Of a DNA stretch of 64,000 nucleotides, positions 1-64,000 are shown one piece after another (positions within the stretch are counted from its first letter, which is position 1; every line of letters begins with the position of its first letter). The DNA lies in NCBI GenBank assembly GCA_023374045.1, contig CM041776.1, positions 120,113,000 through 120,176,999 of the forward strand. The letters run 5' to 3'. The notes beneath the pieces are model-generated. The model was not told the origin of the DNA and did no database searches. It saw only the letters and a list, made by a program, of their open reading frames with translations. The stretch comes from Limonium bicolor. Lineage: Eukaryota; Streptophyta; Magnoliopsida; Caryophyllales; Plumbaginaceae. The position numbers were made by a program, and so were the translations under genes.

Positions 1-1003
1 TTTGTCCTTGCTCCGTGCTAGCTTGAAGGTTGATCTCGGTGATAATGGAGTGGATTGGGTGAAATGGGGCGAAAGTGGAAGTTTTGGTGATTTTTGTGAG
101 GTGTTCGGCTGACTAGGGTCGGACAGGGTCGGACGTGAGATGTCCGGATCTGTCTGGGTCGGACGTGATCCGGACGTGGGTGGAAGGAGCTTGTCCGGGT
201 CCGGACAAGGGTCGGACACGCTAAATCTGGTGATGGATGCGGGGTGTTTTGCGTGGTGAAAGCGAATGGTTACGGGGATTTTGAGCGAGGTTGATGATAA
301 AACTGGGCTGAGATATGGAGGAGATAGAGGAATGAATGGAGATGGAGCGTAAGGTGAGTGAGGAAGTTAGAGAGGGGAAGGACTGTGAAGTCCGTGCGAG
401 TTGGAATGAAGGTAGAAGGGGGGTTTATATAGGGTTAGAAGGGAAACAAAATTAGTGGGAGTTTGGTATGTGGTGAGAAAAATTTGGTTGAGCTTGGAGT
501 CTTCTTCATTAATGCGCCGCTCCCGTTTATTCGCCGCCTGTCTGTTCGATAATTAGCCGAAAGGCTAATTATCGGCGTGGATTTTTATTTTTCAATTCTG
601 TGTGACGTCCGGATCGTGTCCGTTGTGTCCGGATCCGGACGTGACACAGAATTCTAGATCTAAAACGCGAACTCTCGAATCTGGAATTTTAGTCATGTCC
701 GGCTTGCGTCCGGCCCAATCAGATCCGGACAAGAGATGTCCGGCTTTGTGTCCGGCCAAACTGATCCGGACAAGACCAATTTTTTGTCTCTTCTCCTGAT
801 TTGTTCCCCGTTTGTTGTGTTGTAATCCTTATGATGTATAATCTTTATTTCCTGGGTTTTTCCTGCATTTAACATATATAATACATCAATTCTTATCAAA
901 GCATCAATTTTAGGAAAAACACATAATAAGTGGGAAACATTGCCTGAATTGTTACAAATTAGGTATTTAAACCCTAAAAAGCCTATATGTTTCACACTTA
1001 TCA
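1..1003 (-). repeat. 3' LTR of the Athila-like element (partial)
   Basis: This matches 11496-12501 almost base for base and ends CTTATCA, the same terminus as the complete right-hand LTR. About 818 bp of its outer part lie beyond the window. It holds two clusters of GTCCGG/CCGGAC motifs (about 106-224 and 606-770), a perfect 12-bp hairpin at 547-574, and on the minus strand a TATA-like box at 424-433. Confidence 0.93.
547..574. other. Perfect 12-bp hairpin with 4-nt loop in the Athila LTR
   Basis: Arms of 12 bases (CGATAATTAGCC and its complement) enclose a four-base loop, GAAA on the plus strand and TTTC on the element's sense strand. The same hairpin is unchanged in the other LTR at 12043-12070. 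It lies near a GC-rich block containing CGCCGC. A role in the transcript (dimerisation, poly(A) hairpin, stability) is possible but not shown. Confidence 0.85.
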
Positions 1004-1015
1004 ACTTCCTCACAC
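1004..1015 (-). other. Polypurine tract next to the 3' LTR
   Basis: On the minus strand the bases just before the LTR read GTGTGAGGAAGT and follow an AAGCTTAAG context. Athila elements usually carry a purine-rich GTGTGGGGGAGT-like tract at this place, which primes plus-strand DNA synthesis. Its position directly against the LTR start supports the call. Confidence 0.75.
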
Positions 1016-2177
1016 TTAAGCTTTTGCTTGTCCTCAAGCAAAATAGGAATAAGAATATCTCTAAACCTTCAAATAATCTCAAATTTTAAACAAGTGCAGG
1101 GCGAAATCAAACCAAGTGATAAATGAAAGAATAATCTCGCTCTCTGAGGTAGGTTTTCACAAACAGTGAAGCAGGAACAATTTTTGTAAAAGCATAGAGA
1201 AACTAGATTGTAGAAAACAAGTTAACTTAGCTTGGGACTTTCCACCATTTTCATTTCTCTAACCTTTGGATGACAAGAGGTGTGAAGTAATGCCTTATTC
1301 CGCAATACCTTTCAACACCACGTACTCATGATCAAAACAAAAATTAAACTGCAATGAATTCTTTTCTTTCACATGCAAAATATTCTTCTTCCAAGAATTA
1401 TATACAAAACAAACGAAATATTGTGAATTGCAGAGTTTATTCCGTAACCCAGACTTTTCTCTCTATCCATGTAACGGTGTTGGGCCAACTATCCCAGATC
1501 ACGAGACCTTAGGTAGATAGGTGATAAGGCACCCTTAAGACTTAATAACCGGATAGACGAGGCCTGCTATTGTTAGGAAAAAAATTTTGATCAGTGGAGT
1601 ACCTTGCCTTACCCTTTTCATTCCAAACATTCACTTCATTTCCAAAATCCCAAGCTAAAATAATCTGGTTTCCACAATTAGCCAATCTACCAGATTTTTA
1701 GTGAAAAGAGTATTTTTAAATAAAACTATTTTTTACAAACCTCATCAAACAAAAAGATTCCTACGGTTTTTCACTTTGGTTTAACAACACTCGTTGTGCA
1801 CAGGCATTAGAGAAGCAAAAAGCAAGTGTGGCATTAAAGCACAATAGCATGTTTTCAGGAAAGGTCAGAAATACTCCCCCCATAGAGTTTTAAGCTTAGC
1901 AGACATTCGCAAGTGTGTGGTTCCATTTCCCGTACTTATAGCCGGTTGTTTCGCAGTAGAGTGACATGTAAAGTAATCATTTTAGAACGCTGCACTGCTC
2001 AAGAAACAAGAATTTTAGCAATTTAGAATTTAAAATATGCTGAACATATCTAATACCACTACTTGCAGTCCCATGTTTCCGTTAGCTTAACAAACCAAAG
2101 TAAAAATAAGGCAAGAAAAAAGAAACGTACAGAAAAAAAATCAACAAGAAAAGAAAGCAGTAAAAATAGAGTGGCTG
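1016..2177 (-). other. Noncoding 3' internal region of the Athila-like element
   Basis: This AT-rich stretch between the polypurine tract and the env-position ORF has no open frame of note on either strand. It contains a T/C-rich patch and, at its right end (about 2188-2205), the codons for the proline run that ends the ORF. Similar untranslated tails are usual downstream of the env-position ORF in Athila elements. Confidence 0.6.
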
Positions 2178-3539
2178 TCACTGAGGCGGTGGTGGTGGTG
2201 GTGGTGGCTGTGGCGGTCTCGCTCCCAACTGGGCAACGAGCATCTGCATGAGCTGGTAGTTCTGGGCCTGCTGAGTGGATGCATCTGCCATGTACCTAGC
2301 AGCCTCTCTGTGTAAAGCATCACTGCGCTCTAAACGCTCAGCGATGGAGATCTGCTCTGCCTGGAGGGTGCCCTGTGTCTGGCGGATCTCATCTATATGT
2401 CCCTCCATGCGCACCTGGCGCTGCTGGACCTCCCCAACCTGCTGCTGTACAGAACCGAACTGCTGCTCCATACCCCCGAATCTCTGCTCCATCCTCTGCT
2501 GCTGCTGGAGAATGGAGTCCATCATGGTCTGTATCTCTGGGGGAACACTCATCACAGGGACTGTGGGGGGCGCCGTGGTAGCAGTGGCAGGTGTGGAGCT
2601 GGAGCTCGCAGATGTACCCGTAGATCCTAGGCCCGAGCTGCCCTTCACCCAGCTGCCGTCGTCAAGGCGCATGAAGCCCCATCTCCTAAAGGTCGTAAGG
2701 GAGATGGGTGTCTCACCCTCCCTCACATCTATATCAGTGAAGATCTCCTCGGGGAGGGTAGAGACAAGAAGATGATAGATAGTAATAGGGAAGATGGGGG
2801 TAATCTTCTTCTTCTTCGTCCACAGATAAGTGACGACCTTATGCAGCTGCCTAAACATGATGAAAGGGAGGGAGAGCTGATGGGCTGGCTGATGTGGTGA
2901 GGCTAGGAGGTAGTCTAGGAGGACACAATCCTCGTCAGAAGCATCATTCCCAGCCTGAGGCCGGATCTGATGACTGAGGATCTCAGCTAGGGTCCTCTGC
3001 TGAAGGGATGGGAGAATGGCATATGGTAATACAGTCTTGTTCTCCTCACCTCGTCGGCGAGTAGTACTCCCGACCTCTAGTAACCACCTAGACTTACTCT
3101 GCCTAAGTGCATCCTCCGAAAAATCTACATGCCTATCATGGTCGTCTGGGAGGAATAATAGAGCAGAAAAGGTCTCAGGGGTTACCTCCACCTCATAGTG
3201 CTGTACGTATGAAGTAATGCTGTGTGTCGTGTCTGACGCCACAGCATTGGCGTAGAATTCGCGGACCAGCTCTGGGGAGAAAACACCCACGCCCATGCGC
3301 AGGATACTGCTGGCGCCAATACCCTCGAATATGGCAGAAAGCCCGGTCTCAGCTACTGCCTCGTCTGTAATGCGTCTCTCTATGACGAAGGCGCCACCCC
3401 TGTCGTACCAAGCCCTGGTGGTAGCGGATCTGAAACCATCCTCTCGGAGTGGTGACTCGACCGGCTCTGACTCGTCGTCAGGGCGTGGGTTCCTCGAAGA
3501 GGAACCTCTACAGGCAGGACCACCTCTAGTGCGGGCCAT
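2178..3539 (-). CDS. Env-position ORF of the Athila-like element, plant-transposon-protein type
   Basis: This is an intact 453-codon ORF starting MARTRGG. Residues about 60-290 contain the ELVREFYANAV motif and the following TFSALLFLP region, which I recognise from the 'putative plant transposon protein' family common in Athila and Tat elements. Residues about 330-420 are glutamine- and glutamate-rich with heptad-like spacing, probably a coiled coil, and the C-terminus is a proline run. I see no signal peptide and no hydrophobic segment long enough to span a membrane, so despite its env-like position it does not look like a fusion glycoprotein. It is unbroken although gag and RT of the same element are broken. 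The biochemical role is unknown. Confidence 0.8.
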   Translation of the reverse strand: MARTRGGPACRGSSSRNPRPDDESEPVESPLREDGFRSATTRAWYDRGGAFVIERRITDEAVAETGLSAIFEGIGASSILRMGVGVFSPELVREFYANAVASDTTHSITSYVQHYEVEVTPETFSALLFLPDDHDRHVDFSEDALRQSKSRWLLEVGSTTRRRGEENKTVLPYAILPSLQQRTLAEILSHQIRPQAGNDASDEDCVLLDYLLASPHQPAHQLSLPFIMFRQLHKVVTYLWTKKKKITPIFPITIYHLLVSTLPEEIFTDIDVREGETPISLTTFRRWGFMRLDDGSWVKGSSGLGSTGTSASSSSTPATATTAPPTVPVMSVPPEIQTMMDSILQQQQRMEQRFGGMEQQFGSVQQQVGEVQQRQVRMEGHIDEIRQTQGTLQAEQISIAERLERSDALHREAARYMADASTQQAQNYQLMQMLVAQLGARPPQPPPPPPPPQ

Positions 3540-4944
3540 CTATCAGATAAACACAGGTAGTAAGTAACAGAACTACAGTCCACCCAAAACTCGAAACCTA
3601 ATCGAGCAGCATGTTCTATTTGAACATATCATTTCACACAGCTTCTGTACAGAACAAGGCATTAAACATACTAAAACATGAAACAGGGTAAAAATCTCCT
3701 AGAAAACAAACACACAAAATTGCAATGTTTACCCATGTCCGGACCTACGTCCGGGTCACCTTAGCCGGACGCAGTCCGGACGCGACTAGAACCCTAAAAA
3801 AAATTTCGCGGCGAACTGCAGTTCAAATCTTCCCCAAATTTAGACAAATTCAGCAGTCTAAAAATCGCACAGAAAAACTCCACAATGCCACATTTAAACA
3901 CATTCGAAATCAAAAGCACCAAACCTACCTAATCTACTCGTTTTGACGGAAAACGGATGAAATCTCCATAAGATTGAAAAACCTGATGCGGTGTTGGTTT
4001 CTGGACTGGATTCGCGGGGAGGAAAGGGAATGCAGGTGACAGTGGCAGTGCGGTGGTTGGAGCGTCGGTTTGCCGTGTGGGGGTGTTTGGGGGGGGGGGG
4101 GTCGTGGTTTGCCGGCGGTGCCAGCGATGTGTGTTGTGTTTGGGTGGCGGAATGGGGGAGTAGTGATGGTGATTTGTGGGTTGTTGCTGGTTTTTTAACG
4201 TCGGGACGAGGAAGAAGACGACCGTGAAGAAGAAAAGAATAGAAGGAAAAGAAAGGAAACTAAAACGGGGCGCGTTTTAGTCTGTCCGGGTTGAGTCCGG
4301 ATCCGGACAGCTAGGGTTTCATGTGACCGGATTGTGTCCGGCTAAGTTGAGCCGGACACGTTAAAACGCTTTTTTTTTTATATTATAATTAAATAAAAAC
4401 AAAGTCTAAAACACTTTATTCATAAAAAATGAAATATTACCACAAAGAACCACACAAAGAACAAACACACGAAATGCAGAACTTAAATAGCATGAGTGTT
4501 TAAGGACTCCCTGATCCTTGATGAACATTGCCATGATTCTTCCTCACACTTGAGTTCAGTTTAGCATTAGAGTGAATTACCTGAAAGATTAAATCTGCAA
4601 AACCAGAAGAACTCAAGTGGAACCAGATAAAACCATTAGTTATAAAGTAAGAGCCATGGCTCTTTCGGTTTGCACAATAGTGATTAACACTCTGCTAAAT
4701 AAGAACAAAAGAGGAAAATAATTAATCAAACCAAGGAAAGATACAAACCGGTGGGTTGCCTCCCACCAAGCTGCCGGAGTTAAAGTCTCTGGCTAGACTT
4801 TTCAGAGGTCAAGGAGGGCCGCCATAGCAGCTAGCAATAGTTTTCTTCAGTCTGAAGTACCATTGCTGGCGCGGCTTTTTGGATGCTTTGGGAGGCGGTG
4901 CTGCAATACAGATAGAAGAGATAGAATTTATGGAATTGGAGCTT
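3540..4944 (-). other. Spacer between integrase and env-position ORF, with two TCCGGA clusters
   Basis: No protein frame is convincing here. The stretch holds two GTCCGG/CCGGAC clusters (about 3736-3782 and 4284-4359), like those in this element's LTRs, with a G/T-rich patch containing a 12-G run between them at about 4089-4100. Such internal copies could derive from an LTR fragment or from independent amplification of the motif. Confidence 0.6.
4750..4767 (-). other. Conserved GGTGGGAGGCAACCCACC-type palindrome after integrase
   Basis: A six-base stem (GGTGGG with CCCACC) encloses a short loop. I recognise a GGTGGGAGGCAACCCA-like motif as typical of Athila elements between pol and the env-position ORF, which supports the lineage call. 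On the sense strand it is purine-rich and could act as a second polypurine tract or a splice or translation signal; the function is not known. Confidence 0.55.
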
Positions 4945-6354
4945 TCAATTAAGGATATACCTGGTGCAGGAGGCTGAGAAAAGGTATCGCCTAGGTACTT
5001 CTTCAATCGAGCACCATTTACTTTGAATACTTCTCCCTGTCTTATTCTCTAGCTCATAAGCACCATAAGTAGTGATCCCCACAACTTTGAATGGACCTGC
5101 CCAATGTGATTTCAACTTACCAGGAAAGAGGCGCAGCCTGGAATTATAGAGCAACACTAGATCTCCTACTTTGAATTCTCTCTGATGAATCATCTGATCA
5201 TGGATTCTCTTTGTTCGCTCCTTATAAATTTTGGAACTGTCATAGGCTTGCTCTCTGAGTTCCTCGAGTTCAGATAGTTGAAATTTTCTCTTCTCTCCAG
5301 CAGTGTGCATATCAAAATTCAGGGCTTTCAATGCCCAGTAAGCTTTGTGCTCTAATTCGACTGGAAGATGGCAAGCTTTTCCATACACAAGTTTAAAAGG
5401 AGACATACCTATAGGGGTCTTGAAAGCAGTCCGGTATGCCCACAAAGCATCATCTAATTTAACTGACCAATCCTTCCTTGATGCACTTACCGTCTTCTGT
5501 AGGATCCATTTCAGCTCACGATTAGTCACCTCTGCAAGACCATTAGTTTGGGGGTGGTAAGGTAGTGCCACCTTGTGAGTCACCCCATATTTAGTCATTA
5601 AGGAGTCGAATGCTCGGTTGCAGAAGTGGGAGCCACCATCACTGATAATTGCCCTGGGCACCCCGAATCTGGTGAATATGTATTTCTTCAGGAATTTCAC
5701 CACTGTTTTCGAATCAGCATTGTGGCATGGAATAGCTTCTACCCACTTGGAGACATAATCTACAGCTACTAGGATGTATTGGTTTCCATGAGATGAAGGA
5801 AAAGGGCCTGTGAAATCAATGCCCCAAACATCAAAAAGTTCTACCTCAAGAATACCTTTCTGAGGCATCTCATGCTTTCTGGAGATGTTTCCCATCCTCT
5901 GACATGGGTCACAATGGGAACAGAAATGGTGGACATCTTTATGAAGAGTAGGCCAGTAAAATCCACACTCCAATATCTTTGCAGCTGTTCTTGTATAACC
6001 ATGATGGCCACCTGCCTCTTTAGCATGACAGAATTCGATGACACTCTGGATCTCCTTATCTGGAAGACATCGCCTCATCAACCCATCAGCACAGATCCTA
6101 AACAGATATGGATCCTCCCAGATATAATGGCGGGTTTCTGACAAGAATTTCTTCCTCTGATTATAGCTGTAGTCATGAGGAATTAAACCAGTAGCAAGAT
6201 AATTAACCAAGTCAGCATACCATGGTTCATCTACCTTTCCAATTTTGAACACCGTCTCATCAGGGAAGAATTCGTTGATCGGGATTCCATCATCAGGGAT
6301 ATCAAGTCTAGATAGGTGATCAGCAACTCCATTCAGCTTCCCCTTTTTATCCAC
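4945..6354 (-). CDS. Athila-type integrase (C-terminal part of pol)
   Basis: A 469-codon open frame covers the end of RNase H through integrase. The zinc-binding part shows H...H with CSHCDPC (about residues 110-155). The catalytic core has GIDFTGPF (first Asp), SDGGSHF (second Asp) and [10 protein letters not shown] (Glu), so the DDE triad is complete. The C-terminal part has the [23 protein letters not shown] motif, the GPF-type module. There is no chromodomain, as expected for Athila. The first ATG is internal to pol, so it is probably made as part of a Gag-Pol polyprotein. The upstream pol frame is broken, so the product is probably not made. Confidence 0.9.
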
Positions 6355-6579
6355 AACTTCTAAATTGAATTCTTGGAGAAGTAGGATCCACCTCAGAAGT
6401 CTTGGTTTCGATTCATTTTTCTGAAAAAGGTACTTGAGGGCTGAATGATCTGTGTACTATTACCTTGCTGCAAGCAGATATGGTCGAAACTTGTCCAGAG
6501 CAAACACCACAGCTAGCAACTCCTTCTCTGTAGTAGTATAATTTTTTCTGTGCATCAATTAAGGTCTTGCTAGCATAAG

Positions 6580-7030
6580 TGATTACCCTCACATCTTATC
6601 TTTCTTCTGACATAATGCGGCGCCAACAGCATAGTCACTCGCATCCGTCATGATCTCAAATGGTTCAGACCAATCCGGTGGGACCACAATAGGTGCTGAA
6701 CAGAGCTTCTCTTTGATAGTCTGAAATGCTGTCAAGCACTCCTCTGTAAACTGAAATTTGATGTCCTTCTGAAGCAAGGTCTGACAGGGGTTTAGCAATT
6801 TTTGAAAAGTCCTGTATAAACCTCCTGTAAAACCCTGCATGACCAAGAAAAGATCTTACATCTTTAACTGAATTTGGTGGGGGCAGTTTTTCTATTACCT
6901 CTATCTTTGCCTTGTCCACCTGGAGGCCTTCTTTTGACACCTTATGCCCAAGCACAATTCCTTCTTGTACCATGAAGTGGCACTTCTCCCAATTCAGCAC
7001 AAGGTTAGTGTCCTCACAGCGAGCCAAAAT
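6580..7030 (-). pseudogene. RNase H region of Athila-like pol, broken
   Basis: Two overlapping minus-strand frames carry the RT connection (YRRFIQDFSKIAKPL) and the start of RNase H (DASDYAVGAALCQKK), which contains the first catalytic Asp. The frame changes between about 6800 and 6850. Further RNase H sequence up to 6480 lies in short frames. In an active element this domain degrades the RNA of the RNA-DNA hybrid. Confidence 0.85.
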
Positions 7031-7035
7031 CTGGT

Positions 7036-7783
7036 CTAATTGCTCCAGACAAACATCAAGCTTTGTCCATAGACAGAGAAGTCGTCCATGAACACTTCAA
7101 TACTTTTCTCAATAAATTCATTAAAATAGCCATCATACATCTCTGAAATGTGGCTGGAGCATTGCAGAGACCAAAGGCATCCTCCTGTAAGCAAAAGTAC
7201 CATAAGGACAGGTGAAGGTAGTCTTCTCCTGATCTTCTGGTGCAATGGGAATCTGGAAATAACCGCTGTACCCATCAAGGAAGCAGTAGAACTCTTTCCC
7301 TGCTAACCGCTCCAACATTTGATCAATAAATGGTAGTGGGAAATGGTCCTTCCTTGTGGCCTCATTCAAGCGCCGGTAATCGATGCACATCCTCCAACCT
7401 GTGGTTTGCCTCTGGGGTACCAATTCACCTTTCTCATTTGGCACTGCAACTATCCCCCCTTTCTTTGGAACAACCTGGACTGGAGATACCCACTGGCTGT
7501 CAGAAATAGGGTAGATAATACCTGCATCAAGAAGCTTTAGTACCTCGGCCTTGACCACCTCCTTTAGATTTGGATTCAACCTTCTCTGAGGCTGTCTCAC
7601 TGCCTTGTAATTTTCCTTCATATGAATCCGGTGTGTGCAGAAACCTGGATTAATCCCCTTGATGTCAGCAACTGTCCATCCCATGGCACTCTTGTGTTTC
7701 TTTAGCACCTCCAGAAGTCTAGATTCCTGCAAAATAGACAAAGATGCAGAGATAATAACAGGCAGGGTGTTACCCTCTGCCAA
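7036..7783 (-). pseudogene. Reverse transcriptase of Athila-like pol, frameshifted
   Basis: The region contains WRMCIDYRRLNEATRKDHFPLPFIDQ and LDGYSGYFQIPIAPEDQEKTTF, the fingers and palm motifs of Athila RTs. After a frame change near 7180-7280 it continues with FNEFIEKSIEVFMDDFSVYG, which holds the catalytic MDD box. No single ORF spans the domain, so the copy is not active as it stands. The break is a one-base event near the MPFGLCNAP-equivalent segment. Confidence 0.9.
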
Positions 7784-8477
7784 GAAAACATATTTGAGAT
7801 GGAGGGGAGAGATTTAAGTTCCAAGGTAGGAGGCTTCTCTATTGAAGGTATGGGTCTTTGGATGGATCGTTCCAACTTTTCTACAGGAGGAGAGGAGGAA
7901 CGAAAGTATGATTTCCCGTGATTCAGCTGCTGGACGACCGAGGCCATCTCAAGACTGTCTTTGTCATCCTCAATGGATCGACTTATTACCTGTTCTAAAG
8001 TATCAGAAAACTTAAACAACGAATCAAAAGAATCAGTACTCCTATAGGTGTAGTCATCATCAAGATCATAAGAATTATCAAGTAAATCAGCAGAGAAAAC
8101 AGCTTGAGAAGAAGTGTTTTTCCGCATAATCTTATTTATATCAAAGCTTAATTCTTCATCATGGAATTTCAAGGTAATCTTCCCCTTGTCAACATCAATA
8201 ACAGTCTTTGCAGTTCTGAGGAAAGGCCTACCTAGAATCAGAGGTACCTCAACATCTTCATCCATGTCAAGGATCACAAAATCAGCGGGGAAGAAAACTT
8301 ACCCACACTAACAACTACATTTTCAACCATACCTCTGGGTGTGATCGATGATCTATCAGCCAACTGGAGTCTGAAATGAATGGGAACGAGCTCACCTGCA
8401 TGAAGCTTTTTAAACATGGTGTATGGCATCAGGTTGATGCTCGCTCCTAGATCGCAGAGACCGTATCCGCAATCCAT
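7784..8477 (-). pseudogene. Aspartic protease region of Athila-like pol, frameshifted
   Basis: The protease signature DLGASINLMPYTMF lies just inside the ORF ending at 8477, followed after a frame change near 8275 by VPLILGRPFLRTAKTVIDVDKGKITLKF. DLGAS in place of DTGAS or DSGAS is usual in Athila. The stretch from about 8100 down to 7784 is a poorly conserved linker to RT. Confidence 0.85.
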
Positions 8478-10489
8478 GTCTCCAATTGAACAGGGATGAT
8501 GGGCTGACCAGGATCACCACGCTTTGGAGGCAGCATCTGTCGGAGAGCTGCTGAACAAGTTTCGGTCAGCTGGATGGTGTCCTTCTCTTTATATTTCCTC
8601 TTATTCGAAATCAGATCCTTTACAAATTTAGCATAATTCGGCATCTGCTTAATCGCATCAATAAGAGGGATATTAATAGTCAGCTTTCTAAAAACATCTA
8701 AAAATCTTCCAAATTGCTCATCGAGCTCTCGCTCTTTGAGTCGGTTTGGAAATGGAAGTTCCTTTGCAGATATTTTCCCTTTTTATTTTTAACAGCAGTA
8801 GAAAGAGAGGAAGAAGGAATAGGAGCCTGGGTCTCCTCAGAAACTACCTCAGGAGGGGCGGGATGCCCTGATGGTGCACCGGCGGTATTAGAAAGAGGCT
8901 CGGTCTCTTCATCAGTACGGCTTCCTGCCACTTGGTCTTTTAAATTCCTCCCACTTCTCAGGGTAACTGCTGCTGCTTCAGAATCCTCGCAGTCTTCGTC
9001 TGAGACCGACACTGCCTTCAACTGCTCTTTTGGATTGGTTTCTGGTTGGGAAGGCAATGATCCAGAAGGTCTCTGCTGCATGAGGAATTGAGTCAACTGA
9101 CTCATTGTTCCTTGCATCTCCACCATGGCGTTCTCTAGTTTCTGGTTGATTACCGCTTGCTGTTCTTGAGAAGCCATCAGCTTATCCACCATCTCCTTTA
9201 AATTTGCATTGTTTGAGCTCAAAGATGGTTGCTGAGCTTGAGGTTGCTGTGGCCGGAATTGATTATATTGAGGCCTTGAAAACCGGGTGGTCCCCCCTGA
9301 TTCGTCCTCTGAGGCTGCAATTGATGTGAATTAAGTGCATTGTTAGGATTTCCATACCTCAGATTTTGGTGCTGATTCTGCACCCAGGGTTGCCTGTTGT
9401 TGAACTGGCCTATTACATTGGCCTCCTCGGTTTGCCTCATCTCGGCTACTTGTGGGCAGTCCTCATAGTCGTGTGCATCCCCACATTGAGAGCAGCAAGC
9501 TTCGTTTGTAGAGATTTTCTTGGCGGATTGCCTGGTGGTTGGCCCCATGGTGAGCTGTTCGAGCATCTTCGCCATGCTTCCCATCGTGGTCCTCATCTGT
9601 GCTTGCTCAGCGGCTAGCTGTTCCATCATTGGGTCTGGAGCTCGGAAGAACTCTGACCTATTGAAATACTCGTCCTCCACTGCTGCTCCATTGACGAAGC
9701 TCCTCACAGTAGGACTCCATAGCTGCCATGAACTCCTCCCCACTTTTTGCTAGCAGGTTTCCTCCTATGCCGGATCTTATCTCGCCTCTGTGTTCGTCTT
9801 TCAACCCCTGGAAGAATCCCTGAGCTAGTGAATGATGTCCTGACCATGATGAGGGCACTGTCGGAGTACTCCTTGAGTACTTAATCGGTCCCACGCCTCA
9901 CAGACTGTCTCATTACCCTTCTGTTTGAATGCCATCAGGTCGGCAATCATTTGTCGTGTCCGGGAGATGGGAATGTACTTCTCGTAGAATTTGTCCATCA
10001 TCTGCTCCCAGGTGGTAATGATGCCTGGCGGTAGTCTGTGGAACCATTTCGAGGCTTCTCCTGACAAGCTGTGCTGGAACAGGCTCAATCTGGCGTACTC
10101 CTCCAATCCTTGAGATAACCAAGAGAGTCCAAGTGTACAAGAAGCGATGTACATGGTCCAATGTATCTGATGGGTCTGCACCTGAAAAAGTACCTGCAGG
10201 TGATTTTTCTAACTGCATTGGATTGGTGAGAAGGTTTTACCTTTTGCCAATCGGCTATGAGTTCTGCAGTTAGATTGGGTAGAACCACTGGCCCTCGTCT
10301 TGGTGTGGCTGGTGGTCTGTTTATCCTTCCCATTGTATACTGAGTCACTGCACCTCCTCCAATTTGGTCATGATTTGCCGCCATGTTGAAGTCAAGCTGC
10401 CTTCTTGCTCTCAGAGCTTGGAGGTAGACTCTTTCGATTTCAGGATCGAAGTTTGTGTCTGGGGGACCAGTTGAGCGCGTTCTGCGCAT
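8478..10489 (-). pseudogene. Athila-like gag, broken into several frames
   Basis: Gag starts MRRTRSTGPPD at 10489 and continues through at least four frames. The frame at 9825-10181 carries the Retrotrans_gag motif (ARLSLFQHSLSGEASKWF, then TWEQMMDKFYEKY). The frame at 9219-9743 has the nucleocapsid knuckle CSQCGDAHDYEDC and a Q/N-rich tail. The last part (8698-9222) is acidic and charged and leads into protease. In an active copy it would form the virus-like particle and package RNA. Several breaks are single-base length changes, which could be real decay or assembly error. Confidence 0.88.
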
Positions 10490-10656
10490 CCACTAGGTGC
10501 TTATAACAGCCGGGAAAAGGAACAAAATGAGTGAGTTTTAAAGTAATGAAAATGGCACACAAAATAAATTAAAATATATTACAAAACAATGATTATAAAC
10601 AGTGTGTTGTGATAGAGTAACAATTAACCAAGGCTAGGGACTAGACAAAAGTCAAG
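10490..10656 (-). other. Leader between PBS and gag
   Basis: This short untranslated segment separates the PBS from the gag start at 10489. It is AT-rich with no open frame and is the expected site of packaging signals. Confidence 0.6.
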
Positions 10657-10674
10657 TCCCCGGCAACGGCGCCA
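10657..10674 (-). other. Primer-binding site, tRNA-Asp type
   Basis: On the minus strand the site reads TGGCGCCGTTGCCGGGGA. Its complement equals the CCA-bearing 3' end of plant tRNA-Asp(GUC), an 18-base match. It lies three bases from the 5' LTR. tRNA-Asp priming is usual for Athila elements. Confidence 0.92.
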
Positions 10675-10677
10675 TTT

Positions 10678-12501
10678 TGCAAACGATTTATTTGGTATAT
10701 TAAATACTAAGAAATAATCCTAGAATTCAATAGTTTAATATATCGTCAGGTTGCAAAAATCCCGGTCGAAATAGTATAGTAATTAAAGAAGCGACCGGGG
10801 TGTCAATCCACGGGACTCGATGAGTAAGTCTAGCCTTAGGTATTGGTTAACTCGAAGGGGGTTTTTGTTTTGGTTTTGGGTTGCAATAATAACAGGAAAG
10901 TAAATAGCAGATAAAGTAAAGTGATAGTTTTGGGAGTGTGAACGGTACTCTAGGTTCAGGGAGTTGTTTCACTAGCTAGGTTCTGCATATTCTACTGCTT
11001 AAGTGGAGACTTGGATCGGCTTGTAATTCTCAATTATCTATTCTGTATTAAGTCATAATTCCAGATAGCTCATCTAGACAGGGCATGTAGTTCTAGTCTA
11101 GACCTAGCAAGTATATCTAGATGGCTTTAATGCTCAGAATTACTAGTCTGGTTGGTTCAATCCGGACTAAAGCTCCTAGTGACTAAAGTAATCTATCCGA
11201 TTGCAATTATCACAGGTAACAGGTTAATAGGACCGTCAATGCTAATCACCTTATCTGATCATAACATGATTCGAGGGCTTATAATAACTTAGCAACGTTT
11301 ATTAAAAGCACTTAAAAGCATTAACCTGAACAATCCAAATTGTCTCAACAAGCAGCAAAATAATGCAGAGTTCAACTAATTACAACATCCCTTCCCCTAG
11401 AGTAAATCCTTTTAACTAGACATAGCATTTATAATCATAAATAGAGAGAGTTAGAAGAAATCATCTGTTACGAAGATCTTCTTGCTCGCTCCGTCCTTTG
11501 TCCTTGCTCCGTGCTAGCTTGAAGGTTGATCTCGGTGATAATGGAGTGGATTGGGTGAAATGGGGCGAAAGTGGAAGTTTTGGTGATTTTTGTGAGGTGT
11601 CCGGCTGACTAGGGTCGGACAGGGTCGGACGTGAGATGTCCGGATCTGTCTGGGTCGGACGTGATCCGGACGTGGGTGGAATGAGCTTGTCCGGATCCGG
11701 ACAAGGGTCGGACACGGCTAAATCTGGTGAATGGATACGGGGTGTTGGCGTGGTGAAAGCGAATGGTTACGGGGGATTTTGAGCGAGGTTGATGATAAAA
11801 CTGGGCTGAGATATTAGAGATAGAAGGAATGAATGGAGATGGGCGTAGGTGAGTGAGGAAGTTTAGAGAGGGGAAGGACTGTGAAGTCCGGTGCGATTGG
11901 AATGAAGGTAGAAGGGGGGTTTATATAGGGTTAGAAGGGAAACACAAATTAGGGGAGTTTGGTATAGTTGTTGAGAAAATTGGTTGAGCTTGGAGTCTTC
12001 TTCATTAATGCGCCGCTCCCGTTTATTCGCCGCCTGTCTGTTCGATAATTAGCCGAAAGGCTAATTATCGGTGCGTGGATTTTTATTTTTCAATTCTGTG
12101 TGACGTCCGGATCGTGTCCGGATTGTGTCCGGATCCGGACGTGACACAGAGTTCTAGATCTAAACGCGAACTCTCGAATCTGGAATTTAGTCATGTCCGC
12201 TTGCGTCCGGCCCAATCAGATCCGGACAAGAGATGTCCGGCTTTGTGTCCGGCCAAACTGATCCGGACAAGACCAATTTTTGTCTCTTCTCCTGATTTGT
12301 TCCCCGTTTGTTGTGTTGTAATCCTTATGATGTATAATCTTTATTTCCTGGGTTTTTCCTGCATTTAACATATATAACACATCAATTCTTATCAAAGCAT
12401 CAATTTTAGGAAAAACACATAATAAGTGGGAACATTGCCTGAATTGTTACAAATTATAAGGTATTTAAACCCTAAAAAGCCTATATGTTTCACACTTATC
12501 A
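10678..12501 (-). repeat. 5' LTR of the Athila-like element (complete, 1824 bp)
   Basis: The LTR begins TGCAAACG and ends CTTATCA on the plus strand, so it has TG...CA ends. It directly follows the PBS and matches the left LTR over 1006 bp. A minus-strand TATA-like box is at 11920-11929, GTCCGG clusters are at about 11601-11719 and 12103-12266, and the 28-bp hairpin is at 12043-12070. Confidence 0.95.
11920..11929 (-). promoter_or_regulatory. TATA-like box of the Athila 5' LTR
   Basis: The minus strand reads CCTATATAAA, a good plant TATA box, inside the 5' LTR and in the sense direction. The same box is in the 3' LTR at 424-433. Transcription would be expected to start about 30 bp downstream, near 11890, giving a long R-U5 leader. 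The exact start is not visible. Confidence 0.6.
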
Positions 12502-13197
12502 CTATACAAAATAATAGAATATTTCATTTACATTATTTCTTCTAAAATCTCTCGCCGGAGTCCTCTCTTCTAGCTCTGGATTTTGCGAACTACCTCCGCT
12601 CCCCACCACTAGACCACCATTGAATCACCACCGTAAAAAAAACAAAAAAAATTAATTTACTACTTTATACTTATTTTTCACGGACTTCGAGTTAATGAGG
12701 TTATTGGTTTTAATATGTAGACATTTTATTACTTCATTGAAAATAATTTTATTTAGTTTACATGCTAATTACTATAGAAAAACATACACGCTATATCTAT
12801 GAATTATTACCTTCTACTCTTAGGACTTAAGAGTTTAAGAGGCAAAGTCCTATTCTTTTGAATTGGCTAGTGGAAGTGCTAGTCACCAGGCTTGATATGA
12901 TGTGGCTCTGGGGATGGCTAAGAGTCTCCACGGGAATGAGCTTCATGGTTCCTAATTGCATGGAAAGAACACTACTCATGCAATAGTGGTTTTTGAAACC
13001 TTTTGGTTGATCTAGTGTCCTTTTGCTGTTTGGTTTGTTTTAATCGGCTATGGTTGTGTCTATTAATATTTCTAGCTAGTTTTATTGCGAAGTGTTGGTA
13101 CATATTTGGCCCTTTGTGAGTGGCCTAGTGGTAGTACTTTTTAAAATTCGTTTTTGGCTTGCTGGTTTATCTTGGAAATAGGTACGGTTAGAGGTTG
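12502..13197. other. AT-rich interspersed DNA with one copy of a local repeat (R1)
   Basis: No gene is visible. The first 280 bp contain a module with CTCGCCGGAGTCCTCTCTTC and, further on, a TAGACATTTTATTACTTCATTG segment. Related modules recur near 23155-23300, 25670-25870 and 26290-26800, so this is one of four degenerate copies of an unnamed repeat. The remainder up to the CACTA insertion at 13198 is unique-looking, with only short frames. Confidence 0.5.
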
Positions 13198-13217
13198 CAC
13201 TAGTACAAAAATGGTCT
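13198..13217 (+). repeat. Left terminal inverted repeat of the CACTA element
   Basis: The terminus CACTAGTACAAAAATGGTCT pairs with the right end (22891-22910) at 17 of 20 positions. CACTA at the extreme end is the family hallmark and the transposase cleavage site. Confidence 0.93.
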
Positions 13218-13295
13218 ATTTCTATCCCCTATTTCTGCAGTTGTTATACAACCGCAGAAATATGGCGCTTTCTGAAAATGGCCAGTACCTATGTG

Positions 13296-13530
13296 GTGGT
13301 TCTTATGTAAGAACCGCCGAAATAGGTCTTTTTTTATTTTTTAGAAAAATATTGCGGACCTATTTCGGCTTTTTACTTAAAAAGCCGCCGAAATAGGTAT
13401 GTTTTTATTTTTTTTTAATATGGACCACCTATTTCGGCGGTTGCAACTTAAAAACTGCCGAAATAGGTCCGCATATTTTTTTTTAAAAAAATATCGACGA
13501 CCTTCGCCGAAATAGGTCTTTTATTACCCC
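13296..13530. repeat. Left subterminal repeats of the CACTA element
   Basis: About five copies of an ACCGCCGAAATAGG-type motif occur in both orientations, some paired as hairpins around short spacers. In CACTA elements such subterminal motifs bind the TNPA/TNPD-type protein. The same motif fills the right subterminal region, which supports one cognate binding protein. Confidence 0.85.
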
Positions 13531-13700
13531 CCATTCGGCCAATTCGTCGGCATTCCACCGTCCGCGTCTGCCGTCCTCGCCGCCGCTTTTCATTGCCGCC
13601 GTCTCATCGCCGCCGTCCGCGCGCCTTCCTTCTCCCGGTAACAGCAACAGCAGCAGCAGAAGTTGAACTGAAGGAGACAGAAGAAGGTAAGTTTGATTTT
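13531..13700 (+). promoter_or_regulatory. GC-rich 5' leader and likely first splice donor of the CACTA gene
   Basis: A GC-rich, CCGCCG-repeat stretch unlike the surrounding AT-rich DNA leads to AGAAGGTAAGTTT near 13684, a strong plant 5' splice site. I infer a noncoding first exon followed by a long AT-rich intron. No TATA box is obvious. Confidence 0.4.
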
Positions 13701-13959
13701 GACTTAAATTTATAGATTTATTGTGACTGTTGCTGAAATTGTGGTTGAATGTGAATGTGGTTGATTGAATTAGTGTAGTGTGTGAAATTTGTGTATATAT
13801 GTAGTATTATAGAAGTGAAATTATATGTGCACACAAGGTGCTCGACAAAATGTTTGAGTGAAAAATTGTGGTTTTTTTGCTCATTTTGTGTGGTTGTGCC
13901 TTTGTTTTTGATTTTTACTTTTCATAACTTTTCTTTTATTCTGTTTTTATTTCCACTTG

Positions 13960-14600
13960 TTTATTATACATCAAATTTGATTAGTGAGGATTACGCTTGC
14001 TTTCGTTTTAGACTTTTAGTATTTATTCGGATTGTTTTGTTTTTCGTTTTTGATTTTGCATTTTGCTTTGTTTATTTTTTTATTTATTTTGTCATTAGTT
14101 GAATTGGTTTAGTATTAGGTTTACATAATTCTTTTTTTTAGGTTTCAAATTTAATTCTGTAGGTTTGATAGTATGTGGTTCGTTTATCTTTTCTCTTAGT
14201 TCAATTAGGATATATTTACATGCTAAGTTTTAATTTGCTTTCTTTTTTAAAATTTTGTTACGTGTTTTTTTTCATTACTTTTTTTATTCTTGTTTATTTT
14301 TACTTTGTTTAATTATACGTCAAATTTTATTAGTTAGGATTACGCTTGCTTTTGTTTAGACTTTTAGTATTTATTTAGATTGTTATGCTTTCGTTTTTGA
14401 TTTTACGGTTGCTTTGTTTATTTTATTATTTTGTCATTACTTGAATTGGTTTCGTATTAGGTTACATAATTCTTTTTTTAGCTTTCAAATTAATTCTGTA
14501 GGTTAATAGTATGTAGTTCATTTATCTTTTCTCTTAGTTCAATTAGGATATATTTACTTGCTAAGTTTTAATTTTATTTTTTTTCAATTTATTTGCGTTT
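13960..14600 (+). repeat. Direct internal duplication of about 300 bp in the CACTA 5' region
   Basis: The segment starting near 13965 (TATACATCAAATTTGATTAG, then GGATTACGCTTGCTTTCG) is repeated from about 14314 with roughly nine in ten bases alike. Both copies end in a CTTAGTTCAATTAGGATATA segment (near 14192 and 14530). It is noncoding, T-rich and probably lies in the first intron. Confidence 0.8.
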
Positions 14601-15555
14601 TATTTTATCTCGAGTCGATTAATTTTATAGTTTTTTTTTGAGTTTTATTTATGTGGTTTTTTCTCATTTTGCGTGGTTATGCCTTTGTAGGGGAAATCAC
14701 TAAATGGGCTCACCAGATTGAAGTCGTACGGGTTAAATACACTTCATTGTGAACCCGTAATATACAAACTTACATCTTCATCTTTTTAGCTTTATTATAT
14801 AATTTTTCAATCCTAATTACGAACAATTGACATACATATACTAATGAGTTTTCTATTCTATCTATAGAGAAGTGCTTAACAAACTCCCCATTCATTGCAC
14901 GGTAGATTGAAAGCGGAGTGGAAGAACCGGTAATATAATCTAACTTATCTTTTTCTCTTTTATACTTTGTATTTGATTTCCACAAATTATTGAAATTTAG
15001 TTTGATGAATAATTTTGGTATTAGTTTGATTTGTGATGGAAATTTGTGTTGTTGAATGATTGGTGAATGCTTTAATAATAAGCAGGGATAGGTAAAATAA
15101 TACAAAGGTCATGCTGATTTTTTAACAAAATCTCTTCGTAATTAATATTGTTTGATGTATGTGAATATGTATAACAATATCTAAATTTTTTCTTTATCAG
15201 GTCTCACCACATTTAAGTCCGTGAACCACCTCTCTTGTTTTCCACCTTCTTCCGTCACCGTTGCAGTTTCCTCTTCTGTGTACAAGTAAGCAACTAAACT
15301 TTGCTTTTTGTTGATAATTGCGATTATGTATCAGATAATATAGGTGCTAGTATATAACTTAGGTTGAAACCTTAGAGTTAGGCTAGCTAGCTTATTTAAT
15401 ATGCATCTAGTCACGCTTCATTAGAGTATAAATACATAGAAACAAATACAATCCATGGTACAAAAACATTTTCATTTTGAGTATACGGGATTAATCGTAC
15501 CATTTTGTGTTTTCAATATAGTAGGAGCGTGACTAGATGTACGGTGATCGAGGGA
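14601..15555 (+). other. AT-rich leader or intron region of the CACTA element
   Basis: I see no convincing coding sequence. The stretch links the duplicated leader to the transposase start and holds scattered short exon-like patches such as 15205-15290, followed by a plausible GT donor. It may contain untranslated exons. Confidence 0.4.
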
Positions 15556-15559
15556 TCAC

Positions 15560-17862
15560 TATGACAAGATGTTGAAAGTGTTTTGCATAGCGGCAATGCA
15601 GCACAAGGACATGACAAAGGCGAAGAAAATATCTTGTCTTTATGTTGACTGTGGTGTCATAAGGAAATTTTCAAACATTGGGGAAATTGATTCCATCTGA
15701 GACTCGCGGTTTCATGCACACTATAGGAGATGGATTTTTCATGGAGAAAGTGTTGAACATAATGTTGGGTCCTCGTACATTAATGATAGGAAAAGGATGA
15801 GAACCGACCACACATTTGATTCTGTCGAGTCGGAACTCCCATGTGCTTCAGTGTCAATGATAGGGAGCCGACTTATCATTATGAGCAAATAAACGAGATG
15901 CTTGATAACGTTGAGGATAATTTTGTCGACCGGCCGGATGAGTATCAAAGGTTGTTGGAAACAACCAAGACGGTATTGTATCCTACGTGCACTAAGTACA
16001 CGAAATTGATAGCTATATTGAATTTGTTCAACCTGAAGGGAAGATATGGATTGAGTGACAAAGGTTCAAGGCATTCCTCGAGCTGATTCATGATATGCTA
16101 CCGGATGAGAACGGTTTCCCTACCACCACCTATGAGGCAAAGAAATGGGTGTGTCAATGGGAGTAGAGTAAAAAAAAAATTCACGTGTGTCCCAAACAAT
16201 TGTGTGTTGTATAGGGGTGAATACGAACATCTGGACAATTGCCCGAAATGTTTGTTGTCCCGGTATAAGCATAAAGATGGTGAGTACTCCTCCATTCAGG
16301 AAAATAGCCCTCCAGCTAAACTACTGCGGTATTTGTCGATTATACCTAGATTCAAACGGTTGTTTGCGAATCCAAAAGATGCAAAGAACTTACGATGGCA
16401 CGTAGAGGGTAGAAAGAGTGATGAGAAATTAAGACATCCAGCAGATGGACCTCAGTGGAGAAACATCAATAGAAGGTTCAAAGAACATTTTGGGGGTGAA
16501 GATGAATTTGAGGCTTGGGCTATGTACTGACGGGATGAACCCGTACGGCACTTAAAGCAGTCAACACAGCACTTGGCCCGTTTTGCTAGTGATCTACAAT
16601 TTACCTTCATGGTTGTGTATGATACGCAGGTACATAATGTTATCACTTTGATATCTAGCCCTAAGCAGCCAGGTAATAATATTGATGTATACCTCGCCCA
16701 TTGAGTGATGATTTGAAGTTGCTGTGGAACGAGGGAACCGTGGTGTATGATGCTTATTATGCAAAGGAGAATTTCACTATCAAGGCGTTGTTGTTTTTGT
16801 ACGGTCAATGACTTCCCCGCATAGGGGAACTTGTTTGGATACACTGTGGAAGGAACATTTGCATGTCCAGTGTGCGAGGATGACACATGTTCAGACCGTT
16901 TACAAAATTGTGGTAAGAATGTTTACATGTGCCATCGACGCTTTCTACCAGAAGATCACCCTTATCGTAAGAAGAAGAAACTGTTCAGTGGTGAGGCCGA
17001 GACTTGTGTGGCCCGTCTACCTTTGACCTCTGAGGAAGTGTATACAAAGGTTAAGGACATTGTGAAAGTCTTTGGAAACACATCGAAACCGGCAAAGAAC
17101 ATTTTGAAAAAATGCTCTATCTTCTGGGATCGACCGTATTGGCGACATCTGCCTGTCAGACACTTTGGATATCATGCACATTGTAAAGAACGTTGGTGAG
17201 GCAGTGAGTGGAAATTTGCTCAACATACCCGGCAAAACGAAAGACGGATTGAAAGTGAGAAAGACATGCAAGCTATGGTATAAGAAAAGAGTTACACCCA
17301 CAGGAGAATGAGAGACGAATATACTTACCTCCTGCATGCTACACACTTTCAAAGAATGTGAAGATCAGCTTCTGCAAATGTCTACACTCGGTAAAAGTAC
17401 CGTCTGGATATTCTTCAAACTGGAAGAACATTGTATCGATGAAGGATTTGAAACTGTTAGGTATGAAATCTCACGATTATCATGTATTGATGTTACATCT
17501 TCTTCTAGTAGAAATCCGAGGGATATTGCCAAATGATGTCAGAAATGTGTTAACCAGATTGTGGTTCTTCTTCAACGTTGTCTACTGCAAGTTAATTGAT
17601 GTAAACTCTCTCGATGATCTGCAACGTGAAATTCTGGTCACATTATGTCAATTGAAGATGTATTTCCCACCATCGTTCTTTGACATAATGGTGCACTTGA
17701 TAGTCCACATGGTTCGAGAGATCCAATATTGTGGTCCGGTCTACTTACGCTACATGTACCATTTTGAACGATACATGGATATTCTAAAGGGTAGAATGAG
17801 GAATAGATATCGGCCAGAAGGGAGCATAATTGAAGCAACGGTAAACCGAATTTGTGACTGAT
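15560..17862 (+). pseudogene. TNP2-like CACTA transposase, decayed
   Basis: Pieces in order match the TNP2 family: an N-terminal segment around 15900-16080 (KYTKLIAILNLFNLKGRYGLSDKG); the core at 16090-16530 with PNNCVLYRGEYEHLDNCPKC, PAKLLRYLSIIPRFKRLF and HPADGPQWRNI; a cysteine-rich piece at 16831-17030 (GTFACPVCEDDTC); and the DUF4218 tail at 17560-17861 (TLCQLKMYFPPSFFDIMVHL, then GPVYLRYMYHFERYM). Several stops and frame changes separate them, for example after 16528 and near 17200-17330. The family protein catalyses excision and integration. The order and spacing are normal for a full-length ancestor. Confidence 0.9.
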
Positions 17863-18700
17863 GATTTGAATGAAGCAAAATCAATCGGTATCCCAAAACC
17901 AAGACACTACGGCAGATATAAAGGCAAAGGTGTCATTGGAAGAAAGATTGTGCAAGTACCATGTCAACTGATTCATCAGCACATCTGTTTGTGTTACAAC
18001 ACCTTGAGGTTGTTGAACCTTCTTTGATACTCATATGAATGAGTTAAGACAACAAAATCCTACCTGAAACCCACCTTTGGCTTACGAAGAACAAAACCGA
18101 ATGTTTGCCTAATGGTTCAAAGATTATGTCTTGAAAAAGCCATTGAATTCAGAAGTTGTCAGTGAAGAAATCAAGATCAGTTTAGCAATAGGACCTGAAC
18201 CCAATATTATATCATTTGAAGGGTATTGACATTAATGGGTATACTTATTACACTGCACGCCAAGATGCTAAATCAATAAACCAGAATAGTGGAGTAAAAA
18301 TAGAAGCGACATTCAATGAGTACCACATCGATAATCGTTCTCAACCAATGAGGAGCTCTAGTTGGTATACGGTGTTATCGAGGACATTTGGGAGCTAGAC
18401 TACCATATTGATTCTTTTTTAGTGTTCCACTGCAAGTGGGTGGACAACCAACGTGGAATCCAACAACGGAGGGCTTACCTTGGTTGATCTCACACGTACC
18501 AGTTTTAAGGATGATCAGTTTGTTATGGGAAAAGATTGTGACCAAGTGTGGTATGTTCAGGATCCAAAAGACTCTAAATGGTCTGTTGTTCTTCAAGGTA
18601 GAAACCGTTGTGATTGAAAATGAAATGAGGATGATGATGAGAATGAGACGATTGAAGGAACATCATTGTTTCCTACGGGGTTACGGGATTTAAATGATAT
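17863..18700 (+). pseudogene. DUF4216-like C-terminal region of the CACTA transposase, decayed
   Basis: Fragments GIDINGYTYYTARQDAKS (about 18217-18270), VKIEATFNEYH, VFHCKWVDN (about 18420) and QFVMGKDCDQVWYVQDPKDSKW (about 18510-18590) follow the usual order of DUF4216, which is normally fused behind TNP2. Stops interrupt the frame several times. The domain's biochemical role is not established. Confidence 0.8.
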
Positions 18701-18936
18701 ACCCAAAATGACTTGATTTATGCATGATCAGACCATGACGAGGGTTTTGGGTTGGTAACACCAAATCATAGAAGTATTTATGCCATGTAGCTAGTTCTAG
18801 TTTGTACATTTGTTTTACATTCGATTATTTACTGGTTTATGGTAATGTTATGTTAAATATTTTCCTTGACTTTTTCAACATTTGTCTTTACATTATAAAT
18901 TCATCCAATTAATTTGACTAACTTATCTTAACGGTA

Positions 18937-20424
18937 GTGGTTGATCACCTTATAGACCAGCCCATGGAGAAGCTGAGCCTCATCAGAAGAGACCAGCAAA
19001 ACGGGTCACACGAGGAGGAGAGATGGGGAAGACAGCCCAACCACCGGAGGATGAGGCTTGTCCATCACAGCAGTGATAGAGCCAGCAACTGCCTCCTCCT
19101 CCGGATAGAAGGGAGAAGAAGTGCCACCCGTGCACTGAAGGCTCATAAAGGCCCCCCACGAAGCGTGCAGTTCAATGAGTTCAACCAGCCATACGGTAAT
19201 TGGAAGAAGGATTTTATTTTATATGTTGGCCACCTGGTCAAGAGTTACTGCGACATAAATCACAACTGGAAGCAAGTGCCACAATCATTGAAGGACACTA
19301 TGTTCGAGCGTCTACAGGTATGTTATTTTTTGATAGTATGTTATATGATTTTAGAGTTTCTCGTTACTTGTGTTACTAAATGATTAACTAATTGTTTATG
19401 TAGGCTCGTTTCTACGTTGATCCTTCTCTTAAGGAAGATGTCCTAAAAAAATGGGGTGACTGTTCCGCGACCATAGGAAGTATGTCAGTGACAAGTACAT
19501 TCATGGTGCTGCGTATCAAGACCCTGAATCGGATGATGCAGAAGAAGTCGATGAACTACCACCCTGGGAGGTGTACGAGGGCATCACTAAGGAGTAGTGG
19601 ATGCGGTTTGTGGAGTATCATCACACGCCGGAGTACTAGGTAGAGCTAATATTCAACGCTGTCTTTTATACATTTCAGCGGTTTTATTTGCTTATTTGTA
19701 TCTTACATGTTATATATGTATTTGTAGGTTGTTCGGGCAAAACAGTAGGCAAATGCAAAGAAAAATCTATACCCACATCACTTAGGTGGTAAAGGTATTG
19801 CCGAGCACGTACCAGAATGGGAGCAAAAGGGCTTGCTTCCAACGGATGTGACTCCTAGTGATAAGAGGATGAAGGTCTGGAAGTTGAGTCGAGTGCCAAA
19901 AAATTCGACGCCGGAAAATCCTCAGTACGATGATGCCACGAGAGATATTATAAATCAAATGGTGATTATCTAATTTCAGTACATAAGTTTAATATTTGTC
20001 TGTGTAACTGTTGATTAATGAATTATGTTATTTTTGTGTTTTATAGGAAGAGCTAAACTCTCAAGTTAATGAGTGTTCTTGGACTCCGAACAGACATTAT
20101 GATCCCCTTTCTCGTGTTCTTGGAAAGGCGGATCATCCTGGTCGCGCTATTGGTTTTGGTGGACAAGTTGGTATCCGTCAAGCTTTGGGCAATCCGAGGT
20201 CTAGGAAAGGCTCGCAAGGAAAGATGATCAGCTATGATGAACATTTGAAGATAACTGCTGATATTGAGCAGAGGCTTAAGCAGAATCTTCATCAGTTGGT
20301 CGCGGAGGAGATGTCCAAAATACGCTCACAGATGTGCAGCAGTCAGGAGGTGACTAGACCAGCCCCTGCACCATTAGCTGGTGGGGAGGAGGGCACACCA
20401 GTACGGCAGAGTCGTGTGCAGTAG
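18937..20424 (+). pseudogene. TNPD/Transposase_24-like gene of the CACTA element
   Basis: The exon at 18937-19320 ends YCDINHNWKQVPQSLKDTMF, followed after a GT...AG gap by ARFYVDPSLKEDVLKKWGD (19405-19460). Later exons read NLYPHHLGGKGIAEHVPEWE (about 19770-19830) and the conserved tail DPLSRVLGKADHPGRAIGFG (about 20103-20160), then a coiled-coil segment to 20424. This matches the plant Ptta/En/Spm Transposase_24 protein, which binds the subterminal repeats. The first exon is basic and arginine-rich. Some junctions are out of frame, so I call it broken. Confidence 0.82.
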
Positions 20425-20559
20425 ATAGATCCATATCCATATGCATCTATTAAGGTTAGACACTTTAACTTAGAAAATAAATTATTTATTACCACCTTTT
20501 TACTTCAATTGTGTTCGTTTCACCCTTCTCTACTTAATGTTCAGGAACCCATTGAATGC

Positions 20560-22275
20560 ACGTTGTTCATGCCGATGGGAGGTGAGGATATTATGGTGGT
20601 GTGGGGTAAATTGTTTCCCTCATCTCCTACAGACATCGTGCATGGTGAACCACTATAACAGGGGTATGTCCGGGTGCTTATAGATGATTATGTGGAAGAA
20701 TATGCTGATGTTGCTTTACCGGTACCTCTACCATAGAGAAAGACACATCGCTCTGCTCAAACAGCTTCAATCCAATGGCCTGGTACATGGGTCAAGATCC
20801 CGGGCCAGGTAAACACAATGAACACTTATTCTAAAATTATAATTATGCGATATTTCAATTAATATATGGTTTAATTTAGGGTGAGTCACTTAAACTTAAT
20901 TAATCAACAACTTAGGAAAATGTCAAGTCGAAAAAAACTTCTAAAGGGAAAGAAAAAAGTGTTGCCACACCAGATCTCACGAGGGCATCCTCCAATTTCA
21001 TGACGAGACCTGCTCTAGTAGAGTGGAACATATTGGATGGGTTGTCACAGAACATGAGACTTCTGCACTCCGCCTTGTTGATGACGTCACCTCAGAGTGA
21101 TAGGATCCATGTGGAGGATACCCAGGGTCTTTTTCACCACCACAAACCCGAAGGGCGGACTCATACGTTCGATATATATATGTCTGACTTTGTTGATGTA
21201 TTCACGAGGGACTGGTTAAATGTGTCGATTCTGAAGTCAGCTATCATGTGAGCGATCTCATATCTTTTCCTATATTAATGATATACTTGAATTAGTTTTT
21301 GTACTTTAACGCTGTTCACTGATGTTGTTGTCTTTATGGCGCAGGCATGTGCATTCTAAGGCGATACAAGATCATCAGACTAACAGCTTCGGATTCCTAT
21401 GCCCTGCTACGTGCTGTGAAGTGACTATGTCAATGGATCCTGAAGGTCTTTTACGGTACTTGACGAATACAATATTTGAATGTGCAAACAAGTCATACAT
21501 TATGCTGCCATATTATCAAGGGTAAGTCATACTTCCATATCTTATTACATTTTATTTATAAGTTATGTTATCCCTGTTATGATTTCAATTTTATTCATTA
21601 CGTGAGCAGTCGTCATTGGTCGTTGTTGGTTTTGGCCATGAAGTACCCGAGAGTCTTTCAATTTGACTCACTTGGTATGAGTGCCAAGAAGCCAACGATA
21701 GCACCGGCTCTAATGAAGTGAGCTATTTAAATTATCATAACTTAATAAATTGTTTCGTTAAATTTGATTAATATGTGTATTACATCTAAACTATTTATTT
21801 TGTATAGTGCTGCCTTCAAAGCTGCACTACTTTCATTGCAAAGGCAAGTGAAGCGCATCCTGTGGACTGTAGCGAATGTAGTTTTACTTATTTTGTGTGA
21901 ATAATTAACAAGTTAATAGTAGACCTACAAGTATGACTGATAACGTCCATGTGTGAATGTATAGTGTCCAGTACAGCCTGGTGGATCAGAATGTGGTAAC
22001 TATGTTATGAGGTTTATGCACGACTTAGTACCATCATCCAAGTTTTTGCCAGAAAACTCATTGGACAAGGTATATATAAGACTATCTTTCAAAGTCTTAG
22101 TTTATATGTATTTTTATTCTTTGTCATTCTTTGTGTAGTGTCTCATTAGTATTCATTTTTGTTTGTTCAAGGCTTTCGAACAAATTGTGGGCTATGGACA
22201 TTATTAAGAGATGCACATATCTGAAATCCTCGAGGATTGGGCAGAATTTATCTCCATTAACATACTTAGTTGATT
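20560..22275 (+). pseudogene. Ulp1-like C48 cysteine protease captured by the CACTA element
   Basis: Spliced pieces form a Ulp1-type peptidase: RHWSLLVLAMK (catalytic His near 21612), FQFDSLGMSAKK (Asp near 21664) and VQPGGSECGNYVMRFMHD (Gln near 21972 and Cys near 21990). The triad and oxyanion Gln are all visible. Exons are separated by GT...AG gaps, for example 21522-21609 and 21719-21809. Ulp1 enzymes remove SUMO or related modifiers; many plant CACTA and MULE elements carry one. Upstream exons (20560-21250) are the N-terminal part without a known motif. A stop interrupts the last exon near 22204. Confidence 0.85.
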
Positions 22276-22616
22276 CCTCTTAATTTAGTGTGCATTGAAC
22301 GTTAGTTGTGTCATTATGTATTTCATTAGATTGAAACGTAGTGAATTGTATATTGTAATGGAGTGTGGTGAATTGGAGTGTGGTGTGGTGAGTGTGATGA
22401 AGTGTACAACTAATCCTTATTTGTGTTATGAATTTTCTTGCTTTCTTGCATTTATTGATGTGTGCCGATGTTTGTGGCCGCTTTATGGGTTTATAGTATG
22501 CTACTGAGGCACCCCACTGTGGTGGCAACAGTATACAATGTCTTTACAGGTTTGTTTAATTATGTGGTGTATATGGGTGCATTAATAAGCTGGAAAGGAA
22601 AAAACAAAAAAGGTAC

Positions 22617-22872
22617 TATCTATTTCGATGGTTCCTGCAAAAGAACTGCCGAAATAAGGTGTTGGGTCAACTGTTTTCAGTCAAATCCCTTATTCCTGCG
22701 GGTATCTATTTTGGCGGTTTTTGATCCGCAACCGCCGAAATAGGTTGCCAGGTTAACGTTATCCGGTCAAATGGCGGAGGTCTATTTCGGCGGTTTTGGA
22801 ACCACCGAAATAGGTGTTCTACCCTATTTTGGTGGTGCTCATTTCGGCGGTTGTAAATCGTCAAAATAGGCA
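22617..22872. repeat. Right subterminal repeats of the CACTA element
   Basis: Four hairpin-like pairs of the motif CTATTTCGGCGG and its complement occur, for example TATTTCGGCGGTTTTGGAACC followed by its pairing arm near 22779-22815. They mirror the left subterminal array and are the expected TNPD binding sites. Confidence 0.87.
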
Positions 22873-22890
22873 TTTTACAACCGTAGAAAA

Positions 22891-22910
22891 AGACTGTTTT
22901 TCTACTAGTG
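22891..22910 (-). repeat. Right terminal inverted repeat of the CACTA element
   Basis: The end reads AGACTGTTTTTCTACTAGTG; its complement begins CACTAGTAGAAAAA. It is followed by the TTG target duplication. Confidence 0.93.
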
Positions 22911-22913
22911 TTG

Positions 22914-23332
22914 ATTATCTTAGACTTAGATGGTGTCATGCAGAAGCTGGTTGAGCTTCTATGGCCAATCCAGGGTGTTGGCAGGTCCCTTTCTAAGCTG
23001 CTCATGCAAACTCCCAAAGGGAACTGGTGGCGTATAACAGTTGGACTGTTTTTTCTTATGTTTTGTTTCATGATATGTAAGTATTTTGGATATGATTTTC
23101 ATTTTATCGTACCTTGTTAAGTTAATTAATGGGATTTGGTTGGTTGTTTTGAAAAAAAGACATTATTACCTTATACTCTCATTATTTCATTTACACACTC
23201 TCTCCAAAATGGGTCATTAGAATCCTCTTTTCTGGTCGTTAGAGTTTTAGCCTGACCACCCCCACTGCCGCCACCAGAGCACCGTTCTACTGGAAAAATA
23301 GCAAAAATGTTATTAAATGCTTTGCATGTTAT
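22914..23332. other. CACTA flank with a second copy of the local repeat (R2)
   Basis: The first 200 bp could encode a short peptide with a hydrophobic stretch (about 22908-23120) but match nothing I recognise. From about 23155 the R-type module appears (CATTATTTCATTTACACACT, then GAGTTTTAGCCTGACCACC). No gene is supported. Confidence 0.45.
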
Positions 23333-23600
23333 TCTCTATCTTGCTCGTATCCTCCTTAGGAGGCTCCTGATAAGCGCAGAACTGCTCGATCTCCATCTGC
23401 ATTCTAGTCTGCTCACTCTCCCACCAGTAAGGTTGTCGATAAGATGATTGTGGCTGTTGGTAATAATCTTGTCGCCTGAACTGGTTGTAACTTTGAGTAC
23501 CCGGCTGATTATACCTGTTCAAATTCTGCTCTATGTTCATTATCGTAACCGTTGTTTCCAACTGTGTCAACACTCTCCTCAACTCATCCATTTTCTCCAT
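23333..23600 (-). pseudogene. Athila-like gag remnant
   Basis: The frame has a glutamine- and tyrosine-rich segment (QSYNQFRRQDYYQQPQSSYR) after a leucine-rich coiled-coil start, resembling the linker after the knuckle in Athila gags. There is no capsid core or zinc knuckle. It is too short for a sure call and is assigned mainly from its place beside the PBS. Confidence 0.5.
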
Positions 23601-24066
23601 CTTTGCCTATCAAAAACAAACAAAAATAAAAAGTAATAAAGGGAATATAAAAATTGAACGCAATGAAACAACACTTACAAAACCAAATTGAATAAAATAA
23701 ATAACTATTACGAAATCGTAAACAGAACAAAGAAACAAGATTGAATAAAAATAAAAGAAAAAGGAATAAAATCCTACCTAACAAAATCGAACTTAAACAA
23801 AACAGTTATAAAATAAAAAGAAAAAGAAAAAGAAAAGTAATAAAATAAACAAACTAAATCGAACTGAAGAGTATGAATTACGAAAAAAAAACGAAACTTA
23901 CGTGTTCAAAACAAAAACCTACGTACCCAAACAAACCAAAAAGAAAGCAAAAGTGAATAAAACTATTTTTAAAATAAAAGAGTAAAATCAAACAAAAATA
24001 AAAGAAGATAAAACTCAACAAAATCTCAATCAGATAAATAAAAATGTCAATTAACCGTGCCAGAGG
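23601..24066 (-). other. A-rich leader of the truncated Athila-like element
   Basis: This is a very A-rich plus strand (T-rich in sense) with no coding potential between the PBS and the gag remnant. Short AAAATAAAAAG-like runs repeat irregularly. Confidence 0.5.
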
Positions 24067-24084
24067 TCCCCGGCAACGGCGCCA
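24067..24084 (-). other. Primer-binding site, tRNA-Asp type, of the truncated element
   Basis: The minus strand reads TGGCGCCGTTGCCGGGGA, identical to the PBS at 10657-10674 and complementary to tRNA-Asp. It lies six bases from the LTR. Confidence 0.92.
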
Positions 24085-24090
24085 AAAACT

Positions 24091-25633
24091 TGTTAGCAGA
24101 AATATATGTTACTATCTCTACCTAGGCAGTGTACCTATTGTTTTTGCGGAATAGTGAATTGAGTGGGGTTGTCGATCTCAGGGACCTCGTTCAATTAATT
24201 GATAATTTATTTTACTAACCGAGAAACTAAACTAAGAAAACAAGAAACGTCACTTTTTCAGGTTTGCTTAATTTAATGATAAGAAAGACTCAACAAACTA
24301 ATGAAACAGTAAAATAAACTAAACAAATAAATAAGAGTAAAACTCTAAATAAAGGAAGCACCCCGGATTGTTATGCAAACCTTCACTCTCTAATCTATTA
24401 ATAAACTCTTCCCTAATTCTGCAATAAACTCAGAAACTATAATTAATTCGTCAACGGCTAAGTCTAACGAATCCTAACCAGTTGCTAGAACTAGCAGCAG
24501 ACTAATGCTCTAATCCGGACACAACTAATCGCATAAAGAACAGTTTCTATTTGAGACCGATTAACCTATAGGCGGGATCATGCTTCTAGTCGTTAATCAG
24601 GTTTAATTCCTATGTCTTGTTATCTATCTCAGCTCTCGCGTGTTGATTAGAAAACTACAAATATAGCTTTAATAATTGATCATAGAATTAAAGCGCATGA
24701 AGAACTAGAATTAAACTACTACATCAATGAATTAGTCAAAAGATTACAAATAAATAAAAAGATCCGGTTTGCTACCCCAATCCGGGGAGCTGAACTAACT
24801 ACTCAAACATAAACAAAAAAAAAATAGCAAATATAACAAAAACGACATTAAACGAAACAAGAGGAAGGGTAGAGAAAACTCCAGTTAGCAAGTTTGACTC
24901 CGGCTCCCCGCTCCGACTCTGTCTTTACATCGGTGTAACAATGATGATAATGGTATGGTAGTGGTGTGGTGGTGTGTATGGAGTGGTCTGGTGTTCGATG
25001 GACTGTGATGGTAAAGATGATGGACGATGGCAGTGGTGATGATGCGGTGAAGAGAATTGGAGAGAGGCATAAGCCTCTGCCGGCGTGGGCGTGGGAGGAT
25101 CGTGTATGAAATAATAAAAGAGAGGCGCAGAGCCTCAGCTCTGGAGGCGTGAATCGGTCCCCCTAATATCGAACCCTAAATCTTCCTTATATAGCGGCAA
25201 CCAATGTTGAGAATTTATCTTCTCGTCATGTGCCGTGAATAAATACCGTCATAGATAACATGGAAGTCGTGAGTGGGAGAATCCATGTACATGAACAATC
25301 ATGAGCCCATGAGTTGTATGGTACAACATGAGTGATGTGGATAAATTATCCTCCGTAATGTCACAATCAATATCAATGGTGTGAAGCCTTGAATAATAAA
25401 GTGGTGACTTTATACCACGATCAATATCATATTTGTATATTATGTTGCTGTGCAGTGGTAGTCACGTGCATATATATATGTATATATTTCCTGCATTTGA
25501 CACATAAAATATATCAATTCACATCAAAACATAAATCTAAGTAAAAGTATATGATAAGTGTGAAATATGACATAAATTGTTGTAAAAATAGAAAGAATTA
25601 TAGCCCTAAAATAGATGTATTTCACACTTATCA
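24091..25633 (-). repeat. LTR of the truncated Athila-like element (1543 bp)
   Basis: It starts TGTTAGCAG and ends CTTATCA on the plus strand. A sense-strand TATA-like box (CTATATAAGG) is at 25185-25194. It lacks the GTCCGG clusters seen in the first Athila LTR but has a GGTGGTG-type simple-sequence patch near 24950-25040. Confidence 0.88.
25185..25194 (-). promoter_or_regulatory. TATA-like box in the truncated element's LTR
   Basis: The minus strand reads CTATATAAGG, in sense with the element. Its place within the LTR is like that of the box in the first Athila LTR. Confidence 0.55.
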
Positions 25634-26422
25634 GTTATTTAAATGTTGCATTCGATAAAATGGTGCATTGGTTGAAAATATAGACATTTTGTTACATTCA
25701 ATGGAAATTGTTTTTATTTAGATAAAACATGTTTAAACATAACTTAATGTAAAAAGGTACATACTGTATACACGACTTTATGTCCTTCCTCTCTCATTAC
25801 TTTATTTACACTCTCTCTTTCATGAAATCTCTCGCTAGAGTCCTCTTTTTTAGCCACCATAGTTTTTGTTGGACCAAAAACACCATGCTTTTAGAATATA
25901 TTATTGTTAAAAATTATCGTACATGGGAAATATAAACCTTTTGATAAAAGATTAACCTTTTGATTAAAAAAGAAATCAAACTTCTAATCAATATGTGATT
26001 AAAATGAAGTAAAATAATATTTTGAACGTAGAAACTCCACACAACACATCAATCTGTGAACACTGGATTGCTAATTGTTGTACAAATTTATTAATCACTG
26101 CAGCATAAATTTATTTTAAAATCACATTAATATTCAAAGTATGTTACAAGATACCACTTCAACTTTTTTTAACTAGCTTTTCGTTATCATAAAAAGTTAA
26201 ATTATGAAAACCGATTATAAAGATGCTAAACTTGTTTTAAGTACTTTAGATTTTGTTTAAATTACATTTGATAGATACTGATGTTATTATTTGAAATTAT
26301 AGATGTTTTTTACATTCAATAAAAAATGACATATAACTAGTTAAATTGAGTCAAAACATTACTTGTTGTAAAAAAAACATGCATGCTATATATAACCAGT
26401 TTGTGTCTCCCCTTCCCATTAT

Positions 26423-26427
<5 letters not shown>
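25634..26427. other. AT-rich DNA with copies R3 and the start of R4 of the local repeat
   Basis: R3 (about 25670-25870) contains TAGACATTTTGTTACATTCA, ACATACTGTATACACGAC and a CTCGCTAGAGTCCTC module. R4 begins near 26290 with a related TTTTTTACATTCAATAAAAA segment. No open frames of interest are seen. Both are degenerate copies of the unnamed repeat at 12502-12780. Confidence 0.5.
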
Positions 26428-26512
<85 letters not shown>

Positions 26513-26570
26513 ACACACACACAACACACACCACACACACCCACACACACACACACACACCACACACACA

Positions 26571-26628
<58 letters not shown>

Positions 26629-26629
26629 A

Positions 26630-26668
<39 letters not shown>

Positions 26669-26699
26669 ACACACACACACACACACACCACACACACCA

Positions 26700-26738
<39 letters not shown>
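26428..26738. repeat. CA/TG dinucleotide microsatellite, about 311 bp
   Basis: An almost pure (CA)n tract is interrupted by single-base CC steps (ACACCACAC). It is inserted inside local-repeat copy R4, between its TTATCAGTTTCA and CTCATCAATATCTCACCGGA parts. Open frames in this tract are artefacts of the repeat. Confidence 0.97.
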
Positions 26739-26740
<2 letters not shown>

Positions 26741-27072
26741 CATCAATATCTCACCGGAATCCTCCCTTCTAGCTGCTGGAGTTTTAGCCAGACCATCGCC
26801 GAAAAACTTTTCTGGTGAGTTTTTGCATGTTTGTAACCAAGTGATAGATCTCGGTGTTGTGACTATGAATCCGGTTTTTGCTTTTTTGAAAACAACTTCA
26901 TTTGGGCTAGATCTAGAAAAGAAATTTTAGGAAAAAAACTTCTAAAACTCCATTAATGGAGCTCAAAGTTCATGTTGGTTGAGGTGGTCACAAAACCCAT
27001 ATCGAGAATGTTAACACCACCAAACTGCACGATTTGAGGCTACATAAATCCTAATTTTTGTTGCTACCACAC
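26739..27072. other. End of repeat copy R4 and unique-looking spacer
   Basis: The first 60 bp carry the CTCACCGGAATCCTCCCTTC and GGAGTTTTAGCCAGACC modules of the local repeat. The rest has no recognisable feature before the LTR at 27073. Confidence 0.45.
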
Positions 27073-29082
27073 TGTGAGCCTCGGTTTTCAAACCTTATTC
27101 TATATTGACTCGGGTCGATTAGAATCTGATTAAGTTCTAGATCCACTTATAACCTAATCTTAATAACCATGTCATACAATCATAATTATTAAAAACCTAA
27201 GCTAGCTTATTGTAACCTATTACGAGTCGCCACCTAATTTTAACCTACAGTAAATTAGGAAAGGTTAGAGTTCGGGTTCAGGGACTTGTTATATAAATTT
27301 TATGGGTTCAAATTACGTTCACTACACTTCTAAGTTATTTTTCCTCTACTTATGTCATTTACAACTCATTATAAAGTCGATTTAACCTAAGTGCGCTGAT
27401 TTCTATATTTTGGGGTTTTAAACAATTTTTGACAGAAATTGAAAGTAAAAATTGAAATTACCTAAACTAGGGTTTCGAGGGCTGATTTAGGTGAAATTTA
27501 AAATGTCCGTGGCTACGGACCTAATGTCTGTACCTACGGACCCTAATTAAACTAGTTATGCAAAAAAATTAAATTTGTAGAAAAACAATTTTTTTAAAAA
27601 AAGTCTGGGCCACGGGCAAGGGGTCCATGGGCCCGTACATGTTTAGAAACCTAATTTTTTGAAAATTAAATTGTCTCGCCACCGTCTTGAGGCATCCATG
27701 GCCACGCATAGGCCGTTTGAGACCCCGGACAAGGTGTTTGTAGGCACGAACCACCACCAGACGGTGATTTTGGGCACTTTCCAATGGTGTATCCGGCTCA
27801 AATTTTATGGGTGTAATCCTTGCAAGATTTACACAAGGTAGTAATCAAAAGAATTCAATTTGAAGTCGAATTTAAGAGGAAAATTAGCACACAAGTTACA
27901 AGGTAAAAAGAAATCTAAACCCTAATTCGGTCACTGAAAAAGGTCAAATTAACTCGGAATCAAAATTGAGAGTTGATAAAGGTCGGGATAATTAAAGAAT
28001 TTGAAGTCCAACCTATTTTGATCTCTGTGGACAGTGGTTTTTTCATGACGGGATTCTTCAATTGCTCCGTTGAAAACCGATCCGACAGGATTTCGACCCA
28101 AGCTTCTCACTATGTGTGATTGATGATGATTCTCACGTCTTGGTGGAGATTTGATGAGTTTTTGATGATCAGAACTTCGGTGGGAGTGCAAAGGCTACAT
28201 TTTTAGGAATGTTGAAGGAGTTTCCATAAGATTTTGGTGCTTGGGTATTGAAAAACGTGAGATATCTACTGATGGCCTTCTTATTGAACTTTTTAGGGTT
28301 CGGGTGTGTATATTGAGTCAGTAGGAAAGGCTCCTTCCATAGAAAATGAATAATATAAAGTAATCTTGGTAAAGAAATTAAGTTCACCGAAACTCGTCAG
28401 GTAAATTCTTGAAGGAATCTGGTTATGAGATTTTGCCAATATGTAAAGAAGGATATTTATGAACTTCTAGAGAAAATTTAATTTATTTTGATTAAGGAAT
28501 ATTTTTTAAATCTATTTTCATTAGATCAGCCCGGAAATTAATAGAAAATTATTGGAAAGATGAAATTCAAAAAATTTCAAAGCCATTATGCTCTAAATGT
28601 CATTCGTTATCATGTGTTAAAATTTTAAGACATTTTGAGTTGATTTGAGTCATTTTCGAAAGAGAAAAAATATTATAAGATGACTTGTATTTTCCTTTTA
28701 ATTTTGGGTTGCATGCTATGAATAAAATTTGTTGGGCTTTTGGTCATGGATGGGCCTAATAACCAGATTGAATTTTTTATGCAATCGATGGAAGCCTTTT
28801 CTCTTATATTTTGAATTTAGGACTTTTGATTAAAAAAAAGTTAGCTTATACTACGCATTAAAATCTAATTTTTTAGAATAAAAATTCCCAAAATTACAAA
28901 AATGTCCTTCGTGATGATTAAGCTGTCATAACCGTTCTGAGGCGTGAGTTAACCATAGAAGGATAGAAATATTGAAAATGTCCTTTGTCAACTCGGGATT
29001 CCACATCTTTTGACTGTTTTACCCTTTTGTGCATTTGTGTCTTGCGAGACCCTTTCTGAGGGTCAAAATTTTGGGTATAACT
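27073..29082 (-). repeat. LTR of a Tat-like element, older copy (LTR A)
   Basis: It begins TGTGAGCCTCGG and ends GGTATAACT, and is alignable along its length to the LTRs at 31392-33111 and 38695-40465, but with many more differences. The terminal CA has become CT. It has a decayed GTCCG/CGGAC cluster near 27503-27800. Internal sequence of the same family follows on the right, so this was a 3' LTR in minus orientation. Confidence 0.87.
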
Positions 29083-29731
29083 GATTGCCCCTGTCAACTA
29101 GACTTTGTAATGAAGATGAAAAGACTAGTTGATGCCTGAGTGACAACCCAAAATTTTGTCCGACCTTAGAAATTTTTCTCCCTGGCTTGAATTTCCTCAG
29201 AAAGTCCCTTGATTGTGCCAAGCTATTCTGAGGTGTTGGCTACCTAAAGGAAAAATATGAGATTGTTGGGCCATTATGAGGAGCCAACTGCCTAAAACGA
29301 GAAAAGTGAGCTGATGTTTCTAGGCACTTCTTGGGGCGGGACCTGCCCCAGTTGAGATGTAATGCAGTTCGGATGTTTCTGGAGACATGAATCTGTCCAA
29401 TGAAGAAATTTTGAAAATAAACACTCGGATGCTTCTGGGGACCGAAACCCATTCAAAAATGAGAAATGCTATTAAGGATGATGTGCAAATGAGAATGATA
29501 TGCAAATGGGGATGATGTTTTGATGCATCTGGGAATCTAAACCCGTTCCAATGCTCCAAATTAGACCCTATGTGGACTTATTTCCAATGCCCCCCAGCTG
29601 GTGTGCAGAGATAACTCCTAATATAACCACACAGACTTATTGCCTTTGCCTATTATTTGTTGATCCCAAAATCAAGGTGACATAATGCAAGAGGATTTAT
29701 TGCCATCACCTTTGAAACCAGCAAGCGCTCC
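29083..29731 (-). mobile_element. Internal tail of the older Tat-like element
   Basis: The first 80 bp (GATTGCCCCTGTCAACTAGA...) match the sequence right of LTR B at 33112. They are followed by degenerate GGCTACCTAAAGG-type repeats like those at 33226-33510. It breaks off near 29731, where the copia LTR begins. No coding sequence is seen. Confidence 0.7.
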
Positions 29732-30776
29732 TGATGCGTCCCCGACGTGTCGTGGACGTATCGTGGACTCAAATAAAACTTGATAGTTTAGAGAGGGACG
29801 AGAGATAACTTTAAACTGGAAAACACATTTTGATTGAGAATTTACACACACGAAATTTACTCAACCTCCCTTGCCCCACACATGGACTCTCGGGACAGTT
29901 TTAACTTTACCCCTAAAGTCGTCAACCCTCTCCTGACTATCGGCCTACGGTTCACCGACTGTTCCCCGACCTGTCGTCCTATCAAATACCCAATGTATTG
30001 ATACTCTTACCCAGTCCTCTCTAGCTCACCAACTCTTTAGCACTTACACACACTCCTAAGTCTGTTTTTACTCGTATAGGGCTTACTTACATATGGAATA
30101 AATGCAAGTATATATACACGGTTGTTAGGATGTAACTACCATCCTATTAATCCCTAGACTTCTCGGAGTCGAATTCTCCTTTAATTATTCACATAATAAA
30201 CACACTAGACTTGCAGAAAGTCTTCAACTTGATATGGAGGCTTGAGCTACGTGTCACCTCATGGTTGGTCAAGTTGGCGGCAACCCTCTTGATAGGTCGA
30301 TCACCACTTGTGTGCCCCACTTACCTGATTCTGTCTAGTTCATTAAATGCTCATAAATGCCCTCTTCTTAATTCATTACAGCTATGTAATGATGTTCTTT
30401 TATAGCTTTGTTATCTTGTGCATTAATGAATTTCTCCTTTTGTCGCGAGCTTGTCTTGATCAAGTTGCTCACGTGGATGTATGTGTCTTAACTGAATGTG
30501 TTGATCCTTAGTAGTCTTCTGTCTTTGATTTGCATCTTTAAGCATAAGAGATAACTTCGTGCAGTGTCTGAGTGGTTATCTGTGCTAGAAGTCCTCCGGA
30601 GCTCTCGCCGATAGGTGCCCGACTGGTAGAGCACATGTCGTGGATTGAGCGTGCTTGCAACCTTGCGTGCTAAGCCACTTATTCACCTATCTATCTGAAT
30701 CATGAATCTTGACAAACACATTAGATAGACAATACAAGGTTTGCTATCATCAAAACTAAAGGATCTTGTCTTAACA
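29732..30776 (-). repeat. LTR of a SIRE/Maximus-type Ty1/copia element
   Basis: On the minus strand the LTR starts TGTTAAGACAAGATCC right after an AAAAAGGGGGAAAT purine tract preceded by CATCATC. This combination is a hallmark of SIRE/Maximus elements. The right border (30776) is firm; the left border (about 29732, TGATGCGTCC) is a best guess from a TG dinucleotide and the end of Tat-like sequence. Confidence 0.7.
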
Positions 30777-31376
30777 ATTTCCCCCTTTTTGATGATGGCA
30801 ACCTATACACTTATATGTACTTGGCAATTCAAAAATTGAGAGACCCCCCCTAAGAAAGATTCCCCCTGAGTTTATTAAGGGTTTTAAGAATGAATTTTTT
30901 TTTTAATGAATGATAGTAATAAGTAACAACATTTATGCATTACATAATAAGTGACAGCTTTTATATTATACTATGACCAAAGTAGATAAAGATTTTATTC
31001 AGACGATACATAATACAAGGATGATAGACATAGTCTCACAAGTACTCTCACCAGTACATATACTTTTCTTTCCCCCTTTGCCATACAGTAAAATAGGAAG
31101 CAACTACATGACGTAAGATATTGTAAAGGCCATGACATTCCATAGAGTATAAACTACAAAACATGATCAAGATAATCTGGATGGAGAGACGTAGTTGGGT
31201 ATCCCATTCATAATCCTCTGAGCCAAAAGGCTCTTCCTCCGAAAAAATGGCTTTGATCCAAGAAGGTTTTGGCTTTGGTTGGATTGGTCAAAGGTGATTC
31301 AACTGTGGTAGAAAGGTCAGACTCATCAGACTCTATGGTGAAGTCCATGCAGTGTGGAGAAAGTGAATGTGATAGG
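30777..31376 (-). mobile_element. Polypurine tract and 3' internal tail of the SIRE/Maximus-type element
   Basis: The polypurine tract (AAAAAGGGGGAAAT in sense) is at about 30777-30790. The rest contains further pyrimidine-rich TTTCCCCCTTTG-type patches and no ORF. The tail ends near 31376, where 15 bp of Tekay gag-like sequence precede the insertion point of the element at 31392. Confidence 0.6.
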
Positions 31377-31391
31377 TATGGCATGGGGTAC

Positions 31392-33111
31392 AGTGAGCCT
31401 CGATTTTAAACCCTATCCTATGTTGATTAGATTGATTGGGATCTAGTCGGGTTTTAGGTCCGCTTATAACCAAAGATTAATAACTATGTCATATAACATT
31501 GATTATTAATACCCAAGCTAGCTCACTAGAACCTATTATGAGTCGCCACCTAATTTTTACCTAGATCAAATTAGGAAAGGAGAGTTCGGGATCGGGGGCT
31601 TGATTTCAATTTAATTAGGGTTCAATTACTTTCATTACCCCTATAAGTCGTTTTTCCTCTACTTAGTTTAATTACGGCTTATTACGAGTCGGTTTAACCT
31701 AAGTGCGTGAGCTTCTGTTTTTTTGTGTTTTTTAGCATTTTTTGACAGAAAATTAAAATAAAATTAAAGATTCCTAAACTAGGGTTTCGGAGGCAGAATT
31801 AGGTCAAATTTTGTTTCCGTCCGTGGCTACGAACCTAATGTCCGAACCCATGGACCCTAGTTAACCTATGTGAACATAAAAGTCGAATTAAACAGAATAC
31901 ACAATTTTGAAAGGTCCGGGACCACGGACAGGATCTCCGTGGGCCCGGACATTATTTTAGAAAACCTAAATTTTGAAATACCGCCACCGTCCGGGGGCGT
32001 CCGGGCTTACGGACAAGGCGTTCGGGACCCTGGACATAGCGTCCGTTGGTGCGGACCGCCCTCGGACGGTGGCGTTTGGGAGGTTCCCGACAATGTTTTG
32101 AGCTCAAATTTTATGGGTGTGTAGCCTGAAAGATTTACAATACGTTAGTGCTTAAAAGTTTTCAATTTGAAATCGAATTTAATGTGAAACTTAACAAACA
32201 AGTAATTGGGCAGAAGCTTAAACAAACAGCAACCCAGAAGCCACGAAAGGTTAGTTTGAACCCAAATTTCGATATAAGACTAATAAAGTCGTAGGGAGTT
32301 AGGAAAGTGAGATTCCTACCCATTTTACCTTTGGATTTACAATGATTCTTCACGTCGGGGTTCGTCGAGTGCTCCGTTGATGGTAGACCCAAAAGGTTTT
32401 CGCACCAAGCTTCTGGTTGTTGGTTGTTCTTGCTGTTCTTCACGTTTTGGTGCTGTTTTGGTGAAGGTTTGATGATGGATGATGTTGTGGGAGTTGAAAA
32501 AGGTGTTTTAGTGCTGATTTTGTGAGATTTCAATGAAATTTCGGGGCTTGGATGTGTAAAAACGTGGAGAGGTTGTGACGGCTGAGTTTCTTGAGGTGTT
32601 AGGGTTCTTCAGGTTCTGATTTGATCATGGGATAAGGTTCCTTATATAGACTTCCTTAAAGATAGAAAAATCCGGTAAAAACCGAGATTTACCGACATTT
32701 TAACTCAAGGGCTTCCAAAAGGAATTTGATTATAAAATTTTACACATGGGTAAAGGATGATATTTCTGATTTTTCTAAAAGGGAATAGAATTTTTTGGAT
32801 ATTGGGATATTTTTAAATTCAATTTCTCGTCAGAGTCAACCAGAAATTGCTAGCAAATTATTGGAAATTCAAAAAAATCAAAATTCCAACGTCATTATGC
32901 TTCAAATGTCATCCTCTATCATGGGTTAATATTTCATAGCATTTTGAATTGATTTGACCCTTATTAGGAGCCTTGAAAATTTTCAAAAAGGCCCTTGAGA
33001 TGACTAAGCTGTTCCTAGTACTTTGAAATGTGCCGATCAAACTGGGAACCCTCGCTACTAGCCTATTAGTAGAGACTCTCTTCCGGGGGGGTTGAAATTT
33101 TGGGTATAACA
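31392..33111 (-). repeat. 3' LTR (LTR B) of the Tat-like gag-only element
   Basis: It runs from AGTGAGCCTCG (first base changed from T) to GGTATAACA. A sense TATA-like box CTATATAAGG is at 32639-32648. A GTCCG/CGGAC inverted-repeat cluster lies at about 31815-32072. It lacks a roughly 30-bp segment present in the partner LTR near 40290. Confidence 0.92.
32639..32648 (-). promoter_or_regulatory. TATA-like box in LTR B
   Basis: The minus strand reads CTATATAAGG. The same box is at 39964-39973 in the 5' LTR, which would drive the element's transcript. Confidence 0.55.
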
Positions 33112-33225
33112 GATTGCCCCCCGTCAACTAGACTTTGTAATGAAAATGAAAAGGCAAGTTGATGCTTGAGTGATACCCCAAAATTTTGGATCTTAAAAGA
33201 CCCCGTGTGCAATTGAAATCCGACA

Positions 33226-33510
33226 AGTTGTGTCGAGCTATTCTAAGGCGCCGACTACCTATGAGTAAAGTGGAAGGGTGTCGAGTGGTTCTAAGGCGTC
33301 GACCACCTAAAGGTAATAATGAAGTAATGTCAGACTATTCTAAGGCGCCGACTACCTATAAAGATGATATGATGTCAAGCTATTCTAAGGCGTTGACTAC
33401 CTATAATGAATGAGATAATGTCAAGTTATTCTAAGGTGCTGACTACCTATAATGAGTGAAGTGATGTCAAGCTATTCTAAGGTGCTGACTACCTATCAGT
33501 GATTGAAAAT
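33226..33510. repeat. Tandem repeat, about 6 copies of a 45-49 bp unit
   Basis: Each unit holds TGTCAAGCTATTCTAAGGCG followed by CGACTACCTAT and a variable purine-rich end. It lies next to LTR B in the internal region. The older relative at 29200-29300 has degenerate copies. Confidence 0.85.
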
Positions 33511-33593
33511 TGGTGTTGGGTCGAGTTCTTCTATTCGGGTGAGTTTTTCTACTCTGGTGAGTTTCGCTATTCTGGTGAGTTCTGCTGCTCTGG

Positions 33594-33935
33594 TGAATCT
33601 AAATCTTTGGCTGAGAATCTGTATCCCTGTATCTTTGGCTGATAATCTGTATCTCTGAAGAATCTGTATCTTCGGCTGAGAATCTGTATCTCTGAAGAAT
33701 CTGTATCTTTGGCTGAGAATCTGTATCTCTGAAGAATCTGTATCTTCGGCTGAGAATCTGTATCTCTGAAGAATCTGTATCTTCCTGAGAATCTGTATCT
33801 CTGAAGAATCTGTATCTTCGGCTGAGAATCTGTATCTCTAAAGAATCTGTATCTTCGGCTGAGAATCTGTATCTCTAAAGAATCTGTATCTTCGGCTGAG
33901 AATCTGTATCTCTGAAGAATCTGTATCTTTGGGTT
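33594..33935. repeat. Tandem repeat, about 9 copies of a 37-bp unit
   Basis: The unit AGAATCTGTATCTCTGA plus AGAATCTGTATCTTCGGCTG is itself a duplication of an AATCTGTATCT half-unit. Copies are nearly identical, so expansion was recent. It is preceded by a few 20-bp CTGGTGAGTT-type repeats (33525-33600). Confidence 0.9.
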
Positions 33936-33959
33936 ATGGAATGATAACGGTCTTATGTA

Positions 33960-34509
33960 AACGATTGTGACGAAAACTGATCGCTGGAGTGCCTAACATG
34001 GCAATGATGATAAGGTGTATACAATCAAAACGTATGAAAGATACTTGTTCAAAACAAGAAACCATTGGAAAATGTGTCAAACATGGCAATGCTAAGGATT
34101 GAAAATTGTTCAGGGCAAGACATTGCTAGAAAATGTGCCAAATGTGGCAATGATGAGGTTTATGAAACCGAAGTGTTTGAAGGAAATTTGTTCAAAACAA
34201 GAAATTGTTGAAAGAGGTGCCAAACGTGGCGGTGTTTGAAGAAAATACTGTTTAGTGAAAAGGAAAGTGAAATGATCATTTCCTAACTATAGACTTCGGA
34301 CTTGTAGTTTATCTCCTATGAGATGAACATGCCACCGGTGGGGTATGGTGTATGATGTGAAGGTAAGGGCTTATGTGGGCCTGTGGTGTTTGACGTGCAG
34401 GTAAGGGCTTATGTGGGCCTGTGTAGTGGTGGTGTGGATGTAAGGGCTTATGTGGGCCTGAGGTGTTTGATGTGGAGGTAAGGGCTTATGTGTGCCTGTG
34501 GTGGAATGG
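33960..34509. repeat. Degenerate tandem repeats in the gag-only element
   Basis: A GTGCCAAACGTGGCAATG-like unit recurs about four times at 33990-34230. Then an approximately 40-bp unit containing TAAGGGCTTATGTGGGCCTG occurs four times at 34360-34505. With the two blocks to the left, tandem repeats occupy much of the place where pol would be. Confidence 0.75.
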
Positions 34510-36133
34510 TGGTGGTGATGTTTGAGCTCTGGGTTCCAATTGGTGTTGTCATGGCAATTGTTGGAACCAACAATTGCCCCCTAGTACTTTTCCCTTAAGA
34601 CAATTTGAGCTAGAGTTCATGGCAATCGATCGTTCCGATCGATTGCCCCCAGTATTTTCTTTTATTAAACGTGCGAACGAGTCTCGTCCTCACAGGGTCA
34701 AGGCTTATGTTTTTATGTGGTGCTTCCTAACCTACACTCGGCGTGTTTGGTGCTTGCACTCGTTCCTCACCTACGGTAACAACTTCTAGACCATTGAATT
34801 TGATATTTGATGGATTTACGCATTTGATCTATTACTTTCACATGATTGGACACACAACTATCAAGTTGGAAGTCTTTAAAGCTTATAACGTGGCCATGGG
34901 GTGTGATGAAAGACAACGGGACCATGGAGGGATATTTGAGGTATGTGGAGCTTAAGTGGATGACCAAGGCTGCACCTTGCGTCTTCTCTCGGATTCATCT
35001 TCCTTGTCTTGAAGTCGTCTAGCTGCTTTGTGTTGACGTTGTTTTCGAGCTTCTGGACTTGGACTTTTGAAGTTGTCCTTTACACCCTTTCTCTTTTCTT
35101 TGTCATTTGGATTTCTTCGAGGCACCTCGGGTTTGCCTCTTTGTTTTATCCTTTCTTGACTTCACCTTCGGGGTTCTTGTGTCTCCCAGTTTTTAGTTTT
35201 GAGAGCTGTTTTGATGTGAGCTCTTTGGATCTTGTGTCACTTTGGGACCATTTGCGGATCACTTTGTCATGCTGATAGCGGTTTTGCTTCTCTGGACTGA
35301 TGAAAATGTTATCTGAGAGTCAGGCTCTTCGCTTCCTTTGGTCACCGGGTCGGTTATTCATCACGGGCCGGCTTGTTCTGTGGAGCTTTGCAATATCGAA
35401 AAGGGATATATGAAAGGCTCAACGGGGGTGCCTAGGGTTTAATGTCAGGGTTCACAAGCTTTTGGCTATGTGGTGCTGTACCTAGGCGCTTAGTCATTCC
35501 TGATAGTTGTGTATCCGCTCATTGTTACTTTTCACAGGTCTAAGAGTAAATTTACAAATTATCTCCTTCGGTCAGAGTTATGCCGTTTACCTTACCTTAG
35601 AATGTGGTCTCGCCAGAGTCGTGTCAAAATGACACGCTCGTTCACTCATGGTTTTTCCGCTCAAGTCACTCTCGTGAATTCTCACTCTGAGACTCGTTGG
35701 CATATTTAAACGAAAGGTGAAATATGACGAACTTAAACTCAGATTACCCTCAGTATTAATCCAGGGTTTATAACAACAATTTGACAAATGTAGACTTGAA
35801 CCCGCTTCGTGGGTTGTTTGGATGTTTTGGGGTGAGTAGTGGTGTTTGGTTGGACATGTCCATCTTTTTAGAACAAAAGACAAGTCGTTTTGTTCAGTTG
35901 CCAAGAAATGACCGTTTCATGAACATTAGTTTTAGGAAATGTTTGCTAATGAGCAAGATGATTTGGTTGAAGGTGCAGGTGAACGAACACATTTCTTTTA
36001 TTATCATTTTTGTGATCACAAACTGAAAAAGCCGAAAAACTGAAACTTTAAAATCTAAACTTCATTAAAATAGAAATGTGATAAACTTCCCACAAGATTG
36101 AAAAGGGTAAACAAAACACTACTAAACTTTTGC
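34510..36133 (-). other. Noncoding 3' part of the gag-only element between gag and tandem repeats
   Basis: No protease, RT or integrase motif is found in any frame. Short inverted repeats include CCAATTG...CAATTGTTGG near 34537-34577 and the palindromic GATCGTTCCGATC near 34629. Most frames on both strands are short. Confidence 0.55.
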
Positions 36134-37435
36134 CTATTCAACAAACTGGAGTCCTTGCTCGATAAGGTCTTCGATCTTGTGCTTCAATGCTCTGCAGTCG
36201 TCAGTACTGTGTCCCGGTAGTTGATGAAACTGGCAGAACTGATGGAGATGTTCCCCGGCTTGGGTGATCCCAGGACTAGGTGTGAGAGGTTGTAGTAAGT
36301 CTAGCTCTTGTAGCTTCACGAGTGCTTGACAGAGAGGCCGGCCAGTGTCGGTAAACTGTCTCAGTGCAGAGAACCTCTTGGATCGGGGCGAGACCTTGAC
36401 GCTCTGCTTTGCAGTACTGGGTTTTTGTATGGTGCTCACTTGGTACGAAATTTGAGCTGCTTTGGCCGGACCTGACTTAAAGGTCTTGATACTCAAACCC
36501 TGGGCTTTGGGTTGTCCCAGCTTCAGCTCGCCTTTGTGAATCTTTTCTTCCATGACTCTTACCTGTCCCATCAGCATGTCGAAATTAGGGAAGTATGTGC
36601 AACTCAGCTCGTTGTTGTATTGTCTCTGCATATTGTCCACAATCATTCGAATTTGTTCTTCATCATCCATTTTTGTAGGCACAGCAGCGGCCTTCATCCT
36701 CCACCGTTTGATGAAGTCAAACATTGATTCACCGTTTCCCTACCGGGTACTGGCAAGGTCGGACCTGGTGACTTCAAGATTCTTAGCATACTCGAAATGG
36801 TGCAGGAAAGCCTCACAAACCTCTTCATAGGTTTTGGTGTTCATCCTCTAAGTCAAGTACCAACGTTGAGGTATTTCATTGAGATAACGGGCGAAAACCT
36901 TGGCCTTCTGCATGTCATTCAACCTGAGGATGGACATTTCCCTATCGAACATCGCCAGATGGACCTGCGGGTCTGAGGATCCCTTGTATAGAGCAAGTGT
37001 GGGTAGCTTCAACTTTAGAGGGAGATTAACCTCGGGGTACGATTCCATAGAAGAGTAATCGAAACCAGCTGGCTTGCTAGCTTTTTCCATGCGCTCGATC
37101 CTTTTCAGGGCCTTCCTTAATTCTGCAGCTAGTTGGCGGTCCGGGACGACTTGCCCTAAAAATTCTTGTGCATCCTGGGCCTCAACAGAGTTAACTTCGA
37201 TGTAGTCACGCTCGTTCCCAGAGTCAGCAATCTTTCCTGAAATGTTTTCCTGATGACCAACCTCAAGGGAATTGATTTTGCTTTTCAGCTCTTCGATGAT
37301 GGTGACATACTTAGCCTCCATGTCATTAGTGGTGGACCTATGTTTCTATTCCATGGCATCAAAGGCAGCCATGTACCTTTGCTCTAAGGCTGCAAACTGG
37401 GCCTCCATGCTGACTGGGTTTCCTCCCTCTACCAT
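36134..37435 (-). pseudogene. Tat-like gag, single frame with three stops
   Basis: One frame runs from ATG at 37435 to 36134 with no frameshift but in-frame stops at 37346-37348, 36848-36850 and 36740-36742. The N-terminus is a coiled coil (EELKSKINSLEV). The capsid core has LKLPTLALYKGSSDPQVHLA and IPQRWY, typical of Tat/Ogre gags. The nucleocapsid knuckle is CQFHQLPGHSTDDC, with His in place of the second Cys as in Tat elements, followed by ALKHKIEDLIEQG. The frame is kept over 434 codons, so inactivation by point stops is recent. Confidence 0.88.
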
Positions 37436-38670
37436 ACTTGGGATTCGGGCTTATCTGTTGGAAAACAAAAGTGGATTGAGCTAAAATTCTGGACCGTGAA
37501 GAAGTTTTAGGTAAAAACTTGTTTGGGCTGCAAGAAAAGCAAATGAGCTGGAATGTTTCGAAGATTGTGGGTAGGCACTGAGGCCCGAAATGAGTTGGAA
37601 GGGAGGCACATGGGCCGGAATGATCCATGAGCTGGTGCCTAGGCTGAGATGGTTGAAGAGCGTGGTTCTTGAGCCAGAATGTTCTGAGAATTGGGCACTT
37701 GGGCCAGAATGTGTTTGGGCTAGAAGTAAAGCGCATGGGCCGAAGTGATTTCTAAACCATGTTCTGGATGTGAATTGGAATTTGGGCCGAGTGATTATGA
37801 TTGGGCCTGAAGATGATACCCATGTCTAGGATCGTGGGTCAAAACCCGAGTGAAAAGTCTTCCTGGACTAGAATGGGCTTCAAAAAGGAAATGCCTGATG
37901 AATTTTTATGGATCGCTTTAGGTGGATTTGTTTTTTCATGGGCCTAGAACTAAATTGATAATTCAAATTGGGCCGAAAGAGAGAAATCACCTAAGTCTAA
38001 ACTTTTGTGCCGAAGCCCAAATGTTTCACATATCAAACCAAACAGGGCCTCTGGGCCGCAAACAATAAAGCCGTAAATTCGGGTTGGGCTGAGTTGATGT
38101 AGGAAAAGTTCTTATCAATTCCTAGGCTGGGTAATGGACCGATCACACAAGCAGACATGGCCCATACAAATTCTACATGTCCTCACTTGACACTTATCCA
38201 ATTCGGGTATGGATCGATCCGGGGAGGTGCTTGAGGTGTGGGCCCAGGTCACCACAAAGGAATAGGGCTTGCATGCTATTCTCATTGGGCTTCCCCACTT
38301 TTTTCACATCACCTGAAGATGTGCGTCTACGGTCGGGTCTTTGACTGACCAAGCAATGGGCTAGGTAAGGGCATTGCCAGGAAAACGCTTGGGGCTAAGG
38401 CCCAGGTATTAAGGGGATGTGGTTAGACGACATCCTCTTCTTTTCCCCCGCTTATTCACATCACCTAAAAGGTGTGAGTCCCTGACAGGGGACCCTCAAA
38501 CAGGTCCCGGGGTGAAATTGGTTTGTGTGGACCCTCGCTCTCATATGATGCAAAGGTGCAGAAAATTAAAGTGCGCACGAAAGTAAACAAGCAAAGTAAT
38601 ATAAGCCATAAATGAACAGTTTTCAAGTTAAGCCCTCTTTCTTAAAATTAAACAAGTTAATATTAAGAAG
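37436..38670 (-). other. Long leader of the gag-only element
   Basis: About 1.2 kb lie between the PBS and gag, with repeated GGGCC(G/A)AATG-type motifs and no convincing protein. Tat/Ogre elements often carry an extra ORF here; I do not see one. Confidence 0.55.
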
Positions 38671-38691
38671 TGGTCCCCGGCAGAGTCGCCA
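38671..38691 (-). other. Primer-binding site of the Tat-like element
   Basis: The minus strand reads TGGCGACTCTGCCGGGGACC, starting TGG at the expected three-base distance from the LTR. TGGCGACTC-type PBSs occur in Tat/Ogre elements. I do not assign the tRNA. Confidence 0.75.
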
Positions 38692-38694
38692 GTC

Positions 38695-40465
38695 TGTGAG
38701 CCTCGATTTTAAACCCTATCCTATGTTGATTAGATTAATTGGGATCTAGTCGGGTTTTAGGTCCGCTTATAACCTAAGATTAATAACTATGTCATATAAC
38801 ATTGATTATTAATACCTAAGCTAGCTCACTGGAACCTATTATGAGTCGCCACCTAATTTTTACCTAGATCAAATTAGGAAAGGAGAGTTCGGGTTCGGGG
38901 GCTTGATATTCGACTTAATTAGGGTTCAATTACTTTCATTACCCCTAGAAGTCGTTTTTCCTCTACTTAGTTTAATTACGGCTTATTACGAGTCGTTTTA
39001 ACCTAAGTGCGCGAGCTTTGTTTTTTTGTGTTTTTTAGCATTTTTTGACAGAAAATTAAAATAAAATTAAAGATTCCTAAACTAGGGTTTCGGAGGCAGA
39101 ATTAGGTCAAATTTTGTTTCCGTCCGTGGCTACGGACCTAATGTCCGAACCCACGGACCCTAGTTAACCTATGTGAACATAAAAGTCAAATTAAACAGAA
39201 AACACAATTTTGAAAGGTCCGGGGCCACGGACAGGATGTCCGTGGGCCCGGACAGGATGTCCGTGGGGCCGAACATTATTTTAGAAAATCTAAATTTTGA
39301 AATACCGCCACCATCCGGGGGCGTCCGGGCTTACAGACAAGGCGTCCGGGACCCCGGACTTAGCATCCGTTGGTGCGGACCGCCCTCGGACGGCGGCGTT
39401 TGGGAGGTTCCCGACGGTGTTTTGAGCTCAAATTTTATGGGTGTGTAGCCTGAAAGATTTACAATACGTTAGTGCTTAAAAGTATTCAATTTGAAATCGA
39501 ATTTAATGCGAAACTTAACAAACAAGTAATTGGGCAGAAGCTTAAACAAACAGCAACTCAGAAGCCACGAAAGGTTAGTTTGAACCCAAATTTCGATATA
39601 AGACTGATAAAGTCGTAGGGAGTTAGGAAAGTGAAATTCCTACCCATTTTACCTTCGGATTTACAATGATTCTTCATGTCGGGGTTCGTCGAGTGCTCCG
39701 TTGATGGCAGACCCGAAAGGTTTTCGAACCAAGCTTCTGGTTGTTGGTTGTTCTTGCTGTTCTTCACGTTTTGGTGCTGTTTTGGTGAAGATTTGATGAT
39801 GGATGATGTTGTGGGAGTTGAAAAAGGTGTTTTAGTGCTGATTTTGTGAGATTTCGATGAAATTTCAGGGCTTGGATGTGTAAAAACGTGGAGAGGTTGT
39901 GACGGCTGAGTTTCTTGAGGTGTTAGGGTTCTTCAGGTTCTGATTTGATCATGGGATAAGGTTCCTTATATAGACTTCCTTAAAGATAGAAAAATTCGGT
40001 AAAAACCGAGATTTATCGACGTTTTAACTCAAGGGCTTCCAAAAGGAATTTGATTATAAAATTTTACACATGGGTAAAGGATGATATTTCTGATTTTTCT
40101 AAAGTGGAATCGAATTTTTTGGATATTGGGATATTTTTAAATTCAATTGCTCGTCAGATTCAACCAGAAATTGCTAGAAAATTATTGGAAATTAAAAAAA
40201 TCAAAATTCCAACATCAGTATGCTTCAAATGTCATCCTCTATCATGGGTTAAATTTTCATAGCATTTTGAATTGATTTGACCCTTATTTGGAGGAGAGAG
40301 AAAGCCTATAGAGGGCTTAGGAGCCTTGAAAAATTTTGAAAACGCCCCTGGAGATGACTAAGTTGTTCCTAGTACTCTGAAATGTGCCGATCAAACTGGG
40401 AACCCTCGCTACTAGCCTATTAGTAGAGACTCTCTTCCGGGGGGGTTAAAATTTTGGGTATAACA
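38695..40465 (-). repeat. 5' LTR (LTR C) of the Tat-like gag-only element
   Basis: It runs TGTGAGCCTCG to GGTATAACA. Compared with LTR B it has one extra GGACAGGATGTCCGTGGG-type unit (about 39225-39270), so the GTCCG cluster changed length after insertion. A sense TATA-like box is at 39964-39973. Confidence 0.93.
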
Positions 40466-40491
40466 GGTACACGCAGTTTACCTCTCTTCAG

Positions 40492-40578
40492 GTAAACATC
40501 GATTTGAAACCCTTATGCCGTAGTCCATATAAATCATGCCATGTTATGCGAGAATACCAACTAATGTTATAATGTCAG
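40492..40578 (+). other. Gag intron 1, copy 1
   Basis: An 87-bp GTAAAC...GTCAG segment interrupts gag at the same codon as 59309-59392 (copy 2) and 50132-50221 (copy M). Exon sides are conserved between copies while the intron body is not. Confidence 0.85.
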
Positions 40579-40864
40579 GAGTGTTACCATGCTGCATCGA
40601 GAGTTGAGATTACCGTCCAGCTAAGGGACTAGGAGAACGCGCAGAAGCGCAAAGTCAACAACAAGGGTACTGGCTCTGGCGACCAGACCCAAGGAAAAGG
40701 CTGGGGAAAGAAGAAGGGGAAGTACTCCCACCCGACCCAAACCCAAAAGACTACCTCCGGAGAGAGCAGTGCCTATGCTAAGAAGGGCAAGGCATCCGAG
40801 CCTTTGCAGCTTGCCTATTCCGCGCCGGTAGCGGCAAAGCCACTGAGATCTCACCCGCCTAAGG

Positions 40865-40939
40865 GTAAGACTCCCGTTAATCCACAAGTGTATGCAAATA
40901 AACTTAGAATACCGAATCTTGCTAACTCTTAATGCTTAG
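40865..40939 (+). other. Gag intron 2, copy 1
   Basis: A 75-bp GTAAGA...CTTAG segment with phase-1 junctions joins the basic linker to the zinc knuckles. Copy 2 has the same intron at 59646-59724, and copy M keeps the donor (CCTAAGG then GTAAGA). Confidence 0.85.
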
Positions 40940-41278
40940 GTTCTGCATTTGGCTCAGGCAAGGGCAACTCTGAAGGTCGTGCTTTCAGCTGCAAGTATTG
41001 CAAGAACGACCACCCCGGCACTGAATGCCAGGGAAGAGAGGTCAGATGCTTTAGCTGCCGCAAGATGGGACACCGTGCTTACGAGTGCCAGGCCAAGAAG
41101 GGCAATAACCAGGAGTTCAAGCAAAGAGAGGGCAAGGAGATAGCAACTGGTGATGCTCAAACCCAGTATGGCCAGCAGGGGCAGGGGCCTAGAGGTGCTC
41201 AAAAAGGTGCGCCGCAGAGGCAGTCCGCCTTGCATATCATAGACCGCTCAGATGGAACGGGTCCGAAGACCGGTTTAG

Positions 41279-41422
41279 GTACTTTCACAAACCTTTAATC
41301 CTTGAAAGCATGTCTACCGTTTAAATTACTTGTGTGAGTGAATAACACAGAATTATAGTTTACCTAGAGCATTAATTGACTAGTAAAGACTAGAACTCAT
41401 AAAAATGGAACTCGCCACTTAG
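41279..41422 (+). other. Gag-AlkB intron 3, copy 1
   Basis: A 144-bp segment from GTACTT to CTTAG with phase-1 junctions connects the gag tail to the AlkB exon. The same donor could instead use the acceptor at 42294-42295, removing the whole AlkB exon and joining gag to protease in frame. Confidence 0.75.
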
Positions 41423-42153
41423 GAACCTTCAATATCTACTATCCTATACCGACAAAACCAAACCCCGAAGAGCCCGACATCACCACACACCACTACAACA
41501 TCGAACAATGTCAGGTTATCCGACCAGGTATGATATTATTAAAAGGATACTCGACACCCGAAGCACAAGTCACCATCATTCGACGATGCAACGAACTAGG
41601 AGCAAGGCCAGGAGGATTTTACACACCCGAATACCCCGGCGGGGCAAAGATGAAACTAAAAATGATGTGCATGGGGAAGGATTGGAATCCTGACACCCGC
41701 ACCTACCAAGAGCAATGAGCAGAAGACGAAGCAACACCACTAAAAATACTTGGAGAATCCCTAACGGTTGTTACACAAGCCGCAGAGATTGCACAACAGC
41801 TTGAAGCTGACCCTGTACCTGCACTCGAAGCAGACATTTGTATAGTTAACTTTTATCAAGAAGGAGGACTACTTGGTTTACACCAAGATAAGGACAAAAC
41901 AGCGGAATCTCTTAAACAAGGAGTGCCCGTAGTGTCTTGGTCCATCTGAGATGATGCCGAATTCTTGTATGGCGAGCAGAAGCGTGCGGACCGCGCGGAG
42001 AAGATTATCCTCAGGTCAGGAGATGTCTTGATCATGGGTGGTGAGTCGAGAATGCTGTATCATGGGATCAAGATGAATACGGCACCATCGACTGTGATCA
42101 ATGCCACGCACATGAAACCAGGAAGCCTGAACCTTACCTTTAGGAAGTATTAG
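41423..42153 (+). pseudogene. AlkB/ALKBH1-type dioxygenase exon inside Tekay-like copy 1
   Basis: The exon encodes about 243 codons alike to plant ALKBH1-type proteins, with Fe(II)/2-oxoglutarate folds that remove methyl groups from nucleic acids. Visible motifs in order are QVIRPGMILLKGY, GGFYTPEYPGGAKMKLKMMC, DICIVNFY, LGLHQDKDK (iron ligands His 41881 and Asp 41887), GVPVVSWSI, SGDVLIMGGESRMLYHGI (iron ligand His 42061) and LNLTFRKY (2-oxoglutarate Arg 42142). The first Arg of the RxNxTxR signature is Ser here. Two in-frame TGA stops (41716, 41947) show decay. It lies between gag knuckles and protease in the same place as in copy 2, so capture preceded their split. Confidence 0.92.
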
Positions 42154-42220
42154 TCATGAAACACATGTAATACTTAGTAGTATTGTAATAGAAACATCAT
42201 GTATAACCTGGATGGTTTTT

Positions 42221-42226
42221 AATAAA
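42221..42226 (+). terminator. Candidate polyadenylation signal after the AlkB exon, copy 1
   Basis: AATAAA lies 68 bp after the AlkB stop codon in a T-rich setting. Copy 2 has AATAAA at the corresponding place (61005-61010). It would end a Gag-AlkB transcript before pol, or may be left over from the 3' UTR of the captured host gene. Confidence 0.55.
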
Positions 42227-42295
42227 AGCAGGGTTGTTTATCAAGCGTACCACTTGCAAGTTACTATCGAACTCATAAAGCTTATGAATATTTAG

Positions 42296-45200
42296 GTTGT
42301 GGACTCGGTACGGAAGGTAACCTGAGTATACTTACTGAGGAACAGGCCGATAAGAGCGGCACGATCCTCACGGGTACCTTTCCGGTGAATGGCGTTGAGG
42401 CCTCCGTATTGTTCGACTCCGGCGCCTCTCACACCTTTGTCTCGTCGTCATTCGCGAGAAGGTTGGGGCTAGACGTGGTAGAGCTACCCGATTTCATGGT
42501 TACTCTCCCGTCGAAGGAGCGGGTACATTGTACAAAGTACTACCGAGATGCCATTATCCGAATCAAGGGAGAGCAGTTCCTTATTTCCTTCATCGAATTC
42601 AGTGGCCTGGGCTTTGACTTGATAGTTGGGATGAACTGGTTGGAGCGGCATAAGGGGCGAATCCTTTGCGTCGAGCACAGATTGCTGCTCAGGAGTCCAT
42701 CTGGGGTGCAGTTTCGTACTGCCAAAGACCCAGAGAGCCTTCGACCAAAGTCATCACCGCCATGGCCATGTATCGAGAGCTCAGAAAAGGGCATGAAGTA
42801 TTCCTCTGTTATGTGCAAGACCTTGAGAGAGACCTAGAATTCAGCACAGATATCCCGGTAGTGTCGGAGTTCCCTGATGTGTTTCCGAAGGAGCTTCCCG
42901 GCATGCCACCTCAGAGGGAGGTTGAGTTTGAGATTGAACTCCTGCCAGGTACCGGACCCATTGCTAGAGCACCTTACCGATTGGCGCCGGCAGAGATGGC
43001 CGAGTTGAGAGTGCAACTTCAAGATTTGCTTGACAAAGGGTTTATACGCCCGAGCGTATCACCCTAGGGAGCACCGGTTCTCTTCATGAAGAAGAAGGAC
43101 GGTAGCCTCCGCCTCTGCATCGACTACCGCGAGCTTAATGCGGTCACCGTCAAGAATAAATATTCATTACCAGGTATTGATGATCTGTTTGATCAATTGA
43201 AGGGAGCCTCTGTATTCTCCAAGATTGACCTCAGATCCGGATACCATCAAATAGCCATACGAGAGCAAGACATCAAGAAGACCGCGTTCTGAATGAGATA
43301 AGGCCACTATGAGTTTGCGGTGATGCCATTCAGACTGTCGAATGCACCTGCGAAGTTCATGGATCTGATGAACCGACTGTTCAGCGATCAGCTAGACACT
43401 TCGGTTGTGGTATTCATTGATGATATTCTGGTATATTCGAAATCCACGGATGAGCACGAGAGCCACCTAAGGCGAGTACTTGAGACACTCCGCAAGAACC
43501 AACTTTACGCGAAATTCTCCAAATGTGAATTCTGGCTTGACCACGTCTCCTTTCTTGGTCATGTGATATCAAGCGCGGGTATCTCAGTCGACCCGGCTAA
43601 GATTGAAGCAGTTCGTTCGTGGCCTAGACCCAGGAATGTTTCCGACATCCGGAGCTTCCTTGGGCTAGCAGGCTATTATAGAAGGTTCGTGAAAGATTTC
43701 TCAAAAGTTGCGAAGCCTATTCCAGCTTTGATGAAGAAGGACGCACCGTTTGTGTGGACCGATGACTCCGAGATCTCCTTCAGAGCCTGAAGGACTCGTT
43801 GACCTCTGCACCCGTTCTCACCATCCCTGAGGATACGGAAGGATTCGAAGTCTATTGTGATGCATCAGGCAGAGGCCTTGGATGCGTACTCATGCAGCAC
43901 GGCAAGGTAGTAGCTTACGCCTCCCGCCAGCCAAAGAAACATGAGGAGAATTACCCCACCCATGGCCTTGAGTTGGGAGCCATTGTCTTCACATTGAAGA
44001 TATGGCAGCATTATCTTTATGGGGTTAGTGTTACCATCTACTCCGACCACAAAAGCCTACAGTATGTCTTCACGCAGAAAAAACTGAACTTAAGGCAGAG
44101 AAGATGGATGGAATTCCTATCAGACTATGACATCGACCTTCAGTATAAGGAAGGGAAGACGAATGTCGTAGCTGACGCACTGAGCCGTCAAGCACACTCG
44201 CTCCATTCGCTACTCGCCTCTTCTAGCTTGGTTGATGAGGTGCGAGACGCTCAGATGAATGATCCGTATATGAGTGAGATCGGAAAGAACATCATCGATG
44301 GCACATTTGAGCACCGGAAGTATGACTTCAAGCTCCACGACGATGGTTTGATCCGATTGAACGGCAGATTATGCGTTCCCCGAAGCAATGCTGAACTGAG
44401 GGATCGCTTTCTGCGAGAAGCCCACTGTTCTTCATTATCTGTCCATCCGGGAGCCTCTAAAATGTATAAAGGCATGAAGAGGTACTTCTGGTGGTCGGGA
44501 ATGAAATCAGATGTTAATGAGTTTGTCTTGAGGTGTCTCACTTGCCAGAGAGTAAAGTTTGAGCACCGACGGCCGGGTGGAATGGTACAACCGATGCCAA
44601 TTCCTGAATGGAAGTTCCATGATATCTCGATGGATTTTGTTATTGGACTCCCACCTGTTAAGGGAGGACTCAACATGATCTGGGTGATAGTTGATCGCCT
44701 CACCAAGGTTGCCTGCTTCATACCGATGAGGGACACCTGGAAGGTAGCAAGGCTTGCTGAGATATTTGATCGGGAGATTATCCGACATCATAGAGTTCCT
44801 AAGATGATTGTATCTGACCGCGACACCAGGTTTCTTTCGAGATACTGGAGAGCCACACGTGAAGCGCTTGGTACCGAGTTGAAGCTCGGTACAACCTTCC
44901 ATCCACAGACCGACGGTCAGACAGAGCGGATCATCCAGACACTAGAGGACATGTTGAGAGCATGTGCCTTAGATTTTTAGGGGAGTTGGGTTGATAAGCT
45001 ACATCTGATTGAGTTTTCATATAACAACAGCTATCATGCATCGACAAAGAAGTTGCCCTTCCAAGCCTTGTATGGAAGACCTTGTCGTACCCCATTGTGT
45101 TGGGATGAGTCCAGCGAAGCGGTCATTGTAGGACCAGAATACCTTGAGCAAATGCAAGCCGAAGTTGAGCAAATTCGAGAGAATCTGAGAGCTGCCCAAG

Positions 45201-45673
45201 ATTGGCAGAAGTCTTATGCCGATGTGCGACGACGCGACCTGGAGTTCGCCGTGGGCGATCAGGTGTTCCTGCGTGTCTCACCAATGAAGGGCGTGTTCCG
45301 ATTCGGCCAGAAAGGTAAGTTGAGCCCGAAGTACGTTGGGCCTTATGCGATCACGGAGAGGATTGGAGCTGTAGCCTACAGGCTAGCATTGCCTCCAGAC
45401 TTGGGCCGTGTTCATGACGTCTTTCATGTTTCACAGCTCAAGAAGTATATAGCCGATCCATCTCATGTTTTAGAGCCTGATCACTTATCCCTTGAGCCGA
45501 CGATGAGATACGTCGAGACTCCTTTACGAATCCTTGACACCAAGACCAGAGACACTCGCAACAAGTCAGTGCGAATGGTGAAGGTTTTGTGGTCAAACCA
45601 CGACGTCGAAGAAGCGACTTGGGAATTAGAGGACGCCATGAGGGCGAAGCACCCGACACTGTTTGTAGACTAG
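42296..45673 (+). pseudogene. Protease-RT-RNase H-integrase-chromodomain polyprotein, Tekay-like copy 1
   Basis: After the acceptor at 42295 the frame reads through the protease (VLFDSGASHTF). RT has [19 protein letters not shown], then [13 protein letters not shown] and the FIDD box. RNase H has [14 protein letters not shown]. Integrase has [25 protein letters not shown] and the Glu of QTERIIQTLE. The tail VRMVKVLWSNHDVEEATWEL is a Tekay-type chromodomain, which in this clade targets integration to particular chromatin. Breaks: frame changes near 42705-42725 and 43785-43795, and stops at 43065, 43290, 43299 and 44978. Confidence 0.93.
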
Positions 45674-46080
45674 ATTGTCTAGGGTCGTGAGGGTACGGGG
45701 CGTACCCCTTTTAAGGGGGTAGGCCCATTTTGTTTTAGCATTGCTTTGGGATAGCTTTGCTTGTATGTATATGTATACATTTTGTTTGACACGGTGAAAC
45801 AACCAGTGTATTGGTTGTAGTGTTGATAGCGCTTGTAGTGTATTGCTTGCAGGGTATTGTGCGTGGCTGCACAATGTGTATGTGTATTATGTTTGCATGG
45901 TATTGTGCGTGTTTGCACAATGTGTATGTGTGTTATGTTACTGTGAATATATATATGTGGAAATTGTTTGACAGATATGATATCTGTGAAGTGTGTGGGT
46001 ATGAATTTTGACAATTGAGTTATCAAATGAGTAAAGTTAGTAATCCACCAACTTTAACCAACTTTGAGGGCAAAGTTTCT
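45674..46080 (+). other. 3' noncoding internal region of copy 1
   Basis: It contains a GTACGGGGCGTACCCC palindrome (about 45694-45709), a twice repeated GTATTGTGCGTG...GCACAATGTGTATGTGT unit (45855-45932) in which each copy can fold on TTGTGC/GCACAA, and an AT-rich end. There is no ORF. Confidence 0.6.
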
Positions 46081-46094
46081 TATGGGGGGTAGAT
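46081..46094 (+). other. Polypurine tract of copy 1
   Basis: TATGGGGGGTAGAT directly precedes the LTR start TGAAATACCCC, as needed for plus-strand priming. Confidence 0.85.
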
Positions 46095-46898
46095 TGAAAT
46101 ACCCCAGGTTTAAAAACGGTGATTAATTAGGCTACCGGAATATTTAAGGGCTTAATTAGGCCTAAATAAATACGTGGGAACAATTCCCGGAGAAAACAGA
46201 TTCGGAAAACGAGTTAAAAATCCAAACGAGCTTTAAAACGTGTTTTTCGAGAAACCGGGAAAAACGTGATTTTAAACGGGCTTAATAAACTCGTAATAAT
46301 TATAGTTAGTTAAATATCTATAATTAGACCATAGTGAGGGTCTAGAGCTATTAACATTAATTAAACGAGAAAATTCCTGAAAACGGGTCCCGGAGTGAAT
46401 AGTGTCAAAACCGGGAGACGAAACGCATTTAATTCGAAAAGATGAAAAACGACCCGGGTAATTAGTAGAGTGTGGGGCCAGTTTTTACTAGACACACACA
46501 CACACTTAATTAATTAATTAGCTAGTTTATTAAGGCACAAGAGGACAAAAGAAATAAAGTAGAGAGAGAATAGTAAAAAGAGACTTTATTACTCTCTCAC
46601 CTCCCTTTCTCCTTGCCATTCACGATTTGTTCCCCCCCTCTCAAACTAGACTTTCTTCTTCCTCTGCACAAATGGCGATTTCAACTTCTCCATACAGCAC
46701 CTCTCTTCTTGTTTGATTTTGAACACTCAAACCAACTCCAAATCACACAAAAATACCACCGTTGAGTTCCTCTCGGCAAGGGCAACGTTTTCCACCCTTC
46801 AAAAGCTTGAAACCTCCATCTTCATCTCCATGGAAGTAGGCCATTTTGAAGCTTGAAGAGGTTTTTTTGGGTCTCCTTCATCTCCTTAATGCTCCAAG

Positions 46899-47265
46899 GT
46901 AAAAAGAAAGTCAAAAGCTCTTCTTTTACTAGCTTTTCTTGCAAATCAAAAATTCCCACTTTGAGCTCTTGCCTCCATTTCCAGCCGGTTTCTTATTTCC
47001 TTTGAGGAGTGCTGGAACTTCATCATTTTGATTGCCAAAACTCTCCATTTGGACACTTGAAGGTAATCTCTAAGTTAAACCCTAAAAACTAGCTCTTGAA
47101 ATACTAGTTTTTGTGAGGGGAGCTTGAATTAATGAGCTTGTTATGTGTATGTGGATATGATTGTAGATAGTAATCTAGACCCTTTATTTGGTGTGGGAAC
47201 AAGAAGAGAAAGAGTGAACAAGAGAAGAGGAATAAGAGAAAAAGGAAACCGAAAACTAGCAAGGT
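46899..47265 (+). promoter_or_regulatory. Three spaced AAGGTAA candidate splice donors in the copy 1 LTR
   Basis: GT dinucleotides at 46899, 47063 and 47264 each sit in an AAGGTAA context, 164 and 201 bp apart. Copy 2 has them at 55282, 55449 and 55644 (167 and 195 bp apart), and copy M at the same spacing with the third changed to AAAGTAA. The regularity suggests leader exons or a duplicated leader module. Confidence 0.5.
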
Positions 47266-47866
47266 AATGAGCTCACCTTGAGTTAGCTTTGTTGGATTGC
47301 AAAACAGATTTTAATGTTGAATTAAAGTCCTTGTTTTAGTGTAGTTAAGATACTAAAATTTGAATGAGTTGTGAGGCTTTTTAATGTTGCTTATGTGTGG
47401 GATATAAGTTTGAGACTAAACTGTTATATATGTATGAACAAGGTGGGAATTTAATGTGCTGCTGTGTTGATATGAATGCTTATATAAACAGGGATGGAAA
47501 AACTGACTTTTGTGAGCTTTTAGTGTGTGGAGAATGATTAAGAAAGTAGGCAAACCCTGTCAAAATTCAACTAGAAACTATGGGCTTGAGTGCATTAATG
47601 AGGGTAGTTGGAATGGTAGAGAAGAGGGTATTAAAACTGTCACAGAAATGGAAAACTAGCATTTGCTTGTTTGGAATTAAGTGAGGAATTTGAGTGGATT
47701 AATCAAGAGTTAGAGAGTGAACTTGGTGATTAGTTTAGGATGGTTTAGAAGGGTAATTAGATGCTAAAATATGTAGATTATAAGTGGGAAAGATTGGAGA
47801 ATCAAATGGTGAAAGAGTGGAGTTGGAATAGATTTAGAAATGCCAAATCTGTCAAAAATGCAACAG

Positions 47867-48195
47867 GGTCCGGGACTTAGGTCCAGGACCAAGTCCCGGA
47901 CCACCCCCAAAATTACCCCCGAGAGTACACAGTTTGACAGGTCCAGGACTTAAGTCCATGCCCATGTCCCGGACCACCCCGTGTTTGATTACCGAGAGTT
48001 TCCTTTCTTTCTGGTCCGGGACTTAGCTCCTAGCTAAAGACCCGGACCACCCCATTTTTAATAGCCGAGAGTTTGCCTTCATTATGGTTCGGGACTTTAC
48101 TCCTGCATGAAGACCCGGACCAAGAGCAAATATCAGCCGAGAGTTGAACCAAAGGTTGGTCCGGGACTTAGGACCCGAACAAGGTCCCAAACCAA
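47867..48195. repeat. Array of five GGTCCGGGAC/GTCCCGGACC inverted repeats in the copy 1 LTR
   Basis: Each unit of about 65-75 bp has arms GGTCCGGGAC and GTCCCGGACC around a variable loop of 10-20 bases, followed by a CCGAGAGTT spacer element. Some arms carry single changes. The block stands out as GC-rich in AT-rich DNA. The corresponding place in copies M and 2 has equivalent arrays. Confidence 0.88.
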
Positions 48196-49826
48196 CCCAA
48201 AAACTTAAAAATAAGTTCATTAAGTGGGTTTTAAGCTAAGGAATTGATTGGTAATGATATTATAAGTTAAGTAGGACTTAATTAATGATGTGTGAGGGTC
48301 ATTAAGGGCTTAAACAAGATTAAGAGAAAATGAGAAGTAAGAACTTGTATAAGTCAAGCTTGAAATGTAATGACTAAGTAAGTAAGTAAAGTTCGGGAAA
48401 ACGTTAGAGAAGTAACAGGTCAAGTTAGTTATGGATAATTAACCTCCCGACCTAATGTATGTTATAGGATTCGATTAGTCGGACTCCGAGAGCGAGTCGG
48501 CAAACGAACAACGACGGTGAACGGTATGATTTTCTCATGCCCTGTATTCTAACCCGGTTACTCCGGTTTGTGTGTTTATGTGTTTATATGCAATCACCTA
48601 ATCAAGATAAAGTGCATGAATATGATTTATTGCATTTCCTTATATCATGTGCTTGTCTTTGCACTTGATGGAACTATGTCTTGTAAGACAAGTTTGTATA
48701 ATTCATGAAATATTTGAATGATGATAAATCTTGTGTTTGAGAAGTTCTCTCTAACACCCTAACCTTCTGACTTACCTAACTTGAGAAATGGGTAACTGAG
48801 ATTGAGAGGAGACCGATATAGCTTCAGCCACGAGTGAGAATGAGGAAGCAAGAGAGATTGCTTACCGAGTTCTGGCCTAACCTTCCCACCATGGTTCCGA
48901 ACCGTATGGTCGCAACCCGGGGAAGTAAGCCAAATCTAAAGCCCGGTGGTGAGATGTGGTGAGCTTGCCTCATCTCTGCCCGGAGGTCCCCCGACTTAAC
49001 TGAGTAATTATTTCAAGAGATAAATAATTGGTTAAGTGTGTATCATGCCTTGTGCGAGACATATGATCATGAGCTAAGATTAAGAACATCTGTCTGACCC
49101 GGATGAGAATTTGGCTAACATGAGAAGAGGCTAGAACTTGAGGAGAGAATCTCAAGGCCTCAATGACCAATGTATGGATAACTTGTGTTGTTTCCATTGT
49201 TGCGATGTACTCTATGTGTGGGTATTGTTTATAATGTTGTTTGTATTTAGCATGCTTGTCTAAATGTTAATGAACCCCATGTATACGACCATGTAGTCGG
49301 CGTACCCCCGTTAGCACGCGGGGTATGCGATTATCATATGTAGCTTTAGCTGAGCCCCTTGGGGCGATGTTTTTATTCTTACAGGTACCCGAGATGGCTG
49401 ATTGGTCGAGATGGACAGGGTTGTTATACTTTTGATAGTTAGTAGTAGATGGTGGTGTACCGAGTTGTAAACGGGCTTGTAGCCCTAGAGTAGTCGGTGT
49501 ACTATGTGGTACACCCGTTGTATTTTGAGAGAAGTTAACTTGGAAAGAATGAGTGGAATGTTTAAACTCATATTCTTTTGTGAGACTTGTGAGATCATTA
49601 TGTAATGAATACTCTTAGTACTCGGTAATCAGGCGTTGTAAATTATGATGATGCAAGTATGGTATTTCTATTTATCAGACCGGGACTGTATTTAGTTAGG
49701 GCTGTTAGCTATGGAAGGCCGCCGGTATTGTATCACCCTTCGTAGTCGTGAGTAACTCCGCTGCGATTAGCTGTGTTAATGTGACGATTAGACCATGATT
49801 AGAGTATTGGCAGTTGGGGTGTTACA

Positions 49827-50901
49827 TTCGGTTTTAAATTCGAAGTCTTACCCTTAGGTGGGTGAGATCTCAGTGGCTTTACAGCCACCGGTGCACTATA
49901 GGCGAGCGGTAGTGGCTCAGCTACCTTGCCCTTCTCAGCATGGGCACTGCTATCTCCAGGGGTACTCTTTTGTGGTGGGTGGGAGTACTTCCCTTTCTGC
50001 TTCTTCCATCCCTTTCCCTGACCCAGGTCATCGGGGTCGGTACTCTTACCGATCACCTTGCACTTATGCGCAATCTCCTCGTCCCTCAGCTGGACGGTGA
50101 TCTCAACTCGTGAGGCGGCATGGTAACACTCCTGAATTATTCAAATGTTAAATGCTATTCTTGGGTATTAAGGCATTAACTCATATTGACTACGACACTA
50201 AGGGATTAATTCGGTGTTTACCTGAAGCGAGGTAACCGAGTATACCCCATGCCATACTGGAGGCGGTGGCTCAATCCGCCGTAGAAGAGGTCGACAAAGA
50301 CCTTGCCGGTATACCCGAGGTCGGGTAAAAGTCAGAGGATGGAAGTGAAGGTGGTGTAGTATTCATCAACGGTCATCTTGTCAGTCATTTTCAACGCATC
50401 CAGCTCTAGCCTCTTTCTCATCTTCACATGTTCTAGGTAGTACTTAGCTCGAAGAAGTGCGGTGAAAGAATCCAAACCAATGGTGGGGTCGGTGATGTAT
50501 TCGCCCTTGACGAGCTTCCACCAGTCCATAGCCGCATCTTTCAGATAGTATGCAACTATTCTCAACCATACTCCAGTAGGAGCCTCAAGGGTATCGAAGG
50601 CCGTCTCCATCTCGGAGATGTAAGCCTTGAGTTTGGCGGGGTCGCTCTCGCCCCTAAAGCATGGTGGTCGTAGATCAGCTACAGCCTCTACCCAATTCGG
50701 TTCTCAGGGTTAAGGTGGTTAGGGCTGTTGTTGTTGCTGGTTCTGCTGGGTTTGCTGAGTCTGTCGTACAACCGCTATTACCTGAGGTAGCATCTGTGCT
50801 ACTGTGGCAGTGACGATCTCAGCTATCGTGTGCGTGTCGGGCTCCTCAACAGACTCTCCACGACCTCTGCCATGGCCTCGGCCTCGTCCTCTGCCTGATA
50901 T
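49827..50901 (-). pseudogene. Gag of Tekay-like copy M
   Basis: The start codon position (50901) is ATA in place of ATG in a TTGTTCAG-ATA-TCAGGCAGAGG context that matches the copy 2 start. It is followed by an RGRGRGHGRGRG-like basic N-terminus. The capsid core reads AYYLKDAAMDWWKLVKGEY, RAKYYLEHVKMRKRLELDAL and DKMTVDEYYTTFTSIL. Stops interrupt the N-terminal third. Intron 1 is at 50132-50221. Exon 2 ends with the basic linker and the donor of intron 2 at about 49849-49854. Confidence 0.87.
50132..50221 (-). other. Gag intron 1, copy M
   Basis: A 90-bp GTAAAC...TTCAG segment sits at the same codon as intron 1 in the other two copies; it contains stops in the gag frame. Confidence 0.83.
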
Positions 50902-51126
50902 CTGAACAAGCAGTTAACTCATATTAGGTATTACGACCACACGGTCTAGGGTTTAAACAATTGTATCATCCTTTAAGATGTTAAAGGGATTCCGTAATCA
51001 TTAACCGTTATTCAAGATTAGGTCTCTACTTCTCCGTTGCGAAACGGGTTGTAATCCGAACTCGGTAATCACTATGCTCGATAATTCCTAGTCATCAGAG
51101 CGTAACTACGCTTTGATACCACTTTT
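50902..51126 (-). other. Leader and primer-binding site of copy M
   Basis: The PBS, TGGTATCAAAGC on the minus strand (51110-51121), matches the 3' end of initiator-Met tRNA except for one base and is five bases from the LTR. It lies inside an 11-bp inverted repeat (51094-51117) with one mismatch. The rest is noncoding leader ending in the splice-acceptor-like TTGTTCAG before the gag start. Confidence 0.75.
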
Positions 51127-54100
51127 TATAACACCCCTACCGTTAATCCCGTCATTATTGCCTAATTGTCTTGGTCATCATTATAATCACAACAAATTTT
51201 CGTTTACAATGCGGGTGATACAATGTCGTTAGCCGTCCATGCGACTAACCAGGCTTAACTTACAACAGTTACGGTCCAATAAACTAGAAATATACCGAGC
51301 TTCCATAAATACATACATATCATCATACAACCCATATTCAATTACCGAGTAATACAAGAGTTTAATTCAGATACATCACAATCTATTGCAATCACAAAAA
51401 CATACTAGTATGTGTACAACGTGGTACACCGGCCAATTCAAAATGGGCTACCAGCCCATGTACAACTCAGTACACTAACCAAAATATCACTAACTAGCAA
51501 AAGCTCAAAAGTCCGGCCACCAACTCGACCAATCAGCCCTGTCGGTTCCCTGAAATAAAAATAGTGGCCCCAAGGGGCTTAGCATATTGCTGGCATGAAA
51601 TTCGCATACCCCGCGTGCTAACGGGGGTACGCCGACTACTTTGTCGCATGCATGGAGTTGATTTTATTACAAACAATCATGCTAAATAATAACAACATAA
51701 TGGGAATGCACTAGCAACATTCGCACACAGAGCATAACACATGAGAGTGAAAATCAATTCACAAGTCACATTCAATGTCCTCAATCACACCCTCTAAATA
51801 TCCTACTTCTTGGATAAGTTAGGGTTAAGTCGGTATGACCTCCGGTTGAGATATACATATAGATCTCACCACCGGGTCATTTATTTTATAACCCATAATA
51901 CCCGGTTTACCTCTTTAGGCAGGTAAGCCCTGCCAGTCTCACTCCAAATGGGCACCACTATGTGACACACGGCCCCATAGGGCACCACTATGTGGGACAC
52001 AGCCCTGTAACAAGGGAGTTCGACCATGGAATCAGAAACAAACGCTCTGTTGTTTCCTCTTCCTTTCACGCGTGACTCACAATCCCCCTAACCTAACTCT
52101 CTGGTTAGTGATAATATACAGTCAGTGAGTTAGTCGGAGTTCAACTCACAATTCAATCATACGTGGGACATGGCGCATTCTAAGCGGTTAGGTCCTACCA
52201 CTGTGAGTTATGTCAAGTGCCGAGTTAGATTAGATCACAGACAATTATACACTCGTACAAGGCATTCAACCATTCACAAGACAAAAAGAAATGCAGTAAA
52301 CATATTCGTGCATTTATCTTGATAGGTGATTTGCAAACAAACACACAATCACACAAATCGAGGTAATCTCGGTAGCATACAGGGCATGAGAAAATCATAC
52401 CGTTCACCGTCATTGGTTTGTAATCGACTCTCCTTTGGAGTCCAACTATTCAAATCCTATAACATTCATGGAATCAGGTGGTTAATTCTCTATAATTAAC
52501 CTAACTCATTTCATCTTTAATGTTTCTCAATTTACAATTACTAAGTCATTACATTTCAAACTCATTCATACAAGTTACTTGCTACTTATTATTTCCTAAG
52601 CTTGTTTACACCTGTAATGACCATTACATATCATTAATCAACTCCTAAGAATCAACTCCATCTTAAAATTCCATTTATACACTTTCTAGAGCATTTTTGG
52701 GTTGGTCTGGGACCTTATCAAGGTCCCAAGTCCCGGACCAACACTAGAATAAACTTTCGGCAGGTTTTTTTATGTGGTCCGGGACCTTGTACTTACACAA
52801 AGTCCCGGACCAAGTCATGGTATAACTCTCGGCTGCTTTTCTTTGTTGGTCCGGGTCCTTAGCATGGAACCAAGTCCCGGACCAGTATTTGAAGAAACTC
52901 TCGGCTGTTTTAAATGAGGTGGTCCGGGTCCTTGTATGGGACCTAAGTCCTGGACCACTCCCAGAATACAACTCGCGACCTTTTTTATATATTGGTCTGG
53001 GACTTGGTCTTGGACCTAAGTCCCGGACCCTGCTACATTTTGACAAATTTTACATTTTCCTTTGGTGTTCTAACTTCCTTTCTTTGCCCAATCCTTTACC
53101 AATTTTTCCACATGTAATCTTACATGTTTTAGCACTAATTGGACACTCTAAACTTCCATAAATCATTTACTAAACTCATCACTCATTTCCTTGTTAATTT
53201 TACATAATTTTTCCACTCTAAATTTTCCTAGAAACTCTTGCTACAGATTTTGCTCTTCTTCTTTTCACTAACTTAATGGTTCTTCAACTAATGCATTACT
53301 AGTGTTCATTGCATTATTTTCATCCCAAGTCTTACCCCACTACATAACTTCTTACCACAATACATAACTTCTCTCTAATCTAGTTTCCAAGGTAACTAGT
53401 TATTTTAATTGAACTCTAAAACACACCTAGTTATCCTAGGTTCTTTCTATCAACAATTACACTTAAGACATCTAGTTTCTACCCAAATTTCGATAGAGGT
53501 TCCCTACAATTCTAAGAATTGCCCCTATTGTTCATTCAGTTCATCAAAACCAATACAACAACACAACCATTTTAGACACTAACCACACATTAAATTTCAG
53601 CACATTAACACTTAACTCATTTGGCTCCAAGGCCTTTATTCATTATCATAAACACACTAAAATAACTCAACTTCATACTCTCCATTGCAGTAGCTCAACA
53701 ATACTTAAGCAATGTAAATTTTCTCATACAACAGGACATTCAAAATCTGTTTCAAAGGTAAGTCCATTACTTTGGGATTTTCTAGTTTTCTTCCCTTCCT
53801 TTCTCTTCCCTTCCTTCTTGCTCTTTCTCTCTTGTTTTTCCTTGTTTTTAAAACCGGTTATATGGGTATATTACTGATGCTACAGCCAACCCAAGAAAAA
53901 CAACATTAACTTAATAACTAACCCTTGAATTAACCTAGGATTGAAGAAGATGTTTAAGGCTTTAAAGAAGGGTGTTACCTTGCAACTTCTAGGTGAAGTT
54001 TTGGGCAGTAAAATGAAAAGGTTCCAGCTCCAAGATTGAAGACACAAACCGGCTGGAATGGGAAGCAACAAGGGGTTCACGTTGGAATTTTTTTGTTGAA

Positions 54101-54351
54101 AGAGAAGCTAGAAAAAAAAGAGTTTTTAGATTCCCTTCTTACCTTAAAACAACAAGAAGATGGTTTGGCTTCCAATGGTCTCCTTTAGTATTCAAAAGGG
54201 GCTACAGCCATGGGGATGGACTTCAAGCTTCTTAGGTTTTGAAGGGTGGAAAATGATCCCCAAGGTGAGAGGAGTTCAATGGTACAATTTTGTAGAGTTT
54301 GGACCTTGTTTTGGCTTTGAGAATGGAAGAGAAATGAGGCGGTTGTATGTT
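51127..54351 (-). repeat. 5' LTR of copy M (partial)
   Basis: Read on the plus strand it starts TATAACACCCC (inner end) and aligns in reverse to the copy 1 LTR. Its outer 500-600 bp are missing because copy 2 is inserted at 54351. It carries an inverted-repeat array (52704-53031) and donor-like sites at 54142, 53978 and 53770 on the minus strand. Confidence 0.87.
52704..53031. repeat. Array of about five GTCCGGGAC inverted repeats in the copy M LTR
   Basis: Arms of the type GGTCCGGGACC and GGTCCCGGACC are separated by short loops, with ACTCTCGGCTG spacers, the complement of the CCGAGAGTT element in copy 1. The order and number resemble the copy 1 array; the individual loops differ. Confidence 0.87.
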
Positions 54352-57300
54352 TGAAATACCCCAAACTTAGATATGGTGTTTAAGTGATAAACTAAGATAT
54401 AAGGAGACAAAATAATGCCTTAGAAACATTAAGAAACCATTTTAACCAAAGAAAACATAAGGAAACACCAAAAGAGCAGTTTAAGCAAAAACGTGCTCTA
54501 AGCTTGGAGAGACTTGGGTGAGAACCCAAATATTGTTCTAATACCTTAGTAATATCCTAATGGTCATTTTAAATCAATTAACAAAGAAAACCAAGCTTGA
54601 AAACAAGTTAAAACACAAAATGTGCTTTAAGGAGTCTTAAAGCACATTTTTGAAAAAATTGTCTTGTAAATGGGTTTTGAGTGGCTAAATGTCTATCATT
54701 ACTCTTTAATTAACATGTGTACTAATTAGTATCACATTAGGAAGTCTAAATCAATGGGAAATCAAAAATTTCACAACAATGTGCCTTGTTTTGTGAATAG
54801 TGACTAATTTAGTCTTTAGTTAATTAAGCTTAGTTAGTTGGTCAAACAAGACCATGACTTGCCTTAATTAATAGGGGGCCGGTTTTTCTAAGGGTGTGAC
54901 TCACCATGAGTAGCCAAATGATATTAGAAAAGAAGAGGGAAAAGTAAGGAGTTACTATTTACTTTAAGAAAACAAATATCTTACTTTACTTACCTCTCTC
55001 CTCATCTCTTCATTCTTCATCTTCTCCACCGGTTTTCCTTGCTCTCTTTCTTCTCTGTCACGTAAAACTCAAACTCCATGCTAGCTCCATCTAGCTTTGA
55101 TCACTACTTGCTCATTTTAGCTCTAAAACCAAAACAAATTACATATTCTTCTTAGTTAGCTCAAGCTCTCTCTTTCTATCTTTTCAAAACTTCAAGAGCT
55201 TTGATTTGGTGCCAAGACAAACCACCATTAGAGGAGGAAACTCAAGTTTGGAGACTCCATTGGCTTCTCCATTCTCTTAAGGTAAAGAAAGTGTAAGAAA
55301 ATCTAGGTTTCCATCACTTTTCTTCATGACCGAAAATACATACTCATGGGGCTTCATTTTAATGATTTGTTCTAGCTTTTTTTCTACTCTCCAAAGGATA
55401 GAGGAGGTCCTTCTTGCTTCATATCCAAGCTTGTCTTGAGAAACCAAGGTAAAACAATCAATTCAATACCTTAAAACACATTTTTAACCTAGGTTTTGTT
55501 CCTTAAGGTTGGTGTGTTGTTTAGTACTCATTGGAGTCATTGAATATTGGTTAGAACATTGGCAAGGAGATTTTAAGTGGTGACCGAGATTGAGCAAGGA
55601 AAAAGTCTAAGGAGCCAAGTTTGTGAGCTTGTAAAAGAACAAGGTAAATTACTTACCTTAAGGTGTTTTTAATGTATTAAGGGATGGGATATGGATAGGT
55701 AACAAGTTTAGCTTAGAGTTTATAATGAAAAAGGGATATGAAACTTAGGAGAAAGAATACTATTATATTGAGAACTTGTGACTAAGGAGCCAATGAGGAA
55801 AGAGATAGTTAAACAATGTTGAGGTGAATTACAAGAAGCATTTTATTTCAATGGGAGCCTTGTTGTGTGTATTTGCAGGTCAAAGGCAAATATATGTGGA
55901 AATTCAGTGGTTAAGATTATTGTCATTTAAGGGCCTAAGTGCCAAGCATTTAAGTTTATACACTATATGATGATGTGGTGTAGTTTTGGTGTAAATTGTG
56001 TGTTAAGATGATGTAATGGGAATTTGAGTGATCTTGGTTGTTTAATGGTGAAAAACCAAGTGTTTAGGTGTAGTAATATACTAGAGAACCTATGTCAAAA
56101 TTTGAAGGAAAAACATGATGTTTAAGATAATCTAAGGAGATTATATGACTAAGGAAGTACTAGGAATCTTGGGTGTTGTGTTGGCTAAAAAGAATGAGTT
56201 CAAGATGTTCTAGTGAACTAGGGTGACTTAGGTATGTCTAGGAGGAACTAGGAGTTACAATGGTGAATTTTAGGCACCGAGACCTTGATAAAAAGAAGTT
56301 AGGAAACTTTAGTAGGTTTGATGTGAATGAGTGTAAAACTTTGAGATGATTTAGGTAGAAACTAGAGTTTAGAATTTAAGGAAGGCTTGGAAATTGTAAT
56401 AGGGGTGGAAAGTAGTATTTATGGTGTGGTCAAGTTCTTAAGGAGGGAACTTTTGGCTAGTAGAAGTTCTAGGTGAAAGGGATGTTGAAATGTAGGAAAG
56501 AAATAAGTGTTAAGTGTTGGTAGTTGTTGTAAGAATTGAGTAAAGGATTGGAATGATCTTTGGAGGTTATTTTAATGAGTATGGAGGATGATTTAAGGTG
56601 GGTTTAAGGGTCTAAATGATGTTAGAACACATTAGGAGGCTTGGGGAAAAATTTGGAATTGAAAGAACAACTTAAGAGTAAAGTCTGTAGTGGTCCGACC
56701 CAGGGTCCGACCCAGTTCTGGGTCGGACGGACCTCTGTTAAGCCACCGTAAATGTTTCTGGAATGGTCCGACCCAGGGGACTTGGGTCGGACATGGGTCA
56801 GACGGGAGAGTTTTAAAAGACGGGAAAATTTCTGGAATGGTCCGACCCAGTTGGTTGGGTCGGACGTGGGTCGGACAAGTGGAACTTTTCAAACCCGATA
56901 GTTACTGGAATGGTCCGACCCAGTTGGTTGGGTCGGACGGTGGGTCGGACGACCCTTAACACTTAAAAAAAAGAAATTTTGAATTCTAAGGATGATAATT
57001 GGTAATAAGGTATGCCATTGGTAGGGTAGTAATGATTAGGACCCTAAGAACCTAAGGGATTAAGTTAAGTTAAGTAAAAACCTTAATGTTTAAAGTTAAG
57101 TTTATAAGGTTAAGTGGCAAGGATTTAAGAGGGTATCGAATGGGAATCTTTAGGGACTAAGTGAGTTAAGTAGGTGCAAATAACTAATGACCTAAAAATG
57201 AATCAATGTTTTAGGTTTGTGAATTGGGACCCCGGAGAAGGTTAAACAAACGACGGACGACGGTGAACGGTACAATCTTTCTTGTGACCTGCTTGCTAAC

Positions 57301-58441
57301 GAGGTGTCCCTCGGCTTGTGTGCTATCTGTTTAATTGCTATGACTAAGACAAGATAAAGCGTGCAACCGGTTATATTTGTTCTCGTTGTGAATGTGTTTT
57401 CCTTACACTAACCCACGAGACTTGAGATTGTTACTAACTAAGTTTAGTACTTACTGAGTTAAGAATAAGAGTTAAGTATTGGTGAATGTTGGTTAATACC
57501 CGATAAGGTTTAACTAACACATGGTGGGTAAGATTTTTTTTACTAACTGGAACTTGAGTGAGGAAACCCGGGACTGACTCCGGTCATGCATGCTAAGGAA
57601 AGGGGGACGGTATCTGAATCAGATCCGCCCTCCGCTTAAGGACTTGTCTTCGGACTTGAAGCCTAGGGCCGGTTGCCGGCTCAGCTACGCTGGACTCCCG
57701 TCCAGGGTAGGTGGCATTAAGATGGTGCGGTAGGATCACCTAAATCCTAGGTTTGAGATTAAGCTACAACCATTCCCTCCTAGGAACGGTTTGTATACTG
57801 AGAATAAGTTAAGGTTAAGATTGAGGTAAGATAAGGGACTGAGGTTAAGGAAATCAGGACTAAGGAGGGGGTTACTAACCCACTTGATAAGGGAACGCTT
57901 GTGTCGTTCATTGTGTGTGAACTATGTACGTTCATCTGTGGATTGTTGTTTATTGCACTTCATATCATGCTTGTGTACTTAATCAATTTCCATGCTATCG
58001 ACAATTAGTCGTCGTAGCCCCGTTAGCTTGGGGCCATGAGAGGGAGTACCAGCATTCGTGCTGACCCCCTTTGGGGGCTGTTTTTACACTTGCAGGTAAG
58101 ACGCCCATGAAGACGCACCACGAGAGTAGGAGCGGTTAGACTTAGGATGGGTTGTTTATTTTGAGTACGGGTTGCGCTTGTGCTCCCGTCTGTTTATATT
58201 GAAACTAATGTAAGTTTGTGGCTATGACTTAGATACTTAAACTCGGTTGGTCGGTGGTATCTTGGATGGTGATGTTTTGGTCGGATGTTTACTTTGGATA
58301 AGTGTTGTAATATTATAAGGCCGGTATGTTCTAACGATCAGACCGTGGCAAGGTCCAGGTGTTTGTTATTTCCGCTGCGACGAATTCGATTAGGTGTTAA
58401 GTTTTGCGATAACCACGATTGGCTTTGGACGGGGTGTTACA
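54352..58441 (+). repeat. 5' LTR of copy 2 (4090 bp)
   Basis: It starts TGAAATACCCC and ends GGGGTGTTACA. It has AAGGTAA donor-like sites at 55282, 55449 and 55644 and an inverted-repeat array at 56692-56950. No clear TATA box was found. The five bases before it are ATGTT; the other flank is outside the window. Confidence 0.92.
56692..56950. repeat. Array of GGTCCGACCCA/TGGGTCGGAC inverted repeats in the copy 2 LTR
   Basis: Four units of about 65 bp have arms GTCCGACCCA and TGGGTCGGAC with 4-10 base loops, each preceded by TTTCTGGAATG or TTACTGGAATG. Compared with copy 1 both arms have changed together, so pairing is kept while sequence is not. Confidence 0.88.
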
Positions 58442-58445
58442 ATAG

Positions 58446-58473
58446 TGGTATCAGAGCGTAGTTACGCTCTGAT
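58446..58473 (+). other. Primer-binding site within a perfect hairpin, copy 2
   Basis: TGGTATCAGAGC (58446-58457) matches the 3' end of initiator-Met tRNA over 12 bases, four bases after the LTR. From 58450 the sequence forms a perfect 11-bp inverted repeat (ATCAGAGCGTA, GT, TACGCTCTGAT), so most of the PBS is in one arm of a hairpin. Confidence 0.85.
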
Positions 58474-58675
58474 CATGAAATACCAGACATGAGTAACCAC
58501 CGAGTTAGGATATAAGTTAAGAAATAAGCGATGGGTTAAGGGTGCGAGCTGTTAGTGTGAGCAGAGTCAGATAACCACTAATAAGTGTGGATCGTCTTTA
58601 CCATCTACGAACGTTCTAAATTCGTTAACCGAAACAGTGGTGGATACGAATCTAATGTGAGTTATGATTGTTCAG
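58474..58675 (+). other. Leader of copy 2
   Basis: This is noncoding. It ends GATTGTTCAG directly before the gag ATG at 58676, a plausible 3' splice site shared with copy M. An in-frame ATG also occurs at 58664. Confidence 0.6.
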
Positions 58676-59308
58676 ATGTCAGGAAGGAGAGGCCGAGGCC
58701 GTCCCAGAGGCGACGAGACTGAGATACCGGAGGGGCAGACGATCGTAGAGATCGTAGCTGCCGCATTAGGGCATATGGGCTATCAGCCTGGTGTGGGTGC
58801 ACCACCTCCACCGCCACAACCCAGGGAACCGAATTGGGTGAAGAGTCTTGCAGACCTACGACCCACACACTTTAAGGGGGAGACCGATCCCGCCAAGCTT
58901 AAGGCGTACATCTCCGAGCTGGAGACCGCCTTTGAGACCCTTGACGTCCCTGCTGGGATCAAGGTGCGTCTGGCTGCTTTCTATCTGAAGGGGGCGGCAA
59001 GCGATTGGTGGAAGCTGGTGAGGGCCGAGCATGTGGCCAATCCAGAGTTCCGCTAGGAGCAGTACACCGCCTTGCTACGAGCAAAGTACTACCCCGCCCA
59101 TGTCCAGACGAAGAAGCGCTTGCAGTTGGATGCGCTTAAGCAGACCGACAAGATGACGGTGGACGAGTATTACTCAGAGTTCACCGTCTTGCTCCGTCTT
59201 GTGCCAGGTCTTGGATATTCAGACCAGATCCTGGTGGACCGCTTCTATGGCAGGCTTAGCCATCGACTCCGCTACGGCATGGGGCCGACGAGTTACACTA
59301 CCTTGCAG

Positions 59309-59392
59309 GTAATGAGAATAATTGAGATTTGAGTAAGTAAAGAGTAAGATTTAGATTATGGAAAATAAGAGTGACTAATACTGTGGAAGCAG
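59309..59392 (+). other. Gag intron 1, copy 2
   Basis: An 84-bp GTAATG...AGCAG segment at phase 0 contains stops in frame (TGA soon after the donor). The position matches copies 1 and M exactly. Confidence 0.88.
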
Positions 59393-59645
59393 GTGTGCTA
59401 TCATGCCGCTGCTAAGGTTGAGATAACCGTCCAGCTGAGGGACGAGGAGAAAGCCAAGAGGAAGAATGCTGGTAAGAGCACGGAGAGCCAAGGGCAAGGT
59501 GGGTACAAGAAGCAGAAGTACCAGCCTCGGGCCCAGAAAAATCAGAACCCAAAAGGGAAGGAGGAAAAGGAGAAGGCTCCGGAAGAGCCATTGAAGTTGA
59601 CGTATGCTTACGCAGCTACACCCCTGCGCTCTAGGGCGCCAAAGG

Positions 59646-59724
59646 GTAAGGGATTGGTATTGAGTGAGTTAAGAAACAATTAGTAACCGTTTGAGATATG
59701 AGTATTGATATTGTGAATGGTCAG
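59646..59724 (+). other. Gag intron 2, copy 2
   Basis: A 79-bp GTAAGG...GTCAG segment at phase 1. Its removal joins the lysine-rich linker to the knuckle domain; unspliced reading ends in a TAG after about 13 codons. Confidence 0.88.
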
Positions 59725-60066
59725 GATCTGAGACTGAGAAGGGAGCCGGTGGTGGCTACCAGCGACGCTACATCTGTAGGTGGTGTCACAAGGACCACCC
59801 CGGGCTCGATTGCAAGGGGAATAAGGTGGAGTGCAACTATTGTGGGGTACACGGACACCGGGCATATGAGTGCTTCCGGAACCCCGCTAGCAGAGCCTAT
59901 AGGCCCGATACTAGGGGCAAGGGCAAGACCGATCAGGGAGCTGGATCTGACGGTCAGAGGAAGGTGCAGCAAGCTGCAGACAAGAACCCACGGGTGACCC
60001 AGAAGTCGGGACCCACACTACACATGGTGGACCGGGACGATGAGCCTGAACCCTCATCGAGGCCAG

Positions 60067-60198
60067 GTACCGCTATAACCACTTAGTAATAAAACTACCT
60101 GCTTACCGCATTATCATGCATGTTTGGTGAATAATTGAGTTAAGTAAGAATGAGATGAGATTAGAACTTAAGTAAGATATAACCTACTACCACTTTAG
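60067..60198 (+). other. Gag-AlkB intron 3, copy 2
   Basis: A 132-bp GTACCG...TTTAG segment at phase 1 joins gag to the AlkB exon. Using the acceptor at 61086-61087 in its place gives a 1021-bp intron that contains the AlkB exon and joins gag to protease in frame. Confidence 0.8.
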
Positions 60199-60932
60199 GA
60201 AGCTTCAACATCTGCTATCCAATACCATTTACATCTAACCCGGAGCACACCGATATCGAAACCATAGACTTCCCAACCGAACAATGTCAGGTTATCCGCC
60301 CAGGTATGATTTTATTAAGGGGATACCTGACACCCGAAGCACAAATAGCCATCATCAGAAGATGCAATCAACTAGGAATGGGACCGGGAGGTTTATATAC
60401 ACCGGAATACCCAGGGGGAGCAAGGATGAAATTAAAGATGATGAGCTTAGGCAAGGATTGGAATCCGTATGCCAAGACTTACCAAACCACTAGAATGCAA
60501 GATGGAGTCTCACCACCGGGGATAGAGTTCCATCCAGTTATTACACAAGTCGTGAAGATCGCTCAGCAGTTGGAAGCTGAACCGATTCCAGACATACAAG
60601 CAGACATTTGCATTGTGAACTTCTACGAGAAAGACGGGCGACTTGGACTACACCAGGATAAGGACGAGACAACGGAGTCTCTCGAAAGAGGGATACCCGT
60701 AGTGTCTTGGTCCATTGGGGATGATGCAGAGTTTTTATACGGCGAGTAGAAGCGTGCAGACCGTGCGAATAAGTTGGTACTTAAGTCTGGAGATGTATTT
60801 ATTATGGGAGGAGAATCAAGGATGTTATACCATGGGATTAAGAGAATCAAGCTGAACACAGCACCGTCAGCAGTGATTAATGCGACGCACATGAGACCAG
60901 GAAGATTAAACCTAACCTTTAGACAATATTAG
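60199..60932 (+). pseudogene. AlkB/ALKBH1-type dioxygenase exon inside Tekay-like copy 2, one stop
   Basis: About 244 codons match plant ALKBH1-type nucleic-acid demethylases over the whole catalytic domain. The nucleotide-recognition lid region has QVIRPGMILLRGY and GGLYTPEYPGGARMKLKMMS. The jelly-roll core has DICIVNFYEKDGRLGLHQDK (iron ligands His 60651 and Asp 60657), IPVVSWSIGDDAEFLYG, SGDVFIMGGESRMLYHGI (iron ligand His 60831) and RLNLTFRQY, with both Arg residues of RxNxTxR (60903 and 60921). One TAG (60747) interrupts it. The exon ends in its own TAG followed by AATAAA. The family acts on methylated adenines or cytosines in DNA or RNA; the substrate here is unknown. An element-encoded eraser of RNA methylation is a reasonable inference. 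Confidence 0.94.
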
Positions 60933-61004
60933 ACATGTAATGTTAGAATATGATGAGGAATGAGATGTAAGACTTAAGCACATGTTGTAAACAGGATGGT
61001 TATG

Positions 61005-61010
61005 AATAAA
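61005..61010 (+). terminator. Candidate polyadenylation signal after the AlkB exon, copy 2
   Basis: AATAAA lies 73 bp past the AlkB stop, matching the site in copy 1 in position (68 bp). It is upstream of the pol acceptor, so its use would make a Gag-AlkB mRNA without pol. Confidence 0.55.
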
Positions 61011-61087
61011 ATAACAGTGTCGTTCACATATATTGTTACGACTCTTGTTATACCATCAATACTCATGAAGCTTATGAACACAATTAG

Positions 61088-64000
61088 GTCATGGACTCGG
61101 TACGGAAGGTGCGTTAAGCATACTTACAGAGGCACAGGCCGACGCCAGCGGCACTATCCTCACCGGCAACTTTCCGATTAATGGAATTGAGGCATCAGTT
61201 CTCTTCGACTCAGGGGCCTCGCATACCTTTGTCTCGGCATCTTTCGCGAGCAGGTTGAGGCTAGACGCTGATGAGCTACCCGACTTCACGGTTACGCTCC
61301 CGTCTAAGGAGAAGGTTCGTTGCACTCGATACTACCGAGGAGCCATTGTCAGAATCAAGGGGGAAGACTTTCCAGTCAGTTTTATTGAGTTCAGTGAGCT
61401 AGGATTTGATGTTATCTTCGGGATGAACTGGTTGGAGCGGCACAAGGGACGTATCCTCTGCGCCGAGCATAGACTACTGCTCAGGAGTCCGTCTGGGGTA
61501 ACGATATCATACCGCCAGAGGCCCAGAGAGCCTTCGACTAAGATCATCACCGCCATGGCAATGTATAAGGAATTGAGGAGAAAGGAAGAAGTGTACCTCT
61601 GCTATGTACAGGACATAGAGAGAGACCCCAAGTTCGACCCCGACTTACCGGTAGTGTCGGAGTTCCCCGACCTATTTCCACGGGAACTGCCCGGCATGCC
61701 ACCCACTCAGGAGGTAGAATTCACCATCGAGCTGCTACCTGGTACCGCCGATAGCCAAGGCACCATACCGCATGGCTCCGGCAGAAATGAATGAATTGAA
61801 AGAACAGTTGAAAGATTTGTTAGATAAGGGATTTATAAGACCAAGTGTGTCACCATGGGGAGCGCCAGTCCTCTTCGTGAAGAAGAAGGATGGTAGTCTC
61901 CGCCTCTGCATCGACTACAGAGAGCTAAATGCAGTGACAGTGAAGAATAAGTATCCACTACCCCGCATTGACGATCGGTTCGATCAGTTGAAGGGAGCAT
62001 CTGTGTTCTCCAAGATTGATCTCAGATCGGGGTATCATCAGATAGCCATTAAGGAGGGAGACATTGAGAAGACGGCATTCCGGACACGCTACGGCCACTA
62101 CGAGTTTACAGTGATGCCGTTCGGTTTGTCGAACGCACCGGCGAAGTTTATGGATCTGATGAACCGCTTGTTCCGGGAGCAGCTGGACAAGTCGGTTGTG
62201 GTATTCATCGATGACATATTGATATATTCGAGATCTAAGGTTGAACATGAGGAACATCTGAGGAAGGTATTAGAGATACTGAGGGAGAACCAGCTATATG
62301 CTAAGTTCTCCAAATGTGAGTTTTGGCTTGACCAGGTCTCTTTCCTAGGTCATGTCATCTCAGATGCTGGGATCTCAGTGGATCCAGCAAAGATTGATGT
62401 TGTACGTACTTGGCCAAGGCCGAAGACTGTTACCGACATCCGGAGCTTTCTCGGTCTGGCAGGTTACTACAGGAGGTTTGTTAGGGATTTCAGCAAGGTC
62501 GCGAAACCGATGACCAGTCTGATGAAGAAAGATGCACCGTTCTTATGGACGGCTGACTGTGAGAGATCATTTCAGAGTTTGAAAGACTCACTGACCACTG
62601 CACCAGTTCTGACCATTCCAGACGGTACAGAGGGCTTTGAGGTTTAATGTAATGCATCCGGCAGAGGGCTGGGTTGCGTGCTCATGCAACATGGCAAGGT
62701 GGTGGCATATGCCTCACGCCAGTTGAAGAAACTTGAGGAGAACTACCCCACACATGATTTAGAGCTGGGAGTTGTAGTCTTCGCTTTGAAGATATGGCGC
62801 CACTACTTATACGGGGTTAGTGTGACGATCTACTCCGATCATAAGAGTTTAAGATACATATTTACTCAGAAGGAGTTGAATCTTAGACAGATGAGATGGT
62901 TGGAATTCTTGAAAGACTATGACATTGACCTCCAATACAAAGAGGGGAAGGCCAATGTTGTAGCAGACGCCCTGAGCCGTCGAGCACACTCACTCCATTC
63001 GCTAGTTTCTTTCTCCAGCTTGGTTGATGAGGTGCGAGAGGCTCAGAGGACAGATGAGTACATGAGGGAGGTCAGACAGAAGCAGACAGATGGTACCTTT
63101 GAGAGTCAGAAATATGACTTCAGACTTCACGACGATGATCTGATCAGACTTAAGGGCCGGTTATGCATACCACGGGGCAACACGAATCTGAAAGACCGTA
63201 TACTTAGGGAATCACACTGTTCTTCAGTTTCCATCCATCCGGGAGCCTCTAAGATGTATAAAGACATGAAGAGATACTTCTGGTGGTCGGGGATGAAGAC
63301 AGATGTTACCGAGTTCGTCTTGAGGTGTCTCACATGCCAGAAGGTAAAATTCGAGCACCGACGACCGGGCGGAATGGTACAATCGATGCCAGTTCCAGAG
63401 TGGAAGTTCCATGATATTTCCATGGACTTTGTAGTTGAACTCCCACCTGCTAGGGGAGGTCTCAACATGATATGGGTGGTGGTGGATCGCCTTACCAAAG
63501 TAGCCCGATTCATACCGATGAAGGATACTTGGAAGGTGACCAAATTAGCTGAGTTATTTGAAAAGAAATCATGAGACATCACGGGATACCGAAGACCATA
63601 GTGTCAGATAGAGATACCAGATTCCTTTCGAGGTACTGGAGAGCTACTAGAGAAGCGTTGGGTACAGAACTGAAGTTAAGTACCGCGTTCCATCCTCAGA
63701 CAGATGGTCAGACTGAGCGTACGATTCAGACACTCGAGGACATGCTGAGGGCATGTGCCTTAGACTTCCAGGGCAGTTGGATTGACAAATTGCATCTGAT
63801 CGAGTTTCATACAACAAACAGCTATCACACTTCGATCAAGATGGCACCTTTTCAAGCGTTGTACGGTAGACCATGTCGTACACCGCTCTGCTGGGATGAG
63901 TCGAGTGAGACGGTCATTATAGGACCAGAGTACTTAGAGCAAGTTAAGGCTGAAGTTCAGCAAATCAGGGAGAACATGAAAGCTGCTCAAGATAGGCAGA
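61088..64000 (+). pseudogene. Protease-RT-RNase H-integrase of Tekay-like copy 2 (end outside window)
   Basis: The frame from the acceptor at 61087 is open through the protease (VLFDSGASHTF) to about 61745, where one base is missing. RT follows in the next frame ([48 protein letters not shown]). RNase H starts with a TAA (62645) and the following catalytic Asp is changed to Asn (CNASG for CDASG). RNase H and integrase continue to 63574 ([47 protein letters not shown]). The SDRDTRF and QTERTIQTLE motifs follow after a frame change. Another length change is near 63808. The chromodomain is outside the window. Confidence 0.93.

Follow-up and report, generated by a model that had tools for sequence, protein, structure and literature searches.

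Can a plant LTR retrotransposon carry an enzyme that removes methyl marks, and if so, how would that enzyme be made and on what would it act? The question is raised by 64,000 nucleotides of Limonium bicolor DNA (contig CM041776.1), here called the window, where a preliminary description made from the letters alone had placed an AlkB domain inside a Ty3/gypsy element. The domain is present in two copies (Table 1). The profile PF13532 (2OG-FeII_Oxy_2), with a curated cut-off of 31.2 bits, is matched over positions 1-194 of its 194 by copy 2 (60199-60932; E 4.6e-44, 151.4 bits, with X at the stop) as well as by copy 1 (41423-42153; E 4.9e-38, 131.7 bits, with X at the stops), and the uninterrupted part of copy 2, an ORF at 60306-60746, gives E 2.5e-22 when searched on its own. 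Copy 2 is immediately preceded by an acceptor-like TTTAG and closes with a stop codon at 60930-60932. Aligned to rice ALKBH1, its HxD...H ligands are His 60651-60653, Asp 60657-60659 and His 60831-60833, the arginines of RxNxTxR fall at 60903-60905 and 60921-60923, and the ligands of both iron and 2-oxoglutarate are complete; in copy 1 the first of the two arginines is replaced by Ser. The interval, the full-length ALKBH1-like domain, the active-site residues and the existence of another copy in the same place were thus all read correctly beforehand. The stop codons within the domain were not in that description: an in-frame TAG at 60747-60749 interrupts copy 2 and two in-frame TGA codons interrupt copy 1, and a full enzyme cannot be made from either in its present state. 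No third AlkB was found in the window by tblastn with E up to 0.01.

Compared with solved structures, copy 2 is closest to rice ALKBH1 (5xeg, E 3.3e-70), followed by E. coli AlkB and then human ALKBH1, and the first ALKBH5 structure comes 43rd in rank. At the level of sequence comparison, the assignment of the domain to the ALKBH1-like class is supported.

Table 1. Features of the AlkB-bearing elements and of a third, truncated element, in window coordinates; a slash marks a predicted junction
Feature	Element	Positions	Strand	Remarks
Primer binding site TGGTATCAGAGC	copy 2	58446..58457	+	exact motif, ~200 nt upstream of gag
gag exon 1 (capsid part)	copy 2	58664..59308	+	in-frame stop at 59054
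Predicted intron A, 84 nt	copy 2	59309..59392	+	GTAATG...GCAG, AT 0.70, LQ/VCYH in frame
gag exon 2	copy 2	59393..59645	+	
Predicted intron B, 79 nt	copy 2	59646..59724	+	GTAAGG...TCAG, PKG/SETE in frame
gag exon 3 with zinc knuckle	copy 2	59725..60066	+	
Predicted intron Ca, 132 nt	copy 2	60067..60198	+	gag donor to AlkB acceptor
Predicted intron Cb, 1021 nt	copy 2	60067..61087	+	gag donor to protease acceptor; contains the AlkB exon
AlkB (ALKBH1-class) exon, own stop	copy 2	60199..60932	+	PF13532, 5xeg, Ka/Ks 0.12
AATAAA, candidate poly(A) signal	copy 2	61005..61010	+	73 nt past the AlkB stop
Protease	copy 2	61088..61383	+	PF08284, 2.5e-13 over first 69 residues; end approximate
Reverse transcriptase	copy 2	61772..62644	+	PF00078, 3.5e-38
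RNase H and integrase	copy 2	62678..63999	+	PF17917, PF17921; cut by window end
Predicted intron A, 87 nt	copy 1	40492..40578	+	
Predicted intron B, 75 nt	copy 1	40865..40939	+	
Predicted intron Ca, 144 nt	copy 1	41279..41422	+	TGLG/TFNIYYP in frame
Predicted intron Cb, 1017 nt	copy 1	41279..42295	+	TGLG/CGLGTEGNLS in frame
AlkB exon, own stop, two in-frame TGA	copy 1	41423..42153	+	PF13532, 4.9e-38
AATAAA after the AlkB stop	copy 1	42221..42226	+	aligned with the copy 2 AATAAA at 61005
Protease, RT, RNase H, integrase, weak chromodomain match	copy 1	42296..45670	+	
Third, truncated element	third	49844..51121	-	primer-like site 51110-51121, gag 50485-50856, intron A 50132-50221

The elements that carry the domain have the Ty3/gypsy order of protease, reverse transcriptase (RT), RNase H and integrase, as found by profile and similarity searches of the window. 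Copy 2 runs from a primer site through gag, zinc knuckle, AlkB, protease, RT and RNase H to an integrase at the window end, and copy 1 from zinc knuckle, AlkB and protease through RT, RNase H and integrase to a weak chromodomain match; the location between the gag zinc knuckle and the protease (PF08284) is as it had been described. The primer site of copy 2, TGGTATCAGAGC, which we take to be of the tRNA-Met type, is the only exact match among six in the window with at most two mismatches, where 4.0 would be expected by chance. The chromodomain match of copy 1 (PF00385, E 4e-4, 20.6 bits) is under the cut-off of 25.1, and copy 2 is cut by the window end. These two features give some support to regarding the elements as chromovirus-like, and to that extent the earlier label of a Tekay-like element holds; the resemblance to Tekay itself is presumed. 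The capsid part in gag exon 1 of copy 2 matches PF19259 at E 3.4e-5 and 23.8 bits, under the cut-off of 29.1. Copy 1 lacks part of its 5' side, and neither a primer site nor a paired LTR was found for it in the window; the 3' LTR of copy 2 would fall past the window end. In both copies gag and protease are parted by stops, including the stop of AlkB itself, and the protease of copy 2 is in a different frame from gag exon 3. A passage of PMC3605345 describes gag and pol of beet chromoviruses as one continuous ORF, which is not what is seen in the window copies.

A third element on the minus strand is truncated. Its primer-like site has one mismatch, its counterpart of intron A is 90 nt long and its intron B is represented by the donor alone; against copy 1, exon 2 is 79% identical and intron A 69%. 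No AlkB or RT was found next to it (49844-51121).

Further repeats lie in the window. A stretch of 1.7 kb is present in duplicate at 31393-33112 and 38696-40466 with about 95% identity, the latter occupying the expected 5' side of AlkB copy 1, and distant pieces of it (74-89%) lie at 27071-29158. Tandem arrays with units of 72-73 bp are found at 52694-53029 and 56754-56951 and have inverted-repeat cores (GGTCCGGGAC...GTCCCGGACC; GTCCGACCCA...TGGGTCGGAC); the second array precedes the primer site of copy 2 and may be part of its 5' LTR. A different Gypsy-like element takes up 1-12501 on the minus strand, with RT, integrase and terminal repeats of about 1 kb that are 96% identical, and its ORF at 2178-3539 matches PF20167 (plant transposon protein) just under the cut-off.

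How, then, could a domain with its own stop codon be expressed from the middle of gag-pol? The gag of both copies is broken by gaps that are short and AT-rich, have stops in all frames and GT/AG borders, and restore the frame when removed, and we predict these to be introns, which the preliminary description had not considered. The last gag donor, AG/GTAC, lies 3' of the zinc knuckle at 60066/60067 in copy 2 and 41278/41279 in copy 1, and in both copies it is in frame with two acceptors, one before AlkB and one before the protease, an arrangement that had likewise escaped notice. In copy 2, removal of the shorter intron (Ca; AG/GTACCG...TTTAG/GA, AT 0.67, stops in all frames) would join SSRPG/SFNICYP, and removal of the longer one (Cb) would join SSRPG/HGLGTEGALS. 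The lengths of introns B and Cb differ between the copies in their remainder modulo 3, and the frame is kept in each.

The eight junctions were picked by eye at first, with the frames in view, and we therefore enumerated as a control every GT-AG pair with an intron of at least 60 nt between fixed coding anchors. The pairs that gave an open reading frame numbered 3 of 15 in copy 2 and 4 of 15 in copy 1 for A, 7 of 42 and 5 of 15 for B, 6 of 67 and 12 of 81 for Ca, and 1 of 1580 and 6 of 1419 for Cb; none of these gaps is open when unspliced. Open pairs that are aligned in both copies are far fewer (one each for A, B and Cb, two for Ca), and the predicted pair is always included. For Cb it is the sole open pair in copy 2 and the sole one of copy 1 that aligns with copy 2, and the second aligned Ca pair shares the donor and takes as its acceptor an AG immediately ahead of the AlkB core (60304, 41528). 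The control favours the splice reading. The small introns are 64-70% AT, against 41-55% for the zinc-knuckle exon, AlkB and protease. By a rough consensus, the six distinct donors rank first in five cases and second in one among 7-13 nearby GTs, and the eight acceptors rank first to fifth among 9-20 nearby AGs, with the protease acceptor of copy 2 in the lowest place (5 of 9). What speaks against the splice reading is the conservation between the copies, which in gag exon 3 (48%) barely exceeds that of intron B (45%) and in the terminal 30 nt of exon 1 is no better than in intron A (47% and 43%; 57% and 69% when each is compared with the third element). The AATAAA behind the AlkB stop could be a chance occurrence in AT-rich DNA.

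The AlkB could instead be translated by itself as an independent ORF, starting internally at the Met of GMILL or read from a transcript of its own, with the AT-rich flanks as mere spacers. In both copies the domain ends in a stop of its own, and a Met stands at the start of its core, where gene callers also start two database relatives (P0001 and P0003, see below); orchid elements likewise encode AlkB in an ORF2 apart from gag-pol (PMC9289625). We nevertheless consider this rather unlikely. The GT-AG sites are aligned between the copies and in each of them lead in frame to either acceptor, despite the differences in length modulo 3. Similar AT-rich gaps with stops occupy corresponding positions in gag, gap A in three elements and gap B in two, and the third element still has the donor of B. 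Ahead of the Met, the FNI(C/Y) stretch can be aligned between copy 1 and copy 2 and resembles the FDIC of host proteins, and its Ka/Ks is 0.35 (interval 0.08-0.85, 35 codons).

In search of relatives, 5.8 billion proteins were searched three times, with length and shared words restricting the candidates; the best 120 of 1404, 116 of 116 and the best 120 of 1246 matches were listed. Four of these proteins, P0001-P0004, are 60-74% identical to copy 2, and the others among the matches listed reach at most 54%. All four are unannotated, on contigs of 26.6, 26.6, 10.0 and 1.2 kb. Being called ORFs, they are open by construction, and the ligand residues are kept in the part that is present. P0001, with an open frame, is 74% identical to copy 2. 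P0003 scores 375 bits, just ahead of P0237 from Artemisia annua (43% identical, 359 bits). No relatives were found in viral contigs by scans with P0001 and with alignment A1. None of the 116 listed proteins is an annotated protein with the same gag-AlkB fusion. P0190 from Cinnamomum micranthum, which has a PF03732 gag and an ALKBH1 domain in one annotated protein, resembles a parallel fusion, but its AlkB groups with Persea (100/99) and has the host stretch before FDIC, and it is more likely a host gene model that has been joined to a nearby gag.

Three trees were made from rows hand-picked among the listed proteins (57, 63 and 61 rows), the second with domains cut by blastp and the third without two long bacterial rows. 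Copies 1 and 2 and P0001-P0004 form one clade of six rows in all of them (100/99, 96/95 and 98/95). When the tree is rooted with bacteria (7 of 80 kept stretches, from 578 confirmed in prokaryotic genome contigs and bacterial by title), this clade comes out beside the land plants and not inside them. AU tests rejected none of the constrained positions, with p 0.30 when the clade was held with land plants, 0.28 with seed plants and 0.27 with angiosperms. In the kind of tree with host ALKBH1 genes that the preliminary description had proposed, the clade thus falls in or beside plant ALKBH1; the element AlkB may have come from seed plants or from an earlier source. Six of the listed proteins are host ALKBH1 of bryophytes, a lycophyte, a fern and gymnosperms (P0163, P0169, P0191, P0199, P0200 and P0216); they hold PF23134 besides AlkB, and five of the six also PF06221, domains that are absent from the named angiosperm ALKBH1 rows among the matches listed.

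The class of the domain may have a bearing on its substrate. The structure model of P0001 (pLDDT 91) matches rice ALKBH1 5xeg at TM 0.92, and the next matches are E. coli AlkB structures bound to methylated DNA. For rice ALKBH1 a role as a 6mA DNA demethylase is proposed in a passage of PMC7758401, and for this reason the substrate could also be DNA, with the enzyme demethylating or repairing (6mA, alkylated bases) the cDNA or chromatin of the element and not its RNA. We find this improbable: if fused to the zinc knuckle of gag, as predicted, the enzyme would be brought to RNA, and the AlkB of an orchid Gypsy lineage, although of another class, is active on m6A RNA in vitro (PMC9289625).

Has the domain been of use to the elements at all? 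The two copies are alike from the AlkB exon (41415/60190) through pol to 45209/64000, with 76% nucleotide similarity, and gag is less alike than AlkB and pol (61% for exon 2, 48% for exon 3). Between 40462-45209 and 59260-64000, the contrast of 48% in gag exon 3 with about 76% in AlkB and pol could reflect a faster evolution of gag or an exchange of gag modules. Between the AlkB domains of the two copies Ka/Ks is 0.12 (resampling 0.00-0.19; 236 codons, 8 skipped), with 50, 31 and 108 changes at codon positions 1, 2 and 3. This is near the value of the protease (0.16); RT gives 0.05 and RNase H-integrase 0.09, and in the integrase core Ks is saturated. As controls, AlkB in the wrong frames gave 1.01 and 1.53 and the spacer between AlkB and protease 1.03 (37 codons, interval 0.33-2.70). 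All Ka/Ks values are rough because Ks is near saturation, but the controls stand clearly apart. To judge by this pattern, the AlkB domain is one that was held under purifying selection in the element lineage before the copies decayed; it was therefore kept by the lineage and is not a chance insertion in one copy. Since the copies lie at different places and are 24% diverged, the domain must have served the lineage before their decay. That it is a host gene fragment captured by chance and of no function to the element is hardly credible and was rejected on this Ka/Ks: both copies have stop codons, and plant LTR elements commonly hold pieces of host genes, as stated in a passage of PMC13317346, but a fragment without function would not be expected at full length, at the same site in two diverged copies, under constraint near that of the protease and with complete ligand residues in copy 2.

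On balance we think it somewhat more probable than not that the window elements represent a chromovirus-like Ty3/gypsy lineage in which an ALKBH1-class AlkB, kept by selection, is a predicted alternative last exon, so that either Gag-AlkB or Gag-Pol would be made. AlkB would then sit as a terminal exon within the intron that parts gag from pol. A short mRNA for Gag-AlkB would arise by use of the AlkB acceptor and polyadenylation at the internal AATAAA, much as in EVADE of Arabidopsis, where splicing is coupled to premature polyadenylation and yields a Gag mRNA (in a passage of PMC8892269); splicing to the protease acceptor would remove AlkB within the intron and give Gag-Pol, and the unspliced RNA would be the genome.

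Gag-AlkB would presumably join Gag in the particles and work on the RNA packaged there, on which it would be held by the zinc knuckle directly N-terminal to AlkB. By taking an N6-methyl (or N1-methyl) group off adenine, it may let the RNA escape host marks that restrain retrotransposon RNA. Such restraint is described in a passage of PMC12786077, where m6A on ONSEN RNA in plants leads to sequestration that is relieved by ALKBH9B. More tentatively, we propose that the product is a self-packaged RNA eraser: three gag introns would be removed, and the last donor would pick either pol or the terminal exon for a Gag-AlkB that works on genomic RNA in the particle, so that a single splice choice would set both the ratio of Gag to Pol and the removal of methyl marks from the RNA of the element.

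The preliminary description knew of no AlkB in a plant LTR retrotransposon, and this does not stand. The Gypsy_Pa_2799 lineage of Phalaenopsis has an AlkB with m6A RNA demethylase activity in vitro, found in no genome outside Phalaenopsis among 121 genomes (PMC9289625), and the idea of an AlkB-bearing Gypsy element is consequently not new. The orchid lineage and the window element are both plant Ty3/gypsy elements with an AlkB kept over rounds of copying and a proposed action on element RNA. The former belongs to the Ogre/Tat clade, is 25.5 kb long and has a tRNA-Arg primer site, gag-pol in one ORF and an ALKBH5-type AlkB at the C-terminus of a separate ORF2 (PMC9289625). The window element, in contrast, has what we take to be a tRNA-Met-type primer site, a chromodomain-like C-terminus, and an AlkB that is nearest to rice ALKBH1 and sits between gag and protease among predicted introns. 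Primer site, AlkB class and AlkB position rule out membership in the Phalaenopsis family, and the window element appears to stem from a separate capture, with a different AlkB class and in a different element clade. In the open-licence literature other than bioRxiv preprints, we found no report of an ALKBH1-type or gag-fused AlkB in a plant LTR element, and the lineage of PMC9289625 was the only one found with any AlkB domain; an orchid LTR element with AlkB is also mentioned in a passage of PMC12786077. The window element differs from the published case in primer site, AlkB class and AlkB position, and its predicted mode of expression would be new.

Other known systems resemble the window element in part. 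Plant ALKBH1 (OsALKBH1, 5xeg/5xoi) shares the domain, the predicted fold, the ligand residues and the FDIC-like motif upstream, but the element AlkB is on a long stem branch, is without the host N-terminus and has a predicted splice to gag. AlkB domains in plant RNA viruses of the Alphaflexiviridae, Betaflexiviridae and Closteroviridae (PMC9289625) are likewise found in selfish elements that copy RNA; their replication system is unrelated. Splicing is used also by the plant LTR elements EVADE (shGAG), BARE, for which a spliced Gag RNA is described in PMC3735527, and Ogre, which has an intron according to a passage of PMC12786077. The window element differs from these in having three predicted gag donors and an acceptor choice that would add an enzyme to Gag and not just drop pol.

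An LTR element with several introns would be unusual. Plant LTR elements are generally intron-less, with Ogre and EVADE as notable exceptions, according to a 2025 review (PMC12786077). The predicted Gag-AlkB fusion is testable, and it says both where the enzyme would be located, in the particle, and how it would be made. If this is an independent second capture, the removal of methyl marks would pay retrotransposons more than once, which would mean that their hosts use such marks against them.
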